DNA of 56,341 nucleotides, taken from positions 1-56,341 of the IMG/VR virus record IMGVR_UViG_3300042453_004839. One strand, given 5' to 3'. The stretch comes from a virus. Under the pieces are notes generated by a model, which made no database searches, had not been told where the DNA came from, and saw only the letters and a list, made by a program, of their open reading frames with translations. The position numbers and the translations under genes were made by a program. Below, in pieces: positions 1-56,341 of this stretch; within the stretch, counting starts at the first letter, position 1; every line of letters begins with the position of its first letter.

Positions 1-268
1 CGGAAACGGTCCCAACATTGAGGGAGGCCGAGCTTTGATTGACCAGGTAGCTTACGCTTGCCCCGGCCCCGTTTATAGAATCGGCAAAAAGACCGTTATC
101 TTGGTAGACGTGAGATGCATCAAACAGAGTGGTTGGCTGCGAGATTTTGGTACGTCCAAATAAGTCCCCGCTAAGAGAATCGTCCAGCCTGCCGACTATT
201 TTCTGTAGCGAGCGTACTTCCGTGTCTGACCAAAGAGGTCTGTCGATCTCAGGAAAGTAATCGGGCAT
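1..268 (-). CDS. N-terminus of a phage structural protein (runs off left edge)
   Basis: An open frame of 89 codons starts at the ATG at 268 and stays open to the window edge, so only the N-terminus is present. The product carries the segment GRTKISQPTTLFD followed some 30 residues later by LVNQSSASLNVGT. This pattern recalls the start of phage tail or minor structural proteins, where a 'P..LFD' element precedes a beta-rich first domain. It is the last visible gene of the leftward late arm, which fits a virion role. The frame extends upstream of the ATG to a stop but has no other ATG, GTG or TTG there. The ribosome-binding site is weak (AGAG four bases upstream). The family is inferred from memory of the motif only. 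Confidence 0.55.
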   Translation of the reverse strand, partial: MPDYFPEIDRPLWSDTEVRSLQKIVGRLDDSLSGDLFGRTKISQPTTLFDASHVYQDNGLFADSINGAGASVSYLVNQSSASLNVGTVS

Positions 269-305
269 AAGCTCTAGATTACAGAAGCGGGGGTCGAAGT
301 AAAGC

Positions 306-620
306 CTAAACCCATTCGCTTAACTGGGTGATAACCCGATTAAGATTCTCTGGCGTAAGGCGATCCACATAAATTGTGGGGTTATCCGCCGGCTGGTTGT
401 CGATCTGAACCCCGTAGATATGATCTTCTGGGAAGGCAAAGTCATCCACATAATCCAGCAACCCACGATCCTTCATCCACTTATAATAAAAATCGGCTTC
501 TGTTCGTTCGCAGTAAGCCCCAATGCCTTCGAATCCTTGATACATTAAAACAGTAACGTCGCGCCATGTGGTCGGCCATGACGGCGGCACGGACAAAGAG
601 GCCCTCACCAGCAGGATCAT
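306..620 (-). CDS. hypothetical protein, 104 aa
   Basis: I do not recognise this protein. The C-terminal 75 residues look like a compact acidic domain (YVDDFAFPEDHIYGVQID, then PTIYVDRLTPENL), while the first 25 residues look less protein-like. The ATG at 620 sits exactly in a perfect 21-bp palindrome and has only an AGCAGG directly against it, so the true start may be further in, for example the ATG at 542. The gene follows a run of micro-genes on the same strand and precedes the partial structural gene at the left edge. A degenerate HAD-like C-terminal half was considered, but no catalytic motif is visible. Confidence 0.5.
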   Translation of the reverse strand: MILLVRASLSVPPSWPTTWRDVTVLMYQGFEGIGAYCERTEADFYYKWMKDRGLLDYVDDFAFPEDHIYGVQIDNQPADNPTIYVDRLTPENLNRVITQLSEWV

Positions 621-628
621 CCTGCTGG
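608..628. repeat. perfect 21-bp palindrome over a start codon
   Basis: Two 10-base arms, CCAGCAGGAT and ATCCTGCTGG, flank a single central base. On the minus strand that central base is the G of the ATG at 620. In RNA it would form a hairpin that hides the start, and as DNA it has operator-like symmetry. On the plus strand it is followed by a short T4 run, so a weak rightward terminator is the other reading. Confidence 0.6.
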
Positions 629-646
629 CATTTTAACAAGAGGGAA

Positions 647-787
647 TTACTTGCCTAGTCCCCGACCCTTGTTATACACCTTTCCCTTGATCATGTAACC
701 CTTTTGCTTGGTTACGGCAAGGGAAGGAGTATGAACCGTCGGCATCTTGGCGTTTTTTTGATTTAGGTTCAGGCTTTTGATTTTCAT
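647..787 (-). CDS. small lysine-rich protein, 46 aa
   Basis: A 46-codon frame starts at the ATG at 787 and overlaps the stop of the upstream HNH-like gene as ATGA, a classic translational coupling. A purine-rich Shine-Dalgarno (CAGGGGGAAAAA) lies directly before it. The product begins MKIKSLNLNQ and ends KVYNKGRGLGK. It is basic, has no membrane segment and has no recognised domain. Tight coupling and codon pattern support a real gene. It belongs to the run of micro-genes that follows the giant virion gene. Confidence 0.65.
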   Translation of the reverse strand: MKIKSLNLNQKNAKMPTVHTPSLAVTKQKGYMIKGKVYNKGRGLGK

Positions 788-1014
788 TTTTTCCCCCTGT
801 TGTAGTTTATGGATGTTATTCTAAGATTCGACGAAGCATTGTTTCTTGGGTTACCGTCCCGGTGATCGACATCTTTTCCGTTGAGCTTTCCTTTGCCATG
901 CTTCCGCATCATCAAACGACGGGCGGCATTTCGCCTGGCACGGTTTCTTTTCTGCTCCGGCCGGCTGTGGTATTCGTCGTACTCGGCCTTATAGTTTCTT
1001 TTACCGAGGGGCAT
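784..1014 (-). CDS. small HNH-nuclease-like protein, 76 aa
   Basis: The basic N-terminal helix region (about residues 15-45) is followed by DVDHRDGNPRNN at 48-59 and SSNLR, which is the core of the HNH fold as seen in phage HNH/AP2-type homing nucleases. His51 and Asn58/59 are present. The third catalytic position, usually His in a 'TxxEHMRxH' tail, is replaced by SINYNRG, and the protein ends there, so activity is doubtful. It could be a free-standing nuclease remnant or a DNA-binding packaging accessory. The start is ATG with AGATAAA immediately upstream. It overlaps the next gene by four bases. Confidence 0.65.
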   Translation of the reverse strand: MPLGKRNYKAEYDEYHSRPEQKRNRARRNAARRLMMRKHGKGKLNGKDVDHRDGNPRNNASSNLRITSINYNRGKK

Positions 1015-1015
1015 T

Positions 1016-1339
1016 TTATCTCCCCATGACTTTGTTGACGGTATCCTGAACGCGGGGTTTTCTGGCGGCAGCCCTTTCTTCCCGCATCCGGATCAAATCT
1101 TCCGGGGTCATGGGCTGTATGGGTTGCATCGGTGTAACGGTCTTTGCCGGGGTTTTTGCCGACTCCATTTTAGGCGCTTCCATTCCCTCTTCCGGGAAAT
1201 TTTTTTCTGCCATCTGAGCTGCCACTTCCTGCATCTGTTCGGCAGTTGGGTTCTCCGTACCAAAAGCTTTTTTCTTCAAAGCTTCGTCGGACATGTAATT
1301 GCGGGCGTACTCCGCAAGCATGGAAAGAATATCGGCCAT
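1016..1339 (-). CDS. hypothetical protein, 107 aa
   Basis: I do not recognise this protein. It is mostly predicted helix, with a Met- and Glu-rich first half (residues 15-55), a Pro/Thr-rich linker of about 60-78 and a basic C-terminus. There is no signal peptide or membrane segment. It ends one base before the HNH-like gene and starts three bases after the 188-residue gene upstream, so all three are probably co-transcribed and translated in sequence. Position behind the giant virion gene suggests a minor virion or accessory role, which is inference only. Confidence 0.7.
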   Translation of the reverse strand: MADILSMLAEYARNYMSDEALKKKAFGTENPTAEQMQEVAAQMAEKNFPEEGMEAPKMESAKTPAKTVTPMQPIQPMTPEDLIRMREERAAARKPRVQDTVNKVMGR

Positions 1340-1342
1340 AAA

Positions 1343-1909
1343 TCAGGAACGAAGTTTGGCCTCGGCCCCCAGCTTTTTAAGCATCTCCTTGACGCGCATC
1401 CGTTCTTCCGGAGTGTATTTTCGCAGTTGTGAGACGGGTGCCTGCATCTCCTTAACTTCATTTTCTTTGGCAATCTTTTCAGCCCCGAGCTTGCGGAGTT
1501 CGGCAAGAGCCCCGCCCATGTCGGCAACAGTCAAAGCCGCACCCACAGGGCCGGCAACCTTACCAAGCCCGCGAAGAACTTTTCCGGGAACTCCAGCAAT
1601 CTTACCTTCCGGGGTATAAGATAAAAAGCTTTTGCCGTAGGGAGTTTCCATTGGGGCGGCTTTTGCGGCATTTTTTATTGTTTGTTCTGCGCCTTTAGAA
1701 AAGTCTTCTGAATATTTAGATGCATATTCAGATATTTTCTTCATTAAAGCATCAGTTTTTACTCCGTATTTATTTGCCAGCCTTGAGTAATCGGAAGGAA
1801 TGTCAATTCCTTTACTGTATTTTAAAGCTAAATCTTCAAGTTCTTTAAAGTAAACTTCATTTGGATTTAAAAAATTATTGGGGGTTCCAGGGGGAAGTTC
1901 TATTTGCAT
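1343..1909 (-). CDS. hypothetical protein, 188 aa
   Basis: The product has a charged, Lys/Tyr-rich first half and a glycine/alanine-rich segment at about residues 110-135 (LRGLGKVAGPVGAAL), flanked by charged helices. Such a glycine-rich hydrophobic patch also occurs in the giant protein upstream and is typical of phage internal or membrane-interacting virion proteins, but no family is recognised. The ATG lies one base after the stop of the 51-residue gene. The 5' third is visibly more A/T-rich than the 3' part, which hints at a mosaic origin. Confidence 0.7.
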   Translation of the reverse strand: MQIELPPGTPNNFLNPNEVYFKELEDLALKYSKGIDIPSDYSRLANKYGVKTDALMKKISEYASKYSEDFSKGAEQTIKNAAKAAPMETPYGKSFLSYTPEGKIAGVPGKVLRGLGKVAGPVGAALTVADMGGALAELRKLGAEKIAKENEVKEMQAPVSQLRKYTPEERMRVKEMLKKLGAEAKLRS

Positions 1910-1910
1910 A

Positions 1911-2066
1911 TTATTTACCTTTCGATTTGCCAGCTGCGCTCAACGCGATGGCGATGATCTGGGCCTTGGAACGCGGCTTGCCGCCGGCTCCACGGGCCTT
2001 GCCTTGCTTCTTGTTGTCAGCGTAAAGCTCGCTGATATTTTTGGAAACGTTTTTACCTAGGGGCAT
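1911..2066 (-). CDS. small basic protein, 51 aa (DUF6496-like)
   Basis: A 51-codon frame starts with MPLGKNVSKNISELY and ends SAAGKSKGK. The stretch KPRSKAQIIAIALSAAG matches the 'KAIAIALSEA' helix of a widespread family of tiny basic phage proteins (I believe DUF6496). It begins with MPLGK, as do the neighbouring products at 784-1014 and 2675-2968. Its stop is one base before the ATG of the 188-residue gene. Function is unknown; high positive charge suggests nucleic acid binding. Confidence 0.75.
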   Translation of the reverse strand: MPLGKNVSKNISELYADNKKQGKARGAGGKPRSKAQIIAIALSAAGKSKGK

Positions 2067-2096
2067 GGATCTATGTTATAGGCAAGGATATTGGCG

Positions 2097-2330
2097 TCAA
2101 GAGCCTTTTCCCAGTCCTCCTTTCTTTTTCCAGCTTATACGTTCCGGGCCTTTCTTCTTACGAGCCGAGGCTGAACACATAGACATTGTCGGACGGCACG
2201 CCGGATAGCTGCCTTTGCTGGAGTCCGAGCGGCCGCACGGTCCGCCTGTTTTGCAGTTAACCCAGCCTTTCCCTTTGTTACGCTTGAACCATCCATGGAG
2301 GCCATACTTTTTCTCCAGTTCGAAAGCCAT
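2097..2330 (-). CDS. small Cys/Lys-rich protein, 77 aa (DUF5872-like)
   Basis: The product contains GKGWVNCKTGGPCGR and YPACRPTMSMC, which matches a small family seen in phages and giant viruses (I believe DUF5872, consensus GKGWVDCK...PCGR...YPACRPT). Four cysteines are spaced as if to bind a metal, but no known zinc motif is evident. Its ATG overlaps the stop of the 49-residue gene upstream by one base. It is one of four overlapping micro-genes just downstream of the giant virion gene. Confidence 0.8.
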   Translation of the reverse strand: MAFELEKKYGLHGWFKRNKGKGWVNCKTGGPCGRSDSSKGSYPACRPTMSMCSASARKKKGPERISWKKKGGLGKGS

Positions 2331-2479
2331 TATTTTTTACCCTTCCCCCAGTTGTCCGCTCCGACTTTTCGGCATTTGACCAGCGCTCCGCTGGCGTAGG
2401 CGGAAGGCCACACCCGGTATCTGGCTTTCACCTTCCGAGTGCAGGCATCGTCTGCTTTTTTCTTTCCTATTCCGGCCAT
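2330..2479 (-). CDS. small basic protein, 49 aa
   Basis: A 49-codon frame encodes a product beginning MAGIGKKKADDACTRKVK, followed by RYRVWPSAYASGALVKCRK. The 'WPSAYASGA' core is a signature I recall from tiny hypothetical proteins of phages and nucleocytoplasmic large DNA viruses, with no known function. Stop and next start share a base (TAATG), and its own ATG follows the upstream stop by one base, so translation is coupled on both sides. Two conserved cysteines flank the core. Confidence 0.8.
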   Translation of the reverse strand: MAGIGKKKADDACTRKVKARYRVWPSAYASGALVKCRKVGADNWGKGKK

Positions 2480-2480
2480 G

Positions 2481-2675
2481 TTATTTCTCCAGGATATCCT
2501 CGACCCCGTCCTCGTCCTTGTCCTTAAACGCGCTGGGATCGCGGGTGAAAATTTTCTTTGCCAGAAGATACCGCTCCTCGGCGGTCATCTCCACCCAACC
2601 TCCCCTGCGCTCGCGGGGACGCCAGAACACAAAGATAAGGACAACCCCGGCGAAGAAAAAGACGGGCCATAACAT
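2481..2675 (-). CDS. small membrane protein with an EF-hand-like C-terminus, 64 aa
   Basis: Residues 1-18 form one hydrophobic helix (MLWPVFFFAGVVLIFVFW) followed by Arg-rich RPRERR, giving a single-pass protein with its C-terminus probably in the cytoplasm. The tail ends DKDEDGVEDILEK, whose DxDxDGxxD spacing matches the calcium loop of EF-hand and thrombospondin-type repeats. It overlaps the upstream gene as TGATG. A role at the membrane during entry or lysis is possible but unproven. Confidence 0.65.
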   Translation of the reverse strand: MLWPVFFFAGVVLIFVFWRPRERRGGWVEMTAEERYLLAKKIFTRDPSAFKDKDEDGVEDILEK

Positions 2676-2968
2676 CAGTACTTCCCTTTCCGGCTGGAGG
2701 GACTGGATTGGGTAGAGCCGCCTGGGCCAGCCCAGAGGTGCTTGCAGGCCCAGTAACGGGCGCTCAGCTTGCTCCCCGGATTGGCGCAGTTGTGGCGGGC
2801 CCGGAAGGATTTGCGCGCGGCGGTCGAATAGTTATGACCGTATCCTTTGGCCCCAAAGTGTACGAGTCGTTCTTTGCCGTTCTCGCAGGCTTTGACCATT
2901 TTCTTTTTGCCCGGGCGTGTGCTGGGCCTCGGGCGATTGCAAGGCATGCTGGCTTTTCCTAGTGGCAT
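2675..2968 (-). CDS. basic protein with ARHNC...SARYWACKHLW motif, 97 aa
   Basis: The product starts MPLGKASM and is very rich in Arg/Lys. Residues 38-78 contain FGAKGYGHN, KSFRARHNC and SARYWACKHLW. This arrangement recurs in a small family of hypothetical proteins of phages and giant viruses. Two Cys and several His residues may bind a metal. It is the first micro-gene after the giant virion gene, separated from it by only 12 bases, and very likely co-transcribed with it. Confidence 0.8.
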   Translation of the reverse strand: MPLGKASMPCNRPRPSTRPGKKKMVKACENGKERLVHFGAKGYGHNYSTAARKSFRARHNCANPGSKLSARYWACKHLWAGPGGSTQSSPSSRKGKY

Positions 2969-2980
2969 AAATAAAACCTA

Positions 2981-5900
2981 TCAGGGCATCTGAACCTTCT
3001 CAAGCCCCTGCTTGGAAATACTCTCCAAAACAACCTTCTTGAGCACGGCACGCTTGATGTCGTTGACCTTTGTCTGGGCCAAAATGTAGTCGAACTCGGC
3101 GTTGTCCTTGGCGTTTTCCATGGCCGGAATGTAACGGGCCAGTTCCGCCTGGATCAACGGCCCGGCCTGCTCGACCCAGTCATACTTCTCTTCCCAGGTC
3201 AGATCACGGTTGAGGGCGAGCAGTTCGTAGGGTGACTTGTCGATCGGGATACCCTGCGAAGCCTGCACAGCAAGCTCGAGCATCGCCATTTCCCGGAGTT
3301 CCCCGGCGTTCCATGTGATGACCCGTCCGTGTTTGGCGAACATAGTAATGAGCTTATCGTGGATTGCTTGCTCGGTGGGTTCGTCGGAATTGTCGTAAGC
3401 ATCGGTGTCGACTCCTACGGAGAAGAAACGTTTGGCCACCGGGAGGTTATTAGCTAACTGGCTGGATACGCGACCGCCGAGGTGATCGAGATCCGGCTTG
3501 CCGAACTTGGCCACAACGGGGAAAGACGCGGCTAGGCTCGACATAAACCCGTCCTTGGGCAACCGGCTCCTAGGAGTACCTGTGAGGCCATCGTAAATTG
3601 ATTCCAAGTCACGAACAGTCGGGTAGTACGGGACGACAACGCCGGCCAGGATTCCGCTGAGGGCGGTTCCAAAACTTTGCAGGAGATCATCGGCCCCGGC
3701 GTTCGGGGGAGGTGAAATAAGGCGCATGATGTTCCGCATACCTTGGAGTGCGGTAAGGTCAACAAACCCGATGGCGGTGGCAAGACCGGCTGTAGCCATC
3801 GAGGTGGCCACGGCTTCTGCCGTGGACTTGTCGTCATATCGGAGAGCCTCCGCCATATAACCAGTAGGCAACAACACTCCGGTGAGTCCTGGAGGAAGAG
3901 CCTCAAAGCTGATGAACAAAGGACCGTCCCAAAGCTTTATACCACCCGGAGCGAAAGGTTCACCAATCTTACCAATTTGAAGACAACGTGTTTTCCCACC
4001 CATTTCAAAGTAGGCTTTTCTAGCCTGAGGATCGCGAGGCCCTTTGATGTGTATGAAGAAGAAAGGGTTTTCATCGTCATCATTTAATGCAGCCGCAACC
4101 AAAGAAGCAAGCAATGCCATAGCTGACCAACCAGTAATCATTCTTCCTTGAAGCAAATCATATTCTGGAGTTCCCGGAAGAGGTGGGGGGCGATAATATC
4201 TGGGCGCCTCAGAAGCCAGAATTCTACCAACTCCACGCATCATCCTCCAGTTGGAAATGATCGGAGTAAAAGTTAAAGCGGCGTTTGTAAGATTGGAAGA
4301 CGTCCGCAAGAACTTGAATACCAACTGTGGCATCCAACTGGTACGAGCAAGAGCGTCAATCGACCCGGCAATCGCTCCAACAACTCCGTAAAAGTCATCT
4401 TGATACGAAGCCCTAAGAGCCCTTGTTCTGGCGTTTTCCTCCATCTGTTTAGTAAGCTCGTTCTGCTCCCGGTTTTGCTCCAGAATCTCTTGCTGTCTTA
4501 GAAGCGTCTGGTCGGGGTCTAAGCCAAACGTGGCTGCGTCAATGGCGGCCAAACGACCAGCACGTTCGATGGAGTCTTTAGTATAATTACGTAGAATGTT
4601 TACTTCTTCAATAAACTGTTCCTCGGAAAGAAGAGGATTTCTTTTGGCGACAAGATAAGCAGCTTCAATAATTTCGGCGTTTGGTTTAACTCCCATTTTA
4701 GTGAGTGCATCCCCAGTAGCCATTAAACGTGAAGCAAGAATATACGGTCCGAGAAAAGAGTTAAACGGATAGGCCGGAAGGTCAGCAACTTTTCCGAGTT
4801 TTCCAAAGAATTTTCCAATAAACGGTATATCTTTAAGCGGTAACGGAGGGGCGATAAATTTTGTCGGGAAAAGTTTTGCCAACGATTTTAGGGTTTCTGA
4901 TTTCGGCTCCCAAGCGGCTTGCAGATTAATTTTGATCTCATTTTCGTTTATAGTGATAAATTCTTTTACCGGGTTCGCAACGAAGCTTGGAATCAAGGCC
5001 GACACGTAATCAGTCAAAGCTTCTGCCCAAGCAGGGACTTTTGGTTTGCGGACAATCAGGGTTGCGGGTTCTAATCCGCGTTTACCAGCCCGGCCTGCCT
5101 CGGCTTCACGGAGCATCGCCTCAAAAATGTTCATTCCCCCTGTCTCCTTGAGAACGGCTGAATCGGATGGGAATCTTCCAAACTTCCAGATCTGACTAGC
5201 ATACTTCCGTGCCATTCCTTTGCCTTCAATGTCCTTACCCCACCAGGCATCCTTGAGGGCTTGTCGCGCCATTCTTATCCCTAAAGCTTGGAGCTTTTGC
5301 TCGGGTCCTCCAAAACGTGTTTTTATGGAAGCACTGACCCCGGCAATCCACCCATCAACTACAACACCTTCCACTGCCGACACACAGTTGACCGCCAGGG
5401 TTCCAAGACCTTGCAGATAATTTGCCGTCTGATAAGACACGGCAAGTTCCCCGAGCGACACAGGGGCGATCAGTTTGATGTACTGATAAATTTCCTCAAC
5501 CTTTTCGTTGAGGATTCTGCCCTTCGGATAGCGGTCAAGGGCTTTAACCATCTCTTCAAGCTTCATCCGTTCTTCTATCCCAATCTCAGGCAGGCCGAGA
5601 GTTTGATGGATCTGGGAGTAAAGTTCGTCGTAGCGAAGTACCCCAAGGTTGACGTTTTCGCGCAGACGATCCAAAGCTGTCTTGTACTTCTTTGCCTTCT
5701 TCTCGCTCTTCTTGGCTATTTTCTCCCTCATCTTGTCGAGAGCTTCCTCGCGCTTGGTCTGGATCATTTCGGCCAAACCTTCGCTTAGGTATTTTTTGAC
5801 CTCGTCCTGTTCCCTTGGGCTCAGGTTGGTTCCGTCCAACAAGGCGGCTTTGAGGTCGGCTTCGAACTGGGCAACATTTCCCTGCGACTCACGGATCAGG

Positions 5901-8900
5901 CGATTGATGTTGACTTTGGGACCACCGATTGTTTCCAGGCTGCGGATAACCCGGCTGAGGTTGGAAATCGTGAACGGACGACCCAGGGCTTCCTCGATCA
6001 GAGGCTCCAGACCTTCCACCTGCTCGGGCGTGTATTTCTCATCCAGGGTGGCGCGGACGTCGTTGACAAACTCAAGAACCTCGGGGTACTGCGCGATCAA
6101 TTCCTTGAGCGACTGGGCCGCAGACGGCTTAACCACGTCCTCGATGGGGGCTTCCAATCCGCCTTTTTCCTTGGTCCGTCCGATCATCATCCGGCGTAAC
6201 TTGGAGGCGAATTCTTTCAAGGCATCGCGTTGCTGGGGATTACGAACCCGATCGGCGTATTTGACCAGGGCCTTGGCGGTCGCCGTGGTCAGGGACATCA
6301 GGGTTCCCGGCTCATCGCTTACCTCGACGGGCGATTCGGAATCCAATTCCTTCTCGATCTGCTTGGAACGCCGTTTAGCTTCTCCACGGGTCCTGGGCAA
6401 CTGAACGGCCTCCGGGGTCGGCTTGCGGCGAGTGACCTTGCCGGTTTGTAGGCCGCTAAGCTCGGCCTCTTTTTCCTCGGCGGTTTGGCGAAGCTCCTCA
6501 AGCTTGGCTTTCTGCTCGTCACGGAAGGCGGTCGCGGCCACCGAATAGGCGGCTTCGAAATGATGATTGAACACGCGGAGGACTTCTTCCTTGTTCTTGG
6601 CCTGACTAAAGAAGGGGCTGAGCAACACAACCGTGCGGAGTTTTTCTTTCTGGACGATCTCGGGGTTCTTGGCAAAGCCAAGACGGATCACCTTGAGAAG
6701 AACGTTGCTGAGCTTGTTGATCGTCGAATCATCGAAGCCAAGACCATCGCCCTCACCCTCGCCGGATGTCGGAAGCGACGCCAGGTTGGTGATGTCGCCA
6801 AAGATGTCATTTAACTCGTTGGCCGATTCCGAGTTGATGTAGTTTGCAATTTCGGAATCAAGATCGGCGATCCTGAGCTTCTCGGCTTCCGTCTGCCGGC
6901 GGATCGCCTCGATCTGGCCGAGCACATCGTTGGTCTCCTTGGCGGAGGCAAAGGCGTTGGCGGCAACCTGATCGGCTTCCTGGATCTCGTCGAAGGTTTC
7001 CTGGATGTCAGGAATGAAAGGCTTCATTCGGATCTTGGTCGCCGCTTCCAGCTGACCCTCCAGAAGTTTCAAAAACACCTGAGGGCTTTGGGCGGCAACA
7101 TCCGGCCCCACCCTCCAAAGCTGGACGGCGCGGCCCGGATCAGTTCCGTAAGTCCTGGAAAGTTTTTGGACAATTTCGTCCAAGGTTGCCTGGGCGTCGA
7201 CATCTCCGTCAGCCGCAAGGCGTGTGAAATACGGAACCAGGCTAAACCCGACGGAGGCCCGGCCAGGAAGATCCAGGGGAATGGAGTCGGCAAAGAACTC
7301 ACTGGTGGCTTTAACAATACCCACTTTGCTGATGTAGTTACGGCCTGTCTCCAACTGTTCTTCAACCGGAACCTGGCGATAGACCAGGCTTTCCAGCATC
7401 CGCTCGCGGATTGCCGCGTTGGGGATGTAGGACATCAAAGACGCGATAAGGTTGACTCCTCCAGCACGTGTGCGGAATTTCTCTTCTTTCTCGGGGGTAT
7501 CAGTGTCCGGGAAACTTGCGTAATCAGCGCGGCGTTTGGCAAACTTCTCAAACGTCGGGTCTTCAGCCTCGAGAACTGAGATGAGCTTTTTGGCGTCGGC
7601 TTCGGAGCCTTTGCGGTAAAGCTGGCCTTTGTACCGGATATTCCTCTTGGTAATGGTGCGGAACACAAACATCGAGGTCGCGTGCTTGGGGGAAGCTCCG
7701 GTTGTGTTTCCAGGGTTGATCTCACCAACAGTCACGGTGTAGACGCCCCGCATGCTGGCGGGAGCCGTGGGGTCGGGATCGCGGGGATCTGCATCCTCGG
7801 GGAGCGGGGTGGTAACGGAAACCATCGCTGCCTCGGGGATGACGTCGTCTCCGCGGGTAGCCACCAATGCTTCGGCAATCTCCATGACTTTTCTTTTGAA
7901 CTCGTCGACGTACATGGACTGATTGCTCTCGCCGAGCACATCGGAAGCCGCCTGGTTGAGAAGCGTGGACTCAAACTGGGAAATCTTTTTGGTCACCTCA
8001 TTTGTGACAATGCCGAGATTGAGTTCGCCCGCGTCGATAACCGGGCCGTACATATCCATCCGCACAGGTCGTCCGAGAAACTCGTTGGTCTTGCCAGAAA
8101 GAACATTGTCCAGCTGGCGCACAACCTTGAGGTCGTTGCGGTCGAGAATGTTGCTGGGGCGGTTTAAATTAATCGGTTTTCCGTCATCTGGGAAAGAAGC
8201 CCGGGCGCTCACGCCCTGGTACTTTATAATCTGGTCCAAAAGCGTCTGCTTGTTGGCGAGTTCCGCTTTCTTTGTGTCCTTTTCATCGATGGTGGCCCCG
8301 GCTTCACCGAGCATCTTCTCAACCTTGCGGAAATCCATTTCCCCGATCTCCATCTGAAGCTCGATGCTCGACATCTTGAGATACGGCAAAAAGCTCTGCG
8401 GGATACTAGGCTTGGCCTTTTTCTTCGGCACCTCGATCTTTTTGCTCTCACGGGCCCTGGCTTCTTCCAACTGTTTGATCAGATCCCGTTGCTGGCGCAT
8501 CAAAGATTTTCTATCGGTATCTTCATCGGGGGAAAGATCATCTCTCTGCAAAGGCGCAAGTTGTTCGCGGATGTTTTCGATCTGTAACTCGATCTCGTTG
8601 GACGGAGAGTCCTTGTCTACCTTGATCTTAGGGGCGCGAAACTGTGCGACGATCAGGTCTTCCACCTTGATACGGTCAAACCGTTTGACCACCTCCTCCG
8701 CGTCCTTCATGTAGGAAGCGGGTAGGACCGCACTCTTGGGCCACATCTGGAACACCGAGACGGCCTGATCCATCCATTTCGACAGAGTCTTTTTGGGTTC
8801 AATATCCAGAAGCCTGAGTAATGTGCTCAATTTTTCATCGAGAATTTGTTTTTGTGCCGGAGTCAAATTGAGCGCCTGTTCGGTAATCGATCCTTTGTAC

Positions 8901-11900
8901 GCAAGTTCCAAAAGTATTCTGGTAAGCTCTGCCCCCACCCGAACTGGATTAGATGCAAAAGTACTTTTAACCAACTTGGCTTCCCGGGTTGAAAGCTCGT
9001 TTAGGATTGTATAAATATCGGCAACCAAGTCTGCCCCCTTTGGGCCTACGGAATTACCAACGATTGAATACCACATCTGAACATCTTTGATTTCTTCACG
9101 CTTGCGACGGGTAATCGTGACGTGATCTCTCTCGTGTGAAATAACCGTTTTCAAAAACTCATCGTAGGCTTTGGGTTTTAATGTTGCTTTACGGCGGGTG
9201 GCGATCCATTGCGGATCGATGATAATTTCATCGGTAAGATTCGAAGCGCCAATGTCGTGATAAGGGGCACGATTGGTAAAACCGTACTTGAAGAAATATT
9301 CTAGTTTTTCTTTTTTGTTGGTAACAAAGGTAAACACGCCTTTGTCGTAGGCTTTGCCAAACACCCGCTTGAAATCCGCGTCGATCTCTTTGAGAACCTT
9401 GAGTTGCTCGGGCGTGGCGGTGCTGGGAATGTAGACATCCTCGGGCGCATCGGACCTGGCCTTGAGCTTGGGGTCGAGGACCGGAACCTCGATGGCCGGA
9501 GCCTTGATCGGGAACAGCGGTTCGGTTCTTTTCTTCTTGGCCGTCTCTTTGGCCTTCTTTATCTTTTGGCCTTTTTCCTTGGCGGTTAAAGGAGTTGCGC
9601 GGGCGGGCTTGGCCGCAGGAGCCTTGGCTTCCGCCACGACCTTTTCCACTTCGGCCAGTGCGCCGAAGTCGATAAAGGCTTCCTGTGCCCGGAGACTGCG
9701 GAGCAGACTTTCTTCCGCGTAACGGTCGGCTCCGTGGTTGGTTAAAAGGAAAAGGACATCAAGAGGGCTACGTGTGTTCAGCCGGTAACCGCGCATGACG
9801 GTTTGCAGAAAATCTCCGGCCTTGAGCGGGAGACCGAGAAAGATAAATGTACGGGGTTGATCGCCCTGCTTGTCGTCCAACTCGCCCCCAACTCCGGCGC
9901 TGGCCCGTGTCGCAATAACAACATCCGCTTCTCCCTTTTGAAATTGAATTGCGGACAAAGCTTTTTCGTCCTTATCGTCCCCGTAAATCTTGACGATCTT
10001 GGTTCCCGGTCTTTCAGCGAGAAGTGAAGCTTCCAACATGGAAGCGGTGGCCCTGGCGTTCTCGCCCGAGAACATCTTGCTTTTGTTAATATAGTCCACC
10101 CAAATGACAACTCTGCGTTTGCGTTTGTCCAGTTCCTTGACGGTGGCCTTGACGGCGTCGGGAATCTTGTAGCGCTCCAAAATAAACTTTTGCGCCCCCA
10201 ACAAGGCTTCTCCCTTTTCGGCATCGACAATGGTCGCGTTGCCGAAACTTCCGGCAACCGCTTTGAGTTCTTCTTTAACCTCGGGGGTAAGCTTTACCGG
10301 AAGAGCCTTGAAGTTAACCCCACCCTTAAGGGAAGTCGCCTCGGACGAGTAGTCACCACGCTCGGCCCATTTTGCAACCGCAATGCTGAGGCGTCTGTCG
10401 GCTTCAATCTTATCGACACCGATCTGGGCATCAATCGCCTTGAGGGTTTTCCAGTCCCGCTTATCAAAGGCTTTTGCCTGCTTGTCCCGAAGATCGGAAA
10501 GCTGTTTCTCGTCGAACGCGACATCCGAAGGAGGTATGGGAAGATATTCTTCTGCCCGTCCGCCACGGAGCTTTTGCAATTTATAGCCGTGACGTAAAAT
10601 AAATTCTTCGATATCGACTTCCGTCTTGCCGCCGTAAAGTTCCTTGCCTTCAAACATTTCACGGGCGTAAGACCCCAGATGCAGGATGGAGTCAACCGGT
10701 GTTCCGGTGGCCTTGATGACCTGGCCGGTTTTGGTACGGGCATTTATGAGATCAATCAGCTTGGCCCATTTTCCATTCTCCAGGTTTCTTGCTGTCTGGA
10801 ACTCGTCCCAGATCACCAAAGTATCCTGATCCACAATCTTAGAAAGTTGTGCGAGATGTCTGCTTTCGTAGGTGGTTACGATAATTTTGTCGAAGGTGGC
10901 TTCGGTAAGAGGCTTGTAAACACCACCGCGCAACTCGATTGGTATGCCTAATTTGTTAGCGTCATCCTGAATAACATGACGGATTAAGCCCTTTCTCCAA
11001 TCCGGGCGTATAACTTCTGACGGAGCAACAATAATTACTTTTTTCTTTTCCTTTATGGCAAGATCTCCGACAGACAGAAAGATCCTAGTTTTTCCACGCC
11101 CAGGTCCGAGAGCCAAGACTTTGGAGGCGGATGGCACGTTTTCTAAAGCCCACTTGGTCTGGACGACATGGAATTTTTGCCGCTCCTTGAGCTCTTTAAC
11201 AATTTGAGGACCGAGGCGACGCAGGATCTTGTCGGTCGTCTTTTTGCCGTAATCAAAACCTTCCTGCTGGGCCGTTACGATGTAAGGTTTTTCTGGTACT
11301 GGCTTGCTAGAAACCGGTTCATATCCTCGTTCCTCGCGCTCCGGTCCAGGATCTGGATCGTGTTTTCCAAGCTTTGTTGGGTCACCTGGGATTTTCCGGT
11401 ACTCGGTTCCTCGGGCAATTGCCCCAACACGTTTGTTGACAGCCCGTTCAAGAGCTCGGTTCGCAAGTCTAGATTTGCCTTCCTTGGTTCGAAGGTCAGC
11501 GGCTCGAATGGGCTCTGCGCGTTTACGTTCTCCGATGTTTGCACGATTTACTGCTCCTTTGATTTGGTTGTCCAGGGCGAGAAGTCTGGCCCGGTACTTA
11601 TAGGCACCGTCAATTTTAGCCTGTAGGTCCTTGCCCTGGAGGGTGGTTTCATATTCTGCTTTGGCTTCGTTTATCTGTTTTTGATAGAAATTGAAGGAGT
11701 CCTGATCCAGCACCAGATCCTTTTTCTTACCGGGTGTTGCGGCGCTGATAAGGTTGATGCCTTCAAGCTGTTCGCGGATCGTCTCCAACCGCTGGTTTTG
11801 CTCCTCAAACACCGGCTTCCCGCGTTCATTGTCGCTAAGAACATTGAGTGCACGCAAAACCGCTTCCGGGGGATTGAGCGCCCGTAATTCTTTTACAAAC

Positions 11901-14900
11901 CCGAGCTTGGCCAATTCAGTCCAGTTAAGAACCGAGGACAATCTTTCCAGATCACCCTTGTTGCGTTCGTTCTGGATTTTGTTGATGAGGTTGGCCAGAG
12001 GCAGGCGTTCTTGCGGCAAAAAGAGACCGGACTCGTCCATCTTGCGGAACTTCGAGAACGCAGGGCGAATCTCCTTCTCTGAAATAAGTCCGTCGGATTC
12101 CTGATTGACTTCTTTGGCCGCTTCAACATTTGTCTTTTCGGCGTACCTTGCATTAGCTTCGTCCAGCTTTTCCTGGACTTTTTCCTCGAAAGCAGAGGCT
12201 ATGCGGTTAAGTTCGGACTTGAATTTTTTCGCGTCCAGTTTAAATGACTTTGCGTCTTTCGAGAGTTTATTCTTGTCGATCTCTCCCGGATTGGCCAAGT
12301 AATATTCAAATAGTTTTTTATCCGCCGATGTTTTAAGCCCGGCTTCAAACTCCGTCGTGGCGGCCTTAACCGCATCGATTGCAATCTGCCTTGTGGCTTC
12401 CGGTATGTTTTCCTGACTCTGTTCCAGCTCAACCTGTTTTTCGGCTTCTGAAATGTCCTGGTCAATTACCCCGGCCCGGATTGCAACCGGATTCCCGGGA
12501 AGATCGATTGCAGCTTCGGAAACAGACCCAACCTTATACTTGGCCCGCGTCAAAGCTTTTCGGCGAAGATCCCTCATGTTGGAGAAGAAAATATTCTCCA
12601 AGTCCACGGCGGCTCCGCTTTTGCCCTCCCGAACCATGAGCGTAAACTCGTCGATCGACGCTGAGATTGCTTTATCAAAGCCACCGGCTTTTTGGATGAT
12701 CTCCCACTGTGGGTTGCCAAGAGAGTTTCTGGCCAGGCGATTGATCTGCTCCATGGCCGCGGCCACGGGGCCCATCACAGGCACATTATTTTCGTCAATG
12801 GCCCCAATACCTTTGAGGTAATCAAGCTCAGATTCACTCAGTTTCCCGCCTGTACCAAAAACCTGCTGGATTGCTGCCGGATCGTCCTCTAAGAAAGGAT
12901 TCGGTTTGCTCTTTTGATACCTCTCATAAAGAGGCTCTCCCTCAATCGCAATTGGGAGATTAAAGTATTTTTCTTTTTCAAGAGTCTTGGGGAGCACTTT
13001 TTTACGCTTTGTACGGACGGTCTCAGTCTCGGTCTCCTGGTCAACTTCAGCAGCAATTTCATCCAAACGCTGTTGGACGCCACGCTTTACGATTTCTTCC
13101 TGGGTACTTGCAAGTGCGGCTTCTTTCTCCTGGGCCGCGGCAAGTTCCTGCTGGGCCTGCGGAAGTTGAAGGGTCGGCACCTCCAAAACCTTTCGCTTAA
13201 GCTGTTCGACTTCTTTCTTGGTCTTTTTCTTGGAGATTTCGGCCTCGGCCATCGCCTTCGGTTTCAGCAGTCTTTCTTTCTCAAGATCACGCTCTGCTTG
13301 TTTCTCAGGCTGGGTAACTCCAATCTGGGCTTGGATCGCATCCAGCCCAGCCTTTGTTCTACCCTCAACCCCATAAATTTGGTCGCGAACTTCTTCCTGT
13401 CTTTCAAAGGAAAGACCGCTGTCCTCAAGGTCGGCTTCCAGCGCCTGCCGTCTGGAGTCAAGCGGATCGGTCTTTGCAAACACTCCAAACCCACGTCCAG
13501 ACTTGTCGCGAATCCCATCGATCTCGTAGGCGTTGGAACCTTCGGTTTCAACACCGGAAAGTCTTCCTTCGTCGTCTAGATAATCTAAAATCCTTTTGTT
13601 CTCAACGGTAAGAGGAAACTGAATGACGTCTTGCCCGGATTTCTTCGCGGCTTCCAGCGCGGGGATAATCTGATTTATGACGGTCTCTTCAGCCGCCTGC
13701 TCAAGACTGATCGTCTCTTTCGGTGCAGGGAGGGCAAGCTGGCCCGGAGTTACGGGAGCTACTGGTGTGACCGCCGCACCTTCCGGCGGCAGAACCTCCA
13801 CGGGAACTGTTTTGGCCTCCTCGACTTTCTTCTTTACGAGAGAATCGAGAGCCGGCTTAGATGCCTTGTCGACCTGCTCCTGGGCTACCTTGGCGGTTTG
13901 AGGAAGTACGCTTTTATCAACCGAGTACTTAAGATTCACTGCGTCGAACAATGCCTTGGCCTCGTCGGTCGGGAGGGTGTTACGGAAGTTTTTGAGTTGC
14001 TGATCGCGCTGGCGGAAGGTGAAGCGAGTGTCCTGTTTGACCGAGGAAACCGTATCCTCAAACGTTTTGGTCAGATCCTTGCGGGCAAAATCCAAAACCT
14101 CGTCAACCTGGGCCTGGGTAGCCCTGCGGCCTCCGATCGAGGAAACCCCGAACATACCGAGGGACACGCCCAAAGAAGTTGCAAGATCCTCACCAAAACC
14201 TTCCTGTGGATTTTGTCCGGCAAAGATCCGGTCGATCTGGCTGGAAATGGTTTCACCGATCGTTGAGCCGGTGACAAATGCGGCGTTCTTGTACAACGGA
14301 GCCAGTTTTGGCACGGCGGAAGCCAGTGCTGTCCCGGCGATCTTGGCTCCCATTGCCCTTGTGACAAGGGCGGCTTCAGCGGCCTCGCCGAGTTTTTCGG
14401 AAACACCAAGTCCCGCAATCTTTTCAAAGGAGTTTAAAAGATTCTGCTCCCAGCTTAACGGACGAACTTCCTCTGCGGCTTCTCCGCCGCCGTAAAGAGT
14501 GTAGGTTCCAATCCGGGAAAGACGGTTGGGAACGCGGATAAGTTTGCCACCGACATTGATCGGGGTTCCTAGGGCACGAGCGGCCCCGGCACCGATACCG
14601 GCAAACCCGGCCACACTTCCGGTGGCCGATCCGGCGACCGACGGAAGGTAATAGTCTTCCATGATCGTGTCGTTGATCTTTTGAATGAGGGCACTTCTGC
14701 GTCCGACCTGATCGGGATCCTTTTCATCGTCGATAAAGATATTGTCGGTGGTGACAAGAGGAAGGGCGCTCCCAGCCTTGGCAAAGAAAACCCGGAGCGA
14801 GGATTCAGTTACGGGCTTTTCACGGTCGGCGCGGAGTTGTTTGAGATAATCCTCGGCTTCGGCTAGGTTCATCCCTGTGTTGTACTGGGTGACAAAACCT

Positions 14901-15562
14901 TCCAGGCCCTTTGTCCTGACAATCATCTTGGGCTTCTGGCCTTCCGGGGCAATAGATTCGCCACTGTCGAGCTTGTCGGTGTAAATGTCGCCAAATTCCA
15001 GGGCTTCCGCCGCCAACTTGGGATCGGTAATCTGCCCGATCAGATTTGTGGAGGCGGCTGAAAGTCCGGCAGCTTCCGCTTCTTCTTTATTTCTCCCAAC
15101 AGCCAAATTGAAATAGTTGGTAAGCACAGAACCAACGCCACCCAAAAAGGCTTTGGTCGCGCCCAAGACATCCCCGTCATCAACGGCTTTCCTGAGATTC
15201 TGGGCGGCATTGATGGGGCCGGGTTCGGCCAGAAAGTAGTCGTAGGCTTTCTTGTACCGATCTTTCAAGTCCCCGCTCTGGATGGTGGTAAGGATCGATC
15301 CCAGAGCGCTGACGCCGACCGGATCGTCCCGAAGCTTTAAAAGATTGGAGGCAAAGTCTTCGTAACCCGTTTGCTCCTGATCCAGGGCCAAAGCCTGGTT
15401 GAACAAATCCTCGTTGGAAAATGCCGGCTCGACAGGAGCTTCTGCCTCAACCGGCTCAGCCATCAAAGTGCTGGCTTGGTTAAAAAGATCTTCTTGGGAG
15501 AATGTTTCTTGGGGAAGCGTCTCTTGTTCCGGCACTTCCGCTTTAAAAGGATCTTCCGCCAT
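2981..15562 (-). CDS. giant polyvalent virion protein with SF2 helicase and zincin-like domains, 4193 aa
   Basis: This single 12.6-kb frame is the largest gene by far. A glycine/alanine-rich hydrophobic stretch lies near residues 307-335, and charged coiled-coil-like regions follow at about 770-850. A full SF2 helicase module spans about 1455-1990: motif I GPGRGKT at 1486-1492, DEFQ at 1586-1589, TGTP at 1619-1622, and MRGYRLNTRS near 1925 as motif VI. A zinc-metalloprotease-like HERDH (HExxH) is at 2143-2147. Further hydrophobic segments lie near 3370-3410 and 3809-3826. The layout resembles the 'large polyvalent proteins' of phages and conjugative elements, such as DarB-like anti-restriction proteins, which enter the cell with the DNA. 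Position next to internal virion-like genes fits packaging in the particle and ejection. I see no RNA polymerase motifs, so it is not an N4-type vRNAP. Start is ATG after CAGGGTT. Confidence 0.85.
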   Translation of the reverse strand: MAEDPFKAEVPEQETLPQETFSQEDLFNQASTLMAEPVEAEAPVEPAFSNEDLFNQALALDQEQTGYEDFASNLLKLRDDPVGVSALGSILTTIQSGDLKDRYKKAYDYFLAEPGPINAAQNLRKAVDDGDVLGATKAFLGGVGSVLTNYFNLAVGRNKEEAEAAGLSAASTNLIGQITDPKLAAEALEFGDIYTDKLDSGESIAPEGQKPKMIVRTKGLEGFVTQYNTGMNLAEAEDYLKQLRADREKPVTESSLRVFFAKAGSALPLVTTDNIFIDDEKDPDQVGRRSALIQKINDTIMEDYYLPSVAGSATGSVAGFAGIGAGAARALGTPINVGGKLIRVPNRLSRIGTYTLYGGGEAAEEVRPLSWEQNLLNSFEKIAGLGVSEKLGEAAEAALVTRAMGAKIAGTALASAVPKLAPLYKNAAFVTGSTIGETISSQIDRIFAGQNPQEGFGEDLATSLGVSLGMFGVSSIGGRRATQAQVDEVLDFARKDLTKTFEDTVSSVKQDTRFTFRQRDQQLKNFRNTLPTDEAKALFDAVNLKYSVDKSVLPQTAKVAQEQVDKASKPALDSLVKKKVEEAKTVPVEVLPPEGAAVTPVAPVTPGQLALPAPKETISLEQAAEETVINQIIPALEAAKKSGQDVIQFPLTVENKRILDYLDDEGRLSGVETEGSNAYEIDGIRDKSGRGFGVFAKTDPLDSRRQALEADLEDSGLSFERQEEVRDQIYGVEGRTKAGLDAIQAQIGVTQPEKQAERDLEKERLLKPKAMAEAEISKKKTKKEVEQLKRKVLEVPTLQLPQAQQELAAAQEKEAALASTQEEIVKRGVQQRLDEIAAEVDQETETETVRTKRKKVLPKTLEKEKYFNLPIAIEGEPLYERYQKSKPNPFLEDDPAAIQQVFGTGGKLSESELDYLKGIGAIDENNVPVMGPVAAAMEQINRLARNSLGNPQWEIIQKAGGFDKAISASIDEFTLMVREGKSGAAVDLENIFFSNMRDLRRKALTRAKYKVGSVSEAAIDLPGNPVAIRAGVIDQDISEAEKQVELEQSQENIPEATRQIAIDAVKAATTEFEAGLKTSADKKLFEYYLANPGEIDKNKLSKDAKSFKLDAKKFKSELNRIASAFEEKVQEKLDEANARYAEKTNVEAAKEVNQESDGLISEKEIRPAFSKFRKMDESGLFLPQERLPLANLINKIQNERNKGDLERLSSVLNWTELAKLGFVKELRALNPPEAVLRALNVLSDNERGKPVFEEQNQRLETIREQLEGINLISAATPGKKKDLVLDQDSFNFYQKQINEAKAEYETTLQGKDLQAKIDGAYKYRARLLALDNQIKGAVNRANIGERKRAEPIRAADLRTKEGKSRLANRALERAVNKRVGAIARGTEYRKIPGDPTKLGKHDPDPGPEREERGYEPVSSKPVPEKPYIVTAQQEGFDYGKKTTDKILRRLGPQIVKELKERQKFHVVQTKWALENVPSASKVLALGPGRGKTRIFLSVGDLAIKEKKKVIIVAPSEVIRPDWRKGLIRHVIQDDANKLGIPIELRGGVYKPLTEATFDKIIVTTYESRHLAQLSKIVDQDTLVIWDEFQTARNLENGKWAKLIDLINARTKTGQVIKATGTPVDSILHLGSYAREMFEGKELYGGKTEVDIEEFILRHGYKLQKLRGGRAEEYLPIPPSDVAFDEKQLSDLRDKQAKAFDKRDWKTLKAIDAQIGVDKIEADRRLSIAVAKWAERGDYSSEATSLKGGVNFKALPVKLTPEVKEELKAVAGSFGNATIVDAEKGEALLGAQKFILERYKIPDAVKATVKELDKRKRRVVIWVDYINKSKMFSGENARATASMLEASLLAERPGTKIVKIYGDDKDEKALSAIQFQKGEADVVIATRASAGVGGELDDKQGDQPRTFIFLGLPLKAGDFLQTVMRGYRLNTRSPLDVLFLLTNHGADRYAEESLLRSLRAQEAFIDFGALAEVEKVVAEAKAPAAKPARATPLTAKEKGQKIKKAKETAKKKRTEPLFPIKAPAIEVPVLDPKLKARSDAPEDVYIPSTATPEQLKVLKEIDADFKRVFGKAYDKGVFTFVTNKKEKLEYFFKYGFTNRAPYHDIGASNLTDEIIIDPQWIATRRKATLKPKAYDEFLKTVISHERDHVTITRRKREEIKDVQMWYSIVGNSVGPKGADLVADIYTILNELSTREAKLVKSTFASNPVRVGAELTRILLELAYKGSITEQALNLTPAQKQILDEKLSTLLRLLDIEPKKTLSKWMDQAVSVFQMWPKSAVLPASYMKDAEEVVKRFDRIKVEDLIVAQFRAPKIKVDKDSPSNEIELQIENIREQLAPLQRDDLSPDEDTDRKSLMRQQRDLIKQLEEARARESKKIEVPKKKAKPSIPQSFLPYLKMSSIELQMEIGEMDFRKVEKMLGEAGATIDEKDTKKAELANKQTLLDQIIKYQGVSARASFPDDGKPINLNRPSNILDRNDLKVVRQLDNVLSGKTNEFLGRPVRMDMYGPVIDAGELNLGIVTNEVTKKISQFESTLLNQAASDVLGESNQSMYVDEFKRKVMEIAEALVATRGDDVIPEAAMVSVTTPLPEDADPRDPDPTAPASMRGVYTVTVGEINPGNTTGASPKHATSMFVFRTITKRNIRYKGQLYRKGSEADAKKLISVLEAEDPTFEKFAKRRADYASFPDTDTPEKEEKFRTRAGGVNLIASLMSYIPNAAIRERMLESLVYRQVPVEEQLETGRNYISKVGIVKATSEFFADSIPLDLPGRASVGFSLVPYFTRLAADGDVDAQATLDEIVQKLSRTYGTDPGRAVQLWRVGPDVAAQSPQVFLKLLEGQLEAATKIRMKPFIPDIQETFDEIQEADQVAANAFASAKETNDVLGQIEAIRRQTEAEKLRIADLDSEIANYINSESANELNDIFGDITNLASLPTSGEGEGDGLGFDDSTINKLSNVLLKVIRLGFAKNPEIVQKEKLRTVVLLSPFFSQAKNKEEVLRVFNHHFEAAYSVAATAFRDEQKAKLEELRQTAEEKEAELSGLQTGKVTRRKPTPEAVQLPRTRGEAKRRSKQIEKELDSESPVEVSDEPGTLMSLTTATAKALVKYADRVRNPQQRDALKEFASKLRRMMIGRTKEKGGLEAPIEDVVKPSAAQSLKELIAQYPEVLEFVNDVRATLDEKYTPEQVEGLEPLIEEALGRPFTISNLSRVIRSLETIGGPKVNINRLIRESQGNVAQFEADLKAALLDGTNLSPREQDEVKKYLSEGLAEMIQTKREEALDKMREKIAKKSEKKAKKYKTALDRLRENVNLGVLRYDELYSQIHQTLGLPEIGIEERMKLEEMVKALDRYPKGRILNEKVEEIYQYIKLIAPVSLGELAVSYQTANYLQGLGTLAVNCVSAVEGVVVDGWIAGVSASIKTRFGGPEQKLQALGIRMARQALKDAWWGKDIEGKGMARKYASQIWKFGRFPSDSAVLKETGGMNIFEAMLREAEAGRAGKRGLEPATLIVRKPKVPAWAEALTDYVSALIPSFVANPVKEFITINENEIKINLQAAWEPKSETLKSLAKLFPTKFIAPPLPLKDIPFIGKFFGKLGKVADLPAYPFNSFLGPYILASRLMATGDALTKMGVKPNAEIIEAAYLVAKRNPLLSEEQFIEEVNILRNYTKDSIERAGRLAAIDAATFGLDPDQTLLRQQEILEQNREQNELTKQMEENARTRALRASYQDDFYGVVGAIAGSIDALARTSWMPQLVFKFLRTSSNLTNAALTFTPIISNWRMMRGVGRILASEAPRYYRPPPLPGTPEYDLLQGRMITGWSAMALLASLVAAALNDDDENPFFFIHIKGPRDPQARKAYFEMGGKTRCLQIGKIGEPFAPGGIKLWDGPLFISFEALPPGLTGVLLPTGYMAEALRYDDKSTAEAVATSMATAGLATAIGFVDLTALQGMRNIMRLISPPPNAGADDLLQSFGTALSGILAGVVVPYYPTVRDLESIYDGLTGTPRSRLPKDGFMSSLAASFPVVAKFGKPDLDHLGGRVSSQLANNLPVAKRFFSVGVDTDAYDNSDEPTEQAIHDKLITMFAKHGRVITWNAGELREMAMLELAVQASQGIPIDKSPYELLALNRDLTWEEKYDWVEQAGPLIQAELARYIPAMENAKDNAEFDYILAQTKVNDIKRAVLKKVVLESISKQGLEKVQMP
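9600..11200 (-). other. SF2 helicase module inside the giant protein
   Basis: This part of the giant gene encodes two RecA-like lobes in the right order. The N-lobe has VLALGPGRGKTR (motif I), VIIVAP (Ia), IIVTTYES, LVIWDEFQ (II) and KATGTPVD (III). The C-lobe has RVVIWVDYINKS (IV), ADVVIATRASAGVG (V) and QTVMRGYRLNTRS (VI). The GxGxGKT, DExQ and TGTP forms are closest to Snf2/strawberry-notch-type and restriction-helicase-type SF2 enzymes. All ATP-binding residues look intact. Confidence 0.8.
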
Positions 15563-15603
15563 AACCCTGTCTATTTAAGCGGAACCGTATTACGAGGTCA
15601 ACT

Positions 15604-17283
15604 TTATTCCGCTTCGGTACCAGGAAAACCGGCAGGAGTCATGGCTTCCTCCACCATATTGGGTGTCCGGGGCGAGAAGGTTGCCGCCTGCCGTTGACCC
15701 ATCCGGCTCACGATACGGTTGCGAAGGGCGGTGAGGTTTATTTTGGTGGGCTGTCCGTCCTTCACATAGGTCTTGTTTCCGGCCTTGATTTGCCGGTCAA
15801 CCTCGTCCAGAAGGGCCTGATTTTTGCGGTAATCGGTTGTGTCGGTCGGGGTGGGAGGAGTGGGCGAAGGTTGCTGGGGGGACGGGGCAACAGGGGCAGC
15901 CGTCGGGGCTCCAGCTTGAGCCACGCCAAGCAACGCTACATTTGAAAAATTCACTTTAGGTGCTGTGGTTGCCTGCGGTTGAACCCCTCCGGGGGTCGTG
16001 GCCGTGGCCTTTTCCCCGCGAGCAAGCTTCATAATGTCGACAATCTTAGAAAGCTGATCCTCTTCTTCCACCTTAGCGACACCGGAAGTCATCATTTTAT
16101 CCCTAAACTTGTTGATGCGATCCTTGATTTCTTCGGAAATGTTATTGTTTTCGTCAAGAATTCCTGACCGGAAAGAAATAGAGCTGATATCAGGAGCGCG
16201 AAATTTTGGCGATACTGAACCGTCCTCTTGTTTAATCGTGTAGTTTGGGTTAAGAATCTGGGCGTATTCATATCCGGCCAGCTCTTTGGCAATATTCTTT
16301 AGATCATTTTCAGCCCTAAGTTTATTCTCCCTAAGCATCAAATCGTCCTGCTTTTGGATATATTCCTCAGTTCCACGTTCGCTCTCGGGTGCGGAGGCAA
16401 GAACATTAAATTCTTCCTGGATTTCCGGAGAAAGTTCTTTTGCCGTACCGATCGCCAAGAAAGATTCTCTGGCGTCCAGCTTTTTTAAATCTTTCAATTC
16501 TCTTTGTCGGAGATCCAAGGAAGAAAGTACACTGTTGATGGCATCGCGGGAACTCGGGTCCTTGATGGAGGACAAGAGATTGGCGGCTTTGGTGCGGGTA
16601 TCGGCGAGCCTTTGGTTTCGGTCGGCGTATGAAAAATTCTGAAGATTGGAGATTAAATCCCCGGATTCCGTGAAAAAGTTTTCCATTTGTGGGCGGAGAA
16701 GCGCGAGCTTCTGCATCTCATTGGCCTTTTCAATCCCGGAAGCTATCTGGCTGGCCTGATTGATCATCGCGCCATAGTCCATTACTTCCGCGGTATCTTT
16801 TTGGGCTTCGGCATACCATTTTTGAAGACCGGCGTAATCGTTATTGTTCAAAAGATTGCCGAACTCGGCCAAACGCACGTTCTGGTTCTTTTTGCTGAGA
16901 CGTTCCAAAAGGTCATTTTGAATGACTCTTTCTTCCTTGGCGACATCAAGGTTGTATTTTCTTTCGTTAAGATCTCTGGCCAAAGCGTCCTTGTAAAGCT
17001 CGTATTGCTGATTCTTGGCATCGTAGTCCAGTTTATCCTTGGCTTGCTGGGCTTTGTTGGCCTCCTGCAAATAATTAAACTCAAGCTGGCGTTCATTTAG
17101 ACCCGCCTGCATGGCGGCAGTATCCCGGCTGGCGTTAAGCTGGGCGTACTGAAGAGCCCTGTTCGCGTTCTGTTGCTGTTCCTGTTGAAACAGCTGTTGC
17201 TTTTTGAGGTTGTCTTCCTGTAAGTCGCTCAGGATTCCGCGAACCTGGCTGACGTAATCGGGAGCGTTGGGGGTAATTGCCAT
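15604..17283 (-). CDS. putative internal virion protein, coiled coil, 559 aa
   Basis: The first 130 residues are Gln/Asn-rich helix with heptad-like spacing (for example QQLFQQEQQQNANRALQYAQ), and long charged helices continue to about residue 420. A Pro/Ala/Thr-rich linker (about 440-490) precedes a short basic C-terminal domain. There is no enzymatic motif. Such long Gln-rich helical proteins next to the giant protein are typical of podovirus internal core or tail-associated virion proteins. The gene lies between the giant gene and a 349-residue virion-like gene with three-base spacing, so co-expression is likely. Family not recognised. Confidence 0.75.
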   Translation of the reverse strand: MAITPNAPDYVSQVRGILSDLQEDNLKKQQLFQQEQQQNANRALQYAQLNASRDTAAMQAGLNERQLEFNYLQEANKAQQAKDKLDYDAKNQQYELYKDALARDLNERKYNLDVAKEERVIQNDLLERLSKKNQNVRLAEFGNLLNNNDYAGLQKWYAEAQKDTAEVMDYGAMINQASQIASGIEKANEMQKLALLRPQMENFFTESGDLISNLQNFSYADRNQRLADTRTKAANLLSSIKDPSSRDAINSVLSSLDLRQRELKDLKKLDARESFLAIGTAKELSPEIQEEFNVLASAPESERGTEEYIQKQDDLMLRENKLRAENDLKNIAKELAGYEYAQILNPNYTIKQEDGSVSPKFRAPDISSISFRSGILDENNNISEEIKDRINKFRDKMMTSGVAKVEEEDQLSKIVDIMKLARGEKATATTPGGVQPQATTAPKVNFSNVALLGVAQAGAPTAAPVAPSPQQPSPTPPTPTDTTDYRKNQALLDEVDRQIKAGNKTYVKDGQPTKINLTALRNRIVSRMGQRQAATFSPRTPNMVEEAMTPAGFPGTEAE

Positions 17284-17286
17284 AAA

Positions 17287-18336
17287 TTAAGCTCTAGATA
17301 CTTGTTGTTGCGGGGCATATCCAACCCAATAATTATTAGGGTCTCGATAGCTTCTGGGATCGGCGGGTCGGGATGCTGAATATTGCCCGGGGGTGAAGGT
17401 TTGGAAACCTCGACCCAGAACGTATTGACCCGGCAGAGGCTGGCTTTGCCAGGCATTCAAGAGGTTCGCGTTGGCAATTTGTTGATTGTACTGGGCCTGG
17501 CTCGTCAACGTGTCAAACACCTGTTGCGGACTTACCATTAGGTTGGCGACTGAAACCGGAGACGCCAGTTGCATGGCTTGCTGGGTAAGTCCAACGCTTC
17601 TTCCGAGAAGATCCGCTCCAGTTTGCTGGAGATTAAGGGCAGTAAGCCCGAAATCTCTCGCCGTCAATCCACGCCCCAAACCTCCTCCGGCAAGGCCAGT
17701 TTGTAGGTTTGTGGCGGCAGTCGATCTTGCGATTCCTTGTGCCACCGAAGAGGGAATTCGTGCGCCCAGATAATCATAAGCCAGGTTGCCCAAAGCAGCC
17801 AAACTGGGCCGGAATTGCGGAAGATAAGACTCAAAAGCCTGCCGTGTCGGGGCGTTGTATCTTTCGGCGAGACCGGCCAACTGTTCGGGCTGGTTAACTT
17901 CAGAAAGTCGTTTGGTAAAGTCTTCATACGGAACTTGTAATTCAGCCAATTTAGGAGATTCTCCACGACTGAATTCAAGGGGGCCAGCCGATGGGGCTAC
18001 CGGAGTTGGCATATGCCCACCCCACTTAACTTTGGAAGTGGACGCACGGGTGGGTTTGTATTTTGCAGCTTGTGTGGAAGGTTGCATCGAGGTAAGCGTT
18101 CCAGGTGAAGTCGACTCGTAAATTGGATTACCTTGCGGCCCAAATCCGGAGATTCGAAAAGCTCCGCCAGGAGTAACACTTCCGACATCAGGTTTCGAAA
18201 ACAAACCACGGGTGGACGACGGGGCCGCGGGAGCAGGAGAACCTATGCTGGAAACAAATGCCCCAAAAGAAGGAGGTTTGGGGGCAAATTGTTTGAGCAC
18301 GTCTGTTAGGCTTGAGGCTGAGCTAAATAGCGACAT
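17287..18336 (-). CDS. putative virion protein, 349 aa
   Basis: The N-terminal 115 residues are Ser/Pro/Gly-rich and probably disordered. The middle (about 135-270) is helical with a conserved-looking segment ARDFGLTALNLQQTGADLLG. The tail is Tyr/Gln/Pro-rich (NYWVGYAPQQQ). No catalytic motif is seen. Its place between the neck-like protein and the coiled-coil protein suggests an internal or tail-associated virion component. It is separated from its neighbours by three bases on each side, which implies one transcript. Confidence 0.7.
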   Translation of the reverse strand: MSLFSSASSLTDVLKQFAPKPPSFGAFVSSIGSPAPAAPSSTRGLFSKPDVGSVTPGGAFRISGFGPQGNPIYESTSPGTLTSMQPSTQAAKYKPTRASTSKVKWGGHMPTPVAPSAGPLEFSRGESPKLAELQVPYEDFTKRLSEVNQPEQLAGLAERYNAPTRQAFESYLPQFRPSLAALGNLAYDYLGARIPSSVAQGIARSTAATNLQTGLAGGGLGRGLTARDFGLTALNLQQTGADLLGRSVGLTQQAMQLASPVSVANLMVSPQQVFDTLTSQAQYNQQIANANLLNAWQSQPLPGQYVLGRGFQTFTPGQYSASRPADPRSYRDPNNYWVGYAPQQQVSRA

Positions 18337-18339
18337 AAA

Positions 18340-19551
18340 TTATGCCATGTTGGGGATTTCCCCCATTGCAAACATGTCCATTTGAACTTGAGGACGTCCA
18401 ATTGCGGAACCCTGCACCTCGCGGAGTTCTTCACGCAAAAGTTCGACGGCTTTGGCTTCATAAGCGGTGGCCTCCTCAATGTTGTTGTTTTCTTCTTTTT
18501 CGATGGCGATCGCCATCATTTTTAAAGCTCCAAGATTGGTCACGATCAGATCATCATCGTCGGAAACAACCGGAATAAACTTGCGCTTGGCCAGGACTGT
18601 GCAAGTGGTGCCATCTTTGTTTTCGTATCCGGGAATTGCATACCGGCGATACATGGGCAACGTTTCGTCGGGAGCCAGGATGGCGACACAAGATTCCGAG
18701 CCCGTGGATGGATCGACTGCGTAAACGCGAACCCATCCCTTGGTCGTGGTCTTGTTGATTGCGTCAACATGCCGGAACGCATTGACCGTGATGCGGGGCA
18801 ATTCCGTCAAAGTCAAAGCAGGGGTAAACGTGGCTTGCCATGGATAGGCGCTGTTGGCGGCGGAGATGGCCACTTGCGTGCCGGTGGCATTTAAGACCCT
18901 CCAAACCGATCCGTTGTTGGAGACAATCCACCCGCTCAAATTCTGGTATTTCGGCTTGGAATTTTCTGTTCCGATCCAAGCGAAAACGGAGTTACCGTCC
19001 GTATTGGAGCCGGTAAAGCCGGCGATAAGCACGCTGGGATTCCCTGAGCCGGCGCTCAAGTTCAGACGCTCGCCGTCAATATACTCGCCATCTTCCTGCG
19101 TGCGGATACGGTTGTTGTAGGTGTCTGAACCGCGGAACAAAATTGTGGCGGTCGAATCCTCGACTTGGTCGGTGTATACCTTCAGATAACGCTGGTCGGG
19201 TAGATCCCGGAACATGGGGACATAGCCACGGTCGATCAAATGCTTCCAGTCTCCGGCTGGTGCAATGCCAGGGCCGTTGTCCATAAATTCATACCATTCG
19301 TTGTAAACCTGTCCGGGGGTCTGACCAAAATTATATCCGATGATCGATTCAAATTCACGGGGAAGCGTGATGCACCCGCCGTAAACGCAAACGGAATAAC
19401 GACCATAGGTACCGGCATAGAGACCCTTGTTAAGCAGACGCTCTTGCGCCTCGTTGACCCTCGCCAAAAGCTGGGGGTCGGTGGCGCACATCCCGTTTTG
19501 AGTGACGCGGGCCAGCTGGCTTTTTACGGAACCGTAGGTGCGGCGGATCAT
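18340..19551 (-). CDS. putative neck or tail-adaptor protein, 403 aa
   Basis: The N-terminus (RRTYGSVKSQLARV, then LLARVNEAQERLLNKG) and the GCITLPREFESI segment resemble the helical head-tail adaptor or tail tubular A-type proteins of podoviruses. The C-terminal part contains ETLPMYRRYAIP and a long helix over 350-390. Residues of about 170-245 look like an inserted small beta domain (SKPKYQNLSGWIVSNNG). It overlaps the start of the upstream 149-residue gene by ATGA. The adaptor assignment is inferred from motif feel and position; a general minor structural protein is the alternative. Confidence 0.6.
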   Translation of the reverse strand: MIRRTYGSVKSQLARVTQNGMCATDPQLLARVNEAQERLLNKGLYAGTYGRYSVCVYGGCITLPREFESIIGYNFGQTPGQVYNEWYEFMDNGPGIAPAGDWKHLIDRGYVPMFRDLPDQRYLKVYTDQVEDSTATILFRGSDTYNNRIRTQEDGEYIDGERLNLSAGSGNPSVLIAGFTGSNTDGNSVFAWIGTENSKPKYQNLSGWIVSNNGSVWRVLNATGTQVAISAANSAYPWQATFTPALTLTELPRITVNAFRHVDAINKTTTKGWVRVYAVDPSTGSESCVAILAPDETLPMYRRYAIPGYENKDGTTCTVLAKRKFIPVVSDDDDLIVTNLGALKMMAIAIEKEENNNIEEATAYEAKAVELLREELREVQGSAIGRPQVQMDMFAMGEIPNMA

Positions 19552-19997
19552 GAGTATTGCCCTACGTAAACTTTATATTTGTAACCCGTCGGGGCGCTGG
19601 GGGCCGCGGGCGTCAAAAAGGAAATTTGTGTCAAGGTTGTGCCGGAATAAACATTGACCTGGTAAGTGGTGTTCGGATCACCCCACGGAGATTCCGGGGT
19701 CACCGTGTCGGGAATCAAAACCATGTCGCCCTGATTGAAGGGGACGAACTCCAGCCAGTTTCCGTTATTGTAAACCCTGATGGATTTTGGTTGACCGGCG
19801 GCGGACAACTCAAACCAAATCTTGTCCTGATTGCCGGAGGTGGGCGAGGGCTGGGTATTTCCAACTACGAATGTTTTGTACTGAAGGTCCTCGGTGATCG
19901 TCATGTAGTTCTTGACGAGCTCAAGCAGATCCTGGAGATTGCCTGGGTAGCCGGTATTGGCCGGAACGGTTCCGGGAGTCAGGGTATATTGAGCCAT
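19548..19997 (-). CDS. small structural protein, 149 aa (paralog of 20040-20486)
   Basis: The product contains DKIWFELSAAGQP, NNGNWLEFVPFNQGDM and a C-terminal GYKYKVYVGQYS. The same framework occurs in the adjacent gene at 20040-20486, so the two arose by tandem duplication. The 'IW..L...G.P..I....NGNW' pattern is common in small phage tail or fibre-associated beta domains. It probably decorates or connects fibres near the neck. Start is ATG; the gene is coupled to the downstream neck-like gene by ATGA. Confidence 0.7.
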   Translation of the reverse strand: MAQYTLTPGTVPANTGYPGNLQDLLELVKNYMTITEDLQYKTFVVGNTQPSPTSGNQDKIWFELSAAGQPKSIRVYNNGNWLEFVPFNQGDMVLIPDTVTPESPWGDPNTTYQVNVYSGTTLTQISFLTPAAPSAPTGYKYKVYVGQYS

Positions 19998-20039
19998 TGC
20001 AGAATGATATTACGAATCTGCGAATGAAGTGTCAAGGCA

Positions 20040-20486
20040 TCAATGTCTTCCGACGTAAACCTTATACTTAAAACCGGCCGGCGCGGGGGGTGCGGACGGA
20101 GCAGTAACACCAGACGTGGTACTCCCTGACCCACTGTAGGTTATGATTCCATAACCTTGGCCGGGGTTACCCCACGGGGAGCTAACTGCGGAAGTTGACG
20201 GGGTGAGGATCATATCGCCAAATTTGAAAGGCTGAAACTCAACCCAATTGGGGTTTGAAAAGTTAAAAATCGCCACCGGCCCACCGTTGGCGTCAAGCTG
20301 AAACCATATTTTGTCGGAGGTCTCACTGATCGGTGTCGGATTCACAAGACTCTTGACATAAGATTTAAAATTGATCTTATCGTCGAAATACAAGTACGTC
20401 GACAGGAAATCGACCATTCCCTGAAACGTCGGGGGATAAGTTGTAATATCCGGTACGGGAAGGGATTTTAAGGCGAACTCGGCCAT
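20040..20486 (-). CDS. small structural protein, 148 aa (paralog of 19548-19997)
   Basis: It shares with the downstream gene the segments DKIWFQLDANGGP, NWVEFQPFKFGDM, SPWGNPGQGY and the C-terminus GFKYKVYVGRH. The N-terminal 40 residues differ more, including a helix LSTYLYFDD. The two copies are separated by 42 bases. The likely role is a tail or fibre-associated beta-rich virion component. The sequence signature is a duplicated fold with diverged surface loops, as expected for host-interaction proteins. Confidence 0.7.
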   Translation of the reverse strand: MAEFALKSLPVPDITTYPPTFQGMVDFLSTYLYFDDKINFKSYVKSLVNPTPISETSDKIWFQLDANGGPVAIFNFSNPNWVEFQPFKFGDMILTPSTSAVSSPWGNPGQGYGIITYSGSGSTTSGVTAPSAPPAPAGFKYKVYVGRH

Positions 20487-20517
20487 CGCTAAAGTATAAA
20501 CCTCTAATAAAAATGGG

Positions 20518-20862
20518 TCAAGCGATTGAACCCCAAAGATTGATTGGGCACTTTGAGGAAGCCAGCCATTGCTTGGCCCCAGAACATCCGCACTTTAAAC
20601 ATTTACCAGCGCCCATCCGGGCTTTCCCGTCCCAAAATTGACAGTTGTTGCAAACAGCCATCCGTTGAGCGTGCTGTTCTGGAGTTACTTTTTTAAAACC
20701 TGTTTTGGCAGATTCGGTCATAGCCACAACAAAATTCTTTGCCATTTGCCCGACAGAAGGACCGGAGGGCAAATTGTTTCCGGCCGCTTCTCGCATGCGC
20801 TTTTCTTTTATCTTTAACCATTCACCGGGTTCTCCGTATAGGGCAGGATCTCGTTGGCTCAT
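20518..20862 (-). CDS. zinc-ribbon-like protein, 114 aa
   Basis: The C-terminal half carries AVCNNCQFWDG, then KCLKCGCSG and SKCPINLWG, a six-cysteine arrangement (CxxC, CxxCxC, C) typical of small zinc-binding phage proteins. The N-terminal 55 residues are helical and basic. It may bind nucleic acid or serve as a structural clip. It lies between the paralogous pair and the cysteine-rich gene; a similar zinc-ribbon protein is common in the late region of phages with unknown role. Confidence 0.7.
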   Translation of the reverse strand: MSQRDPALYGEPGEWLKIKEKRMREAAGNNLPSGPSVGQMAKNFVVAMTESAKTGFKKVTPEQHAQRMAVCNNCQFWDGKARMGAGKCLKCGCSGAKQWLASSKCPINLWGSIA

Positions 20863-20904
20863 GACGTGAACAAAATTACATTTGTGAACTCACATGTCCA
20901 GTAT

Positions 20905-22398
20905 TTAACAACAACATTTCTCTAATCGAACGTAGATAATAAGATCTCCGGGTGGAATATTGCAATCCTCAAACTCAAAGCTTACAAGAGCTTCGTTTTG
21001 GCATTCCCCTAAAAGCACTACACCAGCAGGATCGCCAATCGGCCATATTGTATCTGGAGCTTTTCCTGTGCAATATTCGGCGCAACAGCAGGGATCAACG
21101 ACGCCGCAATCTGGATCTGGCCAGACTTTCGTACAACCGGGTGGGGGAGTACAATTAACTGAAAAAGTGCCGGACATATTTAAGTTCGCCACCGACCCAG
21201 GGGCACCCGGCGTGCAGGCCCCGCTAAAAGTAAGATTCGCGGTGGTAACACAACAAGGAGACCCTACTTTCGCGGTATACCATCCGGTTATTTTCCAGCA
21301 GGTCATGGGCTGGCAAGAGTAACAACCGGTTGTATCTGGGCAGCCTGAAGCCACTGGTTTCCAGCACTCTCCGCAAGGGCATGGAGCGGGAGGCGTTGGG
21401 CTGTCGCCCCATACCTCTCCCTTATCGTTGCCTATTGCCTGACAGGTTTTTGGTTCTTCTTCGCAGCATTGAACATCAGCTTTTCCTTCTCGAATACACA
21501 AACAATCCAAGGTTTCGAGCATATAATAACAATTGTCGTCTTTTGTTGGGGCATCGCAATCATAACATGTAATGCCTTCCGGGCTTATTTCAGAGCACGT
21601 TTTCGACCGGATATAGTAACAATATACTTTTTCGCACCCAGGAGTGGGCAGATATCCTGTATCCCCCTCGCAAACCTCACATTCCGGATCGTAGGTAAGC
21701 TCATCGCAAGAATTAGCCAGACCCACATCATTGCAATCACACCCGGCGTCCACGCACGCATAACAAGTCAATTTGGTTCCACAAGGAGTTTCGGTGGTCA
21801 AAACAAATCCCGGATCGCAGGTTAGTTTGGTGCTGGAAAGACCAAAATCCTCGCAGGTTTTACATTCATAACACGAAAGGGTTGGGCAATCAACACTCGC
21901 GGTTTTGTAGCAATCATTACCACCGCAAAATATTGTGGCGGAAGCTATGTCTGAATAATAATTCAAGTCGTAGTCGGTGCATATTTTTGGCGTGTAAGTG
22001 CAACAACTAAGCCCGCCACTTTCTTCGTGTACGCAAATACATTCGCTGACAGTTGCGTCCAATTTGTAGCATGGGTCGGTCGGTTCGTATGGTTCGGTGC
22101 AGGGAACACAACCCAAATCAAAACAATCTTGTTGGGCCGGAATATAGCACCCGTGACTTCCAGTTCCACCGCAAACAACCTCGCAGTCACCGACCCTTAC
22201 GCACTTACCGCAGTCTCCATACAACTCAAACGCCTCGTCGTTGCACGCGGTTAAAAGATTGTAGTACCCGCAGGTTGTGCAGTCGCAGGTTGGCGGAGGC
22301 GGGGGTGGTACTTCGTCACAATCCGAACAAGGTGGGGTTGTTTCACATGAACAGCACGACCCTGACGAACCAAGGGCTACATTAACATTGTAGGCCAT
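20905..22398 (-). CDS. extremely cysteine-rich repeat protein, 497 aa
   Basis: I count 71 cysteines in 497 residues, spread over the whole chain, many as CxC, CxxC or CC pairs. Internal repeats are visible: residues 109-140 and 289-319 align (DPCYKLDATVSECIC with DDNCYYMLETLDCLC, then SCCTYTPKIC with QCCEEEPKTC). Shorter CY..C..C units such as SCYECKTCEDFG and GCYSCQPMTCW recur. Residues 31-36 are a Pro6 run. The C-terminal 110 residues look like a beta domain and end KCCC. There is no signal peptide. It lies among tail and fibre genes. It may be a disulfide-stabilised or metal-loaded virion fibre. I know no described phage family of this kind. Confidence 0.8.
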   Translation of the reverse strand: MAYNVNVALGSSGSCCSCETTPPCSDCDEVPPPPPPTCDCTTCGYYNLLTACNDEAFELYGDCGKCVRVGDCEVVCGGTGSHGCYIPAQQDCFDLGCVPCTEPYEPTDPCYKLDATVSECICVHEESGGLSCCTYTPKICTDYDLNYYSDIASATIFCGGNDCYKTASVDCPTLSCYECKTCEDFGLSSTKLTCDPGFVLTTETPCGTKLTCYACVDAGCDCNDVGLANSCDELTYDPECEVCEGDTGYLPTPGCEKVYCYYIRSKTCSEISPEGITCYDCDAPTKDDNCYYMLETLDCLCIREGKADVQCCEEEPKTCQAIGNDKGEVWGDSPTPPAPCPCGECWKPVASGCPDTTGCYSCQPMTCWKITGWYTAKVGSPCCVTTANLTFSGACTPGAPGSVANLNMSGTFSVNCTPPPGCTKVWPDPDCGVVDPCCCAEYCTGKAPDTIWPIGDPAGVVLLGECQNEALVSFEFEDCNIPPGDLIIYVRLEKCCC

Positions 22399-22400
22399 GG

Positions 22401-22712
22401 TTAAATCTCAGATGCTAATACATAAATTTGCCGCTCTTCCCCGTCGACACAGTAAGTGATCGGGGTACGACAATAAGCCGTTCCATTTGAGTCGAAACAC
22501 GAAGATACAGAATCGTCCGGAACTTCTTCGGTCGACGGGGCGGCCAACCCTTGAGCCGGGGTGGCGATAGCCTCCGAAAAGAAACCCGGAGTGACTTCCT
22601 GTAGGCCACGGGCGAAAGATCCGGGCAAAACAATCCGGGTAATCTGAGGATTTCCGGCCGAACTCAGGATAGATGGCGGTGGTACCGTCGGCTCAATTAC
22701 CTGGATCGCCAT
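22401..22712 (-). CDS. small structural protein, 103 aa
   Basis: Residues 27-45 (IVLPGSFARGLQEVTPGFF) and the C-terminal YCVDGEERQIYVL suggest a beta-rich virion protein. Three cysteines lie in the last third, which recalls the cysteine-rich neighbour two bases downstream. There is no recognised family. It is placed directly between the nozzle-like gene and the cysteine-rich gene, with a one-base gap to the former, so it may bridge the two products. Confidence 0.65.
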   Translation of the reverse strand: MAIQVIEPTVPPPSILSSAGNPQITRIVLPGSFARGLQEVTPGFFSEAIATPAQGLAAPSTEEVPDDSVSSCFDSNGTAYCRTPITYCVDGEERQIYVLASEI

Positions 22713-22713
22713 A

Positions 22714-24681
22714 TCAACACTCTCCTAGGTCGCTGATGTCCTTTCGGTTTCCATGCAAACGGAACAAGCTTAAGCGTGCCGTACCTGTCCACTCCAATTT
22801 TGGTTGGAACAAATATCCGAATCTTCCGAGTCTTCCGCTGACTGTAACGCATGAATCCGAAGGTTTTACTGTCCTGACATTCAGATACCCCGGCCTCAAA
22901 TTATATGGAATATCGGTGGTAATCGGATCGGTATTTCCCGTGTCGATCTGAACACTGTCCGACTGAACCGTGAAAAATGTCGGGTAATAATCCGGCCGGA
23001 ATGAAAAGGTCCAGGTAAAAGACGGGGATGGGGTTGTCGCGGTAGGAGTCACATTCGGACCGTAAATATCGGAAAACCCTATATCAGCGCGAATAAGTTC
23101 TTTAATCTCGGCTGGCCTGTCAAAACTCATTCTCCTGAACTCAACTCCGCTTGTGATTTGGACAGAATTCCCGGAAGAGTCAGTATCAGCCGGATCATTT
23201 CTTGTGATCTCATAGAGTGAATTAAAACCATCTGTGCCGCAACAAAGGGCAAAACAACGTTCGTCCCCATTAAAAGTCCCAACAATCATCTTTGAGATTT
23301 GCAGCCCGGTCCATTCTCCGTCGTAACCGGCATCCAAAGCTTTTCCCTTGACGGATGCGGGTGCCAAATCAGCGCTGATTAGGGATCTATGGGCAATGTT
23401 ATACCCGTCGCCAAATTGGGCGTCATACCTTTGCACCACAGGAGCGGCGGTCAAAAGGTATCGCGAATCGAAGAAAGCCGCGTTGGCATACTGGAGCCAC
23501 CTGGCCGTGTCTGTATCGAGGACTCTGGCCGCTTCCATACTGTCGGAAAGAATCACCGCGGCATTTGTTTTTTCTTTCAGGGTTTGCTGGAAAGACATGA
23601 CGCCGGTCTTCGAGCGGAAATACAGATCGTTGGCCGTCCCAAGCACACTTTCATGGGCAACCTCTCCTACGCCGTCGAACACAAATCGTTGCATCCCCAC
23701 GGTGTTTTGCCAATTCTGTCGATCGTAAATATAAGACCGGATGGCGTTAACGGATTTTTTGGTGAACACAACAAGATCACCTTGACCGGTGGAGGTGTCG
23801 GCTCCCGGAAGAATTCCCAAAGCCGTGATCGTGTCGTCAAAAGCAAAAGCGCCACCTCCCGTCAAATAAAGAATCTCCGAAAACTGGATTTGAGCCCCTT
23901 TGTAGCTGTTTACAAGATCTCCGGCAAAAAGCTCATTTCCGCGGGCAACCCACAACCGCCCGTTGCCGTAAACCATGGGCCCACCAACCGGAATTGAAAT
24001 ATCCTGTTTCAACGGTCCCGGGGCCAAGAAAGAAAATTCCGCAAAAGCGGCGACCTCGGTGGCTTTATCCAGAGTAACCGTGTTTGTGGAGTCAATCGAC
24101 ACAATCCGTGTGTCGGGTTGGACTCCGCGTGCGGCGGAAACGAGCATACCCGGATAGAGTCCCGTCGTACTTTCAAGAGTAAGACGCAGTTTGTTAAGTG
24201 CCATAGAGCCGTTGACTTTTACGGCTGTAGGCACATCCTCAAGAATCCCGCTTGACCGGTAGGAATTGGTTCCGGAGTAAACAATGGCCGAAGACTGCCC
24301 GTCCTGAACTACCAAGTAACCGCCGGCGTTGACAAGATAAGCAAACGGTAGGTCGGGATTATTTCCACCTGAAACCGGGGTAATGTCGTTGGACACCAAA
24401 GAGGAAGCGGCGGGGTTCACCGTATACAAACGGCCCGAAACACAAAAAGCGATCACATCCCCGGTAGTGGACGGGTAATAAAGAGCCCCCTGAATTTTTC
24501 CGCCTGGGAGAGAACCGATATAACGAAATCCCGGGCGTGTTCTTGGATACCCCCCGCGAATTCTTACGTTCGTTCCCCAGGAAAACTGATCGGGGAGAAT
24601 AAGGGCTGGATCGAGACTAGAATTCGCCCCGCCAATAAAGGACTGGACGGCTTCTATGACGCGATTTTGATCACGGATCAC
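22714..24681 (-). CDS. putative tail nozzle / tubular B-like beta-propeller protein, 655 aa
   Basis: The N-terminal segment (FIGGANSSLDPALILPDQFSW followed by NVRIRGGYPRTRPGF) is the hallmark start of phage tail nozzle or stabilisation proteins such as T7 gp12 and P22 gp10. The rest is a long series of beta-strands with repeated blade-like units (GNGRLWVARGNELFAGD, ANDLYFRSKTGVMSF). Length fits the family. It would close the tail tube below the adaptor. The gene overlaps the stop of the fibre gene upstream by four bases, and its product ends in Cys. A beta-propeller fold is inferred, not computed. Confidence 0.7.
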   Translation of the reverse strand: MIRDQNRVIEAVQSFIGGANSSLDPALILPDQFSWGTNVRIRGGYPRTRPGFRYIGSLPGGKIQGALYYPSTTGDVIAFCVSGRLYTVNPAASSLVSNDITPVSGGNNPDLPFAYLVNAGGYLVVQDGQSSAIVYSGTNSYRSSGILEDVPTAVKVNGSMALNKLRLTLESTTGLYPGMLVSAARGVQPDTRIVSIDSTNTVTLDKATEVAAFAEFSFLAPGPLKQDISIPVGGPMVYGNGRLWVARGNELFAGDLVNSYKGAQIQFSEILYLTGGGAFAFDDTITALGILPGADTSTGQGDLVVFTKKSVNAIRSYIYDRQNWQNTVGMQRFVFDGVGEVAHESVLGTANDLYFRSKTGVMSFQQTLKEKTNAAVILSDSMEAARVLDTDTARWLQYANAAFFDSRYLLTAAPVVQRYDAQFGDGYNIAHRSLISADLAPASVKGKALDAGYDGEWTGLQISKMIVGTFNGDERCFALCCGTDGFNSLYEITRNDPADTDSSGNSVQITSGVEFRRMSFDRPAEIKELIRADIGFSDIYGPNVTPTATTPSPSFTWTFSFRPDYYPTFFTVQSDSVQIDTGNTDPITTDIPYNLRPGYLNVRTVKPSDSCVTVSGRLGRFGYLFQPKLEWTGTARLSLFRLHGNRKDISDLGEC

Positions 24682-25937
24682 GGAAGGGCTTGTGCGCTTA
24701 TTACGACAACTTTCAGCACCGAACTTCCGGCAAAGGTATAAACCGTTGCAGTATGATTTCTAAAAACAACCTTTACGGTATTGGCCGCGGAAACAACGGC
24801 TTGAATACTTACGTCGGTTATAAATCCAATAGCGGAAGGGCTTGGAGTTCCCACAAGCACCATATCCCCAACGGAAGCTCCGGTAACTGTAACATCTTGA
24901 GCGGTGGTAACCGAAGCGGCAATCGTAAACGTACCGGAGAAGGTGTGTGACCCAAAATAAACTCCAGTGATCGCTGAAGTAACCGAGCCAGAAGTTACTG
25001 CCAGTTTTTTGGCGCTCAAGACGCCGTTCACGGCCAAATTGGTTTCGCCCGCCCCGACGCCAACGGTAGACGGGGTCGTTGTGCCAATCCCAACGGCATC
25101 ATCGGTTGAATAAATTCTGGTTGCGGAAGAAGCCCCCAGAACAGAAAATACTCCGCCGGAGTTTCCGGACGGATTGACAACTGTACTGGAAAATCTTGCA
25201 ACTCCGTTGACGTCAAGCAGGGCGCCCGGAGTGTTGGTGTTGACGCCGACACGGTTTGCGGAAGAATCCACAAAAATAAGATTGGGAGAAGTTTGACCTT
25301 CCACCCGAACATCCGATAAAGCATCCGCATCCTCGTTTATAACAACGGAACCACGAAGATCCGAAGAAGAGGTGACACGCAATCCGCCGGAAACATGGAG
25401 TTTAGCCGCCGGGGTATTTGTTCCGACTCCGATAAAATCGGCGCTGGCATCGGTAAACAACAAATTCACATCGGTGTCGCCTTCGATACGAACATCTTTG
25501 TTGGCTCCTGCCTCATTGACGACAAGGGCACCATCAAGTGAGGTATCTCCATTAACCGTAAGGGAATTAAGGGAGCTTGCGATTGAATTTCTTCCGCTTG
25601 GAACCACTTTTTTTCCGCTGGCTACGGTCGAAGGATTAACCACCCCGTCCGCCTGCACCAAAGTAAGATCGACTCCGGTAGTTCCTGGACCAATAGCGTC
25701 AACGGAGTAATACCCGGCCTGTGAGATATAAATAATCTGGCCCACGGCCATCCAACTGTTTTGACCCACGGTAACTCCAACCACAGACCCGCCCACCAAA
25801 GGCTGAGTAAAGGAAGCACTGAGGGTTGTAAATGCGTTTATTCCATTAGTCCCATTGGTGCCATTAGTGCCGGCAAGACCCTGAGGTCCTTGCGGTCCAG
25901 CTTCGCCGACGATAAGTGTGTTGCAATCACAGCTCAT
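24678..25937 (-). CDS. tail fibre with short collagen-like stalk, 419 aa
   Basis: The N-terminus MSCDCNTLIVGEAG leads into collagen-like Gly-X-Y triplets at about residues 13-33 (GPQGPQGLAGTNGTNGTNG). Next come fibre repeats of the form VGVNTNTPGALLDVNG, seen at least three times (around 175, 235 and 290) and typical of trimeric phage fibres. The C-terminal 120 residues are a beta-rich tip. The product probably forms a trimeric side or tail fibre. The gene is flanked by the nozzle-like gene and another repeat-rich fibre gene. Confidence 0.75.
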   Translation of the reverse strand: MSCDCNTLIVGEAGPQGPQGLAGTNGTNGTNGINAFTTLSASFTQPLVGGSVVGVTVGQNSWMAVGQIIYISQAGYYSVDAIGPGTTGVDLTLVQADGVVNPSTVASGKKVVPSGRNSIASSLNSLTVNGDTSLDGALVVNEAGANKDVRIEGDTDVNLLFTDASADFIGVGTNTPAAKLHVSGGLRVTSSSDLRGSVVINEDADALSDVRVEGQTSPNLIFVDSSANRVGVNTNTPGALLDVNGVARFSSTVVNPSGNSGGVFSVLGASSATRIYSTDDAVGIGTTTPSTVGVGAGETNLAVNGVLSAKKLAVTSGSVTSAITGVYFGSHTFSGTFTIAASVTTAQDVTVTGASVGDMVLVGTPSPSAIGFITDVSIQAVVSAANTVKVVFRNHTATVYTFAGSSVLKVVVISAQALP

Positions 25938-25947
25938 TTAGTTCTCC

Positions 25948-27057
25948 TTATGAAATAGCTTGCAGAGCAATTTTGTACTGCGTTCCGTTGACCCGAACCA
26001 CCAAATAAGTTGCGGTCGCACCTGCGGTAGCGGCAGTCAATACATTATAACTGCTCGATCCTAAAGCAATTTCTCCATCATTTTGAGCAACGGCCTCGCG
26101 CCCAATCGCAATTCCGCGATTTACCGTGGCTGACACATCGGCTTCACGACCGATACAAATGTTGTTTTCTCCGGTAGTTATTCCGTTTCCGGCCAAGTTC
26201 CCGACCGCAGTATTGGAAGAACCGGTTGCTAGATTGAGTGCGTCGGACCCAACGGCAGTGTTTGCACTGCCAGTTTGGTTATTAAAAAGAGCGTATCCAC
26301 CAACCACACAATTGCCAGAACCGCTAGTGGTGTTGTTTGCCGCGTTTGACCCGACAAAAGTGTTGTAGCCCGAGGTCGTGTTATAACCTGCATAAGCCCC
26401 CAAAATCGTATTGTGATCTGAAGTTACGTTAAAATATCCGGCTGAAATTCCGACAGCGGTGTTGTAGCTTCCGGTGGTGTTTGAATAGAGGGTGTCACGC
26501 CCTGAAGCTGTATTTTGACTCCCGGTAGTGTTTGAACGAAGGGAGTCATATCCGGAAGCAACGTTGCTACCTCCAGTTGTGTTTGAAGCAAGGGCTTCAT
26601 AGCCATAGGCAGTGTTGTTGCTTCCGGTGGTGTTTGAGTAAAGGGCGTCACGCCCGGAAGCAACATTTTGATTTCCGGTGGTGTTTGAGTAAAGGGCTTG
26701 ATATCCGGAAGCGATGTTGTTGCTGCCGGTGGTGTTTGAGTAAAGGGCTTGATATCCGGAAGCGGTATTGCTGTTTCCAGTTGTGTTGGTTAAAAGAGCA
26801 TAACGTCCAACAGCCGTGTTATTAATTCCAGTAGTATTAGATGCAAGTGAATTTGCCCCAAAAGCAGTATTGTCTGTTCCAGTTGAAACTGAAGACAAGG
26901 CATACGCACCGCCGCCTACATTTGTAGAATTTGTTGCAGGAGTAGGGCGAAGTAACCGGTATTCTATCTCATTGAAAATACCTGTAGGGGCAGGGGTGGT
27001 GTTTTCCGGACCGCACTCACAACTGCGGCCGTAGTTGTCGGGATTGGGAAAACTCAT
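25948..27057 (-). CDS. repeat-rich adhesin-like fibre protein, 369 aa
   Basis: Residues 63-198 are eight nearly perfect 17-residue repeats (consensus NTASGYQALYSNTTGSN), followed by about four degenerate ones to residue 290. The NTAxG...AL pattern is that of YadA/Hia-type head repeats, which form left-handed trimeric beta-rolls in bacterial adhesins and phage fibres. The N-terminus has a CEC pair like the neighbouring fibre (CDC), which may be an attachment tag. The C-terminal 50 residues (AATAGATATYLVVRV...) form a cap. The probable role is host surface binding. Confidence 0.8.
   Translation of the reverse strand: MSFPNPDNYGRSCECGPENTTPAPTGIFNEIEYRLLRPTPATNSTNVGGGAYALSSVSTGTDNTAFGANSLASNTTGINNTAVGRYALLTNTTGNSNTASGYQALYSNTTGSNNIASGYQALYSNTTGNQNVASGRDALYSNTTGSNNTAYGYEALASNTTGGSNVASGYDSLRSNTTGSQNTASGRDTLYSNTTGSYNTAVGISAGYFNVTSDHNTILGAYAGYNTTSGYNTFVGSNAANNTTSGSGNCVVGGYALFNNQTGSANTAVGSDALNLATGSSNTAVGNLAGNGITTGENNICIGREADVSATVNRGIAIGREAVAQNDGEIALGSSSYNVLTAATAGATATYLVVRVNGTQYKIALQAIS
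26464..26871 (-). repeat. 51-bp tandem repeats, 8 copies, in a fibre gene
   Basis: Eight consecutive 51-base units encode the 17-residue NTASG...SNTTG repeats of the fibre protein. Copies in the middle (for example around 26640-26790) are close to identical at DNA level, which allows copy-number change by slippage or recombination. The repeat is wholly in frame. Confidence 0.8.
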
Positions 27058-27088
27058 CGCAAGTAGTATGCCGGTTGGGTTTTACGAG

Positions 27089-27505
27089 TCAAGCTTTCAG
27101 GACTGCCCAATTGTCCCTCCACTTGGAATTTGGGTCAAGATAAACGGATTTGGTTTTCGGTAACTTTCCGGTGGGGATTATGAAAATCGCATCTTCCACG
27201 CTATGGTAAAATACAAGGACATCGCAGTCACTACGGTTATAAGTCCTCTTAACGCCGTGATTGGCCGAGGGTTTGGGCCTTACCGTGCCAAAACCAGGAC
27301 CCTTTACGGCCAGGAACTTAAACTTATTTCTGCGGTGATCCTCACTACCCGAGGTGCATTTGACCTGGACGCGGCTCAACTTCCCCTTCCAGTCCACAAC
27401 CAGGTCGTAGCCGTCGTCATAAATAGGCAGGCTGACCAAAAACCCGTGTTCCAGGAGTTTGGCCGAAACCTTCTGTACGCCTATGGCACCTAGTCGAATA
27501 CTCAT
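27089..27505 (-). CDS. PD-(D/E)XK endonuclease-like protein, 138 aa
   Basis: The sequence shows the small PD-(D/E)XK fold. An N-terminal helix (GAIGVQKVSAKLLEHGF) is followed by DGYDLVVDW and VQVKC, giving the D-x(n)-QxK catalytic signature of intron-type and resolvase-like nucleases. Residues SDCDVLVFY fit a later core strand. I chose the ATG at 27505 because it overlaps the endolysin stop as ATGA and has AGAGG at the right distance; a GTG at 27511 is possible. The nuclease sits at the end of the lysis cassette. It may act on host DNA or during packaging. Confidence 0.7.
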   Translation of the reverse strand: MSIRLGAIGVQKVSAKLLEHGFLVSLPIYDDGYDLVVDWKGKLSRVQVKCTSGSEDHRRNKFKFLAVKGPGFGTVRPKPSANHGVKRTYNRSDCDVLVFYHSVEDAIFIIPTGKLPKTKSVYLDPNSKWRDNWAVLKA

Positions 27506-28044
27506 AACCACCTCTTGGCAAGCATTGTATCAAGGGGCCGACGCTTGCGATAGACCCCATCCCCCTCCCGGCTCCCGTCGTCATTGGTGTTGCCTTCGAT
27601 GGTCACCACCATCTTGCCTTCTAGCTTTTCCACCAAACCCGTGTGAGCCACGCGGCCAAGGTTTGAAAAATAAATCCCAAAGGCATCGGACGGGCCCGGC
27701 CTCGTTCCGCGGCCTCGGTTCCAGTCCGGAGCTTTAACGAAATCGGGGCTCCAAGCAGAACGCGGGTAGGGGTTCTTTTCTTCGCCGAACGCTTCATCGC
27801 CTACATATACCACCCATGCCGCGCACCAGGGAGCCTTGCTCCCGGCTAGTCCGACCGATGCGAGGATTTTGTCCACCATGGGCCCGGCGTTTCGCCCGAC
27901 CTCTCGCCATCCGATGGTTCCGCGAGCCACGCGAATAACTTCCGCAACTCTTCCTTCTCGCGTAGCTGGGACTCCCTCAGTAGCTCGGGCTCCGGAACCC
28001 AACACAAGTAAAGATGCCATAACCAGCGCATAAATCACCCGCAT
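27502..28044 (-). CDS. secreted endolysin, CHAP/NlpC-like amidase, 180 aa
   Basis: Residues 1-21 form a signal peptide or signal-anchor (MRVIYALVMASLLVLGSGARA). The domain that follows has REVGRNAGPMVDKIL, then APWCAAWVVYV with the likely catalytic Cys74, HTGLVEKLEG with His134, and IEGNTN at 149-154. This is the Cys-His-polar pattern of CHAP-type peptidoglycan hydrolases seen in phage lysins. It should cut the peptidoglycan at lysis; the export signal suggests Sec-dependent delivery that needs only a pinholin-like partner. It overlaps the holin gene by ten bases. Confidence 0.75.
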   Translation of the reverse strand: MRVIYALVMASLLVLGSGARATEGVPATREGRVAEVIRVARGTIGWREVGRNAGPMVDKILASVGLAGSKAPWCAAWVVYVGDEAFGEEKNPYPRSAWSPDFVKAPDWNRGRGTRPGPSDAFGIYFSNLGRVAHTGLVEKLEGKMVVTIEGNTNDDGSREGDGVYRKRRPLDTMLAKRWL

Positions 28045-28376
28045 AAAATGGCAAAGGCCAGAACCAGGCCAAGGAATAAACCGACAAGGATCTTGGCCCG
28101 GGCTTCACCGCTGATGTTTGACCAGTCCTCCAAAAGAGTTTGGGAGTCGACGTAGTCGTTGAGAAACTTAAACTCAATGGCAATGATTCCCCAGGCCAGG
28201 GACACGGCGGCAAGCAACTTGACCGCTCCAAAAATGATGACGTGTAGGGCCCCGACGTCGACCACCCCGGCCCCTGGGTCAATTTTGTGGAGCAGGGGGC
28301 CAAGAATAAGGAATAAGCCCACCCCGCAGAGGAGAGCCGTAAGTCCCTGGGCGTTATCCCAAAGCCACCTTTTCAC
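28035..28376 (-). CDS. putative holin, three membrane helices, 113 aa
   Basis: Three hydrophobic helices are visible at about residues 10-29, 42-66 and 94-112, with short charged loops and a positively charged N-terminus (MKRW). Size, topology and place between the endolysin and the spanin gene match a class I-like holin, which would form the inner-membrane lesion that times lysis. The sequence itself matches no named holin family that I recognise, so the call rests on context. It begins one base before the end of the spanin gene region. Confidence 0.65.
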   Translation of the reverse strand: MKRWLWDNAQGLTALLCGVGLFLILGPLLHKIDPGAGVVDVGALHVIIFGAVKLLAAVSLAWGIIAIEFKFLNDYVDSQTLLEDWSNISGEARAKILVGLFLGLVLAFAILCG

Positions 28377-28763
28377 TTAAAGAAGTTTAAGAAAGGGAAA
28401 GAAATTACGCAAGGCTAAAAATGCAGGTAAAAGAAGCATCCCGCCAATCCCGATCAAACGCCATTTCCAAAGCAGACCCACGGCTTTGCTGTACTTGTGC
28501 TCAAGATACTCCAACCGCTCGGCCATCTCGGAACGTTCCTTGAAGTTCTTGTCCACCTGGGCCTGGAGTTTTAGGATCTGATCCTTGGTGTTGTCTAGTT
28601 CATCAGCCACGGGCCGGCACTCCGGGATGGAACGGGCAATGGCCTGAGCCTTCAATACGGATTGCGTCGTTGCTTCTAGGGTTAGGGAGCCGGAGGACGT
28701 GGTTCTGGTGCTGGCGCAGGAGGTCAGTAAAATGCAAATAAATATAAAACTAATAAATTGCAT
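28377..28763 (-). CDS. putative unimolecular spanin (u-spanin), 128 aa
   Basis: The N-terminus is a lipoprotein signal with lipobox LTSC (Cys16). A charged helical region at about 25-95 (coiled coil likely at 55-92) and a single C-terminal membrane helix at about 102-118 follow. An outer-membrane lipid anchor plus an inner-membrane helix in one chain is the defining topology of u-spanins such as phage T1 gp11, which fuse the two membranes in the last step of lysis. Together with the adjacent holin and endolysin this implies a Gram-negative host. It overlaps the LamG-like gene by 14 bases. Confidence 0.7.
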   Translation of the reverse strand: MQFISFIFICILLTSCASTRTTSSGSLTLEATTQSVLKAQAIARSIPECRPVADELDNTKDQILKLQAQVDKNFKERSEMAERLEYLEHKYSKAVGLLWKWRLIGIGGMLLLPAFLALRNFFPFLKLL

Positions 28764-29445
28764 ATTTTGTGTTTAAATATTCTTCAATTTTTTGAATATT
28801 TTCTTCGGAAATCAAATTGTCGTAAATAATAATTTCACTTACGTAAACATTTGCCGGCTGACCCTCTCCTCCATCATTACCAATATACAGGGCTGACCTT
28901 GAGTAAAAACCCTCTCCATTAGACCCAGCAATAATCTCTGACCCATTTTTTCTAAAAGAATAAGTTGATCCTTCATCCGATAAGGATGCTATGATTGCCG
29001 GTGTGTTTTCTGAAAGAGTATCTCCACTTGATATTTCTGTGTTAAAATATGATCCCCAATCAGTTCCTGAAATCGCACTATAAAATCCGCCTCCTGTGCA
29101 TTCAACGATTACGGCATATTGTGAAGGTTCATAGGCTAAACCTTTAACAACTGCGTATATTGTTTTTGCAGTCACAATGTCGGTTCCGTCGAGTCTTCCT
29201 CCGTCAAACAATACGGCTGGGAGTCCGTTAATTATGTTTGAGTGAAAAGTTGGGCTTGTAGTTACTGCAACAACGTCATTCCCTACCTGACTTTGATCGG
29301 CCCAATAAGTGACATTTGACCCTGAAAAGGTAATGCCTTCATCAGCTTTGAGCCAAAGACTCAAACCAGCAATGGTGTTTGGGTCAAAAGGGGCAGCCGA
29401 AATTTTGGCGGTCGGCAACCCCAAGCCTAGGCCGAGTTTCGGCAT
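28750..29445 (-). CDS. LamG/concanavalin-like lectin protein, 231 aa
   Basis: The segment IAGLSLWLKADEGITFSGSN followed by YWADQSQVGND is the classic start of concanavalin-like LamG domains in phage and bacterial surface proteins. SFRKNGSEI and a C-terminal VSEIIIYDNLISEENIQKIE strand-helix complete the fold. It probably binds host glycans as a receptor-binding or fibre-associated protein. The gene is clearly more A/T-rich than its neighbours, which suggests recent acquisition. Confidence 0.75.
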   Translation of the reverse strand: MPKLGLGLGLPTAKISAAPFDPNTIAGLSLWLKADEGITFSGSNVTYWADQSQVGNDVVAVTTSPTFHSNIINGLPAVLFDGGRLDGTDIVTAKTIYAVVKGLAYEPSQYAVIVECTGGGFYSAISGTDWGSYFNTEISSGDTLSENTPAIIASLSDEGSTYSFRKNGSEIIAGSNGEGFYSRSALYIGNDGGEGQPANVYVSEIIIYDNLISEENIQKIEEYLNTKYAIY

Positions 29446-29451
29446 GGCGAG

Positions 29452-29766
29452 TTAAGCCTTGTAAGCGACGATGATTCCGCCACTAGCAACTTCAGCAGCA
29501 ACAAAAGGTCCGTACAAAATAGTTCCTGCGGGAACTGTTGCTCCGTTGTCCACTAGCGGGAAAAAAGGTGAGGCTAATCCAGTTCCTTCGGTAGTATCTA
29601 ACGTGACAAAAACACAGTCAGTCAGGCATTGAACTGCCGCATAATTTCCTGCAGGAACCGCACCTCCGTCAAAAACACACGCGCAACCACGCTGGCCAAG
29701 GGACACAAGCGCGGCGTCGGTTTCCTGGGTTACAGACGGAGTAAGATTTTCGTCATTCCATGCCAT
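29452..29766 (-). CDS. small structural protein, 104 aa
   Basis: The product is beta-rich with CACVFDGGAVPAGNYAAVQC and DNGATVPAGTILYGPF. The repeated 'VPAG' turns suggest two related half-domains. There is no signal or membrane segment. Position among fibre genes and composition suggest a decoration or fibre-attachment protein. It is separated from the LamG-like gene by six bases. Family not recognised. Confidence 0.65.
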   Translation of the reverse strand: MAWNDENLTPSVTQETDAALVSLGQRGCACVFDGGAVPAGNYAAVQCLTDCVFVTLDTTEGTGLASPFFPLVDNGATVPAGTILYGPFVAAEVASGGIIVAYKA

Positions 29767-29804
29767 AGGTCTTTAGTGTGCAGTATTGGTTTTTGTTGTC
29801 AAGT

Positions 29805-31610
29805 CTATCCGAGTGCAATAATGTCGGCTGGTATAGCTGTTTTCTTAAGCTTTTCCCCGACAGACCCTGCGGTGCTGGAAGCTGACGAAAGAGCGTAGTC
29901 CCAGACATTGGCCTGGGTTAGGACGGCGGTGCCGACGGTGTTGTCCACCGCCACGCCTGCGGCCACGGAGTTTGCGGCTGGGACGGAACAGGTGCCGGTA
30001 AGATTGCCGGCGTTGTAAGTAACCCCGGAGCGGACATTGTTGACAGTCGGCATTAGGCCGGAAGCATTCCCGTCGACGAGTGTTTTGGTCCCAGCGGCTG
30101 AAGTATAAAATCTTGTCGTGTTTGTCGAATCGTCGATCAGCTGGAACACTCCTGGTCCGCTTATGGGGGTATTTCCACGAGCCCCGAACTCAAGTTTCTT
30201 AAATCGAATAATCGGGTTTACGTTCTGAGCATTAGCCGCATAGGTAAAACCGTTTATACCAACAGAACCTGGACCAAAATCGTTTCCAACAAGTTTATCT
30301 GCTATTAAAGTGGCCGTAGAAGAAGCACTATAACCATGGGCACCAGATCCAATACCTGCGGTAATCGTACCGTTAACCGTAATCACTGAACTAACCTCGT
30401 TAGAGATCCCAACACCAGCTGTTCCAGAGCCGCCAACAACATTACCATTTATAGTTGCTGGTGAGTTATTGTTCGAACGATAAGCTATAGAATTACTTCC
30501 TCCTCCCCCGGTTAAATTGCCATTTATAAGAATTACTTGTCCGGAATTACCAGACCAAAAAACATAATTAGTAGTTGTCGAGTTGCCGCCAATAATATCT
30601 CCTGTCTGAGTATACTTAGAGCCACCCCCAACAAGATAAACGGCTCCGCTTTGCGTAGCCACCCCAGAAGTAGGCCCGTAAAGATTTCCGTTAACAACCA
30701 ATAACCCACCAGCCCTGTGCAAAATAGCCGCCTCGCTTTGAGATCCTCCTGCTCCGGTGGAAGCTGCGTAAACATTTCCATTAACAGTTATGGTTGCCCC
30801 ACCATTTATGTCGATTGCTCGGTTTACCAGTGTTCCCGTCACATTACCTGTGATGGTACAAGGGATGGAATTTGTATTGTGGTAATATGCTGGGTTACCG
30901 AAACCACCTACCCCAGAAGCCCCTCCTGTAAGATTACAATTTATAATTGTGGAAGAAGGTGCGATAGATGCTCCAGTAGGACTCCAACCAACAGATAATG
31001 CTGCAGTACTACCACTTGTGGAGGTCCCGCCAATCAAAGCTGAACCACTATTAATTTGAGTAAATGTTGGGATATTATTAGAATTAAATAAACTTATTCC
31101 GTTACAACTGTTTCCACCAGTTCCTCCACGAACTGTCCCAGTCACATATAAGGAGCCACCAGCATGTCGTACCCCTTCGGAATTAGTTACGCTTCCACCA
31201 GTTATATTCCCGTTAATTGTGACCGTGGGGTAATCGGAAAGACTGGACGATACGAAAGAATAAGTCCCCATCGTAAATGTGGAGTTGGCATTTGTGCCTG
31301 CCGTTACCGCTCCGTTTAAGGTAAAGTTAACTGTTCCAGCAACAATGGTCACAACTGACCCGTTGGCCGCTGAGATAACATTTGCGTTAACGACTCGTGT
31401 TCCGGAAGTCTGGCTTTGGAAAGTCCCTCCTGCCGTGATTGCGGGACTGCCGACCGCGGCGTTACGTAAACTGATCACCGTAACATTTTGATCAATGGTT
31501 ACGGTTCTGTTATTGGCGTAAACATCGTCAGCGGATGTGGGCAGTGTTCCACCGTCCCATGTGGCGGTGCTAGACCAATTTCCGTTGGCAACGGCGTAAC
31601 GAATGGCCAT
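29805..31610 (-). CDS. tailspike-like parallel beta-helix protein, 601 aa
   Basis: After an N-terminal WDGGTLPTSADDVYANN motif the chain is a long series of Gly/Asn/Thr-rich rungs (for example TINGNITGGSVTN, TVNGNVYAASTG, LINGNLTGGGGS) at about 20-25 residue intervals, as in right-handed beta-helix spikes. The C-terminus (AAGVAVDNTVGTAVLTQANVWDY) recalls a conserved end piece of fibre proteins of podoviruses. No hydrolase residues can be named. It probably binds, and perhaps digests, surface polysaccharide. Confidence 0.75.
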   Translation of the reverse strand: MAIRYAVANGNWSSTATWDGGTLPTSADDVYANNRTVTIDQNVTVISLRNAAVGSPAITAGGTFQSQTSGTRVVNANVISAANGSVVTIVAGTVNFTLNGAVTAGTNANSTFTMGTYSFVSSSLSDYPTVTINGNITGGSVTNSEGVRHAGGSLYVTGTVRGGTGGNSCNGISLFNSNNIPTFTQINSGSALIGGTSTSGSTAALSVGWSPTGASIAPSSTIINCNLTGGASGVGGFGNPAYYHNTNSIPCTITGNVTGTLVNRAIDINGGATITVNGNVYAASTGAGGSQSEAAILHRAGGLLVVNGNLYGPTSGVATQSGAVYLVGGGSKYTQTGDIIGGNSTTTNYVFWSGNSGQVILINGNLTGGGGSNSIAYRSNNNSPATINGNVVGGSGTAGVGISNEVSSVITVNGTITAGIGSGAHGYSASSTATLIADKLVGNDFGPGSVGINGFTYAANAQNVNPIIRFKKLEFGARGNTPISGPGVFQLIDDSTNTTRFYTSAAGTKTLVDGNASGLMPTVNNVRSGVTYNAGNLTGTCSVPAANSVAAGVAVDNTVGTAVLTQANVWDYALSSASSTAGSVGEKLKKTAIPADIIALG

Positions 31611-31611
31611 A

Positions 31612-31878
31612 TTAGGTCTTCGTCAGGCTGGTGAGATTTCCGCTTCCGTCGTACCCGAGCGTAAGCGTGGCGACCGTGGTTCCGCTGGAACCTCCGGTTT
31701 TGTAGGTCACCGTGGACAAGTTTCCGGAACCGTCGTAGCCGAGAGCCCGGTAATCATGAGTGGGAATGTCCCACCCGGGAATGTTTACCGTCGCCTCAAC
31801 CGGGCTTGCCCGTAACTCGGTATCGGTAAGACCTCCGCCTCCTCCACCCCCACTACCGCCGCTTTGAAATACAGGCAT
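31612..31878 (-). CDS. small fibre-associated protein, 88 aa
   Basis: A Gly-rich linker (residues 7-16) leads to LTDTELRASPVEATV and two copies of the LGYDGSGNL motif (about residues 46 and 74). This 'LTDxELRASPV' plus YDGSGNL layout is frequent in small proteins beside phage fibres, with no assigned function. The gene ends one base before the tailspike-like gene starts. Confidence 0.7.
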   Translation of the reverse strand: MPVFQSGGSGGGGGGGLTDTELRASPVEATVNIPGWDIPTHDYRALGYDGSGNLSTVTYKTGGSSGTTVATLTLGYDGSGNLTSLTKT

Positions 31879-31879
31879 A

Positions 31880-32170
31880 TTATCCCTCTAGTGCTACGAA
31901 AGGTTCGCCGGCTGTGTTGCAGAAAATATGAATTGCCTCAACCGGAACCGCGCCATCCTCGAACACCACGCCGCCGCCGTTTGCGCTTATGCAGATCCCA
32001 GTTGTATCGGTAGGCGAATAGCCGATACCGACATACATCGAATCAGTAGCGGATAGGTTTTGAACCAGAAGAAAATTACGGTCCGGACTGGCAGGCACAA
32101 TCTCCTGGCTTACTCCAGCCGAAGTGATTGTTCCCGAGTTATTGGTAAAACTTGTGTTCCGAAAGCCCAT
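31880..32170 (-). CDS. small head or tail decoration-like protein, 96 aa
   Basis: The product has SGTITSAGVSQEIVPASPDRNFLLVQNLS split by a short turn, then MYVGIGYSPT and ANGGGVVFEDGAVPVEAI. This beta-sandwich-like pattern (SGTIT...R.FLLVQN...G) is widespread in small phage structural proteins. The likely role is a decoration or fibre-attachment subunit. It ends one base before the YDGSGNL protein gene. Confidence 0.7.
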   Translation of the reverse strand: MGFRNTSFTNNSGTITSAGVSQEIVPASPDRNFLLVQNLSATDSMYVGIGYSPTDTTGICISANGGGVVFEDGAVPVEAIHIFCNTAGEPFVALEG

Positions 32171-32205
32171 AGGACTTACCTAGGATGCCGGAACCCGATA
32201 CAAAA

Positions 32206-32424
32206 TCAAGAACTTTGTCCGAAAAGCTTATGCCAGATGGTTTGGCCTACCGTGGTGATGGCGAGCGTAATAACGGCCACAATTCCGTAACCACGGTTAA
32301 TATGACCCTCAACGTTCTGAATACGGTTCTCCTGGCTGGAAATCGAATCTACCAGAATATCCAGCTTGGACTCCATGCGGGCAGTCCTGTCTAGAAGCTC
32401 ATAGATCACGTCATTTTGATCCAT
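32206..32424 (-). CDS. coiled-coil single-pass membrane protein, 72 aa (XhlA-like)
   Basis: An N-terminal heptad-rich helix (residues 5-40) is followed by one membrane helix at about 46-63 (YGIVAVITLAITTVGQ) and a basic tail. This is the layout of XhlA/haemolysin-type phage membrane proteins that assist holins. It may be an accessory lysis or head-assembly protein. It overlaps the upstream gene by 14 bases. Confidence 0.65.
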   Translation of the reverse strand: MDQNDVIYELLDRTARMESKLDILVDSISSQENRIQNVEGHINRGYGIVAVITLAITTVGQTIWHKLFGQSS

Positions 32425-32632
32425 AAACTTCCTCCAGCATGGGGATAAGGTGCTTCTTCATCTTACTTGCAGTATAACCCTTTACCCCCAGTAAAGGCAA
32501 GAATAGTTCGAAGCAGAGTTCGAACGACTCCCGCTCGAAGCAGGCTTTTGGCCTGCCGGCTTTCTTCCCGGCCCTCAGGTCTTGGAGATCGTTCCAAGCC
32601 TGGCGAACCACGGCCAGGAGCAAACGGTCCAC
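32411..32632 (-). CDS. hypothetical protein, 73 aa
   Basis: A helical, basic protein with segments LLLAVVRQAWNDL and FELCFELFLPLLGVKGY. There is no membrane span or known motif. The composition and the Trp-Asn-Asp-Leu segment resemble small late proteins of other phages, but I cannot name a family. It starts six bases after the acidic 79-residue gene and overlaps the XhlA-like gene, which supports it being real. Confidence 0.65.
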   Translation of the reverse strand: MDRLLLAVVRQAWNDLQDLRAGKKAGRPKACFERESFELCFELFLPLLGVKGYTASKMKKHLIPMLEEVYGSK

Positions 32633-32638
32633 GGCTAA

Positions 32639-32878
32639 TTAGGCTTCTTCGGCCATTCCTTTTTCAACGGCCTCAACCATGCCCATTTCCTCGCCGCCTT
32701 CTTCAGCCTCGACTTCTTCGGCTTCTTCAGCCCCGGAAACGCCGATACCTTCGACTGCGGTTAGATACATGGTGGGACCTTTGAAGTAGCCGCTAGCCAT
32801 AAAATCAAAGGGTTTGCCTTCGGCAACACCCTCCGGGGGTGTGAAACCTTCGGGAACAGGAAAAGAGATATTGTCCAT
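32639..32878 (-). CDS. small acidic protein, 79 aa
   Basis: The N-terminal half (FPVPEGFTPPEGV, GKPFDFMASGYF) is followed by a strongly acidic Glu/Ala tail (about residues 50-79). The gene lies just after the terminator-like hairpin behind the head genes. An acidic tail may mimic DNA or act in head maturation, but this is speculation; no family is recognised. Confidence 0.65.
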   Translation of the reverse strand: MDNISFPVPEGFTPPEGVAEGKPFDFMASGYFKGPTMYLTAVEGIGVSGAEEAEEVEAEEGGEEMGMVEAVEKGMAEEA

Positions 32879-32895
32879 AAAAACCTTTCAGTAAA

Positions 32896-32927
32896 GATCC
32901 CCCCAGGGGATAAACCCTGGGGGGATC
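32896..32927 (-). terminator. strong hairpin after the head gene block
   Basis: A perfect 13-bp inverted repeat (GATCCCCCCAGGG) with a six-base loop lies eight bases after the stop of the 80-residue head gene. On the minus strand it is followed by TTTAC, so the U tract is poor. It would work as an attenuator or an RNA-stabilising hairpin that raises capsid messages above downstream genes. Confidence 0.7.
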
Positions 32928-32934
32928 GATTCGA

Positions 32935-33177
32935 TTAAGCGTTAACGTTGTTGATCAGTGTGACAAGTTCGTTGACCTTTTCAGCCAGTGACTTGAAGTT
33001 GTTATTCAAGGTCGTTTGGTTGAAGGCCGCGCCCACGTCAGAGATGGTGTTGCTGGCCGTGCCAGTGGCAGCGGTCAAGGCAACAACATTGGTCCACGTC
33101 CCGCCATTGGCAAGAACGTTACGGACCTGAGCGGCGAGAACATTGTCCTGCGTCGCTACTTGAAGAGGGAAACTCAT
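32935..33177 (-). CDS. small head-associated protein, 80 aa
   Basis: The product begins MSFPLQVATQDNVLAAQVRNVL and continues with Thr/Asn-rich strands and a C-terminal helix (LAEKVNELVTLINNV). It directly follows the major capsid candidate (21-base gap) and precedes the hairpin, so it is probably made in large amounts, as expected of a head decoration protein. Its N-terminus shares VATxDxVLAAQ with the distant 229-residue gene at 51944-52633. Confidence 0.7.
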   Translation of the reverse strand: MSFPLQVATQDNVLAAQVRNVLANGGTWTNVVALTAATGTASNTISDVGAAFNQTTLNNNFKSLAEKVNELVTLINNVNA

Positions 33178-33198
33178 TTAGAGTACTCCTTTCTTCAA

Positions 33199-34581
33199 TT
33201 AGCTAACGTAGTCGAGGCTGATCGCGGACCGCTTGTGCAGGATGGCATAACCATACTGCGGGAAGACGGGACGCGCACCGTTGGCCAGAACGCCACGGAA
33301 GTAACCAACGTTACCATCCGGGTTGCTCTGACGGTCAAGGATATTGACCCATTTGAACTCACCCCGGTAATTCTGGGGGTTGAAGCTCATCTTGTTGGCG
33401 GTGTTGACCGGACCAGGAACCACCGAACGGAACACATCCTGATGGTAGATGTAGCTCAGCTCATAGGCCGCAGTCTCGTACTCGCTGTTGATGTTGTAGG
33501 CCGTACCCTTGGTCGTGGTTTCCTTCTTGAACGGATACACACGGATGAGCTTGTCATTCGTGGTGTCGTACACGCGGAACCGCGGGGGATACGGATCGAT
33601 GGCGTGATAAAAGCCACCGTAGCTGCGCTCGATACCGAGCGGGGTCAGCAGTTCATTGGGCTTCGCATAGCGGAAGTCCTGACGGATGTCGGCGTTGAGC
33701 CGGATCAGGGACTCGCTGGTCTCAGCACCGCAGATCAGCATGAACACCGGAGCACCGTTCTCACGGCCCATGGCGTTCGTTCCCGCGCCGTCGCGGACGA
33801 GCTTCATGTAGAGCCGCTTGAGGATGCCCTGAGTCAGCTGACTCTGAGGCAGGTTAGCCGCAGTGATCGCGCCGGAAGCGGCAGTGCCGACTCCGGTGGT
33901 AACTGCGTCATAGATGACCTTCGCGTCGGCGGAGCTTGCGCTCGTGGAGGCAACGATCGAGGAGGTGCTGGGGTAAACCAGGTTTCCTTCGTCCGCAACC
34001 TGCGCCGTGTACTGATTCCGGTAGCGATCCTGCCAGATGAGCGAGGTCGACTCGGTCAGCACGTCCATGATGTTAGCCAGCTGCTCGCGACGCTTAACCG
34101 CGAAGCGCAAGTCTTCGAGGGCAACGTCGGGGGACTCCAAGGAGGCCCACTCGAGGCTGTACTGGCGGAGCTTCTGGCCGAACGTCACGCCGTTAAGAGC
34201 GGCGGGAAGAACGTTACCGGCAGACGACGTGGACTGCACCGGAGGGGTGGAGCCACCAGAGAGCGTCTGGGTATAGGCGTTGAAGCCGGTGTAGGTCTGA
34301 TCAACCGGGTTGGAACCCAGTTTGCGCCAGCCCGAGCCGGCATCAGCCACGATTTCGTTTTCGGCATAACCGTTGGTATTGCCGACGCCCGCGAGAGTCC
34401 GGGACGGGTAGAACCGCTCGAAAGTAACCGAGCTGATCACGTCGCCCATCTCCTCGGGGAACTGTTCTTGCTTGGTCAGTTTGAGCCAAGCGGAAGTGTC
34501 GATCGTCCGGCGATAAATCTCCGGTCCGATACGGCCAGCTTCCTTCACGAGCAACTGCTCGATGGAGTAAGTAGTAGCCAT
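33199..34581 (-). CDS. major capsid protein candidate, 460 aa
   Basis: It follows the scaffold-like gene, is preceded by a well-spaced AAAGGAT site, has more G/C-biased codons than its neighbours and has a typical capsid size. The N-terminal helices (SIEQLLVKEAGRIGPEIYRR), a long spine-like helix (LRFAVKRREQLANIMDVL) and a C-terminal beta-rich domain with VFPQYGYAILHKRSA fit a capsid protein. I cannot assign the lineage from sequence alone. Gene order terminase-portal-scaffold-capsid gives the main support. Confidence 0.8.
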   Translation of the reverse strand: MATTYSIEQLLVKEAGRIGPEIYRRTIDTSAWLKLTKQEQFPEEMGDVISSVTFERFYPSRTLAGVGNTNGYAENEIVADAGSGWRKLGSNPVDQTYTGFNAYTQTLSGGSTPPVQSTSSAGNVLPAALNGVTFGQKLRQYSLEWASLESPDVALEDLRFAVKRREQLANIMDVLTESTSLIWQDRYRNQYTAQVADEGNLVYPSTSSIVASTSASSADAKVIYDAVTTGVGTAASGAITAANLPQSQLTQGILKRLYMKLVRDGAGTNAMGRENGAPVFMLICGAETSESLIRLNADIRQDFRYAKPNELLTPLGIERSYGGFYHAIDPYPPRFRVYDTTNDKLIRVYPFKKETTTKGTAYNINSEYETAAYELSYIYHQDVFRSVVPGPVNTANKMSFNPQNYRGEFKWVNILDRQSNPDGNVGYFRGVLANGARPVFPQYGYAILHKRSAISLDYVS

Positions 34582-34843
34582 TTTAGTTAGTTATCCTTTC
34601 ATCCATCCCCCGCTCGCGCAAGGGATGTTATGATTTGCGGCAGTAGCGTTAGCTCCACTCGGAGCTATTCGCTCTTACCACACTTCAAAACCATTCCCTG
34701 GCGGCATCCCAGAGCTTTTAATGCCCGAATTGTGACCATTTCAATTTTTATAGGTCATGTTCGACAAGGGTCTCAGTCTTTATACCTGTGCCGAACAAAT
34801 CAAAAGTATCAACCGGCTTGAACGTGTCAATACCTTTTACAAA
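34582..34843. promoter_or_regulatory. 262-bp leader upstream of the capsid gene
   Basis: This is the longest gap inside the late arm. It holds a small hairpin (AGCTCC at 34651-34656 and GGAGCT at 34661-34666) and, near the capsid gene, the AAAGGAT ribosome-binding site. No clear -10/-35 pair is visible. A promoter or processing site that boosts capsid expression is plausible. Confidence 0.35.
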
Positions 34844-36049
34844 CTATTTTTTGCTCATTCCCCGTTCCAAAGCTTCGAGGAAGCCCAGGTCAGAGGCGAT
34901 CTCAGGTGCGCTTCCGCTTTCCGATCCGGAAGATGGGAGGGTTGCGCGAAGTTCTTTAGCTGTCTTCTCAAGCTCGTTAATACGGGACTGAGTCTTGGAA
35001 ACATAGTCCTGAAACACCTGCATGACTACTGGCATTGCGGCGGCGTTAAAGGTAAGCCGGGCTTTAGACCTAGGGTCAAGCTCGGTGTTCTCAATTTCCA
35101 AAGCCTTAGACTGGATAGAATTAAGGGTGTTATTCCAAGCTTCGTTGTCCTCAATAGGACGTAGAAGCGGATTCTCTTGCTGGAGCGCATCCCATTCCGC
35201 CTTATAAGCTGAAGAAATTTCTTCCTGACTGCGTTTTTGAAATGCCTCCATTTCAGACTTTTCTTCATTCTCAAGCATCTCCAAGACTGTTTTGACGTCT
35301 TTGGTAAGGACATCACGACGCTCAAAAACCTTCTGGAGTTCTTCAGCTTTGTTTCGTACCGCCAAAGAATCCACCGGATCAAAGGCAGAGGTGGCTTCCT
35401 TCAGCAGAGCCCGACGCTTCGCGGCGTCCGGTTCGACCATGGCCGAATAAATAAGCCGGGGGTCAGCCTCATAAAGTTTGGCAATTTCCGCCACTTCTTT
35501 TTGAATGACCGAGAGGGGTTCCGTAACAGCTTGTTTGTATTCACGGGTCGCCTCTAACCGTGAAAACCGTAACTCCTGTTCATACTCATCCCTCTCTGAC
35601 TTTAAGGCGTCAAGTTGGGCCTTAAGATCAATCTGCTCAGTGGAGTTTACCGGGGCTTCTGCTGTTTTGGTTTCCAACTCTTTGATCTTAGCCCGGGCAT
35701 CGCGCAAATCTTTGGTAAGCCTGGCCCATGCTGTTTGAGCCTCCGGCTTTAGGTTTTCAGGGGTTTTGACGTCCAACTCCTCCGAGGAAGCTTTGGTTTT
35801 GGAGGTTTCTTCCTGGCCAGTAAGCCTTTTGGTTAGAACATCCAAGGGGTTGGTATTTTCAACCGAGTTCGTTTTATCGACCACCGCTTCTTTAGCGGTC
35901 TCAACGGCTTTAACAGGTTCCGGTGTGGCCTGGACCGGGGCAGTTACAGGGGCTTCTTGAGGCCCACGATCAATCGCGTCAATCCCTGCATCCAGGGCAT
36001 CGGCTAAACTCAGATCGGCGGTTGGGGTTGCAGTAGCAGTGTTACTCAT
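34844..36049 (-). CDS. putative scaffolding protein, 401 aa
   Basis: The chain is acidic and almost wholly helical, with a disordered Ala/Pro/Thr-rich N-terminus (1-60), a coiled coil at about 110-165 (for example AQLDALKSERDEYEQELRFS) and charged helices to the end. That composition and its place between portal and capsid candidate fit a head scaffolding protein, which guides procapsid assembly and then leaves or is cut. No protease domain is visible within it. Confidence 0.75.
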   Translation of the reverse strand: MSNTATATPTADLSLADALDAGIDAIDRGPQEAPVTAPVQATPEPVKAVETAKEAVVDKTNSVENTNPLDVLTKRLTGQEETSKTKASSEELDVKTPENLKPEAQTAWARLTKDLRDARAKIKELETKTAEAPVNSTEQIDLKAQLDALKSERDEYEQELRFSRLEATREYKQAVTEPLSVIQKEVAEIAKLYEADPRLIYSAMVEPDAAKRRALLKEATSAFDPVDSLAVRNKAEELQKVFERRDVLTKDVKTVLEMLENEEKSEMEAFQKRSQEEISSAYKAEWDALQQENPLLRPIEDNEAWNNTLNSIQSKALEIENTELDPRSKARLTFNAAAMPVVMQVFQDYVSKTQSRINELEKTAKELRATLPSSGSESGSAPEIASDLGFLEALERGMSKK

Positions 36050-36061
36050 GGTTTGTATTCC

Positions 36062-36352
36062 TTATTCTTGGTTTGGTTGGGTTTTGTTTTCCCATGGGGC
36101 CGGAAGATCTTCCGGCGCACTGGGGTCTTCTGAAAGAGTTCCTAGCAAACGGATGGCTTCGTAAAACCCTTCTCGGCGGGTATTGAGGCTCGCGTTCCAG
36201 TCGACAAAATCAACTCCAGGTGGTGGCATTACTGCGGTGGGTGTTCCCAAAAAACCAAGTACGTTTTTTAAAGCTTGCCCAGCTTCGGACTTGTAAAAGG
36301 CTTTCCAAGCCAGCCTTAAATCTTCTCTTTGATTCCAGTCTTTTAATGTCAT
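36062..36352 (-). CDS. hypothetical head-module protein, 96 aa
   Basis: A helical N-terminus (DWNQREDLRLAWKAFYKSEAG) is followed by a Pro-rich linker (PTAVMPPPGVDF) and a second helix ending in acidic PSAPEDLPAP. A protein of this kind sits between portal and scaffold in many podovirus-like genomes, with no known role. It overlaps the portal stop by four bases. Confidence 0.65.
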   Translation of the reverse strand: MTLKDWNQREDLRLAWKAFYKSEAGQALKNVLGFLGTPTAVMPPPGVDFVDWNASLNTRREGFYEAIRLLGTLSEDPSAPEDLPAPWENKTQPNQE

Positions 36353-38664
36353 GCAGTGGGTGCGTTCGGTGTCTCAAACGCGGAACGCAGACTAGCTGCG
36401 GTCGCGGCGTCTTGTAAAGCTAATTTTTGCTTTAGCTCGAGCTCCTTAAATTTCGCATCCATAGCGGCTTTTTCCTGCTTCAACTGCATGTCGAGTTGAT
36501 GCTCTTGCATCTTCATTTGCATCTGCGGAGAAATGGGTTGAACTGCTCCCTGTTCCATTGCGGCCTGTTGCTGGGCTTCAGCCGCCGCCCGAATATCTTG
36601 TTCGACGTCGCGTTGCAAATTAACGACTGCTTCACGGAGAAGATTCATGGCAAGATTGGCTTGGCTAATCTCAGCTTGTTTCGTTTTATCTCCAGCAATT
36701 CGGGTCAAATGGTCGTTGCAATGCTCGTAAATCATCGTCAGGTACATCATGGTTCCCTGTTTGTCCTGCACCTGATTGGTTTGCGTTGCCTGGACAAGGG
36801 GCTGGGTTTCGCGCAAATGAACGCCGAGATGAATTGCGTGGTTCTCGTTTGGCATCACCGTGACCATTTTGCCGGCCTGCATGGAGCCGTTTTCAAGTTC
36901 AGCAATTTTGGCGTCCACAGGAACGCGGTTCTTAACATTTGGGTTGGGTAAATATCTGTCTACCTGGTCGTATCCGACCCGGGCGGCGACGCGATCGCGG
37001 ATAGCGTTTACCTGGCCGAGTTCATCAAAGCGAGGTAGCAACTGCATGAATTCATTAAACGCCGTCAAACGTGCCGCCGGAGACCCAAGACCAATGGCCC
37101 TCACCGGGTCCACATCGTAAACTTCCTTAACAGCCTGCCACGGAACTCCACGTTCTTCCAGGCGCTGGCGGAACTTCTTGGCTTCGGCGGCTCCTTGCTC
37201 TCCGGCAATCCAGGAATCCCTTTGCAACCGGCGAAACTGTTCTCGGAGGAGACGTCCCCACGGGACATAAAACAAGTTCAGGGAGTTGGCGCTAAGAACT
37301 CCTTCATTTGCAATCTGCGCTTCAACTTCGGTGGCAGTCCGAGGATTGCCCGTAGGAGCATTCATTTGGGTGCGATACGAACCGGTATTGCTTTGGCGAA
37401 CCATTGCCATTTCGTTAACAATCGGCATGACGCCAGCAGCCAAGTTGGGGTAATCAGTTTTTACTACCTGGAGGCCGGGCGGGAGAAATGAAAGGGGGCC
37501 AGAATAAGCCATCGTCATCCGGGAGATGTCTTCAGCCGACTGAGGCTGAAGAAGGACCGAAGTCTGCAACATGGCCCCATCGGCCATGGCGCAACGCAAA
37601 CGGTTAGTCATCTGGATATGGGGGAAAATCTTGTACCCGAGACCGCGGATGGAATGATAAAGACCATTACCAATTCCGTAGGTAAAGATATGGAACGCTT
37701 CAGAGGCAGTTTTAAAACGGTGAAGTTTCTTGAAAAGAAAATCTCCCACTCCGTCACGACGACCGATGGCGTGGGAATAAGATCCGTCAAACTCCCGGAC
37801 GTAGTAATGGATTACGTGAACCTCGCGGCTACGAACATGGGAAAAATAAAGATCGTTGCTTTTAATTTCCCTTTGCAGCTCTTCCCAATTAAAGGTGTCG
37901 ACCGGCATCGTGGTGGTAGCATCGCGAATGGCTTGCTTAACTGCGTCAACATTCCAGCCAGCCTCTTTCGCCGCTTTTTCATTCTCGATGTACTTGTAAA
38001 GTTCGTGGGTTAGATAAATGCGCCGGACGCAGGCAATCTCAACTTTGTCCTCGGTGGCGGGAGTTCCGCGAGGGATTAGAAAGTCACCGATCGGGCAAAT
38101 GTTCCACTGCCAGTTCCGTTCGTCTTCAAAGAAAGCCACCGCCAAGCCCTGGGCAATGAAGTAGTAAGAAAGCAACTGTTGCCGAAAATAGAAACTCGGC
38201 CAGTCTTTTGTCAACAAACGGTGGAACTCTTCTGAAATAATGGCGGCGTATTCTTCGCGCTGGCTTTCGTCGCCAAATTTGGTTTTGACGCTGACCAAGC
38301 GATCCACTGAGGTAACCAGATCGTTGTAAGCGGAAAGAGCTTTTTCCAGGTCGGCGCTGGCTTCTCCAAAATTCAAATTGGCCCTATAACCTTGACCCAT
38401 TCGGCGCAAAACAACAGGATCATATGGAGCCGCACCATCAAACATATCCATGATACGGGTGCGATCCTTGGACGACTGTTCGTCGGCCAGGTAAAGATTT
38501 TGATAAAGCCCGTAAAGTCCGGCATGATTTGTAATCCGGGTTTTGGGAGCTTTGCCGCTTTTGTCCAGAGTCAAAAGCCCGTCAGCATCTCCGGTGGCGG
38601 GGTTTAGGTAGAGTTTTTCGTCCACAAGTCCATCCAGTATGGATAAATGCCTCTGCCCTGTCAA
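36349..38664 (-). CDS. portal protein (head-tail connector), 771 aa
   Basis: Size, position next to the terminase and content fit a podovirus-type portal. N-terminal helices precede the wing-like core (FYFRQQLLSYYFIAQGLAVAFFEDE, written here without its middle), then a conserved-looking GNPRTATEVEAQIANEGVL segment that matches the crown/stem region of many portals. A Gln/Met-rich helical C-terminus (about 690-750) resembles a barrel extension. The dodecameric ring would bind the terminase and later the adaptor. Confidence 0.8.
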   Translation of the reverse strand: MTGQRHLSILDGLVDEKLYLNPATGDADGLLTLDKSGKAPKTRITNHAGLYGLYQNLYLADEQSSKDRTRIMDMFDGAAPYDPVVLRRMGQGYRANLNFGEASADLEKALSAYNDLVTSVDRLVSVKTKFGDESQREEYAAIISEEFHRLLTKDWPSFYFRQQLLSYYFIAQGLAVAFFEDERNWQWNICPIGDFLIPRGTPATEDKVEIACVRRIYLTHELYKYIENEKAAKEAGWNVDAVKQAIRDATTTMPVDTFNWEELQREIKSNDLYFSHVRSREVHVIHYYVREFDGSYSHAIGRRDGVGDFLFKKLHRFKTASEAFHIFTYGIGNGLYHSIRGLGYKIFPHIQMTNRLRCAMADGAMLQTSVLLQPQSAEDISRMTMAYSGPLSFLPPGLQVVKTDYPNLAAGVMPIVNEMAMVRQSNTGSYRTQMNAPTGNPRTATEVEAQIANEGVLSANSLNLFYVPWGRLLREQFRRLQRDSWIAGEQGAAEAKKFRQRLEERGVPWQAVKEVYDVDPVRAIGLGSPAARLTAFNEFMQLLPRFDELGQVNAIRDRVAARVGYDQVDRYLPNPNVKNRVPVDAKIAELENGSMQAGKMVTVMPNENHAIHLGVHLRETQPLVQATQTNQVQDKQGTMMYLTMIYEHCNDHLTRIAGDKTKQAEISQANLAMNLLREAVVNLQRDVEQDIRAAAEAQQQAAMEQGAVQPISPQMQMKMQEHQLDMQLKQEKAAMDAKFKELELKQKLALQDAATAASLRSAFETPNAPTA

Positions 38665-38671
38665 TCAGGAT

Positions 38672-40405
38672 TTACTGGGATAGGAAGGCGTTGGCCGAAT
38701 GAACGGAATCCAGTTTTCTTGCCTGGTCGATCCAGGACGACCTCATTTTGCCCCCAACCATAGAACCAGCCTGAATCCCCAACCGTTGACGGGCCAAATC
38801 CAAGCCCAGAAAAAAAGCATCCGCCAAGTCGGGAGACCGGCCCAATCTCAGCTTATAATCGCGTTTTGGCTCTACAGTGACCTTGCCCCCAGAAGTAGTC
38901 ATGTACTTACGCCCGGTCATCTCCTTGGCTAAGTCAGGAAGTACGCCCTTTAGTTGGTTAGCCCGCATATACTCGACCCCGGAAAACCATAATTCGGTCA
39001 CACGATTAGTGTACTTGTCGGTCCCCTTGATGGGATTGGTTATGCTGACAGGTAAATTTGACGCTTTCTCGCCAAACTTGATTCGCAATATCCGTTGCGA
39101 CCAAATTTCCGAAAGAATATCGCAAAACGGGTCACCGGCACCAGTGGCGTCGATTGCCACCCGTTCCGGCGGAACCCCGTTCTCCTGGCAAATTCGCATG
39201 ACTTCCCGGGCAATCTGAAAGTTTCTTGGCTCCGGTTTGGTGACATCCTCCCGCAAATAATGAAACCTATGTAGGCAGACAGACGGCCCGGCTTCTTCAC
39301 TTTGCCCGTACTTAAGAATGGCTAATACTGACCGATCGCCACCGTTGGTGAAGGCCGGATCGAACCCAGCCAGAAACAAAGGTTGGCCTACCCATCTAGG
39401 CTCTTTGGCCACATCGTACTTCCTAAAGTCGGCTTCCGAGTAAATACCTTCCTCCGCCCCAACCGGAGCTGGGAATGATCGGATGAACCGCCAGAAGGAC
39501 AGGGAATTTTCGCCCTCGTTCTCAATGGCGTATTTGACCTGCTTGGAGGTCAACAAAAAGGGCCACTTGTCATTGTGCTCGATGTTCGGAGTCTTGAGTC
39601 CGTCCAGGTGGATGCACTTGCCGAGTTTTGTGTCCCACTCTTCCGAATCGACGGTGACCGAATTCCACCCGTCCTTGGGGGTGGAGAAAACACCGAACGG
39701 ATCGTACTGGGAATTAAAGTTACCGAGTGCGACGCATTGAAAATACGGGTTGGCGTTAAGATTGTTAATCGCCTCAAAAACAGAGTTTGTCACGTCGGTC
39801 GCCTCGTCAATGATCAGAAGAACCCGTTTGTTTTTCAAGCCGATCAGTTTCGCCGTGGCTTCCTTTTCCTTGTCGGGGCTGGAAGGAACCAGGGTGATCG
39901 AGGATCGATCGCTGGCTTCTCCCGCTTCGTCCGGGTTAAGAACGATCTTACCCATCGAGTCGATCAGCTTGCCCGGCAGACCCGGAACCTGCATGTACCG
40001 CTCACGAATGGAGCCCCATAAACGCTTCCTTGCTTCTCGGACGGATGTGGTTGTTACCAGGACGAGGGTCTCGTGCGGGGCGCAGAGCCAATTGACCAAA
40101 CCCCACATGGCCAGGGTTGAAGTCTTGGCCGACGACTTTGGGCCGGATATGGCCAGGTAATTGTGCTCGCACGCCCGCTCGATCATCCAGTCTGCCCAAG
40201 GATGCCAGTTGAATCCGTTCTTGTTTTTCTTGGCGTGGTATGGCCACAGAATGTTGACCGCGTTTTTAAAATGCTGGGCCTTGCCCAACCCTCCGTCCTC
40301 GGGGCGCAATCCCCACTTGAAGGAGAGCAATTCAATGTCGAGATCGCTGGCCCCGTCGGGCCAGGACTTTCCATATTTCTCAATAGGCAAGCGGCCACTC
40401 TGCAT
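38672..40405 (-). CDS. terL: terminase large subunit, 577 aa
   Basis: The ATPase domain has a Walker A-like GPKSSAKT at 88-95, LVLVTTTS as the following strand and LLIIDEATD as Walker B at 196-204. The RNase H-like nuclease has FDPAFTNGGDRS with Asp349, AIDATGAGD with Asp419, and RSPDLADAF near the C-terminus, so all three acidic residues are present. It cuts and pumps DNA into the procapsid through the portal. No small terminase subunit is evident nearby. Start is ATG; the gene opens the leftward late arm opposite the rightward nuclease gene. Confidence 0.9.
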   Translation of the reverse strand: MQSGRLPIEKYGKSWPDGASDLDIELLSFKWGLRPEDGGLGKAQHFKNAVNILWPYHAKKNKNGFNWHPWADWMIERACEHNYLAISGPKSSAKTSTLAMWGLVNWLCAPHETLVLVTTTSVREARKRLWGSIRERYMQVPGLPGKLIDSMGKIVLNPDEAGEASDRSSITLVPSSPDKEKEATAKLIGLKNKRVLLIIDEATDVTNSVFEAINNLNANPYFQCVALGNFNSQYDPFGVFSTPKDGWNSVTVDSEEWDTKLGKCIHLDGLKTPNIEHNDKWPFLLTSKQVKYAIENEGENSLSFWRFIRSFPAPVGAEEGIYSEADFRKYDVAKEPRWVGQPLFLAGFDPAFTNGGDRSVLAILKYGQSEEAGPSVCLHRFHYLREDVTKPEPRNFQIAREVMRICQENGVPPERVAIDATGAGDPFCDILSEIWSQRILRIKFGEKASNLPVSITNPIKGTDKYTNRVTELWFSGVEYMRANQLKGVLPDLAKEMTGRKYMTTSGGKVTVEPKRDYKLRLGRSPDLADAFFLGLDLARQRLGIQAGSMVGGKMRSSWIDQARKLDSVHSANAFLSQ

Positions 40406-40408
40406 AAT

Positions 40409-40435
40409 GACTTGACAGTTGTCAATTTAAGTTCA
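40409..40435 (+). promoter_or_regulatory. inverted-repeat element between the divergent arms
   Basis: TTGACA and TGTCAA form an inverted pair with a two-base centre (40412-40425) in the 63-bp gap between the late and early arms. TTGACA is a perfect -35 box on either strand, but no good -10 box follows at 16-18 bases. A similar block, GACTTGAC..TTG then TTTAA, recurs at 42067-42091 upstream of the split nuclease. An operator or phage-specific promoter motif is possible. Confidence 0.4.
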
Positions 40436-40468
40436 GTCTGGCCCGACGCTTGGGAACACATATGAACC

Positions 40469-40870
40469 GTGAACAGCTGTCAAAAAGGAAAGGTTGGGGA
40501 GCGTGAGTGGCGCGACGTCCTCAAGGAAAAAGGCTTCGAAGCCCGCAGGGGCCGCCAGTTCTCAGGTAGCCCGGAAAGCCCGGACGTGGTCTCCAACCTC
40601 CCGTTCCATTTTGAGGTCAAGCGGGTTGAGGCCCTCAACATTGATAAAGCTATGGAACAGGCCCAACGAGATTGTGGCAAGCAAGTGCCTGTCGTGGCCC
40701 ATCGAAAAAACAAGCGCCCGTGGCTTGTTACGATGCTTGCGGAAGATTGGTTGGCGCTAGTCCGTGAAAAACACTCCGACGCCTGTAGTTCTGCACCCGT
40801 GGCAGGAGAAAGCGAAGAGCACTTTACTTCAGGCGCTTCGGAACCACTCGATCGCTCTCGATTGTTCTGA
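40469..40870 (+). CDS. PD-(D/E)XK nuclease, resolvase-like, 133 aa
   Basis: The first 100 residues show GKVGEREWRDVLKEKGF (Glu11), SPDVV (Asp39) and FEVKR (Glu49-Val-Lys51), the E-D-ExK signature of Holliday-junction-resolvase-like and VRR-NUC-like phage nucleases. QAQRDCG then PVVAHRKNKRPWLV completes the core. It may resolve recombination or packaging intermediates. The start is GTG, since the ATG at 40462 opens another frame that stops after 14 codons. Its last 35 codons overlap the helicase gene and look unstructured. Confidence 0.75.
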   Translation: MNSCQKGKVGEREWRDVLKEKGFEARRGRQFSGSPESPDVVSNLPFHFEVKRVEALNIDKAMEQAQRDCGKQVPVVAHRKNKRPWLVTMLAEDWLALVREKHSDACSSAPVAGESEEHFTSGASEPLDRSRLF

Positions 40871-42068
40871 CACCGGAACGGGCAAGACCGTAACGGCCTG
40901 CTCCGTCGCCAAGGATCTTGGCCTTCCGTTTGCGATCATTGCCCCAAAGATTGTTCTGCCAGCGTGGAGGGAGTGGTGTAGCACATTTGGACTACAACCT
41001 GAATTTGTCCTAAACTACGAAAAGCTCAGGACCGGCAAAACTCAATTCCTCAAAAAACTGGGCAATAAGCAATGGGAATGGACCAATGCTTCAAAGGACT
41101 TTTTGTTTATCTTCGACGAGGTCCACCGGTGCAAGAGCTACAAGTCCCAGAACGGAGCCATGCTCGAAGCGGCCCGTCCGTCCAAAATCCTAATGCTGTC
41201 GGCAACCGCCGCGGGAAGTCCCCTCGACATGCGGTTCACCGGAAGGCTCCTGGGGCTCCACAACGGCGTCAACTTCTTCAGCTGGCTCCACAAAAACGGT
41301 GTGCTCAAAGCCCCTTGGGGAGGATTCATTTTCCGAGGGGGAAAGAAAGTGCTCGTGGACATCCATTCAAAAATCTTCCCAGAGAAGGGTGTCCGGGTAA
41401 AGATAGACGAGCTTGGAGACGCTTTCCCATCCAACCAGGTCAACGCCCAGACTTTCGACATCTCGCCGAGGATCGGGGAACTTTATGAGGAGGTCGAAAA
41501 AGAAATAGCAGAGTTGAAAAGCAAGGCTTTGAGGGATCGAGACCCGGAAAGCCCGCTTACCAAGCGCCTTCGTATGCGCCAGGAAATCGAGCTTTTGCGG
41601 GTCCCGGTCATGGTGGAGATGGCCGAGGAGTTCATCTCCGAGGGGAAAAGCGTGGTGTGCTTCGTCAACTTCAGGCAGACACTGGACGCGTTGATGGAAA
41701 AGATGGAGAAGTACCAACCAATATACATTGCCGGCGACCAGTCGGAAACTGACCGACAGGATGCGGTCAATGCCTTTCAATCCAACGCCCATTATTTTCT
41801 GGTTTGCCAAATAGCGGCTGGTGGAGTCGGAGTGAGTCTTCACGATCTAAACGGAAGACCGAGGGTATCCCTCATCAGCCCGACATATTCGGCTATTGAT
41901 CTCAAACAGGCTCTTGGCCGGATTCATCGGTCGGGGGCCAAGTCCCCTGCTCTTCAGTACATTTTGTTTGCGGCCAACTCGGTTGAAGAAGAGGTTAGCC
42001 AGTCGGTTCGCAGAAAACTCAAGAACATTGAGTTGCTAAACGATGGTGATCTTCTCACGCACAATTGA
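40764..42068 (+). CDS. SF2 DNA helicase, 434 aa
   Basis: Motif I is DTGTGKT (36-42), motif II DEVH (118-121), motif III LSATAAGSP (145-153), and motif VI QALGRIHRSGA near 383-393, so both RecA lobes are complete. HPWQEKA at 11-17 acts like a Q motif. The type is close to Snf2/DEAD-like phage replication or recombination helicases. The start is GTG inside the nuclease gene; the Q-motif shows that the overlapping start is needed. It probably unwinds or remodels DNA during replication together with the nucleases on either side. Confidence 0.85.
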   Translation: MKNTPTPVVLHPWQEKAKSTLLQALRNHSIALDCSDTGTGKTVTACSVAKDLGLPFAIIAPKIVLPAWREWCSTFGLQPEFVLNYEKLRTGKTQFLKKLGNKQWEWTNASKDFLFIFDEVHRCKSYKSQNGAMLEAARPSKILMLSATAAGSPLDMRFTGRLLGLHNGVNFFSWLHKNGVLKAPWGGFIFRGGKKVLVDIHSKIFPEKGVRVKIDELGDAFPSNQVNAQTFDISPRIGELYEEVEKEIAELKSKALRDRDPESPLTKRLRMRQEIELLRVPVMVEMAEEFISEGKSVVCFVNFRQTLDALMEKMEKYQPIYIAGDQSETDRQDAVNAFQSNAHYFLVCQIAAGGVGVSLHDLNGRPRVSLISPTYSAIDLKQALGRIHRSGAKSPALQYILFAANSVEEEVSQSVRRKLKNIELLNDGDLLTHN

Positions 42069-42093
42069 CTTGACGTTTGCGTTTTAAACATCA
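42067..42093 (+). promoter_or_regulatory. promoter-like element upstream of the split nuclease
   Basis: TTGACT and TTGACG overlap here, followed by an A/T-rich TTTTAAAC. The block resembles that at 40409-40435. There is no convincing -10 box, and the next ATG (42111) has no visible Shine-Dalgarno, so the call is tentative. Confidence 0.3.
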
Positions 42094-42110
42094 CAATACG
42101 CGCCACGCTA

Positions 42111-42347
42111 ATGGACACTTCACACGCAAGATATAGCCCGAGCACTCTCAAGAGCCGGGAACTCTGCCCGGGGTACGAGCCGAAAAAAGACGGCGAGGTC
42201 CACATCGTTACACAACGCGGGACCGCCATGCATCAAGCTTGCGAGATCGGCGACTTCGACAACCTTAACGCCGAAGAAACAAAACTTGTCATGAAATGCC
42301 TGGACTATGTCGAACGCGTCCGGGCGGAGTTATTGACCGATGCTTGA
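42111..42347 (+). CDS. N-terminal part of a Cas4/RecB-like nuclease (DUF2800-like), 78 aa
   Basis: The product has RYSPSTLKSRELCPGYE (Cys19) and GTAMHQACEIGD (His41), the beginning of the DUF2800/Cas4-RecB-type exonuclease found beside SSB-like and PolA genes in phage replication modules. It stops at LLTDA, just where the family normally continues into its catalytic strand. The rest lies in the next frame (42340-43203), with eight bases of overlap. It is either a split gene whose two chains assemble, a programmed shift, or a sequence error. Start is ATG without clear RBS. Confidence 0.75.
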   Translation: MDTSHARYSPSTLKSRELCPGYEPKKDGEVHIVTQRGTAMHQACEIGDFDNLNAEETKLVMKCLDYVERVRAELLTDA

Positions 42348-43203
42348 TCTAAAGGAAATCAAACTTGAAGTCTTTGATCAATGGGGGTTTGTCGACCGCC
42401 TGCTCATTCGCGGCAACAAAGCCCACCTCATTGACTACAAATTTGGATTCAATCCTGTCGATGACGCGGAGCACAACGCTCAAATGTGGGCTTATACGCT
42501 CGGGGTTTTTGACAAGTACGACTACATCACCGATGTCACCGTCCATGTCCTACAACCCAGACTCGACCTTATCTTCACCCACACATTCAATCGGGAATCC
42601 GATTATGGGCGGATGGAAAAACGAATAAAAGGAATCATAGACAAATGCAAAAATCATACCGAAGCCGATTACACCCCCGGAGACCAATGCGTGTTCTGCG
42701 CGAAACTGGCCGACTGCCCAGCAGTCCACGGAGCCACCATGCAGATCGTTAAAGCATATGACCTGGCACACGACGCGCAGTTGCCGGAACTATTTCATCC
42801 AAGCCAGTTGGCTACACCCGAACGTCGCGCTCAGGCGCACCGGATCGCGATGGTCATGGAGGCTTGGTGTTCCAGCGTCCGCAAGCACAATCTGGAGTTT
42901 GCTAAGGAAGGCGGTGAAATTCCCGGTTACGGCCTCAAGGAGATTCAAGGCCGAAGGGAAATAAAAGATCCGCAAAAGGCATGGGAACTTGTGAAGGAAA
43001 AACTCACCCCGGAGGAATTTAGTTCCGCTTGTGAGGTTAAGTTTACGGATTTGGCCGATCTGGTTGCGGCCAAGGCGCCTCGCGGTCAGAAGACCGTGGC
43101 GAAAGAACAACTGGAAGACGCGCTGATCGAAGCGGAAGCAATGACGCGAGGTGAGCCGTCTTATCAACTAAGAAAAACTAAAGAGATAAAACAAATAAAA
43201 TGA
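42340..43203 (+). CDS. catalytic part of a Cas4/RecB-like nuclease (DUF2800-like), 287 aa
   Basis: It opens with LKEIKLEVFDQWGFVDRLL (Asp19), then IDYKFG (Asp32-x-Lys34) and QMWAYTLG (Gln48, Tyr52), the D-DxK-QxxxY core of the RecB/Cas4 family. DQCVFCAKLADCP gives Cys117, 120 and 126, three of the four ligands of an Fe-S cluster; the fourth (Cys19) is in the preceding small frame. The C-terminal 130 residues are helical. It likely works as an exonuclease in recombination with the ssDNA-binding-like gene that overlaps its stop by ATGA. Confidence 0.8.
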   Translation: MLDLKEIKLEVFDQWGFVDRLLIRGNKAHLIDYKFGFNPVDDAEHNAQMWAYTLGVFDKYDYITDVTVHVLQPRLDLIFTHTFNRESDYGRMEKRIKGIIDKCKNHTEADYTPGDQCVFCAKLADCPAVHGATMQIVKAYDLAHDAQLPELFHPSQLATPERRAQAHRIAMVMEAWCSSVRKHNLEFAKEGGEIPGYGLKEIQGRREIKDPQKAWELVKEKLTPEEFSSACEVKFTDLADLVAAKAPRGQKTVAKEQLEDALIEAEAMTRGEPSYQLRKTKEIKQIK

Positions 43204-43916
43204 AGACATCATTCAGTAAGAAAGACAAAGAAGCGGCGGAACAGAAGGAAACTCAGGCTCTGGCGGCTGTGGAGAGCAAAGCTCCCGCAATTGCCAACCG
43301 CAACTCGGCGGTCGATGGCGAATTCAAAGCCTCCGACTTCCTGATCCCGCGGATCAACCTGGTCGGCAAGACCGGGAACCTGAGCAACAACTTCCAGCCG
43401 GGCTCCTTCGTCTTCAACAAAGAGCTCGTCGTTGGGTCGAAAGACGCCCCAATGGAGACGATCATCACTCACATCCAGAAGAAGTACATCCAGGAGATCC
43501 CGTACGGAACCGATGTGATCCCGAAGATTTTCGCCTCGCAAGCCGAGGTGGAAGCTGCCGGAGGAACCCTGGACATCACCGAGGGCGACGATACGGACCG
43601 TTACATTCCGTTTCTCGTCCTCACTCTCCTGGTTGCGGAACCCAAGGACAAGAACCCTATCTTTTCCTTCGAGGGACCGGACAAGAAGAACTACGCCCTG
43701 GCCCAGTACAACCTCACCAAGAGTGCGTACCGTGGCGCGGGTCGTCAGTTGCTGACCGACAGCCAGACCGTCCTGCGCGGTGCGCTCACCAAGGGCCGCT
43801 ACCACGTTGGAAGCAAGCTGAACACGAACTCGATGGGCAGCTGGTTTACGCCCACGTTCAAGCTGGCCGGAACCAACAACGAAGAGTTCCAGGCTTGGGC
43901 CTCGAGCTTGGTCTAA
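43200..43916 (+). CDS. putative ssDNA-binding protein, 238 aa
   Basis: A charged N-terminal tail (1-40) is followed by FLIPRINLVGKTGNLSNNF and GSFVFNKELVVG, beta-strands as in OB-like phage single-strand binders. The next part (residues 100-235) is beta-rich with aromatic and Lys residues. In replication modules of this type an SSB analogue sits directly behind the DUF2800-like nuclease, and here the two are coupled by ATGA. No classical acidic SSB tail is present. The call rests on context and fold impression; the gene is rich in G/C-ending codons, as expected for high expression. Confidence 0.55.
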   Translation: MKTSFSKKDKEAAEQKETQALAAVESKAPAIANRNSAVDGEFKASDFLIPRINLVGKTGNLSNNFQPGSFVFNKELVVGSKDAPMETIITHIQKKYIQEIPYGTDVIPKIFASQAEVEAAGGTLDITEGDDTDRYIPFLVLTLLVAEPKDKNPIFSFEGPDKKNYALAQYNLTKSAYRGAGRQLLTDSQTVLRGALTKGRYHVGSKLNTNSMGSWFTPTFKLAGTNNEEFQAWASSLV

Positions 43917-43920
43917 ATAG

Positions 43921-44091
43921 ATGAGGAAGGGGAGACGTTCCGGCATGGTGCGGCGCGAGAAGCGCCGACAGGTTAAGTGTTCCTTGCCGCGTGAAACACC
44001 GGACGTCCTCCGCCAATTTATATCTCTCTTGAATCATCTTAATTTCAACGTGAAAACAGAAGTAAAGGGTATATGGATCAAAACGAAATAA
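43921..44091 (+). CDS. possible small basic protein, 56 aa
   Basis: A 56-codon frame starts two bases after the SSB-like stop region and overlaps the next gene by 19 bases. It begins MRKGRRSGMVRREKRRQVK, an extremely basic stretch, and ends VKGIWIKTK. There is no good Shine-Dalgarno, so expression would depend on coupling. It fills a gap that otherwise would be 156 bases. A DNA- or RNA-binding micro-protein is possible; the frame may also be chance. Confidence 0.4.
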   Translation: MRKGRRSGMVRREKRRQVKCSLPRETPDVLRQFISLLNHLNFNVKTEVKGIWIKTK

Positions 44092-44384
44092 ACACGGATT
44101 TGGCTCCAGCCATCAGCGAGGTGGTGGCGGAAGCCGGAGAAGTCATCAACAAAATCATGTCCAAAGGTTCGGATAAAAGCGTGTTTGGCCAGTGGTTTCA
44201 CACCGACAGCCGCAGATACAACGCCGACCGACTTATATCGCATGTTACCCAGGCCATGATGCAAATCGACGGCAACAGGCCCGACCCCGATACCGCCGGT
44301 GAAACTTCTCTCGATCATTTGGAGAGGGCTTTGGTCAGGGCCATGTTTTTGCTTTACAAGACGCGCAGGGGGAAAACGCTATGA
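44073..44384 (+). CDS. MazG/DUF5664-like nucleotide-pyrophosphohydrolase-related protein, 103 aa
   Basis: Helix-rich sequence with RRYNADRLISHVTQAM, then GNRPDPDTAGETSLDHLERALV. This matches the 'H...H......G...D..TG..HL.H' pattern of small phage dNTP diphosphohydrolase-like proteins (DUF5664 type). The acidic metal-binding residues are only partly evident. AAAGGG lies six bases before the ATG. It would act on nucleotide pools near the polymerase gene. Confidence 0.5.
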   Translation: MDQNEINTDLAPAISEVVAEAGEVINKIMSKGSDKSVFGQWFHTDSRRYNADRLISHVTQAMMQIDGNRPDPDTAGETSLDHLERALVRAMFLLYKTRRGKTL

Positions 44385-44587
44385 TCGATGCCTTGTTGCT
44401 TCGCATTTTTGTGTGGATCAGCCGGCGTTGGTTTGGCTCGGTCGTATTCGCCACCGATCCCGATACCGAGCGAGTAACTTCCATGTTTTTCTTTGACAGG
44501 GAGGAGCACGCGCACAGACTCATGAGGATTATCGAGAAAGAGAAACTCAATCACGAACCACAAAAGGAGCATAAAAATGATCATTGA
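44381..44587 (+). CDS. hypothetical protein, 68 aa
   Basis: It begins by ATGA overlap with the MazG-like gene. The N-terminus (LLLRIFVWISRRWFG) is amphipathic or membrane-facing, and the remainder is charged (DREEHAHRLMRIIEKEK). No family recognised. It is part of a chain of micro-genes before the polymerase, each overlapping the next. Confidence 0.65.
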   Translation: MIDALLLRIFVWISRRWFGSVVFATDPDTERVTSMFFFDREEHAHRLMRIIEKEKLNHEPQKEHKNDH

Positions 44588-44705
44588 ATGGCTTTGGAAT
44601 CGAAGGGGATTTGCATTCCCGCAGGTAAAAACGGAAACCAAAAGCACGAAGGCAAAAATCAGGGTCGGAAAGACCAAAACAAATGCCAAGAAACGCAAGC
44701 GATAA
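44577..44705 (+). CDS. small basic protein, 42 aa
   Basis: This 42-codon frame has the best Shine-Dalgarno of the region (AAAAGGAG, seven bases before the ATG) and overlaps both neighbours. The product begins MIIEWLWNRRGF and ends with a Lys/Arg-rich tail (NAKKRKR). There is no domain. The strong RBS favours translation. Binding to nucleic acid is a guess from charge. Confidence 0.6.
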   Translation: MIIEWLWNRRGFAFPQVKTETKSTKAKIRVGKTKTNAKKRKR

Positions 44706-44832
44706 GCTGGCTGACGAACTTGTTGCCGCTTTGGATTACCTGTTGCAGGAGGGATTTATATGTTTGACAGACCGGAAGGAACCCACGATTGTTTTAAGCA
44801 AGGAGGTAGCCACATGGAACTTCAGGAAATAG
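44683..44832 (+). CDS. small protein, 49 aa
   Basis: A 49-codon frame overlaps the 42-residue gene by 23 bases and the coiled-coil gene by 19 bases. The product starts MPRNASDKLADELVAALDYL and continues LLQEGFICLTDR. This helix-turn arrangement looks like a small winged or HTH-type regulator fragment, but no definite motif can be named. The ATG lacks a strong RBS; coupling is likely. Confidence 0.5.
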   Translation: MPRNASDKLADELVAALDYLLQEGFICLTDRKEPTIVLSKEVATWNFRK

Positions 44833-45125
44833 TCGGGAAAGAAGATTACGAAAAGACCGACCATAATCGCCGGAGTAGTCTCCATCGCCTCCACCAGTTT
44901 TACTGCCGGGTCGTTGATCTGGCGGAAGCCAACCACGTGACTGCCGCTCGCCTTGTGGAGGAGAACGGTCGTCTAGAGAACGAGAACGAAGGTCTGAGGG
45001 ATCTCTGCCAGGAGCTCCTCTCCGACATGGCCGACCTCGAGAAGGAATGCTCGGAGTTCCGACGCAAGGTCCGGTCCGCCGTCCTCGAATTAACACCACA
45101 CCAGAAAGAGAACAAACATGACTGA
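44814..45125 (+). CDS. coiled-coil protein, 103 aa
   Basis: I place the start at the ATG at 44814, because AAGGAGG lies eight bases before it, while the earlier in-frame ATG at 44760 has the weaker site and codes inside the previous gene. The product has a long heptad-repeat helix at about 40-90 (LVEENGRLENENEGLRDLCQ). It resembles small phage leucine-zipper proteins of unknown role. It overlaps the next start by eight bases. Confidence 0.65.
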   Translation: MELQEIVGKEDYEKTDHNRRSSLHRLHQFYCRVVDLAEANHVTAARLVEENGRLENENEGLRDLCQELLSDMADLEKECSEFRRKVRSAVLELTPHQKENKHD

Positions 45126-45420
45126 AATAGTAATCAGAATCGAACATAATCAAAAAGACGAAAAACTTAACATCAGCGTTGTCCCGCGTGACAACGAGCC
45201 GACCCTTGTGGAAAAGGATGTTTTCCTGGGGTTGATGCCCCTCATCCATAGTCTTTTGTCCCAAATTCTTGGCCAGGAAGGATTCAAGAATCCGGATAAA
45301 AGCGACCTTGTCGACAAGCAAGGTAACTCCCTCAGCGAGGACTACATGGTCTCCAACGGGATGATTGAACCCGAAGGCGGCGCTGAGATTGTCGATCCCA
45401 AAACCGGCGACAGAAAATGA
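45118..45420 (+). CDS. hypothetical protein, 100 aa
   Basis: The N-terminal strands (MTEIVIRIEHNQ, LNISVVPRD) and helix (LMPLIHSLLSQIL) indicate a small alpha/beta protein. The C-terminal 45 residues are acidic and Gly-rich and probably disordered. No family recognised. It overlaps the coiled-coil gene upstream and couples by ATGA to the next gene. Confidence 0.65.
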   Translation: MTEIVIRIEHNQKDEKLNISVVPRDNEPTLVEKDVFLGLMPLIHSLLSQILGQEGFKNPDKSDLVDKQGNSLSEDYMVSNGMIEPEGGAEIVDPKTGDRK

Positions 45421-45710
45421 CCCGAACTTCAGCCAGTTACGCACTGGCCGAGGAGTTCATGGTGATCCCTTACCCATTCGTGGGTGAGGGGAGGGACTCA
45501 ATCGAGGCCGAATACATGGTGCTGCTGGAAAGCGGCATTCACCCTAAAGAGATTTCGGATATGATCCTTGACGCCCTCAAGATCCTATTGAACGCCAGGT
45601 TAAAGACGAAGAACAATAACGAAAAATATACAAAATTGACAAACCAAATATCCGACATGCTTGGGAGACTTTTGGTTTTCGAGGAACTCATACGCGGAGA
45701 CAAAAAATGA
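45417..45710 (+). CDS. hypothetical helical protein, 97 aa
   Basis: After YALAEEFMVIPYPFVGEGRD the chain is helical and rich in Lys/Asn, with a conserved-looking GIHPKEISDMILDALKILL. It is linked by ATGA to genes on both sides and immediately precedes the DNA polymerase, so it may assist replication. No domain is recognised. Confidence 0.65.
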   Translation: MTRTSASYALAEEFMVIPYPFVGEGRDSIEAEYMVLLESGIHPKEISDMILDALKILLNARLKTKNNNEKYTKLTNQISDMLGRLLVFEELIRGDKK

Positions 45711-47497
45711 ACACATACGCAATCGACTTTGAAACTTACTATGACAAGGACATTTCCATCACCACACTTGGACAGTGGCACTATTTGCGCCACGACAAGT
45801 CGGACATCTACATGGTGGCCATCCACGGTCCGGACGTGGACTACGTGGGGAGTCCTAAAAACGCTCCCTGGGCCAAGATCAACGGGCACAGGTGGATTGC
45901 CCACAACTACAGTTTTGACGGCGCGGTGATCGAGAGATTGCGCGAGGCAGGTGAGTTCTTAGCCAGACCTGTTGTCTGGGACTGCACCGCCAATCTTTCG
46001 GTCGCCGTGGGAGCGCCCCGTAACCTTGCAGGGGCCTCCCGTGAACTTCTGGACAGAAAGATCGACAAGGACCCACGCGACAAGATGCACTCCAAAAAAT
46101 GGATCGACGTGGAGAACACCGAGTTTGGAAAGGAAGTTCTGGAGTACGCCAGACAGGACGCGCAGGCTTGCTACCAGATCGACCAGAAGTTCGGCGGAAG
46201 CCTCCTTCCGATGGAACAGGAACTTTCCCGTCACACGATCTCGATGGGTTGGGGCGGCGTTTATGTAGACAAGGATGCCGTTGAAAAAGGCATCAAGATC
46301 CTGGAGCGAAAGACATGGGAATCTGAAAATGCATTGCCCTGGATCGACGAGACTGACGGGGTCGTTCTTTCGACCAAGGCGTTCCGCCGGGAATGTGCCA
46401 AGGCCGGGATTCCGTGGCCCACCTCTATGGCGGAGAACTCCGAGGAGTGCGCTTTGTGGGAAGCCCAGTACGGCGACAAGGTTCCGTTTGTCGGCATCAT
46501 GCGCGACTGGCGGAAAGCCAACTCGCTTCTGGCCAAGATGAAGGTCATGCGCTCCCGCGTGCGACCGGACGGTACGATGGGATACGGACTCAAATACATG
46601 GGCGCCCACACCGGGCGCTGGTCGGGTGACTCCAAATTCAATGTGCAGAATCTTCCCCGCAACGAGATGTTTGGTGTTGATCTACGGGGTTGCATCGTAC
46701 CCCGGCCAGGTAAGAAGTTTGTGATCTGCGATCTGGCCCAGATTGAGCCCAGGGTTCTTGCATGGTTGTGCGAGAACGAAGGACTCCTGGACGCAATTAG
46801 GAACGGTTATGGCATCTATGAGGCCGCGGCCAAGAACATGAATCTCTGGAACGGTGCGAAAGGCACGCTGAAGAAGACCGATGCCCCGCTCTATCAGCTG
46901 GTGAAAGCCATGGTGCTCGGCCTTGGTTATGGCGCGGGAGCCAAGAAGTTCTCGCTCATCGCCAAGATGCAGTACGGGATTGAGATGACGGATTCAAGGG
47001 CCCAGGAGATCGTCAACGATTTTCGCGGACGCAATCCGGGCATCCTCCAGCTGTGGCGCAGACTTGAGAATGATCTTCACCAGGCCAAAGCCGACAAACA
47101 GCTTGAGGTCGGACTTCCAAGCGGCCGTATTCTTACCTACCGCAATATCATGTCGCAATGGCCTGAGAGCCAGAAGTTCGACAAGGACGGTCGGATGCGG
47201 AAGCCGGCGTGGACCGCTAGCGTAGAGCGCGGCGGTCCGCAGATTCCGTTCTACGGAGGGAAGCTTTGCGAGAACCTGGTGCAGGCTGTAGCGCGGGACG
47301 TTATGGGCGCGGCGGTGCTTCGCCTGGAGAAGGCCGGCTGTCCCGTTGTGATGCACATCCACGACGAGGCGGTTTGTGAAGTTGACAAGAACGTTCCGGC
47401 TGGTGAAATTGAAAGGCTCATGAGTGAATCCCCCGAATGGCTGGAAGGTTGTCCGATCGGGGCGGAAGCGGTGGACGCGGAAAGGTACAAGAAATGA
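45707..47497 (+). CDS. DNA polymerase, family A with 3'-5' exonuclease, 596 aa
   Basis: The exonuclease half has DFETYYD (Asp7, Glu9), HNYSFD (Asp71) and YARQDAQ (Tyr147, Asp151). The polymerase half has HTGRWSG at 301-307, motif A DLAQIEPR at 342-349, motif B around Lys400-Tyr408-Gly409, and motif C HDE at 552-554, so all catalytic carboxylates are present. It copies the phage genome. Motif A has Leu where many family A enzymes have Tyr. The start is ATG with ATGA coupling to the gene before; the stop overlaps the primase-helicase ATG. Confidence 0.9.
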   Translation: MNTYAIDFETYYDKDISITTLGQWHYLRHDKSDIYMVAIHGPDVDYVGSPKNAPWAKINGHRWIAHNYSFDGAVIERLREAGEFLARPVVWDCTANLSVAVGAPRNLAGASRELLDRKIDKDPRDKMHSKKWIDVENTEFGKEVLEYARQDAQACYQIDQKFGGSLLPMEQELSRHTISMGWGGVYVDKDAVEKGIKILERKTWESENALPWIDETDGVVLSTKAFRRECAKAGIPWPTSMAENSEECALWEAQYGDKVPFVGIMRDWRKANSLLAKMKVMRSRVRPDGTMGYGLKYMGAHTGRWSGDSKFNVQNLPRNEMFGVDLRGCIVPRPGKKFVICDLAQIEPRVLAWLCENEGLLDAIRNGYGIYEAAAKNMNLWNGAKGTLKKTDAPLYQLVKAMVLGLGYGAGAKKFSLIAKMQYGIEMTDSRAQEIVNDFRGRNPGILQLWRRLENDLHQAKADKQLEVGLPSGRILTYRNIMSQWPESQKFDKDGRMRKPAWTASVERGGPQIPFYGGKLCENLVQAVARDVMGAAVLRLEKAGCPVVMHIHDEAVCEVDKNVPAGEIERLMSESPEWLEGCPIGAEAVDAERYKK

Positions 47498-49626
47498 CGC
47501 TTTTCCGAATCCCTAATTTGTCGTCGGCTGTGGCCGGTCCCTGCACACCGTGGACTGGGAATGTAAACCAGCCCCCGAGCATGAAGCCAGAAGATGCCAA
47601 GAAGTGGTCCACCAGTTCGCAGACGGACGGAATGTTCGTCAGCGGATTCGAGGGCCGGGCACCCTCCATGCGCGTGACCAAGGACAACCCCCCGGCCAAG
47701 ATGCATGCGTTCGTGGTCGACTACGACGCCGAGATTACCGACAGCGAATTCATCGACAGCCTAGCCAACAAGGTCAAGGGCTACAAACCCAACTATGCCC
47801 ACAGGACTCCGAGCGGCGGGGCCCGGGTCATCTGGATGTTTGAGGAGCCGGCGCAGATCCCGGTGGGTCTGCTGGAGCCTTTCATCAAACGGATGGCCAA
47901 GGAACTGGGGATCAAAAAGATCTTCCCCGGTCTGGACGATAACTACCTACGTCCGGAGCAATACTACGCGTGGTACGAACCCATCACCAAGGTTAGCGAC
48001 AAGCCGATCCGGTCGGAAACGATCTTCAGCTGGCTCGCCACGACGATTGACTCTTCAACCAAGTACCGCGGAGAAGGTCCGGTCGAGATTCCGATGGACC
48101 GGGTCCGTTCGCGTGTCGAGGAAATGTTCCCAGGGCGATTGATCGGAAAGCTTGAGGTCAACTCCAGGACCAATGCGTTCTGGTCGCCGACCTCGGACAA
48201 TCCGACGTCCTGCGTGGTCACCCCGACCGGCATGGTCAGCTTCTCCCAGGAGAAGAGCTTCTACAGCTGGGCCGACATCCTCGGGGCCGGCTGGGTCAAG
48301 GAGTTTGAGGAAGACCGCCTGGGCGCTCCGCTGTCCAACTACTATTATGACGGCAAGAAGTACTGGCGGCGTGACGGCACAGGCGTGTGGCGTGATGCTG
48401 AATCCGACACGGCCAAGAAAGACATCGCCAGCATCTACGGACTGTCGCTTGCCCCGATGCAACGGGGTGGACAGTGCGAGGTTGACCAGACGATGTTCCG
48501 CATCCGAGAAACACGGCGGGTCGACGAAGCTGGTCCTATCCTTTTCAACAAGGAGGAGATCGTCCACCTGGGCGGCAAGAACATCCTGAACGTCTCACGC
48601 GTCAAGGTTCTCGAGCCCCGCTCGGAACCCTGCATTAAGTGGGGCGACGGATTCCCATGGATGGCGCAATTCCTGGAGGGGTTCTTTGACCCGTCCGATT
48701 CGCTCCAGTACTTCCTGGCGTGGCTCCATCACTTCTACACCTCGGCCCGTGCCGGCAAGCAGTCCCAAGGCCAGGCGATCTTTATCGCCGGTCCGGTGGG
48801 CGTAGGTAAGACTCTCCTGGGCACCCAGGTTGTCTCCCGCTTGCTGGGCGGAGGTTGCGACGCCTCGGGTCACATCTCCGGCGAAAGCGAGTTCAACTCG
48901 GAGATGTTCGAGGTGGGCGTGCTTAACGTGGACGACACGATCGCCTCGACCAGCCATGAGAAACACCTACTCTTCTCCAACACGGTCAAGAAGTTTGTCG
49001 CCAACCGGCGGCATCGCTACCGAGCCATGTGGAAGAATCCCTCGACCATCGAGTGGAGCGGGCGCGTGTTTGTCACCCTCAACGACGATCCCGATTCAAT
49101 GCGGGCGGTTCCATACACCGACGCGAGCATCCTGGACAAGCTGATGCTTTTCAAGGCGTCGTCGCGTGGGATGAGATTCCCCGCGGCCAAGGAACTCCAA
49201 CGCATCCTGGACGGCGAGCTTCCGGCGTTTGCCCGCTGGCTTGTCGACATGGAGATCGACGACGAACTCAAAAGCTCCAGCCGGTTCGAGGTCAAGTGCT
49301 ACCACCACCCCGACATCCTGGAAGACACCCGGACCACGCACCCCAACCACGCGTTCTCCGAGCTTCTGGATGAATTTTTGGCCAGCTTCAAGCTGTCCAA
49401 TCCCAAGGAGATCGTCTGGAAGGGATCTGCCACGCAGCTTCTGACCCAGATGCTCAACGATCCGGGTCTGGAGAAACTCACCCGCCACTATGCGGCTACG
49501 CCCGAGAAGATGGGCCAGCGGTTGGCAAAGCTGATGACCACAAAGAGCATCGAGCGGGTGACCCTGCACGGCAAGGTGACGTGGAAAATTCCTGTTGACG
49601 ACGGCCAGGGGGCCTTGGCAACATGA
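47494..49626 (+). CDS. primase-SF3 helicase fusion (DUF5906-like), 710 aa
   Basis: The start is set at the ATG at 47494, which overlaps the polymerase stop by ATGA; an earlier in-frame ATG at 47437 lies within polymerase code. The N-terminal half has HAFVVDYDAEITD and HRTPSGGARVIWMFEE, in the style of archaeo-eukaryotic primase-polymerase domains. The C-terminal half has Walker A GPVGVGKT at 433-440, NVDD near 478-481 and VFVTLNDDPDS as the sensor strand, matching the phage D5/DUF5906 helicases. It should open and prime the origin for the PolA enzyme. Confidence 0.85.
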   Translation: MTLFRIPNLSSAVAGPCTPWTGNVNQPPSMKPEDAKKWSTSSQTDGMFVSGFEGRAPSMRVTKDNPPAKMHAFVVDYDAEITDSEFIDSLANKVKGYKPNYAHRTPSGGARVIWMFEEPAQIPVGLLEPFIKRMAKELGIKKIFPGLDDNYLRPEQYYAWYEPITKVSDKPIRSETIFSWLATTIDSSTKYRGEGPVEIPMDRVRSRVEEMFPGRLIGKLEVNSRTNAFWSPTSDNPTSCVVTPTGMVSFSQEKSFYSWADILGAGWVKEFEEDRLGAPLSNYYYDGKKYWRRDGTGVWRDAESDTAKKDIASIYGLSLAPMQRGGQCEVDQTMFRIRETRRVDEAGPILFNKEEIVHLGGKNILNVSRVKVLEPRSEPCIKWGDGFPWMAQFLEGFFDPSDSLQYFLAWLHHFYTSARAGKQSQGQAIFIAGPVGVGKTLLGTQVVSRLLGGGCDASGHISGESEFNSEMFEVGVLNVDDTIASTSHEKHLLFSNTVKKFVANRRHRYRAMWKNPSTIEWSGRVFVTLNDDPDSMRAVPYTDASILDKLMLFKASSRGMRFPAAKELQRILDGELPAFARWLVDMEIDDELKSSSRFEVKCYHHPDILEDTRTTHPNHAFSELLDEFLASFKLSNPKEIVWKGSATQLLTQMLNDPGLEKLTRHYAATPEKMGQRLAKLMTTKSIERVTLHGKVTWKIPVDDGQGALAT

Positions 49627-49632
49627 TCCCAC

Positions 49633-50127
49633 GTGGAAACGAATGCCAAGAAGTCTTTCGACCAGCTGGTTGAATCCTACCGGGAACATCTTTCCCGCGG
49701 GGTCTCCAATCCTGATCTCGAACTAAAGCAATCATCCATCCCGGATGCCGGGCTGGGTGTGTTTGCCAAGCGCGACTTCTCGGAGTTCGACATCGTCGAG
49801 TTCTGCCACTGCGTGATTTTGGACTGGCGCAGGAAGTATGTGCGCGACCCCAGGATCGAGCAGTACGCCTATTCGCCCAAGTGCGAGTGCGAGGAGTGCA
49901 AGAAGCACGGCGCCCACATCGTTTTGCCCATGGGTTTTGGCATGGCCTACAACTCGGCCGAGTCCATGGAAGCCTCCAATTGCAGTTTTGCCATCGTGCC
50001 GGGACACCGGATGATGGCCTTCATCGCCAGAAAGCCCATCAAGGCGGGTGATGAAATCGTGACGTGGTGGGGTCAGGCGTATTTCGACAAGTGGTGCAAG
50101 AGGAAAGATGAGCCAGCGGCCCAATGA
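49633..50127 (+). CDS. SET-domain protein, putative lysine methyltransferase, 164 aa
   Basis: The protein has the SET signature in order: IPDAGLGVFAKRDF at 36-49, GMAYNSAESMEASN at 103-117 (the Asn-containing SAM site, normally NHSxxPN), and AGDEIVTWWGQ at 138-148 (normally GEEIxxxYG). A CxCxxC cluster at 84-89 may bind zinc. The catalytic Tyr of the last motif is replaced by Trp, so the reaction is uncertain. The start is GTG, since ATG at 49624 opens another frame. It overlaps the 3D-domain gene by ATGA. The possible target is a host or phage DNA-binding protein. Confidence 0.75.
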   Translation: METNAKKSFDQLVESYREHLSRGVSNPDLELKQSSIPDAGLGVFAKRDFSEFDIVEFCHCVILDWRRKYVRDPRIEQYAYSPKCECEECKKHGAHIVLPMGFGMAYNSAESMEASNCSFAIVPGHRMMAFIARKPIKAGDEIVTWWGQAYFDKWCKRKDEPAAQ

Positions 50128-50537
50128 GAAAACTAATCCTGGCGGGAATCCTGGGTCTACTGGCCCAGGTTCACGCGGCCAACATCCTAATCGAGCCCGA
50201 TCCGACCAAAAAGCCGGCCAAAAAGATCAAGGTAAGGGTCACGGCGTACTGGCCGGGGCAGGATTACTGGACAAGCCGGTTCAAGTCCAGCACGGGCTAT
50301 ACCCTCAAGTGCGGCAAGTCGTGCGCGGTGGACCCAAGGCTCATCCCGTACGGCAGCACGGTCGTCGTCGCCGGAAGGGAATTCCGGGCTATCGACACGG
50401 GCACGGCGGTCAAGAGCCGCAAGGCAAGCCGGGGGAAGTACCCTGTTGTCGACCTTTTCTTTGCAAGCGAGAAGAAGGCCATGCGGGAGCTGGCCACCCT
50501 GCCCAAATACGCCTGGGTCGAGGTGAAACCGAAATGA
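50124..50537 (+). CDS. secreted 3D-domain protein, 137 aa
   Basis: A signal peptide (MRKLILAGILGLLAQVHA, cut near residue 18) precedes a double-psi beta-barrel of the 3D type: VRVTAYWPG, CAVDPRLIPYGSTV (Asp70), FRAIDTGTAVK (Asp91) and VVDLFFAS (Asp110), the three conserved aspartates. The family includes MltA-like lytic transglycosylases and cell-wall-acting proteins. It may alter peptidoglycan from the periplasm during infection. Coupled by ATGA at both ends. Confidence 0.75.
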   Translation: MRKLILAGILGLLAQVHAANILIEPDPTKKPAKKIKVRVTAYWPGQDYWTSRFKSSTGYTLKCGKSCAVDPRLIPYGSTVVVAGREFRAIDTGTAVKSRKASRGKYPVVDLFFASEKKAMRELATLPKYAWVEVKPK

Positions 50538-50746
50538 AAAAGGAACAAACCCTCGGGGAGATACGCATTCTCTCCGAGAAAAACGTGCCATACGTCGAAC
50601 TCAAACTCGACATGGACGACGAGACCATCAACCGGCTGGCCCAGGCCGGGTGGATCGAGATCCAGCACGACAAAGAAGCCCTGGTAGCCTACGCGTTTAC
50701 CAAGGCCCTCCAGGAGTTTGTTTCCAATGCCAAACGAGCTCGCTGA
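50534..50746 (+). CDS. hypothetical protein, 70 aa
   Basis: The frame starts at the ATG at 50534, which overlaps the 3D-domain stop as ATGA; the open frame that extends it back to 50108 is only a shadow of the 3D gene. The product has a strand-helix layout (TLGEIRILSEKN, VPYVELKLD, DDETINRLAQAGW) and ends in a basic tail. It resembles small late-early phage proteins without known role. Confidence 0.65.
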   Translation: MKKEQTLGEIRILSEKNVPYVELKLDMDDETINRLAQAGWIEIQHDKEALVAYAFTKALQEFVSNAKRAR

Positions 50747-50861
50747 ATGTCTTTTCTTTTCAATCGCCGCGCTTCTTGGCGCCGCCATCTGCATCTTTCT
50801 TACCGGTCTGTCCTGGGCCTCGTACTGCTGGCTACGCAAGTTCTGGTATCGCCTCTTCTAG
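50727..50861 (+). CDS. possible small membrane protein, 44 aa
   Basis: A 44-codon frame begins inside the previous gene and lies for most of its length over the signal region of the protease gene in another frame. The product has one membrane helix (about residues 8-32, including FFSIAALLGAAICIFL) and a basic, aromatic C-terminus (CWLRKFWYRLF). There is no clear RBS. Its clean helix-plus-positive-tail layout makes it more than a chance frame, but the evidence is modest. Confidence 0.4.
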   Translation: MPNELAECLFFSIAALLGAAICIFLTGLSWASYCWLRKFWYRLF

Positions 50862-51433
50862 GCCAGCAACCCGATTTTTACCGCCTCCAGGCGCTTTCCG
50901 CACTCGCCTCAACGAGAATTATTTCGGATACCTCGATAGGCATGGGGGTCGTCATCGGTGACGGCACAACCGTGGCTACCTGCGCCCACGTGGTTGGGGA
51001 TCAAAAGAAGGTCACGGTAAAGTCCGGTTTGGGAACCATGGAGGGTACGGTACTGGCCATCGACAAGGCCCAGGACGTGGCCATCCTTTCAGTGCCTGTC
51101 AGGCACATTGCCCTCAAGATCCGCTTCTCAAGCGACCTGATGCCCCCAAATTCGTTCGTAATGGCCGCAGGAATGGGGGATGACGTCATGGACATGGATA
51201 TGAGGCCGGGAGAGGTCCTAGCCAAGTTTATAGGCCCTTACCCCAACTACATCATGAGCTGCCTACCCAAACCTGGTTACTCCGGAGGGCCTGTCCTGGA
51301 TAGCAAGGGATACCTGGTGGGATTGATACAAGGCTTCGCATACCTGGATAGCAGGGAAGGCATGAACGTTATCCCTGCATACAAGATCTATAAATTAGCC
51401 CAACGGGAACTCAAAGACCTGGAAATCAAGTAG
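50747..51433 (+). CDS. secreted trypsin-like serine protease, 228 aa
   Basis: A signal peptide-like N-terminus (residues 1-40, with RRHLHLSYR then VLGLVLLATQVLVS) leads into a chymotrypsin fold. TCAHVV provides His81, AQDVAIL Asp110, and GYSGGPV Ser179. GMGVVIGDG and FIGPYPNYIM fit neighbouring strands. No PDZ domain follows, so the enzyme is a compact DegP-like protease. It probably acts in the periplasm, perhaps on host envelope proteins or on secreted partners such as the 3D-domain product. It is the last gene before the origin-like gap. Confidence 0.8.
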   Translation: MSFLFNRRASWRRHLHLSYRSVLGLVLLATQVLVSPLLGQQPDFYRLQALSALASTRIISDTSIGMGVVIGDGTTVATCAHVVGDQKKVTVKSGLGTMEGTVLAIDKAQDVAILSVPVRHIALKIRFSSDLMPPNSFVMAAGMGDDVMDMDMRPGEVLAKFIGPYPNYIMSCLPKPGYSGGPVLDSKGYLVGLIQGFAYLDSREGMNVIPAYKIYKLAQRELKDLEIK

Positions 51434-51503
51434 TCTTGGGTACCCCCACCCAATGCATATTGTGTAAGTAATTGGGAGACAAAGATTCGTAGAATCTAGG
51501 GTT

Positions 51504-51516
51504 GGGGGGTGGGGGG
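51504..51516 (+). repeat. G-tract 13-mer, copy 1
   Basis: GGGGGGTGGGGGG, set within a longer G-rich run that could form a G-quadruplex. Identical copies lie at 51699-51711 and 56238-56250. Confidence 0.7.
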
Positions 51517-51634
51517 TGGTAGGGGTGTTTTGAACTTCGTTGCCGTGCGGCCGTTGCGTTTTTGCGTGTTTTTTGTTTGTGCGTGGGGTAACGAGTTGAA
51601 ATACCCCCACCCACCCCCACCCCTCCCACCCACC

Positions 51635-51674
51635 TCTCTTATTATATATTATATATATTTAAAAATAAAAGAGA
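51635..51674. other. A/T-rich block with inverted arms (unwinding element candidate)
   Basis: Thirty-two bases without any G or C (51639-51670) are enclosed by TCTCTT and AAGAGA. The surrounding DNA is G/C-tract-rich, so this spot should melt most easily in the whole window. Confidence 0.55.
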
Positions 51675-51698
51675 TACAGAGGTAGGACCCCTTGCTTA

Positions 51699-51711
51699 GG
51701 GGGGTGGGGGG
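51699..51711 (+). repeat. G-tract 13-mer, copy 2
   Basis: GGGGGGTGGGGGG, an exact copy of 51504-51516, on the other side of the A/T block. Confidence 0.7.
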
Positions 51712-51722
51712 TGCTTCGATTT

Positions 51723-51744
51723 GGGTGGGGGTATACCCCCACCC
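51723..51744. repeat. perfect 22-bp palindrome
   Basis: GGGTGGGGGTA meets its own reverse complement TACCCCCACCC with no spacer. Its right arm is the third copy of the TACCCCCACCC repeat. It could be a dimeric protein site at the candidate origin, or form a hairpin. Confidence 0.65.
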
Positions 51745-51851
51745 TGCGACAGATTGGAATACCCACTTGAGGGTATACTACCCACTAGTAAGTAGACTTT
51801 GTAGAGACTGCCACCATTTATAGCTAAGCAAATAATAACCTAGTTGTATAC

Positions 51852-51934
51852 TGGGAAGGGCTGGATTCGAACCAGCGAAGGCGTAAGCCAAGAGATTTAC
51901 AGTCTCCCCCGTTTGACCGCTTCGGTACCTTCCC
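51852..51934 (-). tRNA. tRNA-Tyr (anticodon GUA)
   Basis: The minus strand folds as a type II tRNA. The acceptor stem is GGGAAGG with CCTTCCC, the anticodon loop CTGTAAA lies between GAGA and TCTC, a long variable arm follows (TTGGCTTACGCCTTC), and the T arm is GCTGG-TTCGAAT-CCAGC. The anticodon GTA reads Tyr codons. No CCA is encoded after the discriminator A, so the host must add it. It lies directly next to the origin-like region. Confidence 0.9.
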
Positions 51935-51943
51935 GAGCCGGTT

Positions 51944-52633
51944 TTAGTAGATTAGGAAGAACGACGGAGCTGACGTCGCGGTAATCGCGGACACGGTGCT
52001 GGCAGACAGGCTGCTGGGTAGAGAGGTGATGCCAGTAATCCCCAAAGAAGAGGTTAGGGAATAAGTACCAGCGGGTGTCCCCGAGCTAAGGCTACCTAGT
52101 ACTCCTTGATTATATACTGCAAAAGAACCAGAGTTCGACACCGTTCCCGCTGTATTGACCGCACAAACCAAATACCATCCCCTTTGAAGTTCACCGCTGG
52201 TGAGCGTTAGAGTCACTGTTTTGGACCCCGGGGTGGTTGTAGTGGTATAGCTACTTTCAGCGACAAGGGTTCCGGAAGAGACGCCTTCGCTAACCGAGTA
52301 CAGTCCGACTAATCCCTCCCCGCCCGAGCCACTCAAAGCGTTCGAGATGGCGCTAATTGACGAAGCCGAAATGTTCGAAGCAATGAAGTACGGAATCAGG
52401 CTCATGTTTCCGTTGGTGAAATTATTGCTGGCGGGTGCAGAGGTGGGCTGAACCAGAGCCGGATATCGAATACGAGTGGTCCCGCTGGATTCCCGAGGGA
52501 ACGCGTAGGAGTTGGAGGGATCGATGTCCTCGATGTTGAGGTCGTTAATAATGCTGTTATTAAAAACCTGTTTGATTTGTGCCGCCAAAACCCGGTCAGG
52601 GGTTGCCACTGAAATCGAAAAGTCGTCAGCCAT
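51944..52633 (-). CDS. putative tail or fibre-associated protein, 229 aa
   Basis: The N-terminus ISVATPDRVLAAQIKQVF resembles that of the 80-residue head gene far away, which suggests a shared virion-attachment motif. The rest is Ser/Thr/Gly-rich and beta-like (SSYTTTTTPGSKTVTLTLTS) and ends in hydrophobic PSFFLIY, as do many phage structural proteins. It is expressed leftward beside the tRNA, away from the main late arm. A receptor-binding or decoration role is inferred. Confidence 0.6.
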   Translation of the reverse strand: MADDFSISVATPDRVLAAQIKQVFNNSIINDLNIEDIDPSNSYAFPRESSGTTRIRYPALVQPTSAPASNNFTNGNMSLIPYFIASNISASSISAISNALSGSGGEGLVGLYSVSEGVSSGTLVAESSYTTTTTPGSKTVTLTLTSGELQRGWYLVCAVNTAGTVSNSGSFAVYNQGVLGSLSSGTPAGTYSLTSSLGITGITSLPSSLSASTVSAITATSAPSFFLIY

Positions 52634-52663
52634 GGACCTATGCTATTTTGTTTCCGAGGAATG

Positions 52664-53383
52664 TCAACTATTTCCAGCGCCTTTTCTTTTCAAAAATTCC
52701 CCCATGACATACGCTTTTCCCGCCATGGTGTTTGGCGGTCCGGTGAAGTGGTACAAATACTTGGCTGGGTCGTAGGGCATGATCGCCGCCTGTAGCTGGG
52801 TGACCGGTGTGATGTCATGGCATTTGGAGAAATCAAAGTCCACTCTTCGGCTGATGGCATAGTTAAACGAGGACTGTTCCAGCCGGGCATCCACCCCCAT
52901 GCTCGACCCCCATTGGACCCATCGATGCCACAGCCCTCGAATCTCTTCCAAAAAGCCAATGTCCTTAAAACAAAAAGTCCCGGCATTCATGCCCAAGACC
53001 TTTTCCATTTTCAGCTTGTCCTCCCGCGGGGCTTTGTCGTAGGCGTACCACCGGTCGATCATTTCCCGTCCCTCGAATACCACCGAGAATTCCTTGTCCG
53101 GATGAATCAATGATTTTGGGTTGCCAAAGCAGAACACGTCGGAGTCCAGGTAAACATACTGGTCATAGCCCTTTGGGACCATCTCCGAGGATTTGAGGAA
53201 CCCAGGGTAACCTTTAGGTAGCGGGGCCACGATGATGTTGTGCTTGAACTTACCGGTGATTGTCTTGGTCGCCACTACACAAAAGTCGGTATCCGAGTCC
53301 AGGGTCATGCTGTCGTAAAGCATGTTGATGCAACTGTCCGACCCGGGCGAGAAGTCCGATACCGTGTAAACCAGAGTCTTCAA
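52664..53383 (-). CDS. GT8-like glycosyltransferase, 239 aa
   Basis: YVYLDSDVF at 77-83 supplies the DxD metal/UDP-sugar motif (Asp80, Asp82), KVLGMNAGTFCFK at 128-140 is the acceptor loop of the GT8 family, and YLYHFTGPPN at 209-218 the late His motif. The N-terminal strand MKTLVYTVSDFSP fits the nucleotide-binding fold. It would move a sugar onto a protein, glycan or modified base. It stands back to back with the rightward genes that include a second glycosyltransferase and a dCMP deaminase. Confidence 0.75.
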   Translation of the reverse strand: MKTLVYTVSDFSPGSDSCINMLYDSMTLDSDTDFCVVATKTITGKFKHNIIVAPLPKGYPGFLKSSEMVPKGYDQYVYLDSDVFCFGNPKSLIHPDKEFSVVFEGREMIDRWYAYDKAPREDKLKMEKVLGMNAGTFCFKDIGFLEEIRGLWHRWVQWGSSMGVDARLEQSSFNYAISRRVDFDFSKCHDITPVTQLQAAIMPYDPAKYLYHFTGPPNTMAGKAYVMGEFLKRKGAGNS

Positions 53384-53443
53384 GCCGCCGATTATAAATT
53401 TTCCTTGCCAGGGGTCAATTGAATTGAGACACTGACCTTACGC

Positions 53444-54037
53444 ATGACATACGCAGCAAATCTTCCCCAGCATCAATATTGCTGGGTCGACAGATCAATC
53501 ATGAGTAACGGTGAGGTGAAAGGCTGGGAGGAAGGCGTTTGGTTCGGCCTGCTCTCCACTCCGCACCGCGCATGGGGTTGCTCGGTGATGCTCAAGTGCG
53601 GGGCCCTGTACCGCGGGCTCCCACTCCATGCCCTTTGCCACAACCGTGTGGGTTTTGACGTCAAATGGGAAATTGGAGACGCCCAGCGCTGGGATTGCTT
53701 TGGTTACAACTTCTCTCCGATCCGTTACGACTACCTCCGGGAACTCGATGTCGATGTGTGGGTCGCCAGGCGGCAAAATTGGGTTTCGGGTCATTACGTG
53801 TTTACGGCGGAGCCTTATGAAGACTCCTACTCTTTGGAGCCGAGTCAAACCAAGTCCCACAACTTTATTGCCCTGGAAAACGGCCGGTACGCCTGCGTTC
53901 CGAACAACAACATCCTTTGGAAAGAGTCGAGCTTCGTCAAATCGCAAGGCAGGCCAAGCTGGTTGCGGGTGCAGTCGGAAACCTGGCACGCCGAGGAACC
54001 AGGGTTTGACAAGGTGGTGACGGAGGAATCAGCATGA
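53444..54037 (+). CDS. conserved phage protein of unknown function, 197 aa
   Basis: The sequence has WFGLLSTPHRAWGCSVML, CGALYRGLPLHAL, AQRWDCFGYNF and EPSQTKSHNFIALENGRYA. This combination is familiar to me from conserved hypothetical proteins of many phages, often near glycosyltransferase or fibre genes, without known function. There is no signal or membrane segment. It heads a three-gene ATGA-coupled group with the basic 64-residue gene and the GT2-like gene. Confidence 0.75.
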   Translation: MTYAANLPQHQYCWVDRSIMSNGEVKGWEEGVWFGLLSTPHRAWGCSVMLKCGALYRGLPLHALCHNRVGFDVKWEIGDAQRWDCFGYNFSPIRYDYLRELDVDVWVARRQNWVSGHYVFTAEPYEDSYSLEPSQTKSHNFIALENGRYACVPNNNILWKESSFVKSQGRPSWLRVQSETWHAEEPGFDKVVTEESA

Positions 54038-54228
54038 GAACGATCGACTTCACCGTGAACATATTCGGGTGGGTATTCTCGCTTTATCTGGACGTTTACC
54101 CGGCTGTCCGGCGGGAGCACAAGACCGGATACGGTTCGACCTCCAACTTCGGCAAATGGAAGACCGCTCCGCTCGGAGCCCCGGTCAATCCATACAACCC
54201 AACCAAAAGAAAGAAGCGACGCAAATGA
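54034..54228 (+). CDS. small basic protein, 64 aa
   Basis: A short protein with an aromatic N-terminus (FTVNIFGWVFSLYLDVYP) and a Lys/Arg-rich C-terminus (NPTKRKKRRK). It is linked by ATGA overlap to both neighbours. There is no known domain. The N-terminal part could form an amphipathic beta or membrane-contact segment. Confidence 0.6.
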   Translation: MRTIDFTVNIFGWVFSLYLDVYPAVRREHKTGYGSTSNFGKWKTAPLGAPVNPYNPTKRKKRRK

Positions 54229-54899
54229 GAAAGATCATGATCGGAACCCCGTGCTACGGCGGGATGGTTACCGCGGAGTACGCCAACTCCCTCGCCGGCT
54301 CGGTCCTGTTCTTCCAGGAAAACAAACTCGACCTACGCCCGCTTTTGGCGGCAAACCATTCGGTCATCCAGATGGCCCGCAACCTTGTCCTCCACGAAGC
54401 CTTGAAGTATGAGATCGACGACCTGGTGTGGATCGATGCCGACATCGAGTGGGACCCGACCGACCTGCTCCGGCTCTGCCTGTTTGAGGAGGACGTTGTC
54501 GGCGGCACCTACCGCAAGAAAGACCCCGACACCACCCACTTCACGGTCGAGATGATCCGGGGTAAGGAAGAGCCCGACTCCCGCGGCCTGATCGAGGTCT
54601 CACGCCTGGGCACCGGGTTCCTTCGGGTGACCCGCAAGGCCCTTTTGGCCGTGGCCAACAGTTGCGTCGAATATGACGACAAGGGCCGGCACATCAAGAA
54701 CGTCTTTGAGATTGGCATGAAGGACGGCCAGTTCCTTTCGGAGGACTATTGGTTTTGCGAGAAGCTGAAAGCCGCCGGCTTCAAGATCATGCTGGACACA
54801 AACACCAGCCTGGTTCACCACGGTGGGTACGGTTTCAAGGGCGAGTTCAAACATTTCCTTTGGTGGCTCAAACAAAATGGTCAAGACAAAATGGCTTGA
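54225..54899 (+). CDS. GT2-like glycosyltransferase (GT-A fold), 224 aa
   Basis: I set the start at the ATG at 54225 (ATGA overlap); the longer open frame upstream is a shadow. The product begins MRKIMIGTPCYGG, has LVWIDADIEW at 67-76 with the DxD motif, VVGGTYRKKD, RLGTGFLRVTRKAL and LSEDYWFCEKLKAAG, all typical of phage GT-A glycosyltransferases of the GT2 kind. It lies between a conserved phage protein and a dCMP deaminase. The substrate is unknown. Confidence 0.8.
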   Translation: MRKIMIGTPCYGGMVTAEYANSLAGSVLFFQENKLDLRPLLAANHSVIQMARNLVLHEALKYEIDDLVWIDADIEWDPTDLLRLCLFEEDVVGGTYRKKDPDTTHFTVEMIRGKEEPDSRGLIEVSRLGTGFLRVTRKALLAVANSCVEYDDKGRHIKNVFEIGMKDGQFLSEDYWFCEKLKAAGFKIMLDTNTSLVHHGGYGFKGEFKHFLWWLKQNGQDKMA

Positions 54900-55371
54900 T
54901 CTTGCGCTAAGGCTTGCCGATGCCGCCCGTCAATCCAGCACCGACCAGTTCGTCCGCGTCGGCGCAGCAGTTCTTAGAAACGACGGCTCGGTCTGTGGGG
55001 TTGGCTACAACGGATATCCGCCCGGTTTTGATCTCGGATTCAGCGAAGCTACAAATCGTGACTTCCGCCGGGATTTTATGGTACATGCGGAGACCAACGC
55101 GCTCGCCTATTCGACCCCCGGTGAACCGTTTCTCCTCGCCGTAACCTACCCGCCTTGCAAGCGGTGTGTCCTGGAAGCCGCCCGCTACGGCGTTAAGTTT
55201 ATTGTCTGCCCCGAACTGGTTGAGCCGTTGGTTTGGAAGTTTGCGACGAGGCTTGGCGTGACCGTTGGGCTTCCTCCGCAAGCTTGCGGTAGTCTTCCAG
55301 GGTCATCCGTCCCATCTCAAGGTCGTACTCCGGGGTCCCCTCAGCGGGGCCGAGCGACGGGGGAGCCATAA
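54877..55371 (+). CDS. dCMP/cytidine deaminase, 164 aa
   Basis: Zn ligands and proton donor are clear: HAETNA (His70, Glu72) and YPPCKRC (Cys94, Cys97). FVRVGAAVL and GVGYNGYPPGF are the usual preceding motifs of dCMP-deaminase-like enzymes. I chose the ATG at 54877 rather than earlier ones inside the previous gene. The catalytic fold ends near residue 130; the last 35 residues are Gly/Ser/Pro-rich and lie over the opposite-strand gene. It makes dUMP for dTMP supply or for base modification. Confidence 0.8.
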   Translation: MVKTKWLDLALRLADAARQSSTDQFVRVGAAVLRNDGSVCGVGYNGYPPGFDLGFSEATNRDFRRDFMVHAETNALAYSTPGEPFLLAVTYPPCKRCVLEAARYGVKFIVCPELVEPLVWKFATRLGVTVGLPPQACGSLPGSSVPSQGRTPGSPQRGRATGEP

Positions 55372-56143
55372 ACTCGAAGGCCGGAGCCTGCGCCAGACCG
55401 CGGATAATTCCGCCCCCGAGTGACTTCAAGATCTCGGCGGCTGATTTGCTCCCTTTTTGAATGAGCGATTTGGGGATCTCGGGGAGCCCAAGTTCCTTGG
55501 CGGTCTTCCTGGCGGTCGGAACCGGAGGCGGGGTTTTGACAGCCTTCTCGGGTGCTTCCGAACCGGACGAGGTCAGGATCTCCCGAAGCTTTTGAAAATC
55601 GGGGTCCTTGGAAAGGTCAATTACGTTTTCGGGATTTACGACCTCGGACACGTTGCTGATCGGGGTCGACCTGGATATGGTAGAGGTCTTCGCCTCGCCG
55701 GCGGTCATGCCGGGAACCTGACCCTGGGTCGATTGGGTTACACGATTTTGACTCGAAAGACTTGAAAGCAATTTTACCAGTGGGTCTTTGCTTTCCGAGG
55801 CCGGCGTTCCACCGATCTTCGGGGTCTTCAGTTCGATATCCGAGAACTCCGCCGCCTTTGCCTTGGCCTGCTGGAGGCGTTCGGTTTTGCTGTTGAGATA
55901 GGTTTCGCGCCAATCGCGCCACCCCTCCAATTGCTCCATCGCCTTTTCGACCTCACGGGCTCGCTCCTCGAACAGGTTGCCTTGCGGGAGAGCGTCATCG
56001 AATTTACCGGCCTCAATTTGCCGGATCAGATTTTCGTTAAACTTGATGGCGTTATCCGCCTTGGTAAGTTCGGCGGCGTCAAAGACGTCCTGCTGCCTGG
56101 GACCGGCCATGCTGGACATGGTCATGGTTTTGTTCTGAGCCAT
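55199..56143 (-). CDS. putative virion protein, 314 aa
   Basis: A helical N-terminal half (FNENLIRQIEAGKFDDALPQ, then EREVEKAM-like coiled coil) leads into a Ser/Thr/Pro-rich disordered middle and a C-terminus with EGTPEYDLEMGRMTLEDY. GTPEYDLxxGRM is also found near residue 3800 of the giant protein, so both may bind the same virion partner. ATG at 56143 is preferred over TTG at 56146. The gene converges on, and overlaps by 173 bases, the dCMP deaminase gene. Family not recognised. Confidence 0.65.
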   Translation of the reverse strand: MAQNKTMTMSSMAGPRQQDVFDAAELTKADNAIKFNENLIRQIEAGKFDDALPQGNLFEERAREVEKAMEQLEGWRDWRETYLNSKTERLQQAKAKAAEFSDIELKTPKIGGTPASESKDPLVKLLSSLSSQNRVTQSTQGQVPGMTAGEAKTSTISRSTPISNVSEVVNPENVIDLSKDPDFQKLREILTSSGSEAPEKAVKTPPPVPTARKTAKELGLPEIPKSLIQKGSKSAAEILKSLGGGIIRGLAQAPAFEFMAPPSLGPAEGTPEYDLEMGRMTLEDYRKLAEEAQRSRQASSQTSKPTAQPVRGRQ

Positions 56144-56193
56144 CAAAGTAGCCTACCGAGCCGGCCAGATTCGGTCAACCGGCCAAAAATAAA

Positions 56194-56222
56194 TTAAATT
56201 TTTAAAGTTGGGTAACGATAAT
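56194..56222 (+). promoter_or_regulatory. weak sigma70-like promoter candidate
   Basis: TTAAAT (56194-56199) and GATAAT (56217-56222) are spaced by 17 bases in an A/T-rich stretch ahead of the rightward gene at 56330. Only the -10 box is close to consensus. A G-tract 13-mer follows 15 bases later. Confidence 0.3.
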
Positions 56223-56237
56223 TCTGGAATTTTTGGC

Positions 56238-56250
56238 GGGGGGTGGGGGG
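56238..56250 (+). repeat. G-tract 13-mer, copy 3
   Basis: GGGGGGTGGGGGG, identical to the two copies at the candidate origin 4.5 kb away, here in the gap between divergent genes. Confidence 0.7.
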
Positions 56251-56329
56251 AGTGGTGCGTATCCCCTATGGGTAAGCGAGCCGATAGGCGAGCCAACCCA
56301 AACCCTAACAAAAAGGAAACAAAACAACA

Positions 56330-56341
56330 TGAGTCAGAAAA
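56330..56341 (+). CDS. start of a rightward gene cut by the window edge
   Basis: ATGAGTCAGAAA begins after a good purine-rich site (AAAAAGGAAAC) spaced eight bases upstream. Only four codons (MSQK) are visible. The RBS quality is the main reason to call it. Confidence 0.5.

Follow-up and report, generated by a model that had tools for sequence, protein, structure and literature searches.

Background

How short-tailed phages power genome entry once capsid pressure has fallen is a long-standing question and, to our knowledge, only the transcription-driven pulling of T7 is well worked out. In that phage, the head releases the ejection proteins first and the DNA afterwards; gp16-C, which is found at the inner membrane and in the cytoplasm and binds DNA, handles the first ~850 bp, and RNA polymerase then pulls in the rest (PMC8954989). 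T7-like marine phages encode an internal virion protein D of 1,230–1,610 aa (e.g. HTVC011P gp34, Syn5 gp45, and P-SSP7 gp16; phrog_6651) that carries no motor, together with a T7-type RNA polymerase. For P-SSP7 gp16, the name was assigned "by synteny and size".

Multi-domain giants that are ejected, some with a helicase among their domains, are already known. DarB-like giants of Bcep22-like and PBC5-like podoviruses (JC1 gp69, 4,515 aa; BcepIL02 gp70, 4,667 aa; Atu_ph08 gp21, 4,877 aa) carry both a methylase and a helicase (PMC6630229), and mass spectrometry has detected JC1 gp69 in purified virions (PMC9144972). In other podoviruses, the giant ejection protein brings a wall hydrolase of its own (PMC6630229). 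The polyvalent proteins surveyed by Iyer et al. (2017, PMC5512222) are likewise multi-domain and encoded in late-gene contexts; they include zincin peptidases, and the SF2 helicase recorded there comes after an adenine methylase with LPD36. Lastly, the vRNAP of coliphage N4 (gp50, ~3,500 aa) is a giant enzyme that is ejected through the tail and joins the DNA ejectosome (PMC12633501).

Here we analyze a 56,341-base viral contig (hereafter the window, i.e. the whole stretch of DNA under analysis) that encodes a giant protein of 4,193 aa. What sets it apart is a methylase-free SNF2-type motor on an internal-virion-protein-D-type C-terminus, encoded in an apparently exchanged cassette by phages of a group in which no T7-type polymerase could be detected. 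The giant resembles the polyvalent proteins of Iyer et al. in its late-gene context and in combining a helicase with a possible zincin-like domain, but differs from them in both the lack of a methylase beside the motor and the type of C-terminus. The N4 vRNAP would be a functional parallel by analogy, with an RNA polymerase rather than an SF2 motor as its cargo. The original prediction saw a domain order that seemed to fit no described family; the whole chain is indeed unmatched, although the idea of a giant ejected polyvalent protein had already been described for P1 DarB, the Bcep22-like phages, and N4 vRNAP.

The giant gene and its relatives

The giant gene is a single open frame of 4,193 codons at positions 2981–15562 on the minus strand, and is intact within the window. 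Full-length homologues of 3,737–4,238 aa are present on ten other, independent IMG/VR phage contigs, giving 11 complete sequences with that of the window; the uninterrupted frame noted in the original prediction is therefore a real gene, and neither a chance frame nor an assembly artefact. One of the homologues runs across the junction of its contig's two ends, which bear a terminal repeat of 121 bases. Identity between the giant and the homologues compared is 27–64%.

Searches with the single giant protein, by tblastn against cultured phages and by peptide scans, returned no relatives, and for this reason contigs were sought with the DNA polymerase of the phage instead. Giants were then found on the contigs so recovered, and further relatives were reached with profile scans. 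No relatives turned up in scans of bacterial and archaeal genomes, and the phage group was found only in metagenomic contigs. The window protein by itself had no match in Pfam, with domain signal coming from its homologues, and the PDB gave no match either to the giant (phmmer) or to profiles of its N-terminal, 2560–3290, and C-terminal segments. Most of the chain (residues 1–1430 and 2250–3250) is without assignable function. This includes a conserved N-terminal region without a known fold (residues 1–560; 13883–15562, minus strand) that is found only in this phage group.

At 56 kb, the window is probably an incomplete genome. A gene of ~780 aa with no Pfam match is conserved in the 67–70 kb relatives (L121:2208–4553 in G002, and equivalents) and absent from the window.

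Homology of the C-terminal region to internal virion protein D

The conserved C-terminal region of the giant (residues 3250–4193; 2984–5815, minus strand) aligns with five internal virion protein D proteins with a probability of 98.4 and an E-value of 7.7e-15 over 436 columns (hhalign), the homologous part lying at residues ~3353–3995 (3578–5506). The same comparison gives no match for the N-terminal, motor, and 2500–3300 segments. The giant has ~440 C-terminal columns in common with this class of proteins, in which its first 3,250 residues are without a counterpart. Blocks shared in the alignment lie around PFxRTPxN and GPxDPxxR, and single-sequence matches to this region include Syn5 gp45 (E 3e-4) and P-SSP7 gp16 (E 9e-4).

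A bridging homologue of 1,353 aa (L147), found by profile scan, has a C-terminal region homologous to that of the giant and matches phrog_6651, annotated as internal virion protein, at E 1.4e-45. It has tblastn matches in 55–58 phage records, and matches the internal virion protein D of Pelagibacter, Roseobacter, Synechococcus, Prochlorococcus, and Desulfovibrio phages. The AF2 model of the giant C-terminus is weak (mean pLDDT 58); with this model, Foldseek finds nothing in the PDB, and its BFVD matches, at E 1e-8 to 1e-4, are to entries for internal virion proteins (E 6.6e-8) and for large polyvalent proteins. Neither the giant nor the profile built on the marine internal virion proteins D gave a signal against T7 gp16. 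These profile comparisons make the C-terminal quarter of the giant a homologue of internal virion protein D as it occurs in T7-like phages (HTVC011P, Syn5, and P-SSP7). The suggestion that the giant is an ejected, internal-virion-type protein is consequently backed by homology, through the bridging protein, and no longer by gene position alone.

A more distant relative of 2,975 aa (G007, L132:3506–12433) retains the C-terminal region (hhalign E 1e-17) and lacks the motor, as does L147. This points to the C-terminal part as a constant chassis on which the rest of the chain varies. The middle of G007 matches DUF6302 (E 1.1e-8) and, below threshold, Sigma70 region 2 (E 1.3e-4), neither of which is present in L147; this stretch may be an alternative cargo in place of the motor. 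Elsewhere in the chain, apparent identity between G007 and the giants is alignment noise.

A SWI2/SNF2-type motor within the giant

Residues 1455–1985 (9608–11200, minus strand) form a predicted SWI2/SNF2-type SF2 motor. Motif I, or Walker A, is GPGRGKT (residues 1486–1492; 11087–11107), with GKT present in 11 of 11 giant homologues; motif II, or Walker B, is DEFQ (residues 1586–1589; 10796–10807), with DE in all eleven; and motif III is TGTP (residues 1619–1622; 10697–10708), with GTP again in every sequence. Motif VI, QTVMRGYR (residues 1920–1927; 9782–9805), falls within QTVMRGYRLNTRS at residues 1920–1932, and its glutamine and both arginines are invariant. Motifs I, II, III, V, and VI occur in this order in each of the 11 giants. 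The SF2 helicase motifs that had been noted within the chain are thus confirmed, and the giant matches the phrog_16 DNA helicase at E 9e-11. Pfam matches in the giant homologues are to ResIII, AAA_34, and Helicase_C_4, the latter two being Strawberry-notch-type models.

The AF2 model of residues 1430–2260 has a mean pLDDT of 69, with most of the motor at 70–90, and contains two RecA-like lobes; a model without them had been named beforehand as a finding that would count against the original prediction. Foldseek matches of the motor model in the PDB are, at the top, nearly all SWI2/SNF2 enzymes (E down to 5e-14), including ISWI, RapA, and the double-strand-DNA translocases Rad54, CSB, and Chd1 (E ~1e-13). 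The two-lobed fold and motifs I–VI are in common with SWI2/SNF2 ATPases (Rad54, CSB/Rad26, ISWI, Chd1, and RapA) and with the stand-alone phage SF2 helicases phrog_16 and phrog_62; the giant motor differs from both in sitting inside a giant virion-type chain, and has ~12–16% identity to solved structures.

One such stand-alone helicase, of 434 aa (phrog_62), is encoded in the replication module of the same phage (40764–42068, plus strand), and is a homologue of the embedded motor (hhalign probability 98.5, E 3.3e-15, 388 columns). Against stand-alone phage helicases, including those of distant relatives, the motor profile reaches hmmsearch E-values of 1e-9 down to 3e-18. The dN/dS over the motor is 0.041 in a close pair of genomes (G002/G004), the lowest of six segments of the giant, which indicates purifying selection on the motor. 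Judged by its motifs, dN/dS, and the two-lobed predicted fold, the motor is intact, constrained, and SWI2/SNF2-like.

Genome context and the variable cassette

The late module runs on the minus strand from the terminase through tail to ejection genes and is closed by the giant, with the replication module on the opposite strand. The giant is the last large gene of the internal-protein cluster, as internal virion protein D is the last gene of that cluster in T7-like marine phages. Just upstream is a 559-aa gene (15604–17283, minus strand) that is equally variable, occupies a gp15-like position, and stands beside the giant in all relatives read. Further upstream is a variable 349-aa gene at the outer edge of the cassette (17287–18336, minus strand); no homology to gp14/gp15-type proteins was found for either neighbor. 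Directly downstream of the giant, a 97-aa gene (2675–2968, minus strand) is 83–94% identical even where the giant differs, and by this measure is a sharp conserved edge of the cassette.

The tabulated core genes are 72–99% identical between genomes, while the giant and its 559-aa neighbor are 24–64% identical in all pairs except G002/G004 (giant 93%, neighbor 43%). For example, the replication proteins of G011 are 95–99% identical to those of G002, G003, and G004, and the giants only 33–36%; between G011 and the window, the giant is 64% identical and the replication proteins 78–91%. The cassette at 2981–18336 (giant, 559-aa, and 349-aa genes) is in this sense mosaic, with G011 pairing with the window for the giant and with G002, G003, and G004 for the core. 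A giant identity of ~35% amid replication genes at 95–99% implies a gene that is exchanged or very fast-evolving; this discordance between giant and core appears best explained by exchange, and suggests a module that has moved between phages or is under strong host-specific pressure. Between G002 and G004, synonymous divergence is 0.09 at the positions that correspond to residues 1990–2500 of the window protein (L136 and G004) and 0.44–0.57 elsewhere in the giant gene, a drop that suggests recent recombination within the gene.

The window phage also encodes an endolysin (phrog_9589; 27502–28044) in the middle of the tail module, in contrast to the podoviruses mentioned above, whose giant ejection proteins bring the wall hydrolase.

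A proposed role in genome entry

A search for a T7-type RNA polymerase (RNA_pol family) gave no match in 13 phage records that belong to this group or lie close to it, 3 of which (G002, G003, and G004) have the terminal repeats of a circular assembly. The same search recovered the polymerase in five of five T7-like positive controls (T7, P-SSP7, Syn5, HTVC011P, and ProddE), and matched none of 14 cellular controls. The missing polymerase is a correlation, and many phages that lack such an enzyme use other routes of entry.

We favor, with a probability of roughly 60%, a reading in which the giant is packaged in the virion as an ejection protein and delivers an SNF2-type translocase to the entering genome. 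Specifically, among the ejection proteins of a short-tailed phage it would be the largest; it would be carried inside the capsid and discharged into the cell before the genome. The internal-virion-protein-D-like C-terminus would help form the trans-envelope or inner-membrane end of the DNA conduit, and the central SWI2/SNF2-type motor would sit at the cytoplasmic mouth, translocating on the entering double-stranded genome and using ATP to draw it in and/or to clear bound host proteins. We infer packaging, ejection ahead of the genome, and the placement of the translocase from homology and analogy, as we do ATPase activity, action on phage DNA, and direction of movement. In this phage group, the giant may take over the DNA pulling that T7 leaves to its RNA polymerase. 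The fuller form of this idea, in which the virion carries its own genome-internalization engine—i.e. an SNF2-type translocase fused to an ejection channel protein that replaces the RNA-polymerase-driven pulling of T7-like relatives—is one we hold as tentative and somewhat doubtful. The motor may pull the DNA, clear proteins from it, or protect it; pulling would fit the missing polymerase, and protection would fit the rapid variation. A 460-kDa chain would have to pass through a narrow channel, which speaks against the favored reading, although N4 offers a precedent by analogy. Also weighing against it are the way in which P-SSP7 gp16 got its name, the missing signal to T7 gp16, the weak C-terminal model, and the large share of the chain to which no function can be assigned. 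With a constrained DNA motor joined to an ejection-type protein in phages that have no detectable T7-type polymerase, the idea of motor-driven entry can be tested directly.

The alternative that survives best, though we consider it unlikely, is a DarB-like antirestriction or anti-defence role, in which a virion-delivered motor shields or remodels the entering DNA against restriction or other nucleases and does no pulling. Giant podoviral DarB-like proteins are virion-associated (PMC9144972), share with the window giant their size and an SF2/SNF2 motor inside the chain, and occupy the matching end of the late module, next to a virion protein of ~530 aa; in addition, the giant varies sharply among near-identical cores, as expected of a gene in conflict with the host. 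However, the giant lacks a [SDN]PP[YFWH] methylase motif, and no N6_Mtase was found in the 13 phage records, with controls positive. The motor is also not closely related to that of the DarB-like giants: its profile has hmmsearch E-values above 1 against P1 DarB and BcepIL02 gp70, vs 1e-9 to 1e-18 against stand-alone phage helicases, and hhalign gives no more than E 2.5e-4 and 5.7e-5 for the two proteins. All other segments of the giant have no detectable homology to either. We therefore rejected membership of the DarB family, as the giant is without the methylase and helicase dyad and its helicase is not homologous above hmmsearch noise; the close likeness to DarB that had been put forward is not borne out.

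It is improbable that the motor acts after ejection on host targets, as RapA does, i.e. on RNA polymerase or DNA-bound proteins in an early takeover of the cell or its transcription. The Foldseek matches include E. coli RapA bound to RNA polymerase (E 3.5e-11), but this ranks below many DNA-bound SNF2 enzymes. The Sigma70 match in the middle of the helicase-less G007 hints at a transcription-related cargo, yet it is below the Pfam cut-off and present in that one sequence. The missing phage RNA polymerase also speaks for this alternative. Even less probable is a function of the giant within the capsid or its assembly (e.g. organization of the packaged DNA or core assembly), with the motor unused in the cell: internal virion proteins are core components and the giant belongs to a late operon, but an ATPase whose motifs are kept in 11 of 11 sequences would hardly serve a purpose inside a closed capsid that receives no ATP. 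Finally, homology between the motor and the replication-module helicase could also be read as the mark of a protein of replication or recombination that works in the cytoplasm, is absent from the virion, and shares only an LPD-type C-terminal region, a view we find hardly credible given the late-module position on the strand opposite to the replication genes, C-terminal homology that is specific to internal virion proteins, and the retention of this region in the helicase-less G007 and L147.

Hydrophobic segments, a possible zincin-like domain, and accessory genes

Hydrophobic, membrane-like segments had been expected near both ends of the giant. This expectation is borne out only weakly: with a Kyte-Doolittle threshold of 1.6 over 19 residues, a single segment of the window protein passes (MITGWSAMALLASLVAAAL, residues 3808–3826; 4085–4141, minus strand). 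In relatives, such segments lie near residues 309–460, where some of these giants have Gly/Ala-rich hydrophobic stretches, or near 3803–3921, and two relatives have none.

Residues 2020–2250 (8813–9505, minus strand) form a possible zincin-like domain, as suggested by a [H/E]ExxH motif (HERDH in the window, 9122–9136) and by the AF2 model, in which strands are followed by a helix bearing the motif. The motif is HExxH in 3 and EExxH in 8 of the 11 giants, with the catalytic glutamate and last histidine invariant throughout. Weak Pfam matches are to DUF922 (E 0.0045) and BSP (E 0.02), both of which we take to belong to the zincin clan. Because the first histidine is lost in 8 of 11 sequences, an active metallopeptidase is only possible.

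Two further genes of the window have annotated matches: 50747–51433 matches phrog_9683, a protease (E 9.4e-10) and candidate for virion-protein processing, and 53444–54037 is an auxiliary gene, present in some relatives only, that matches the ferredoxin phrog_3704 (E 1.7e-30).
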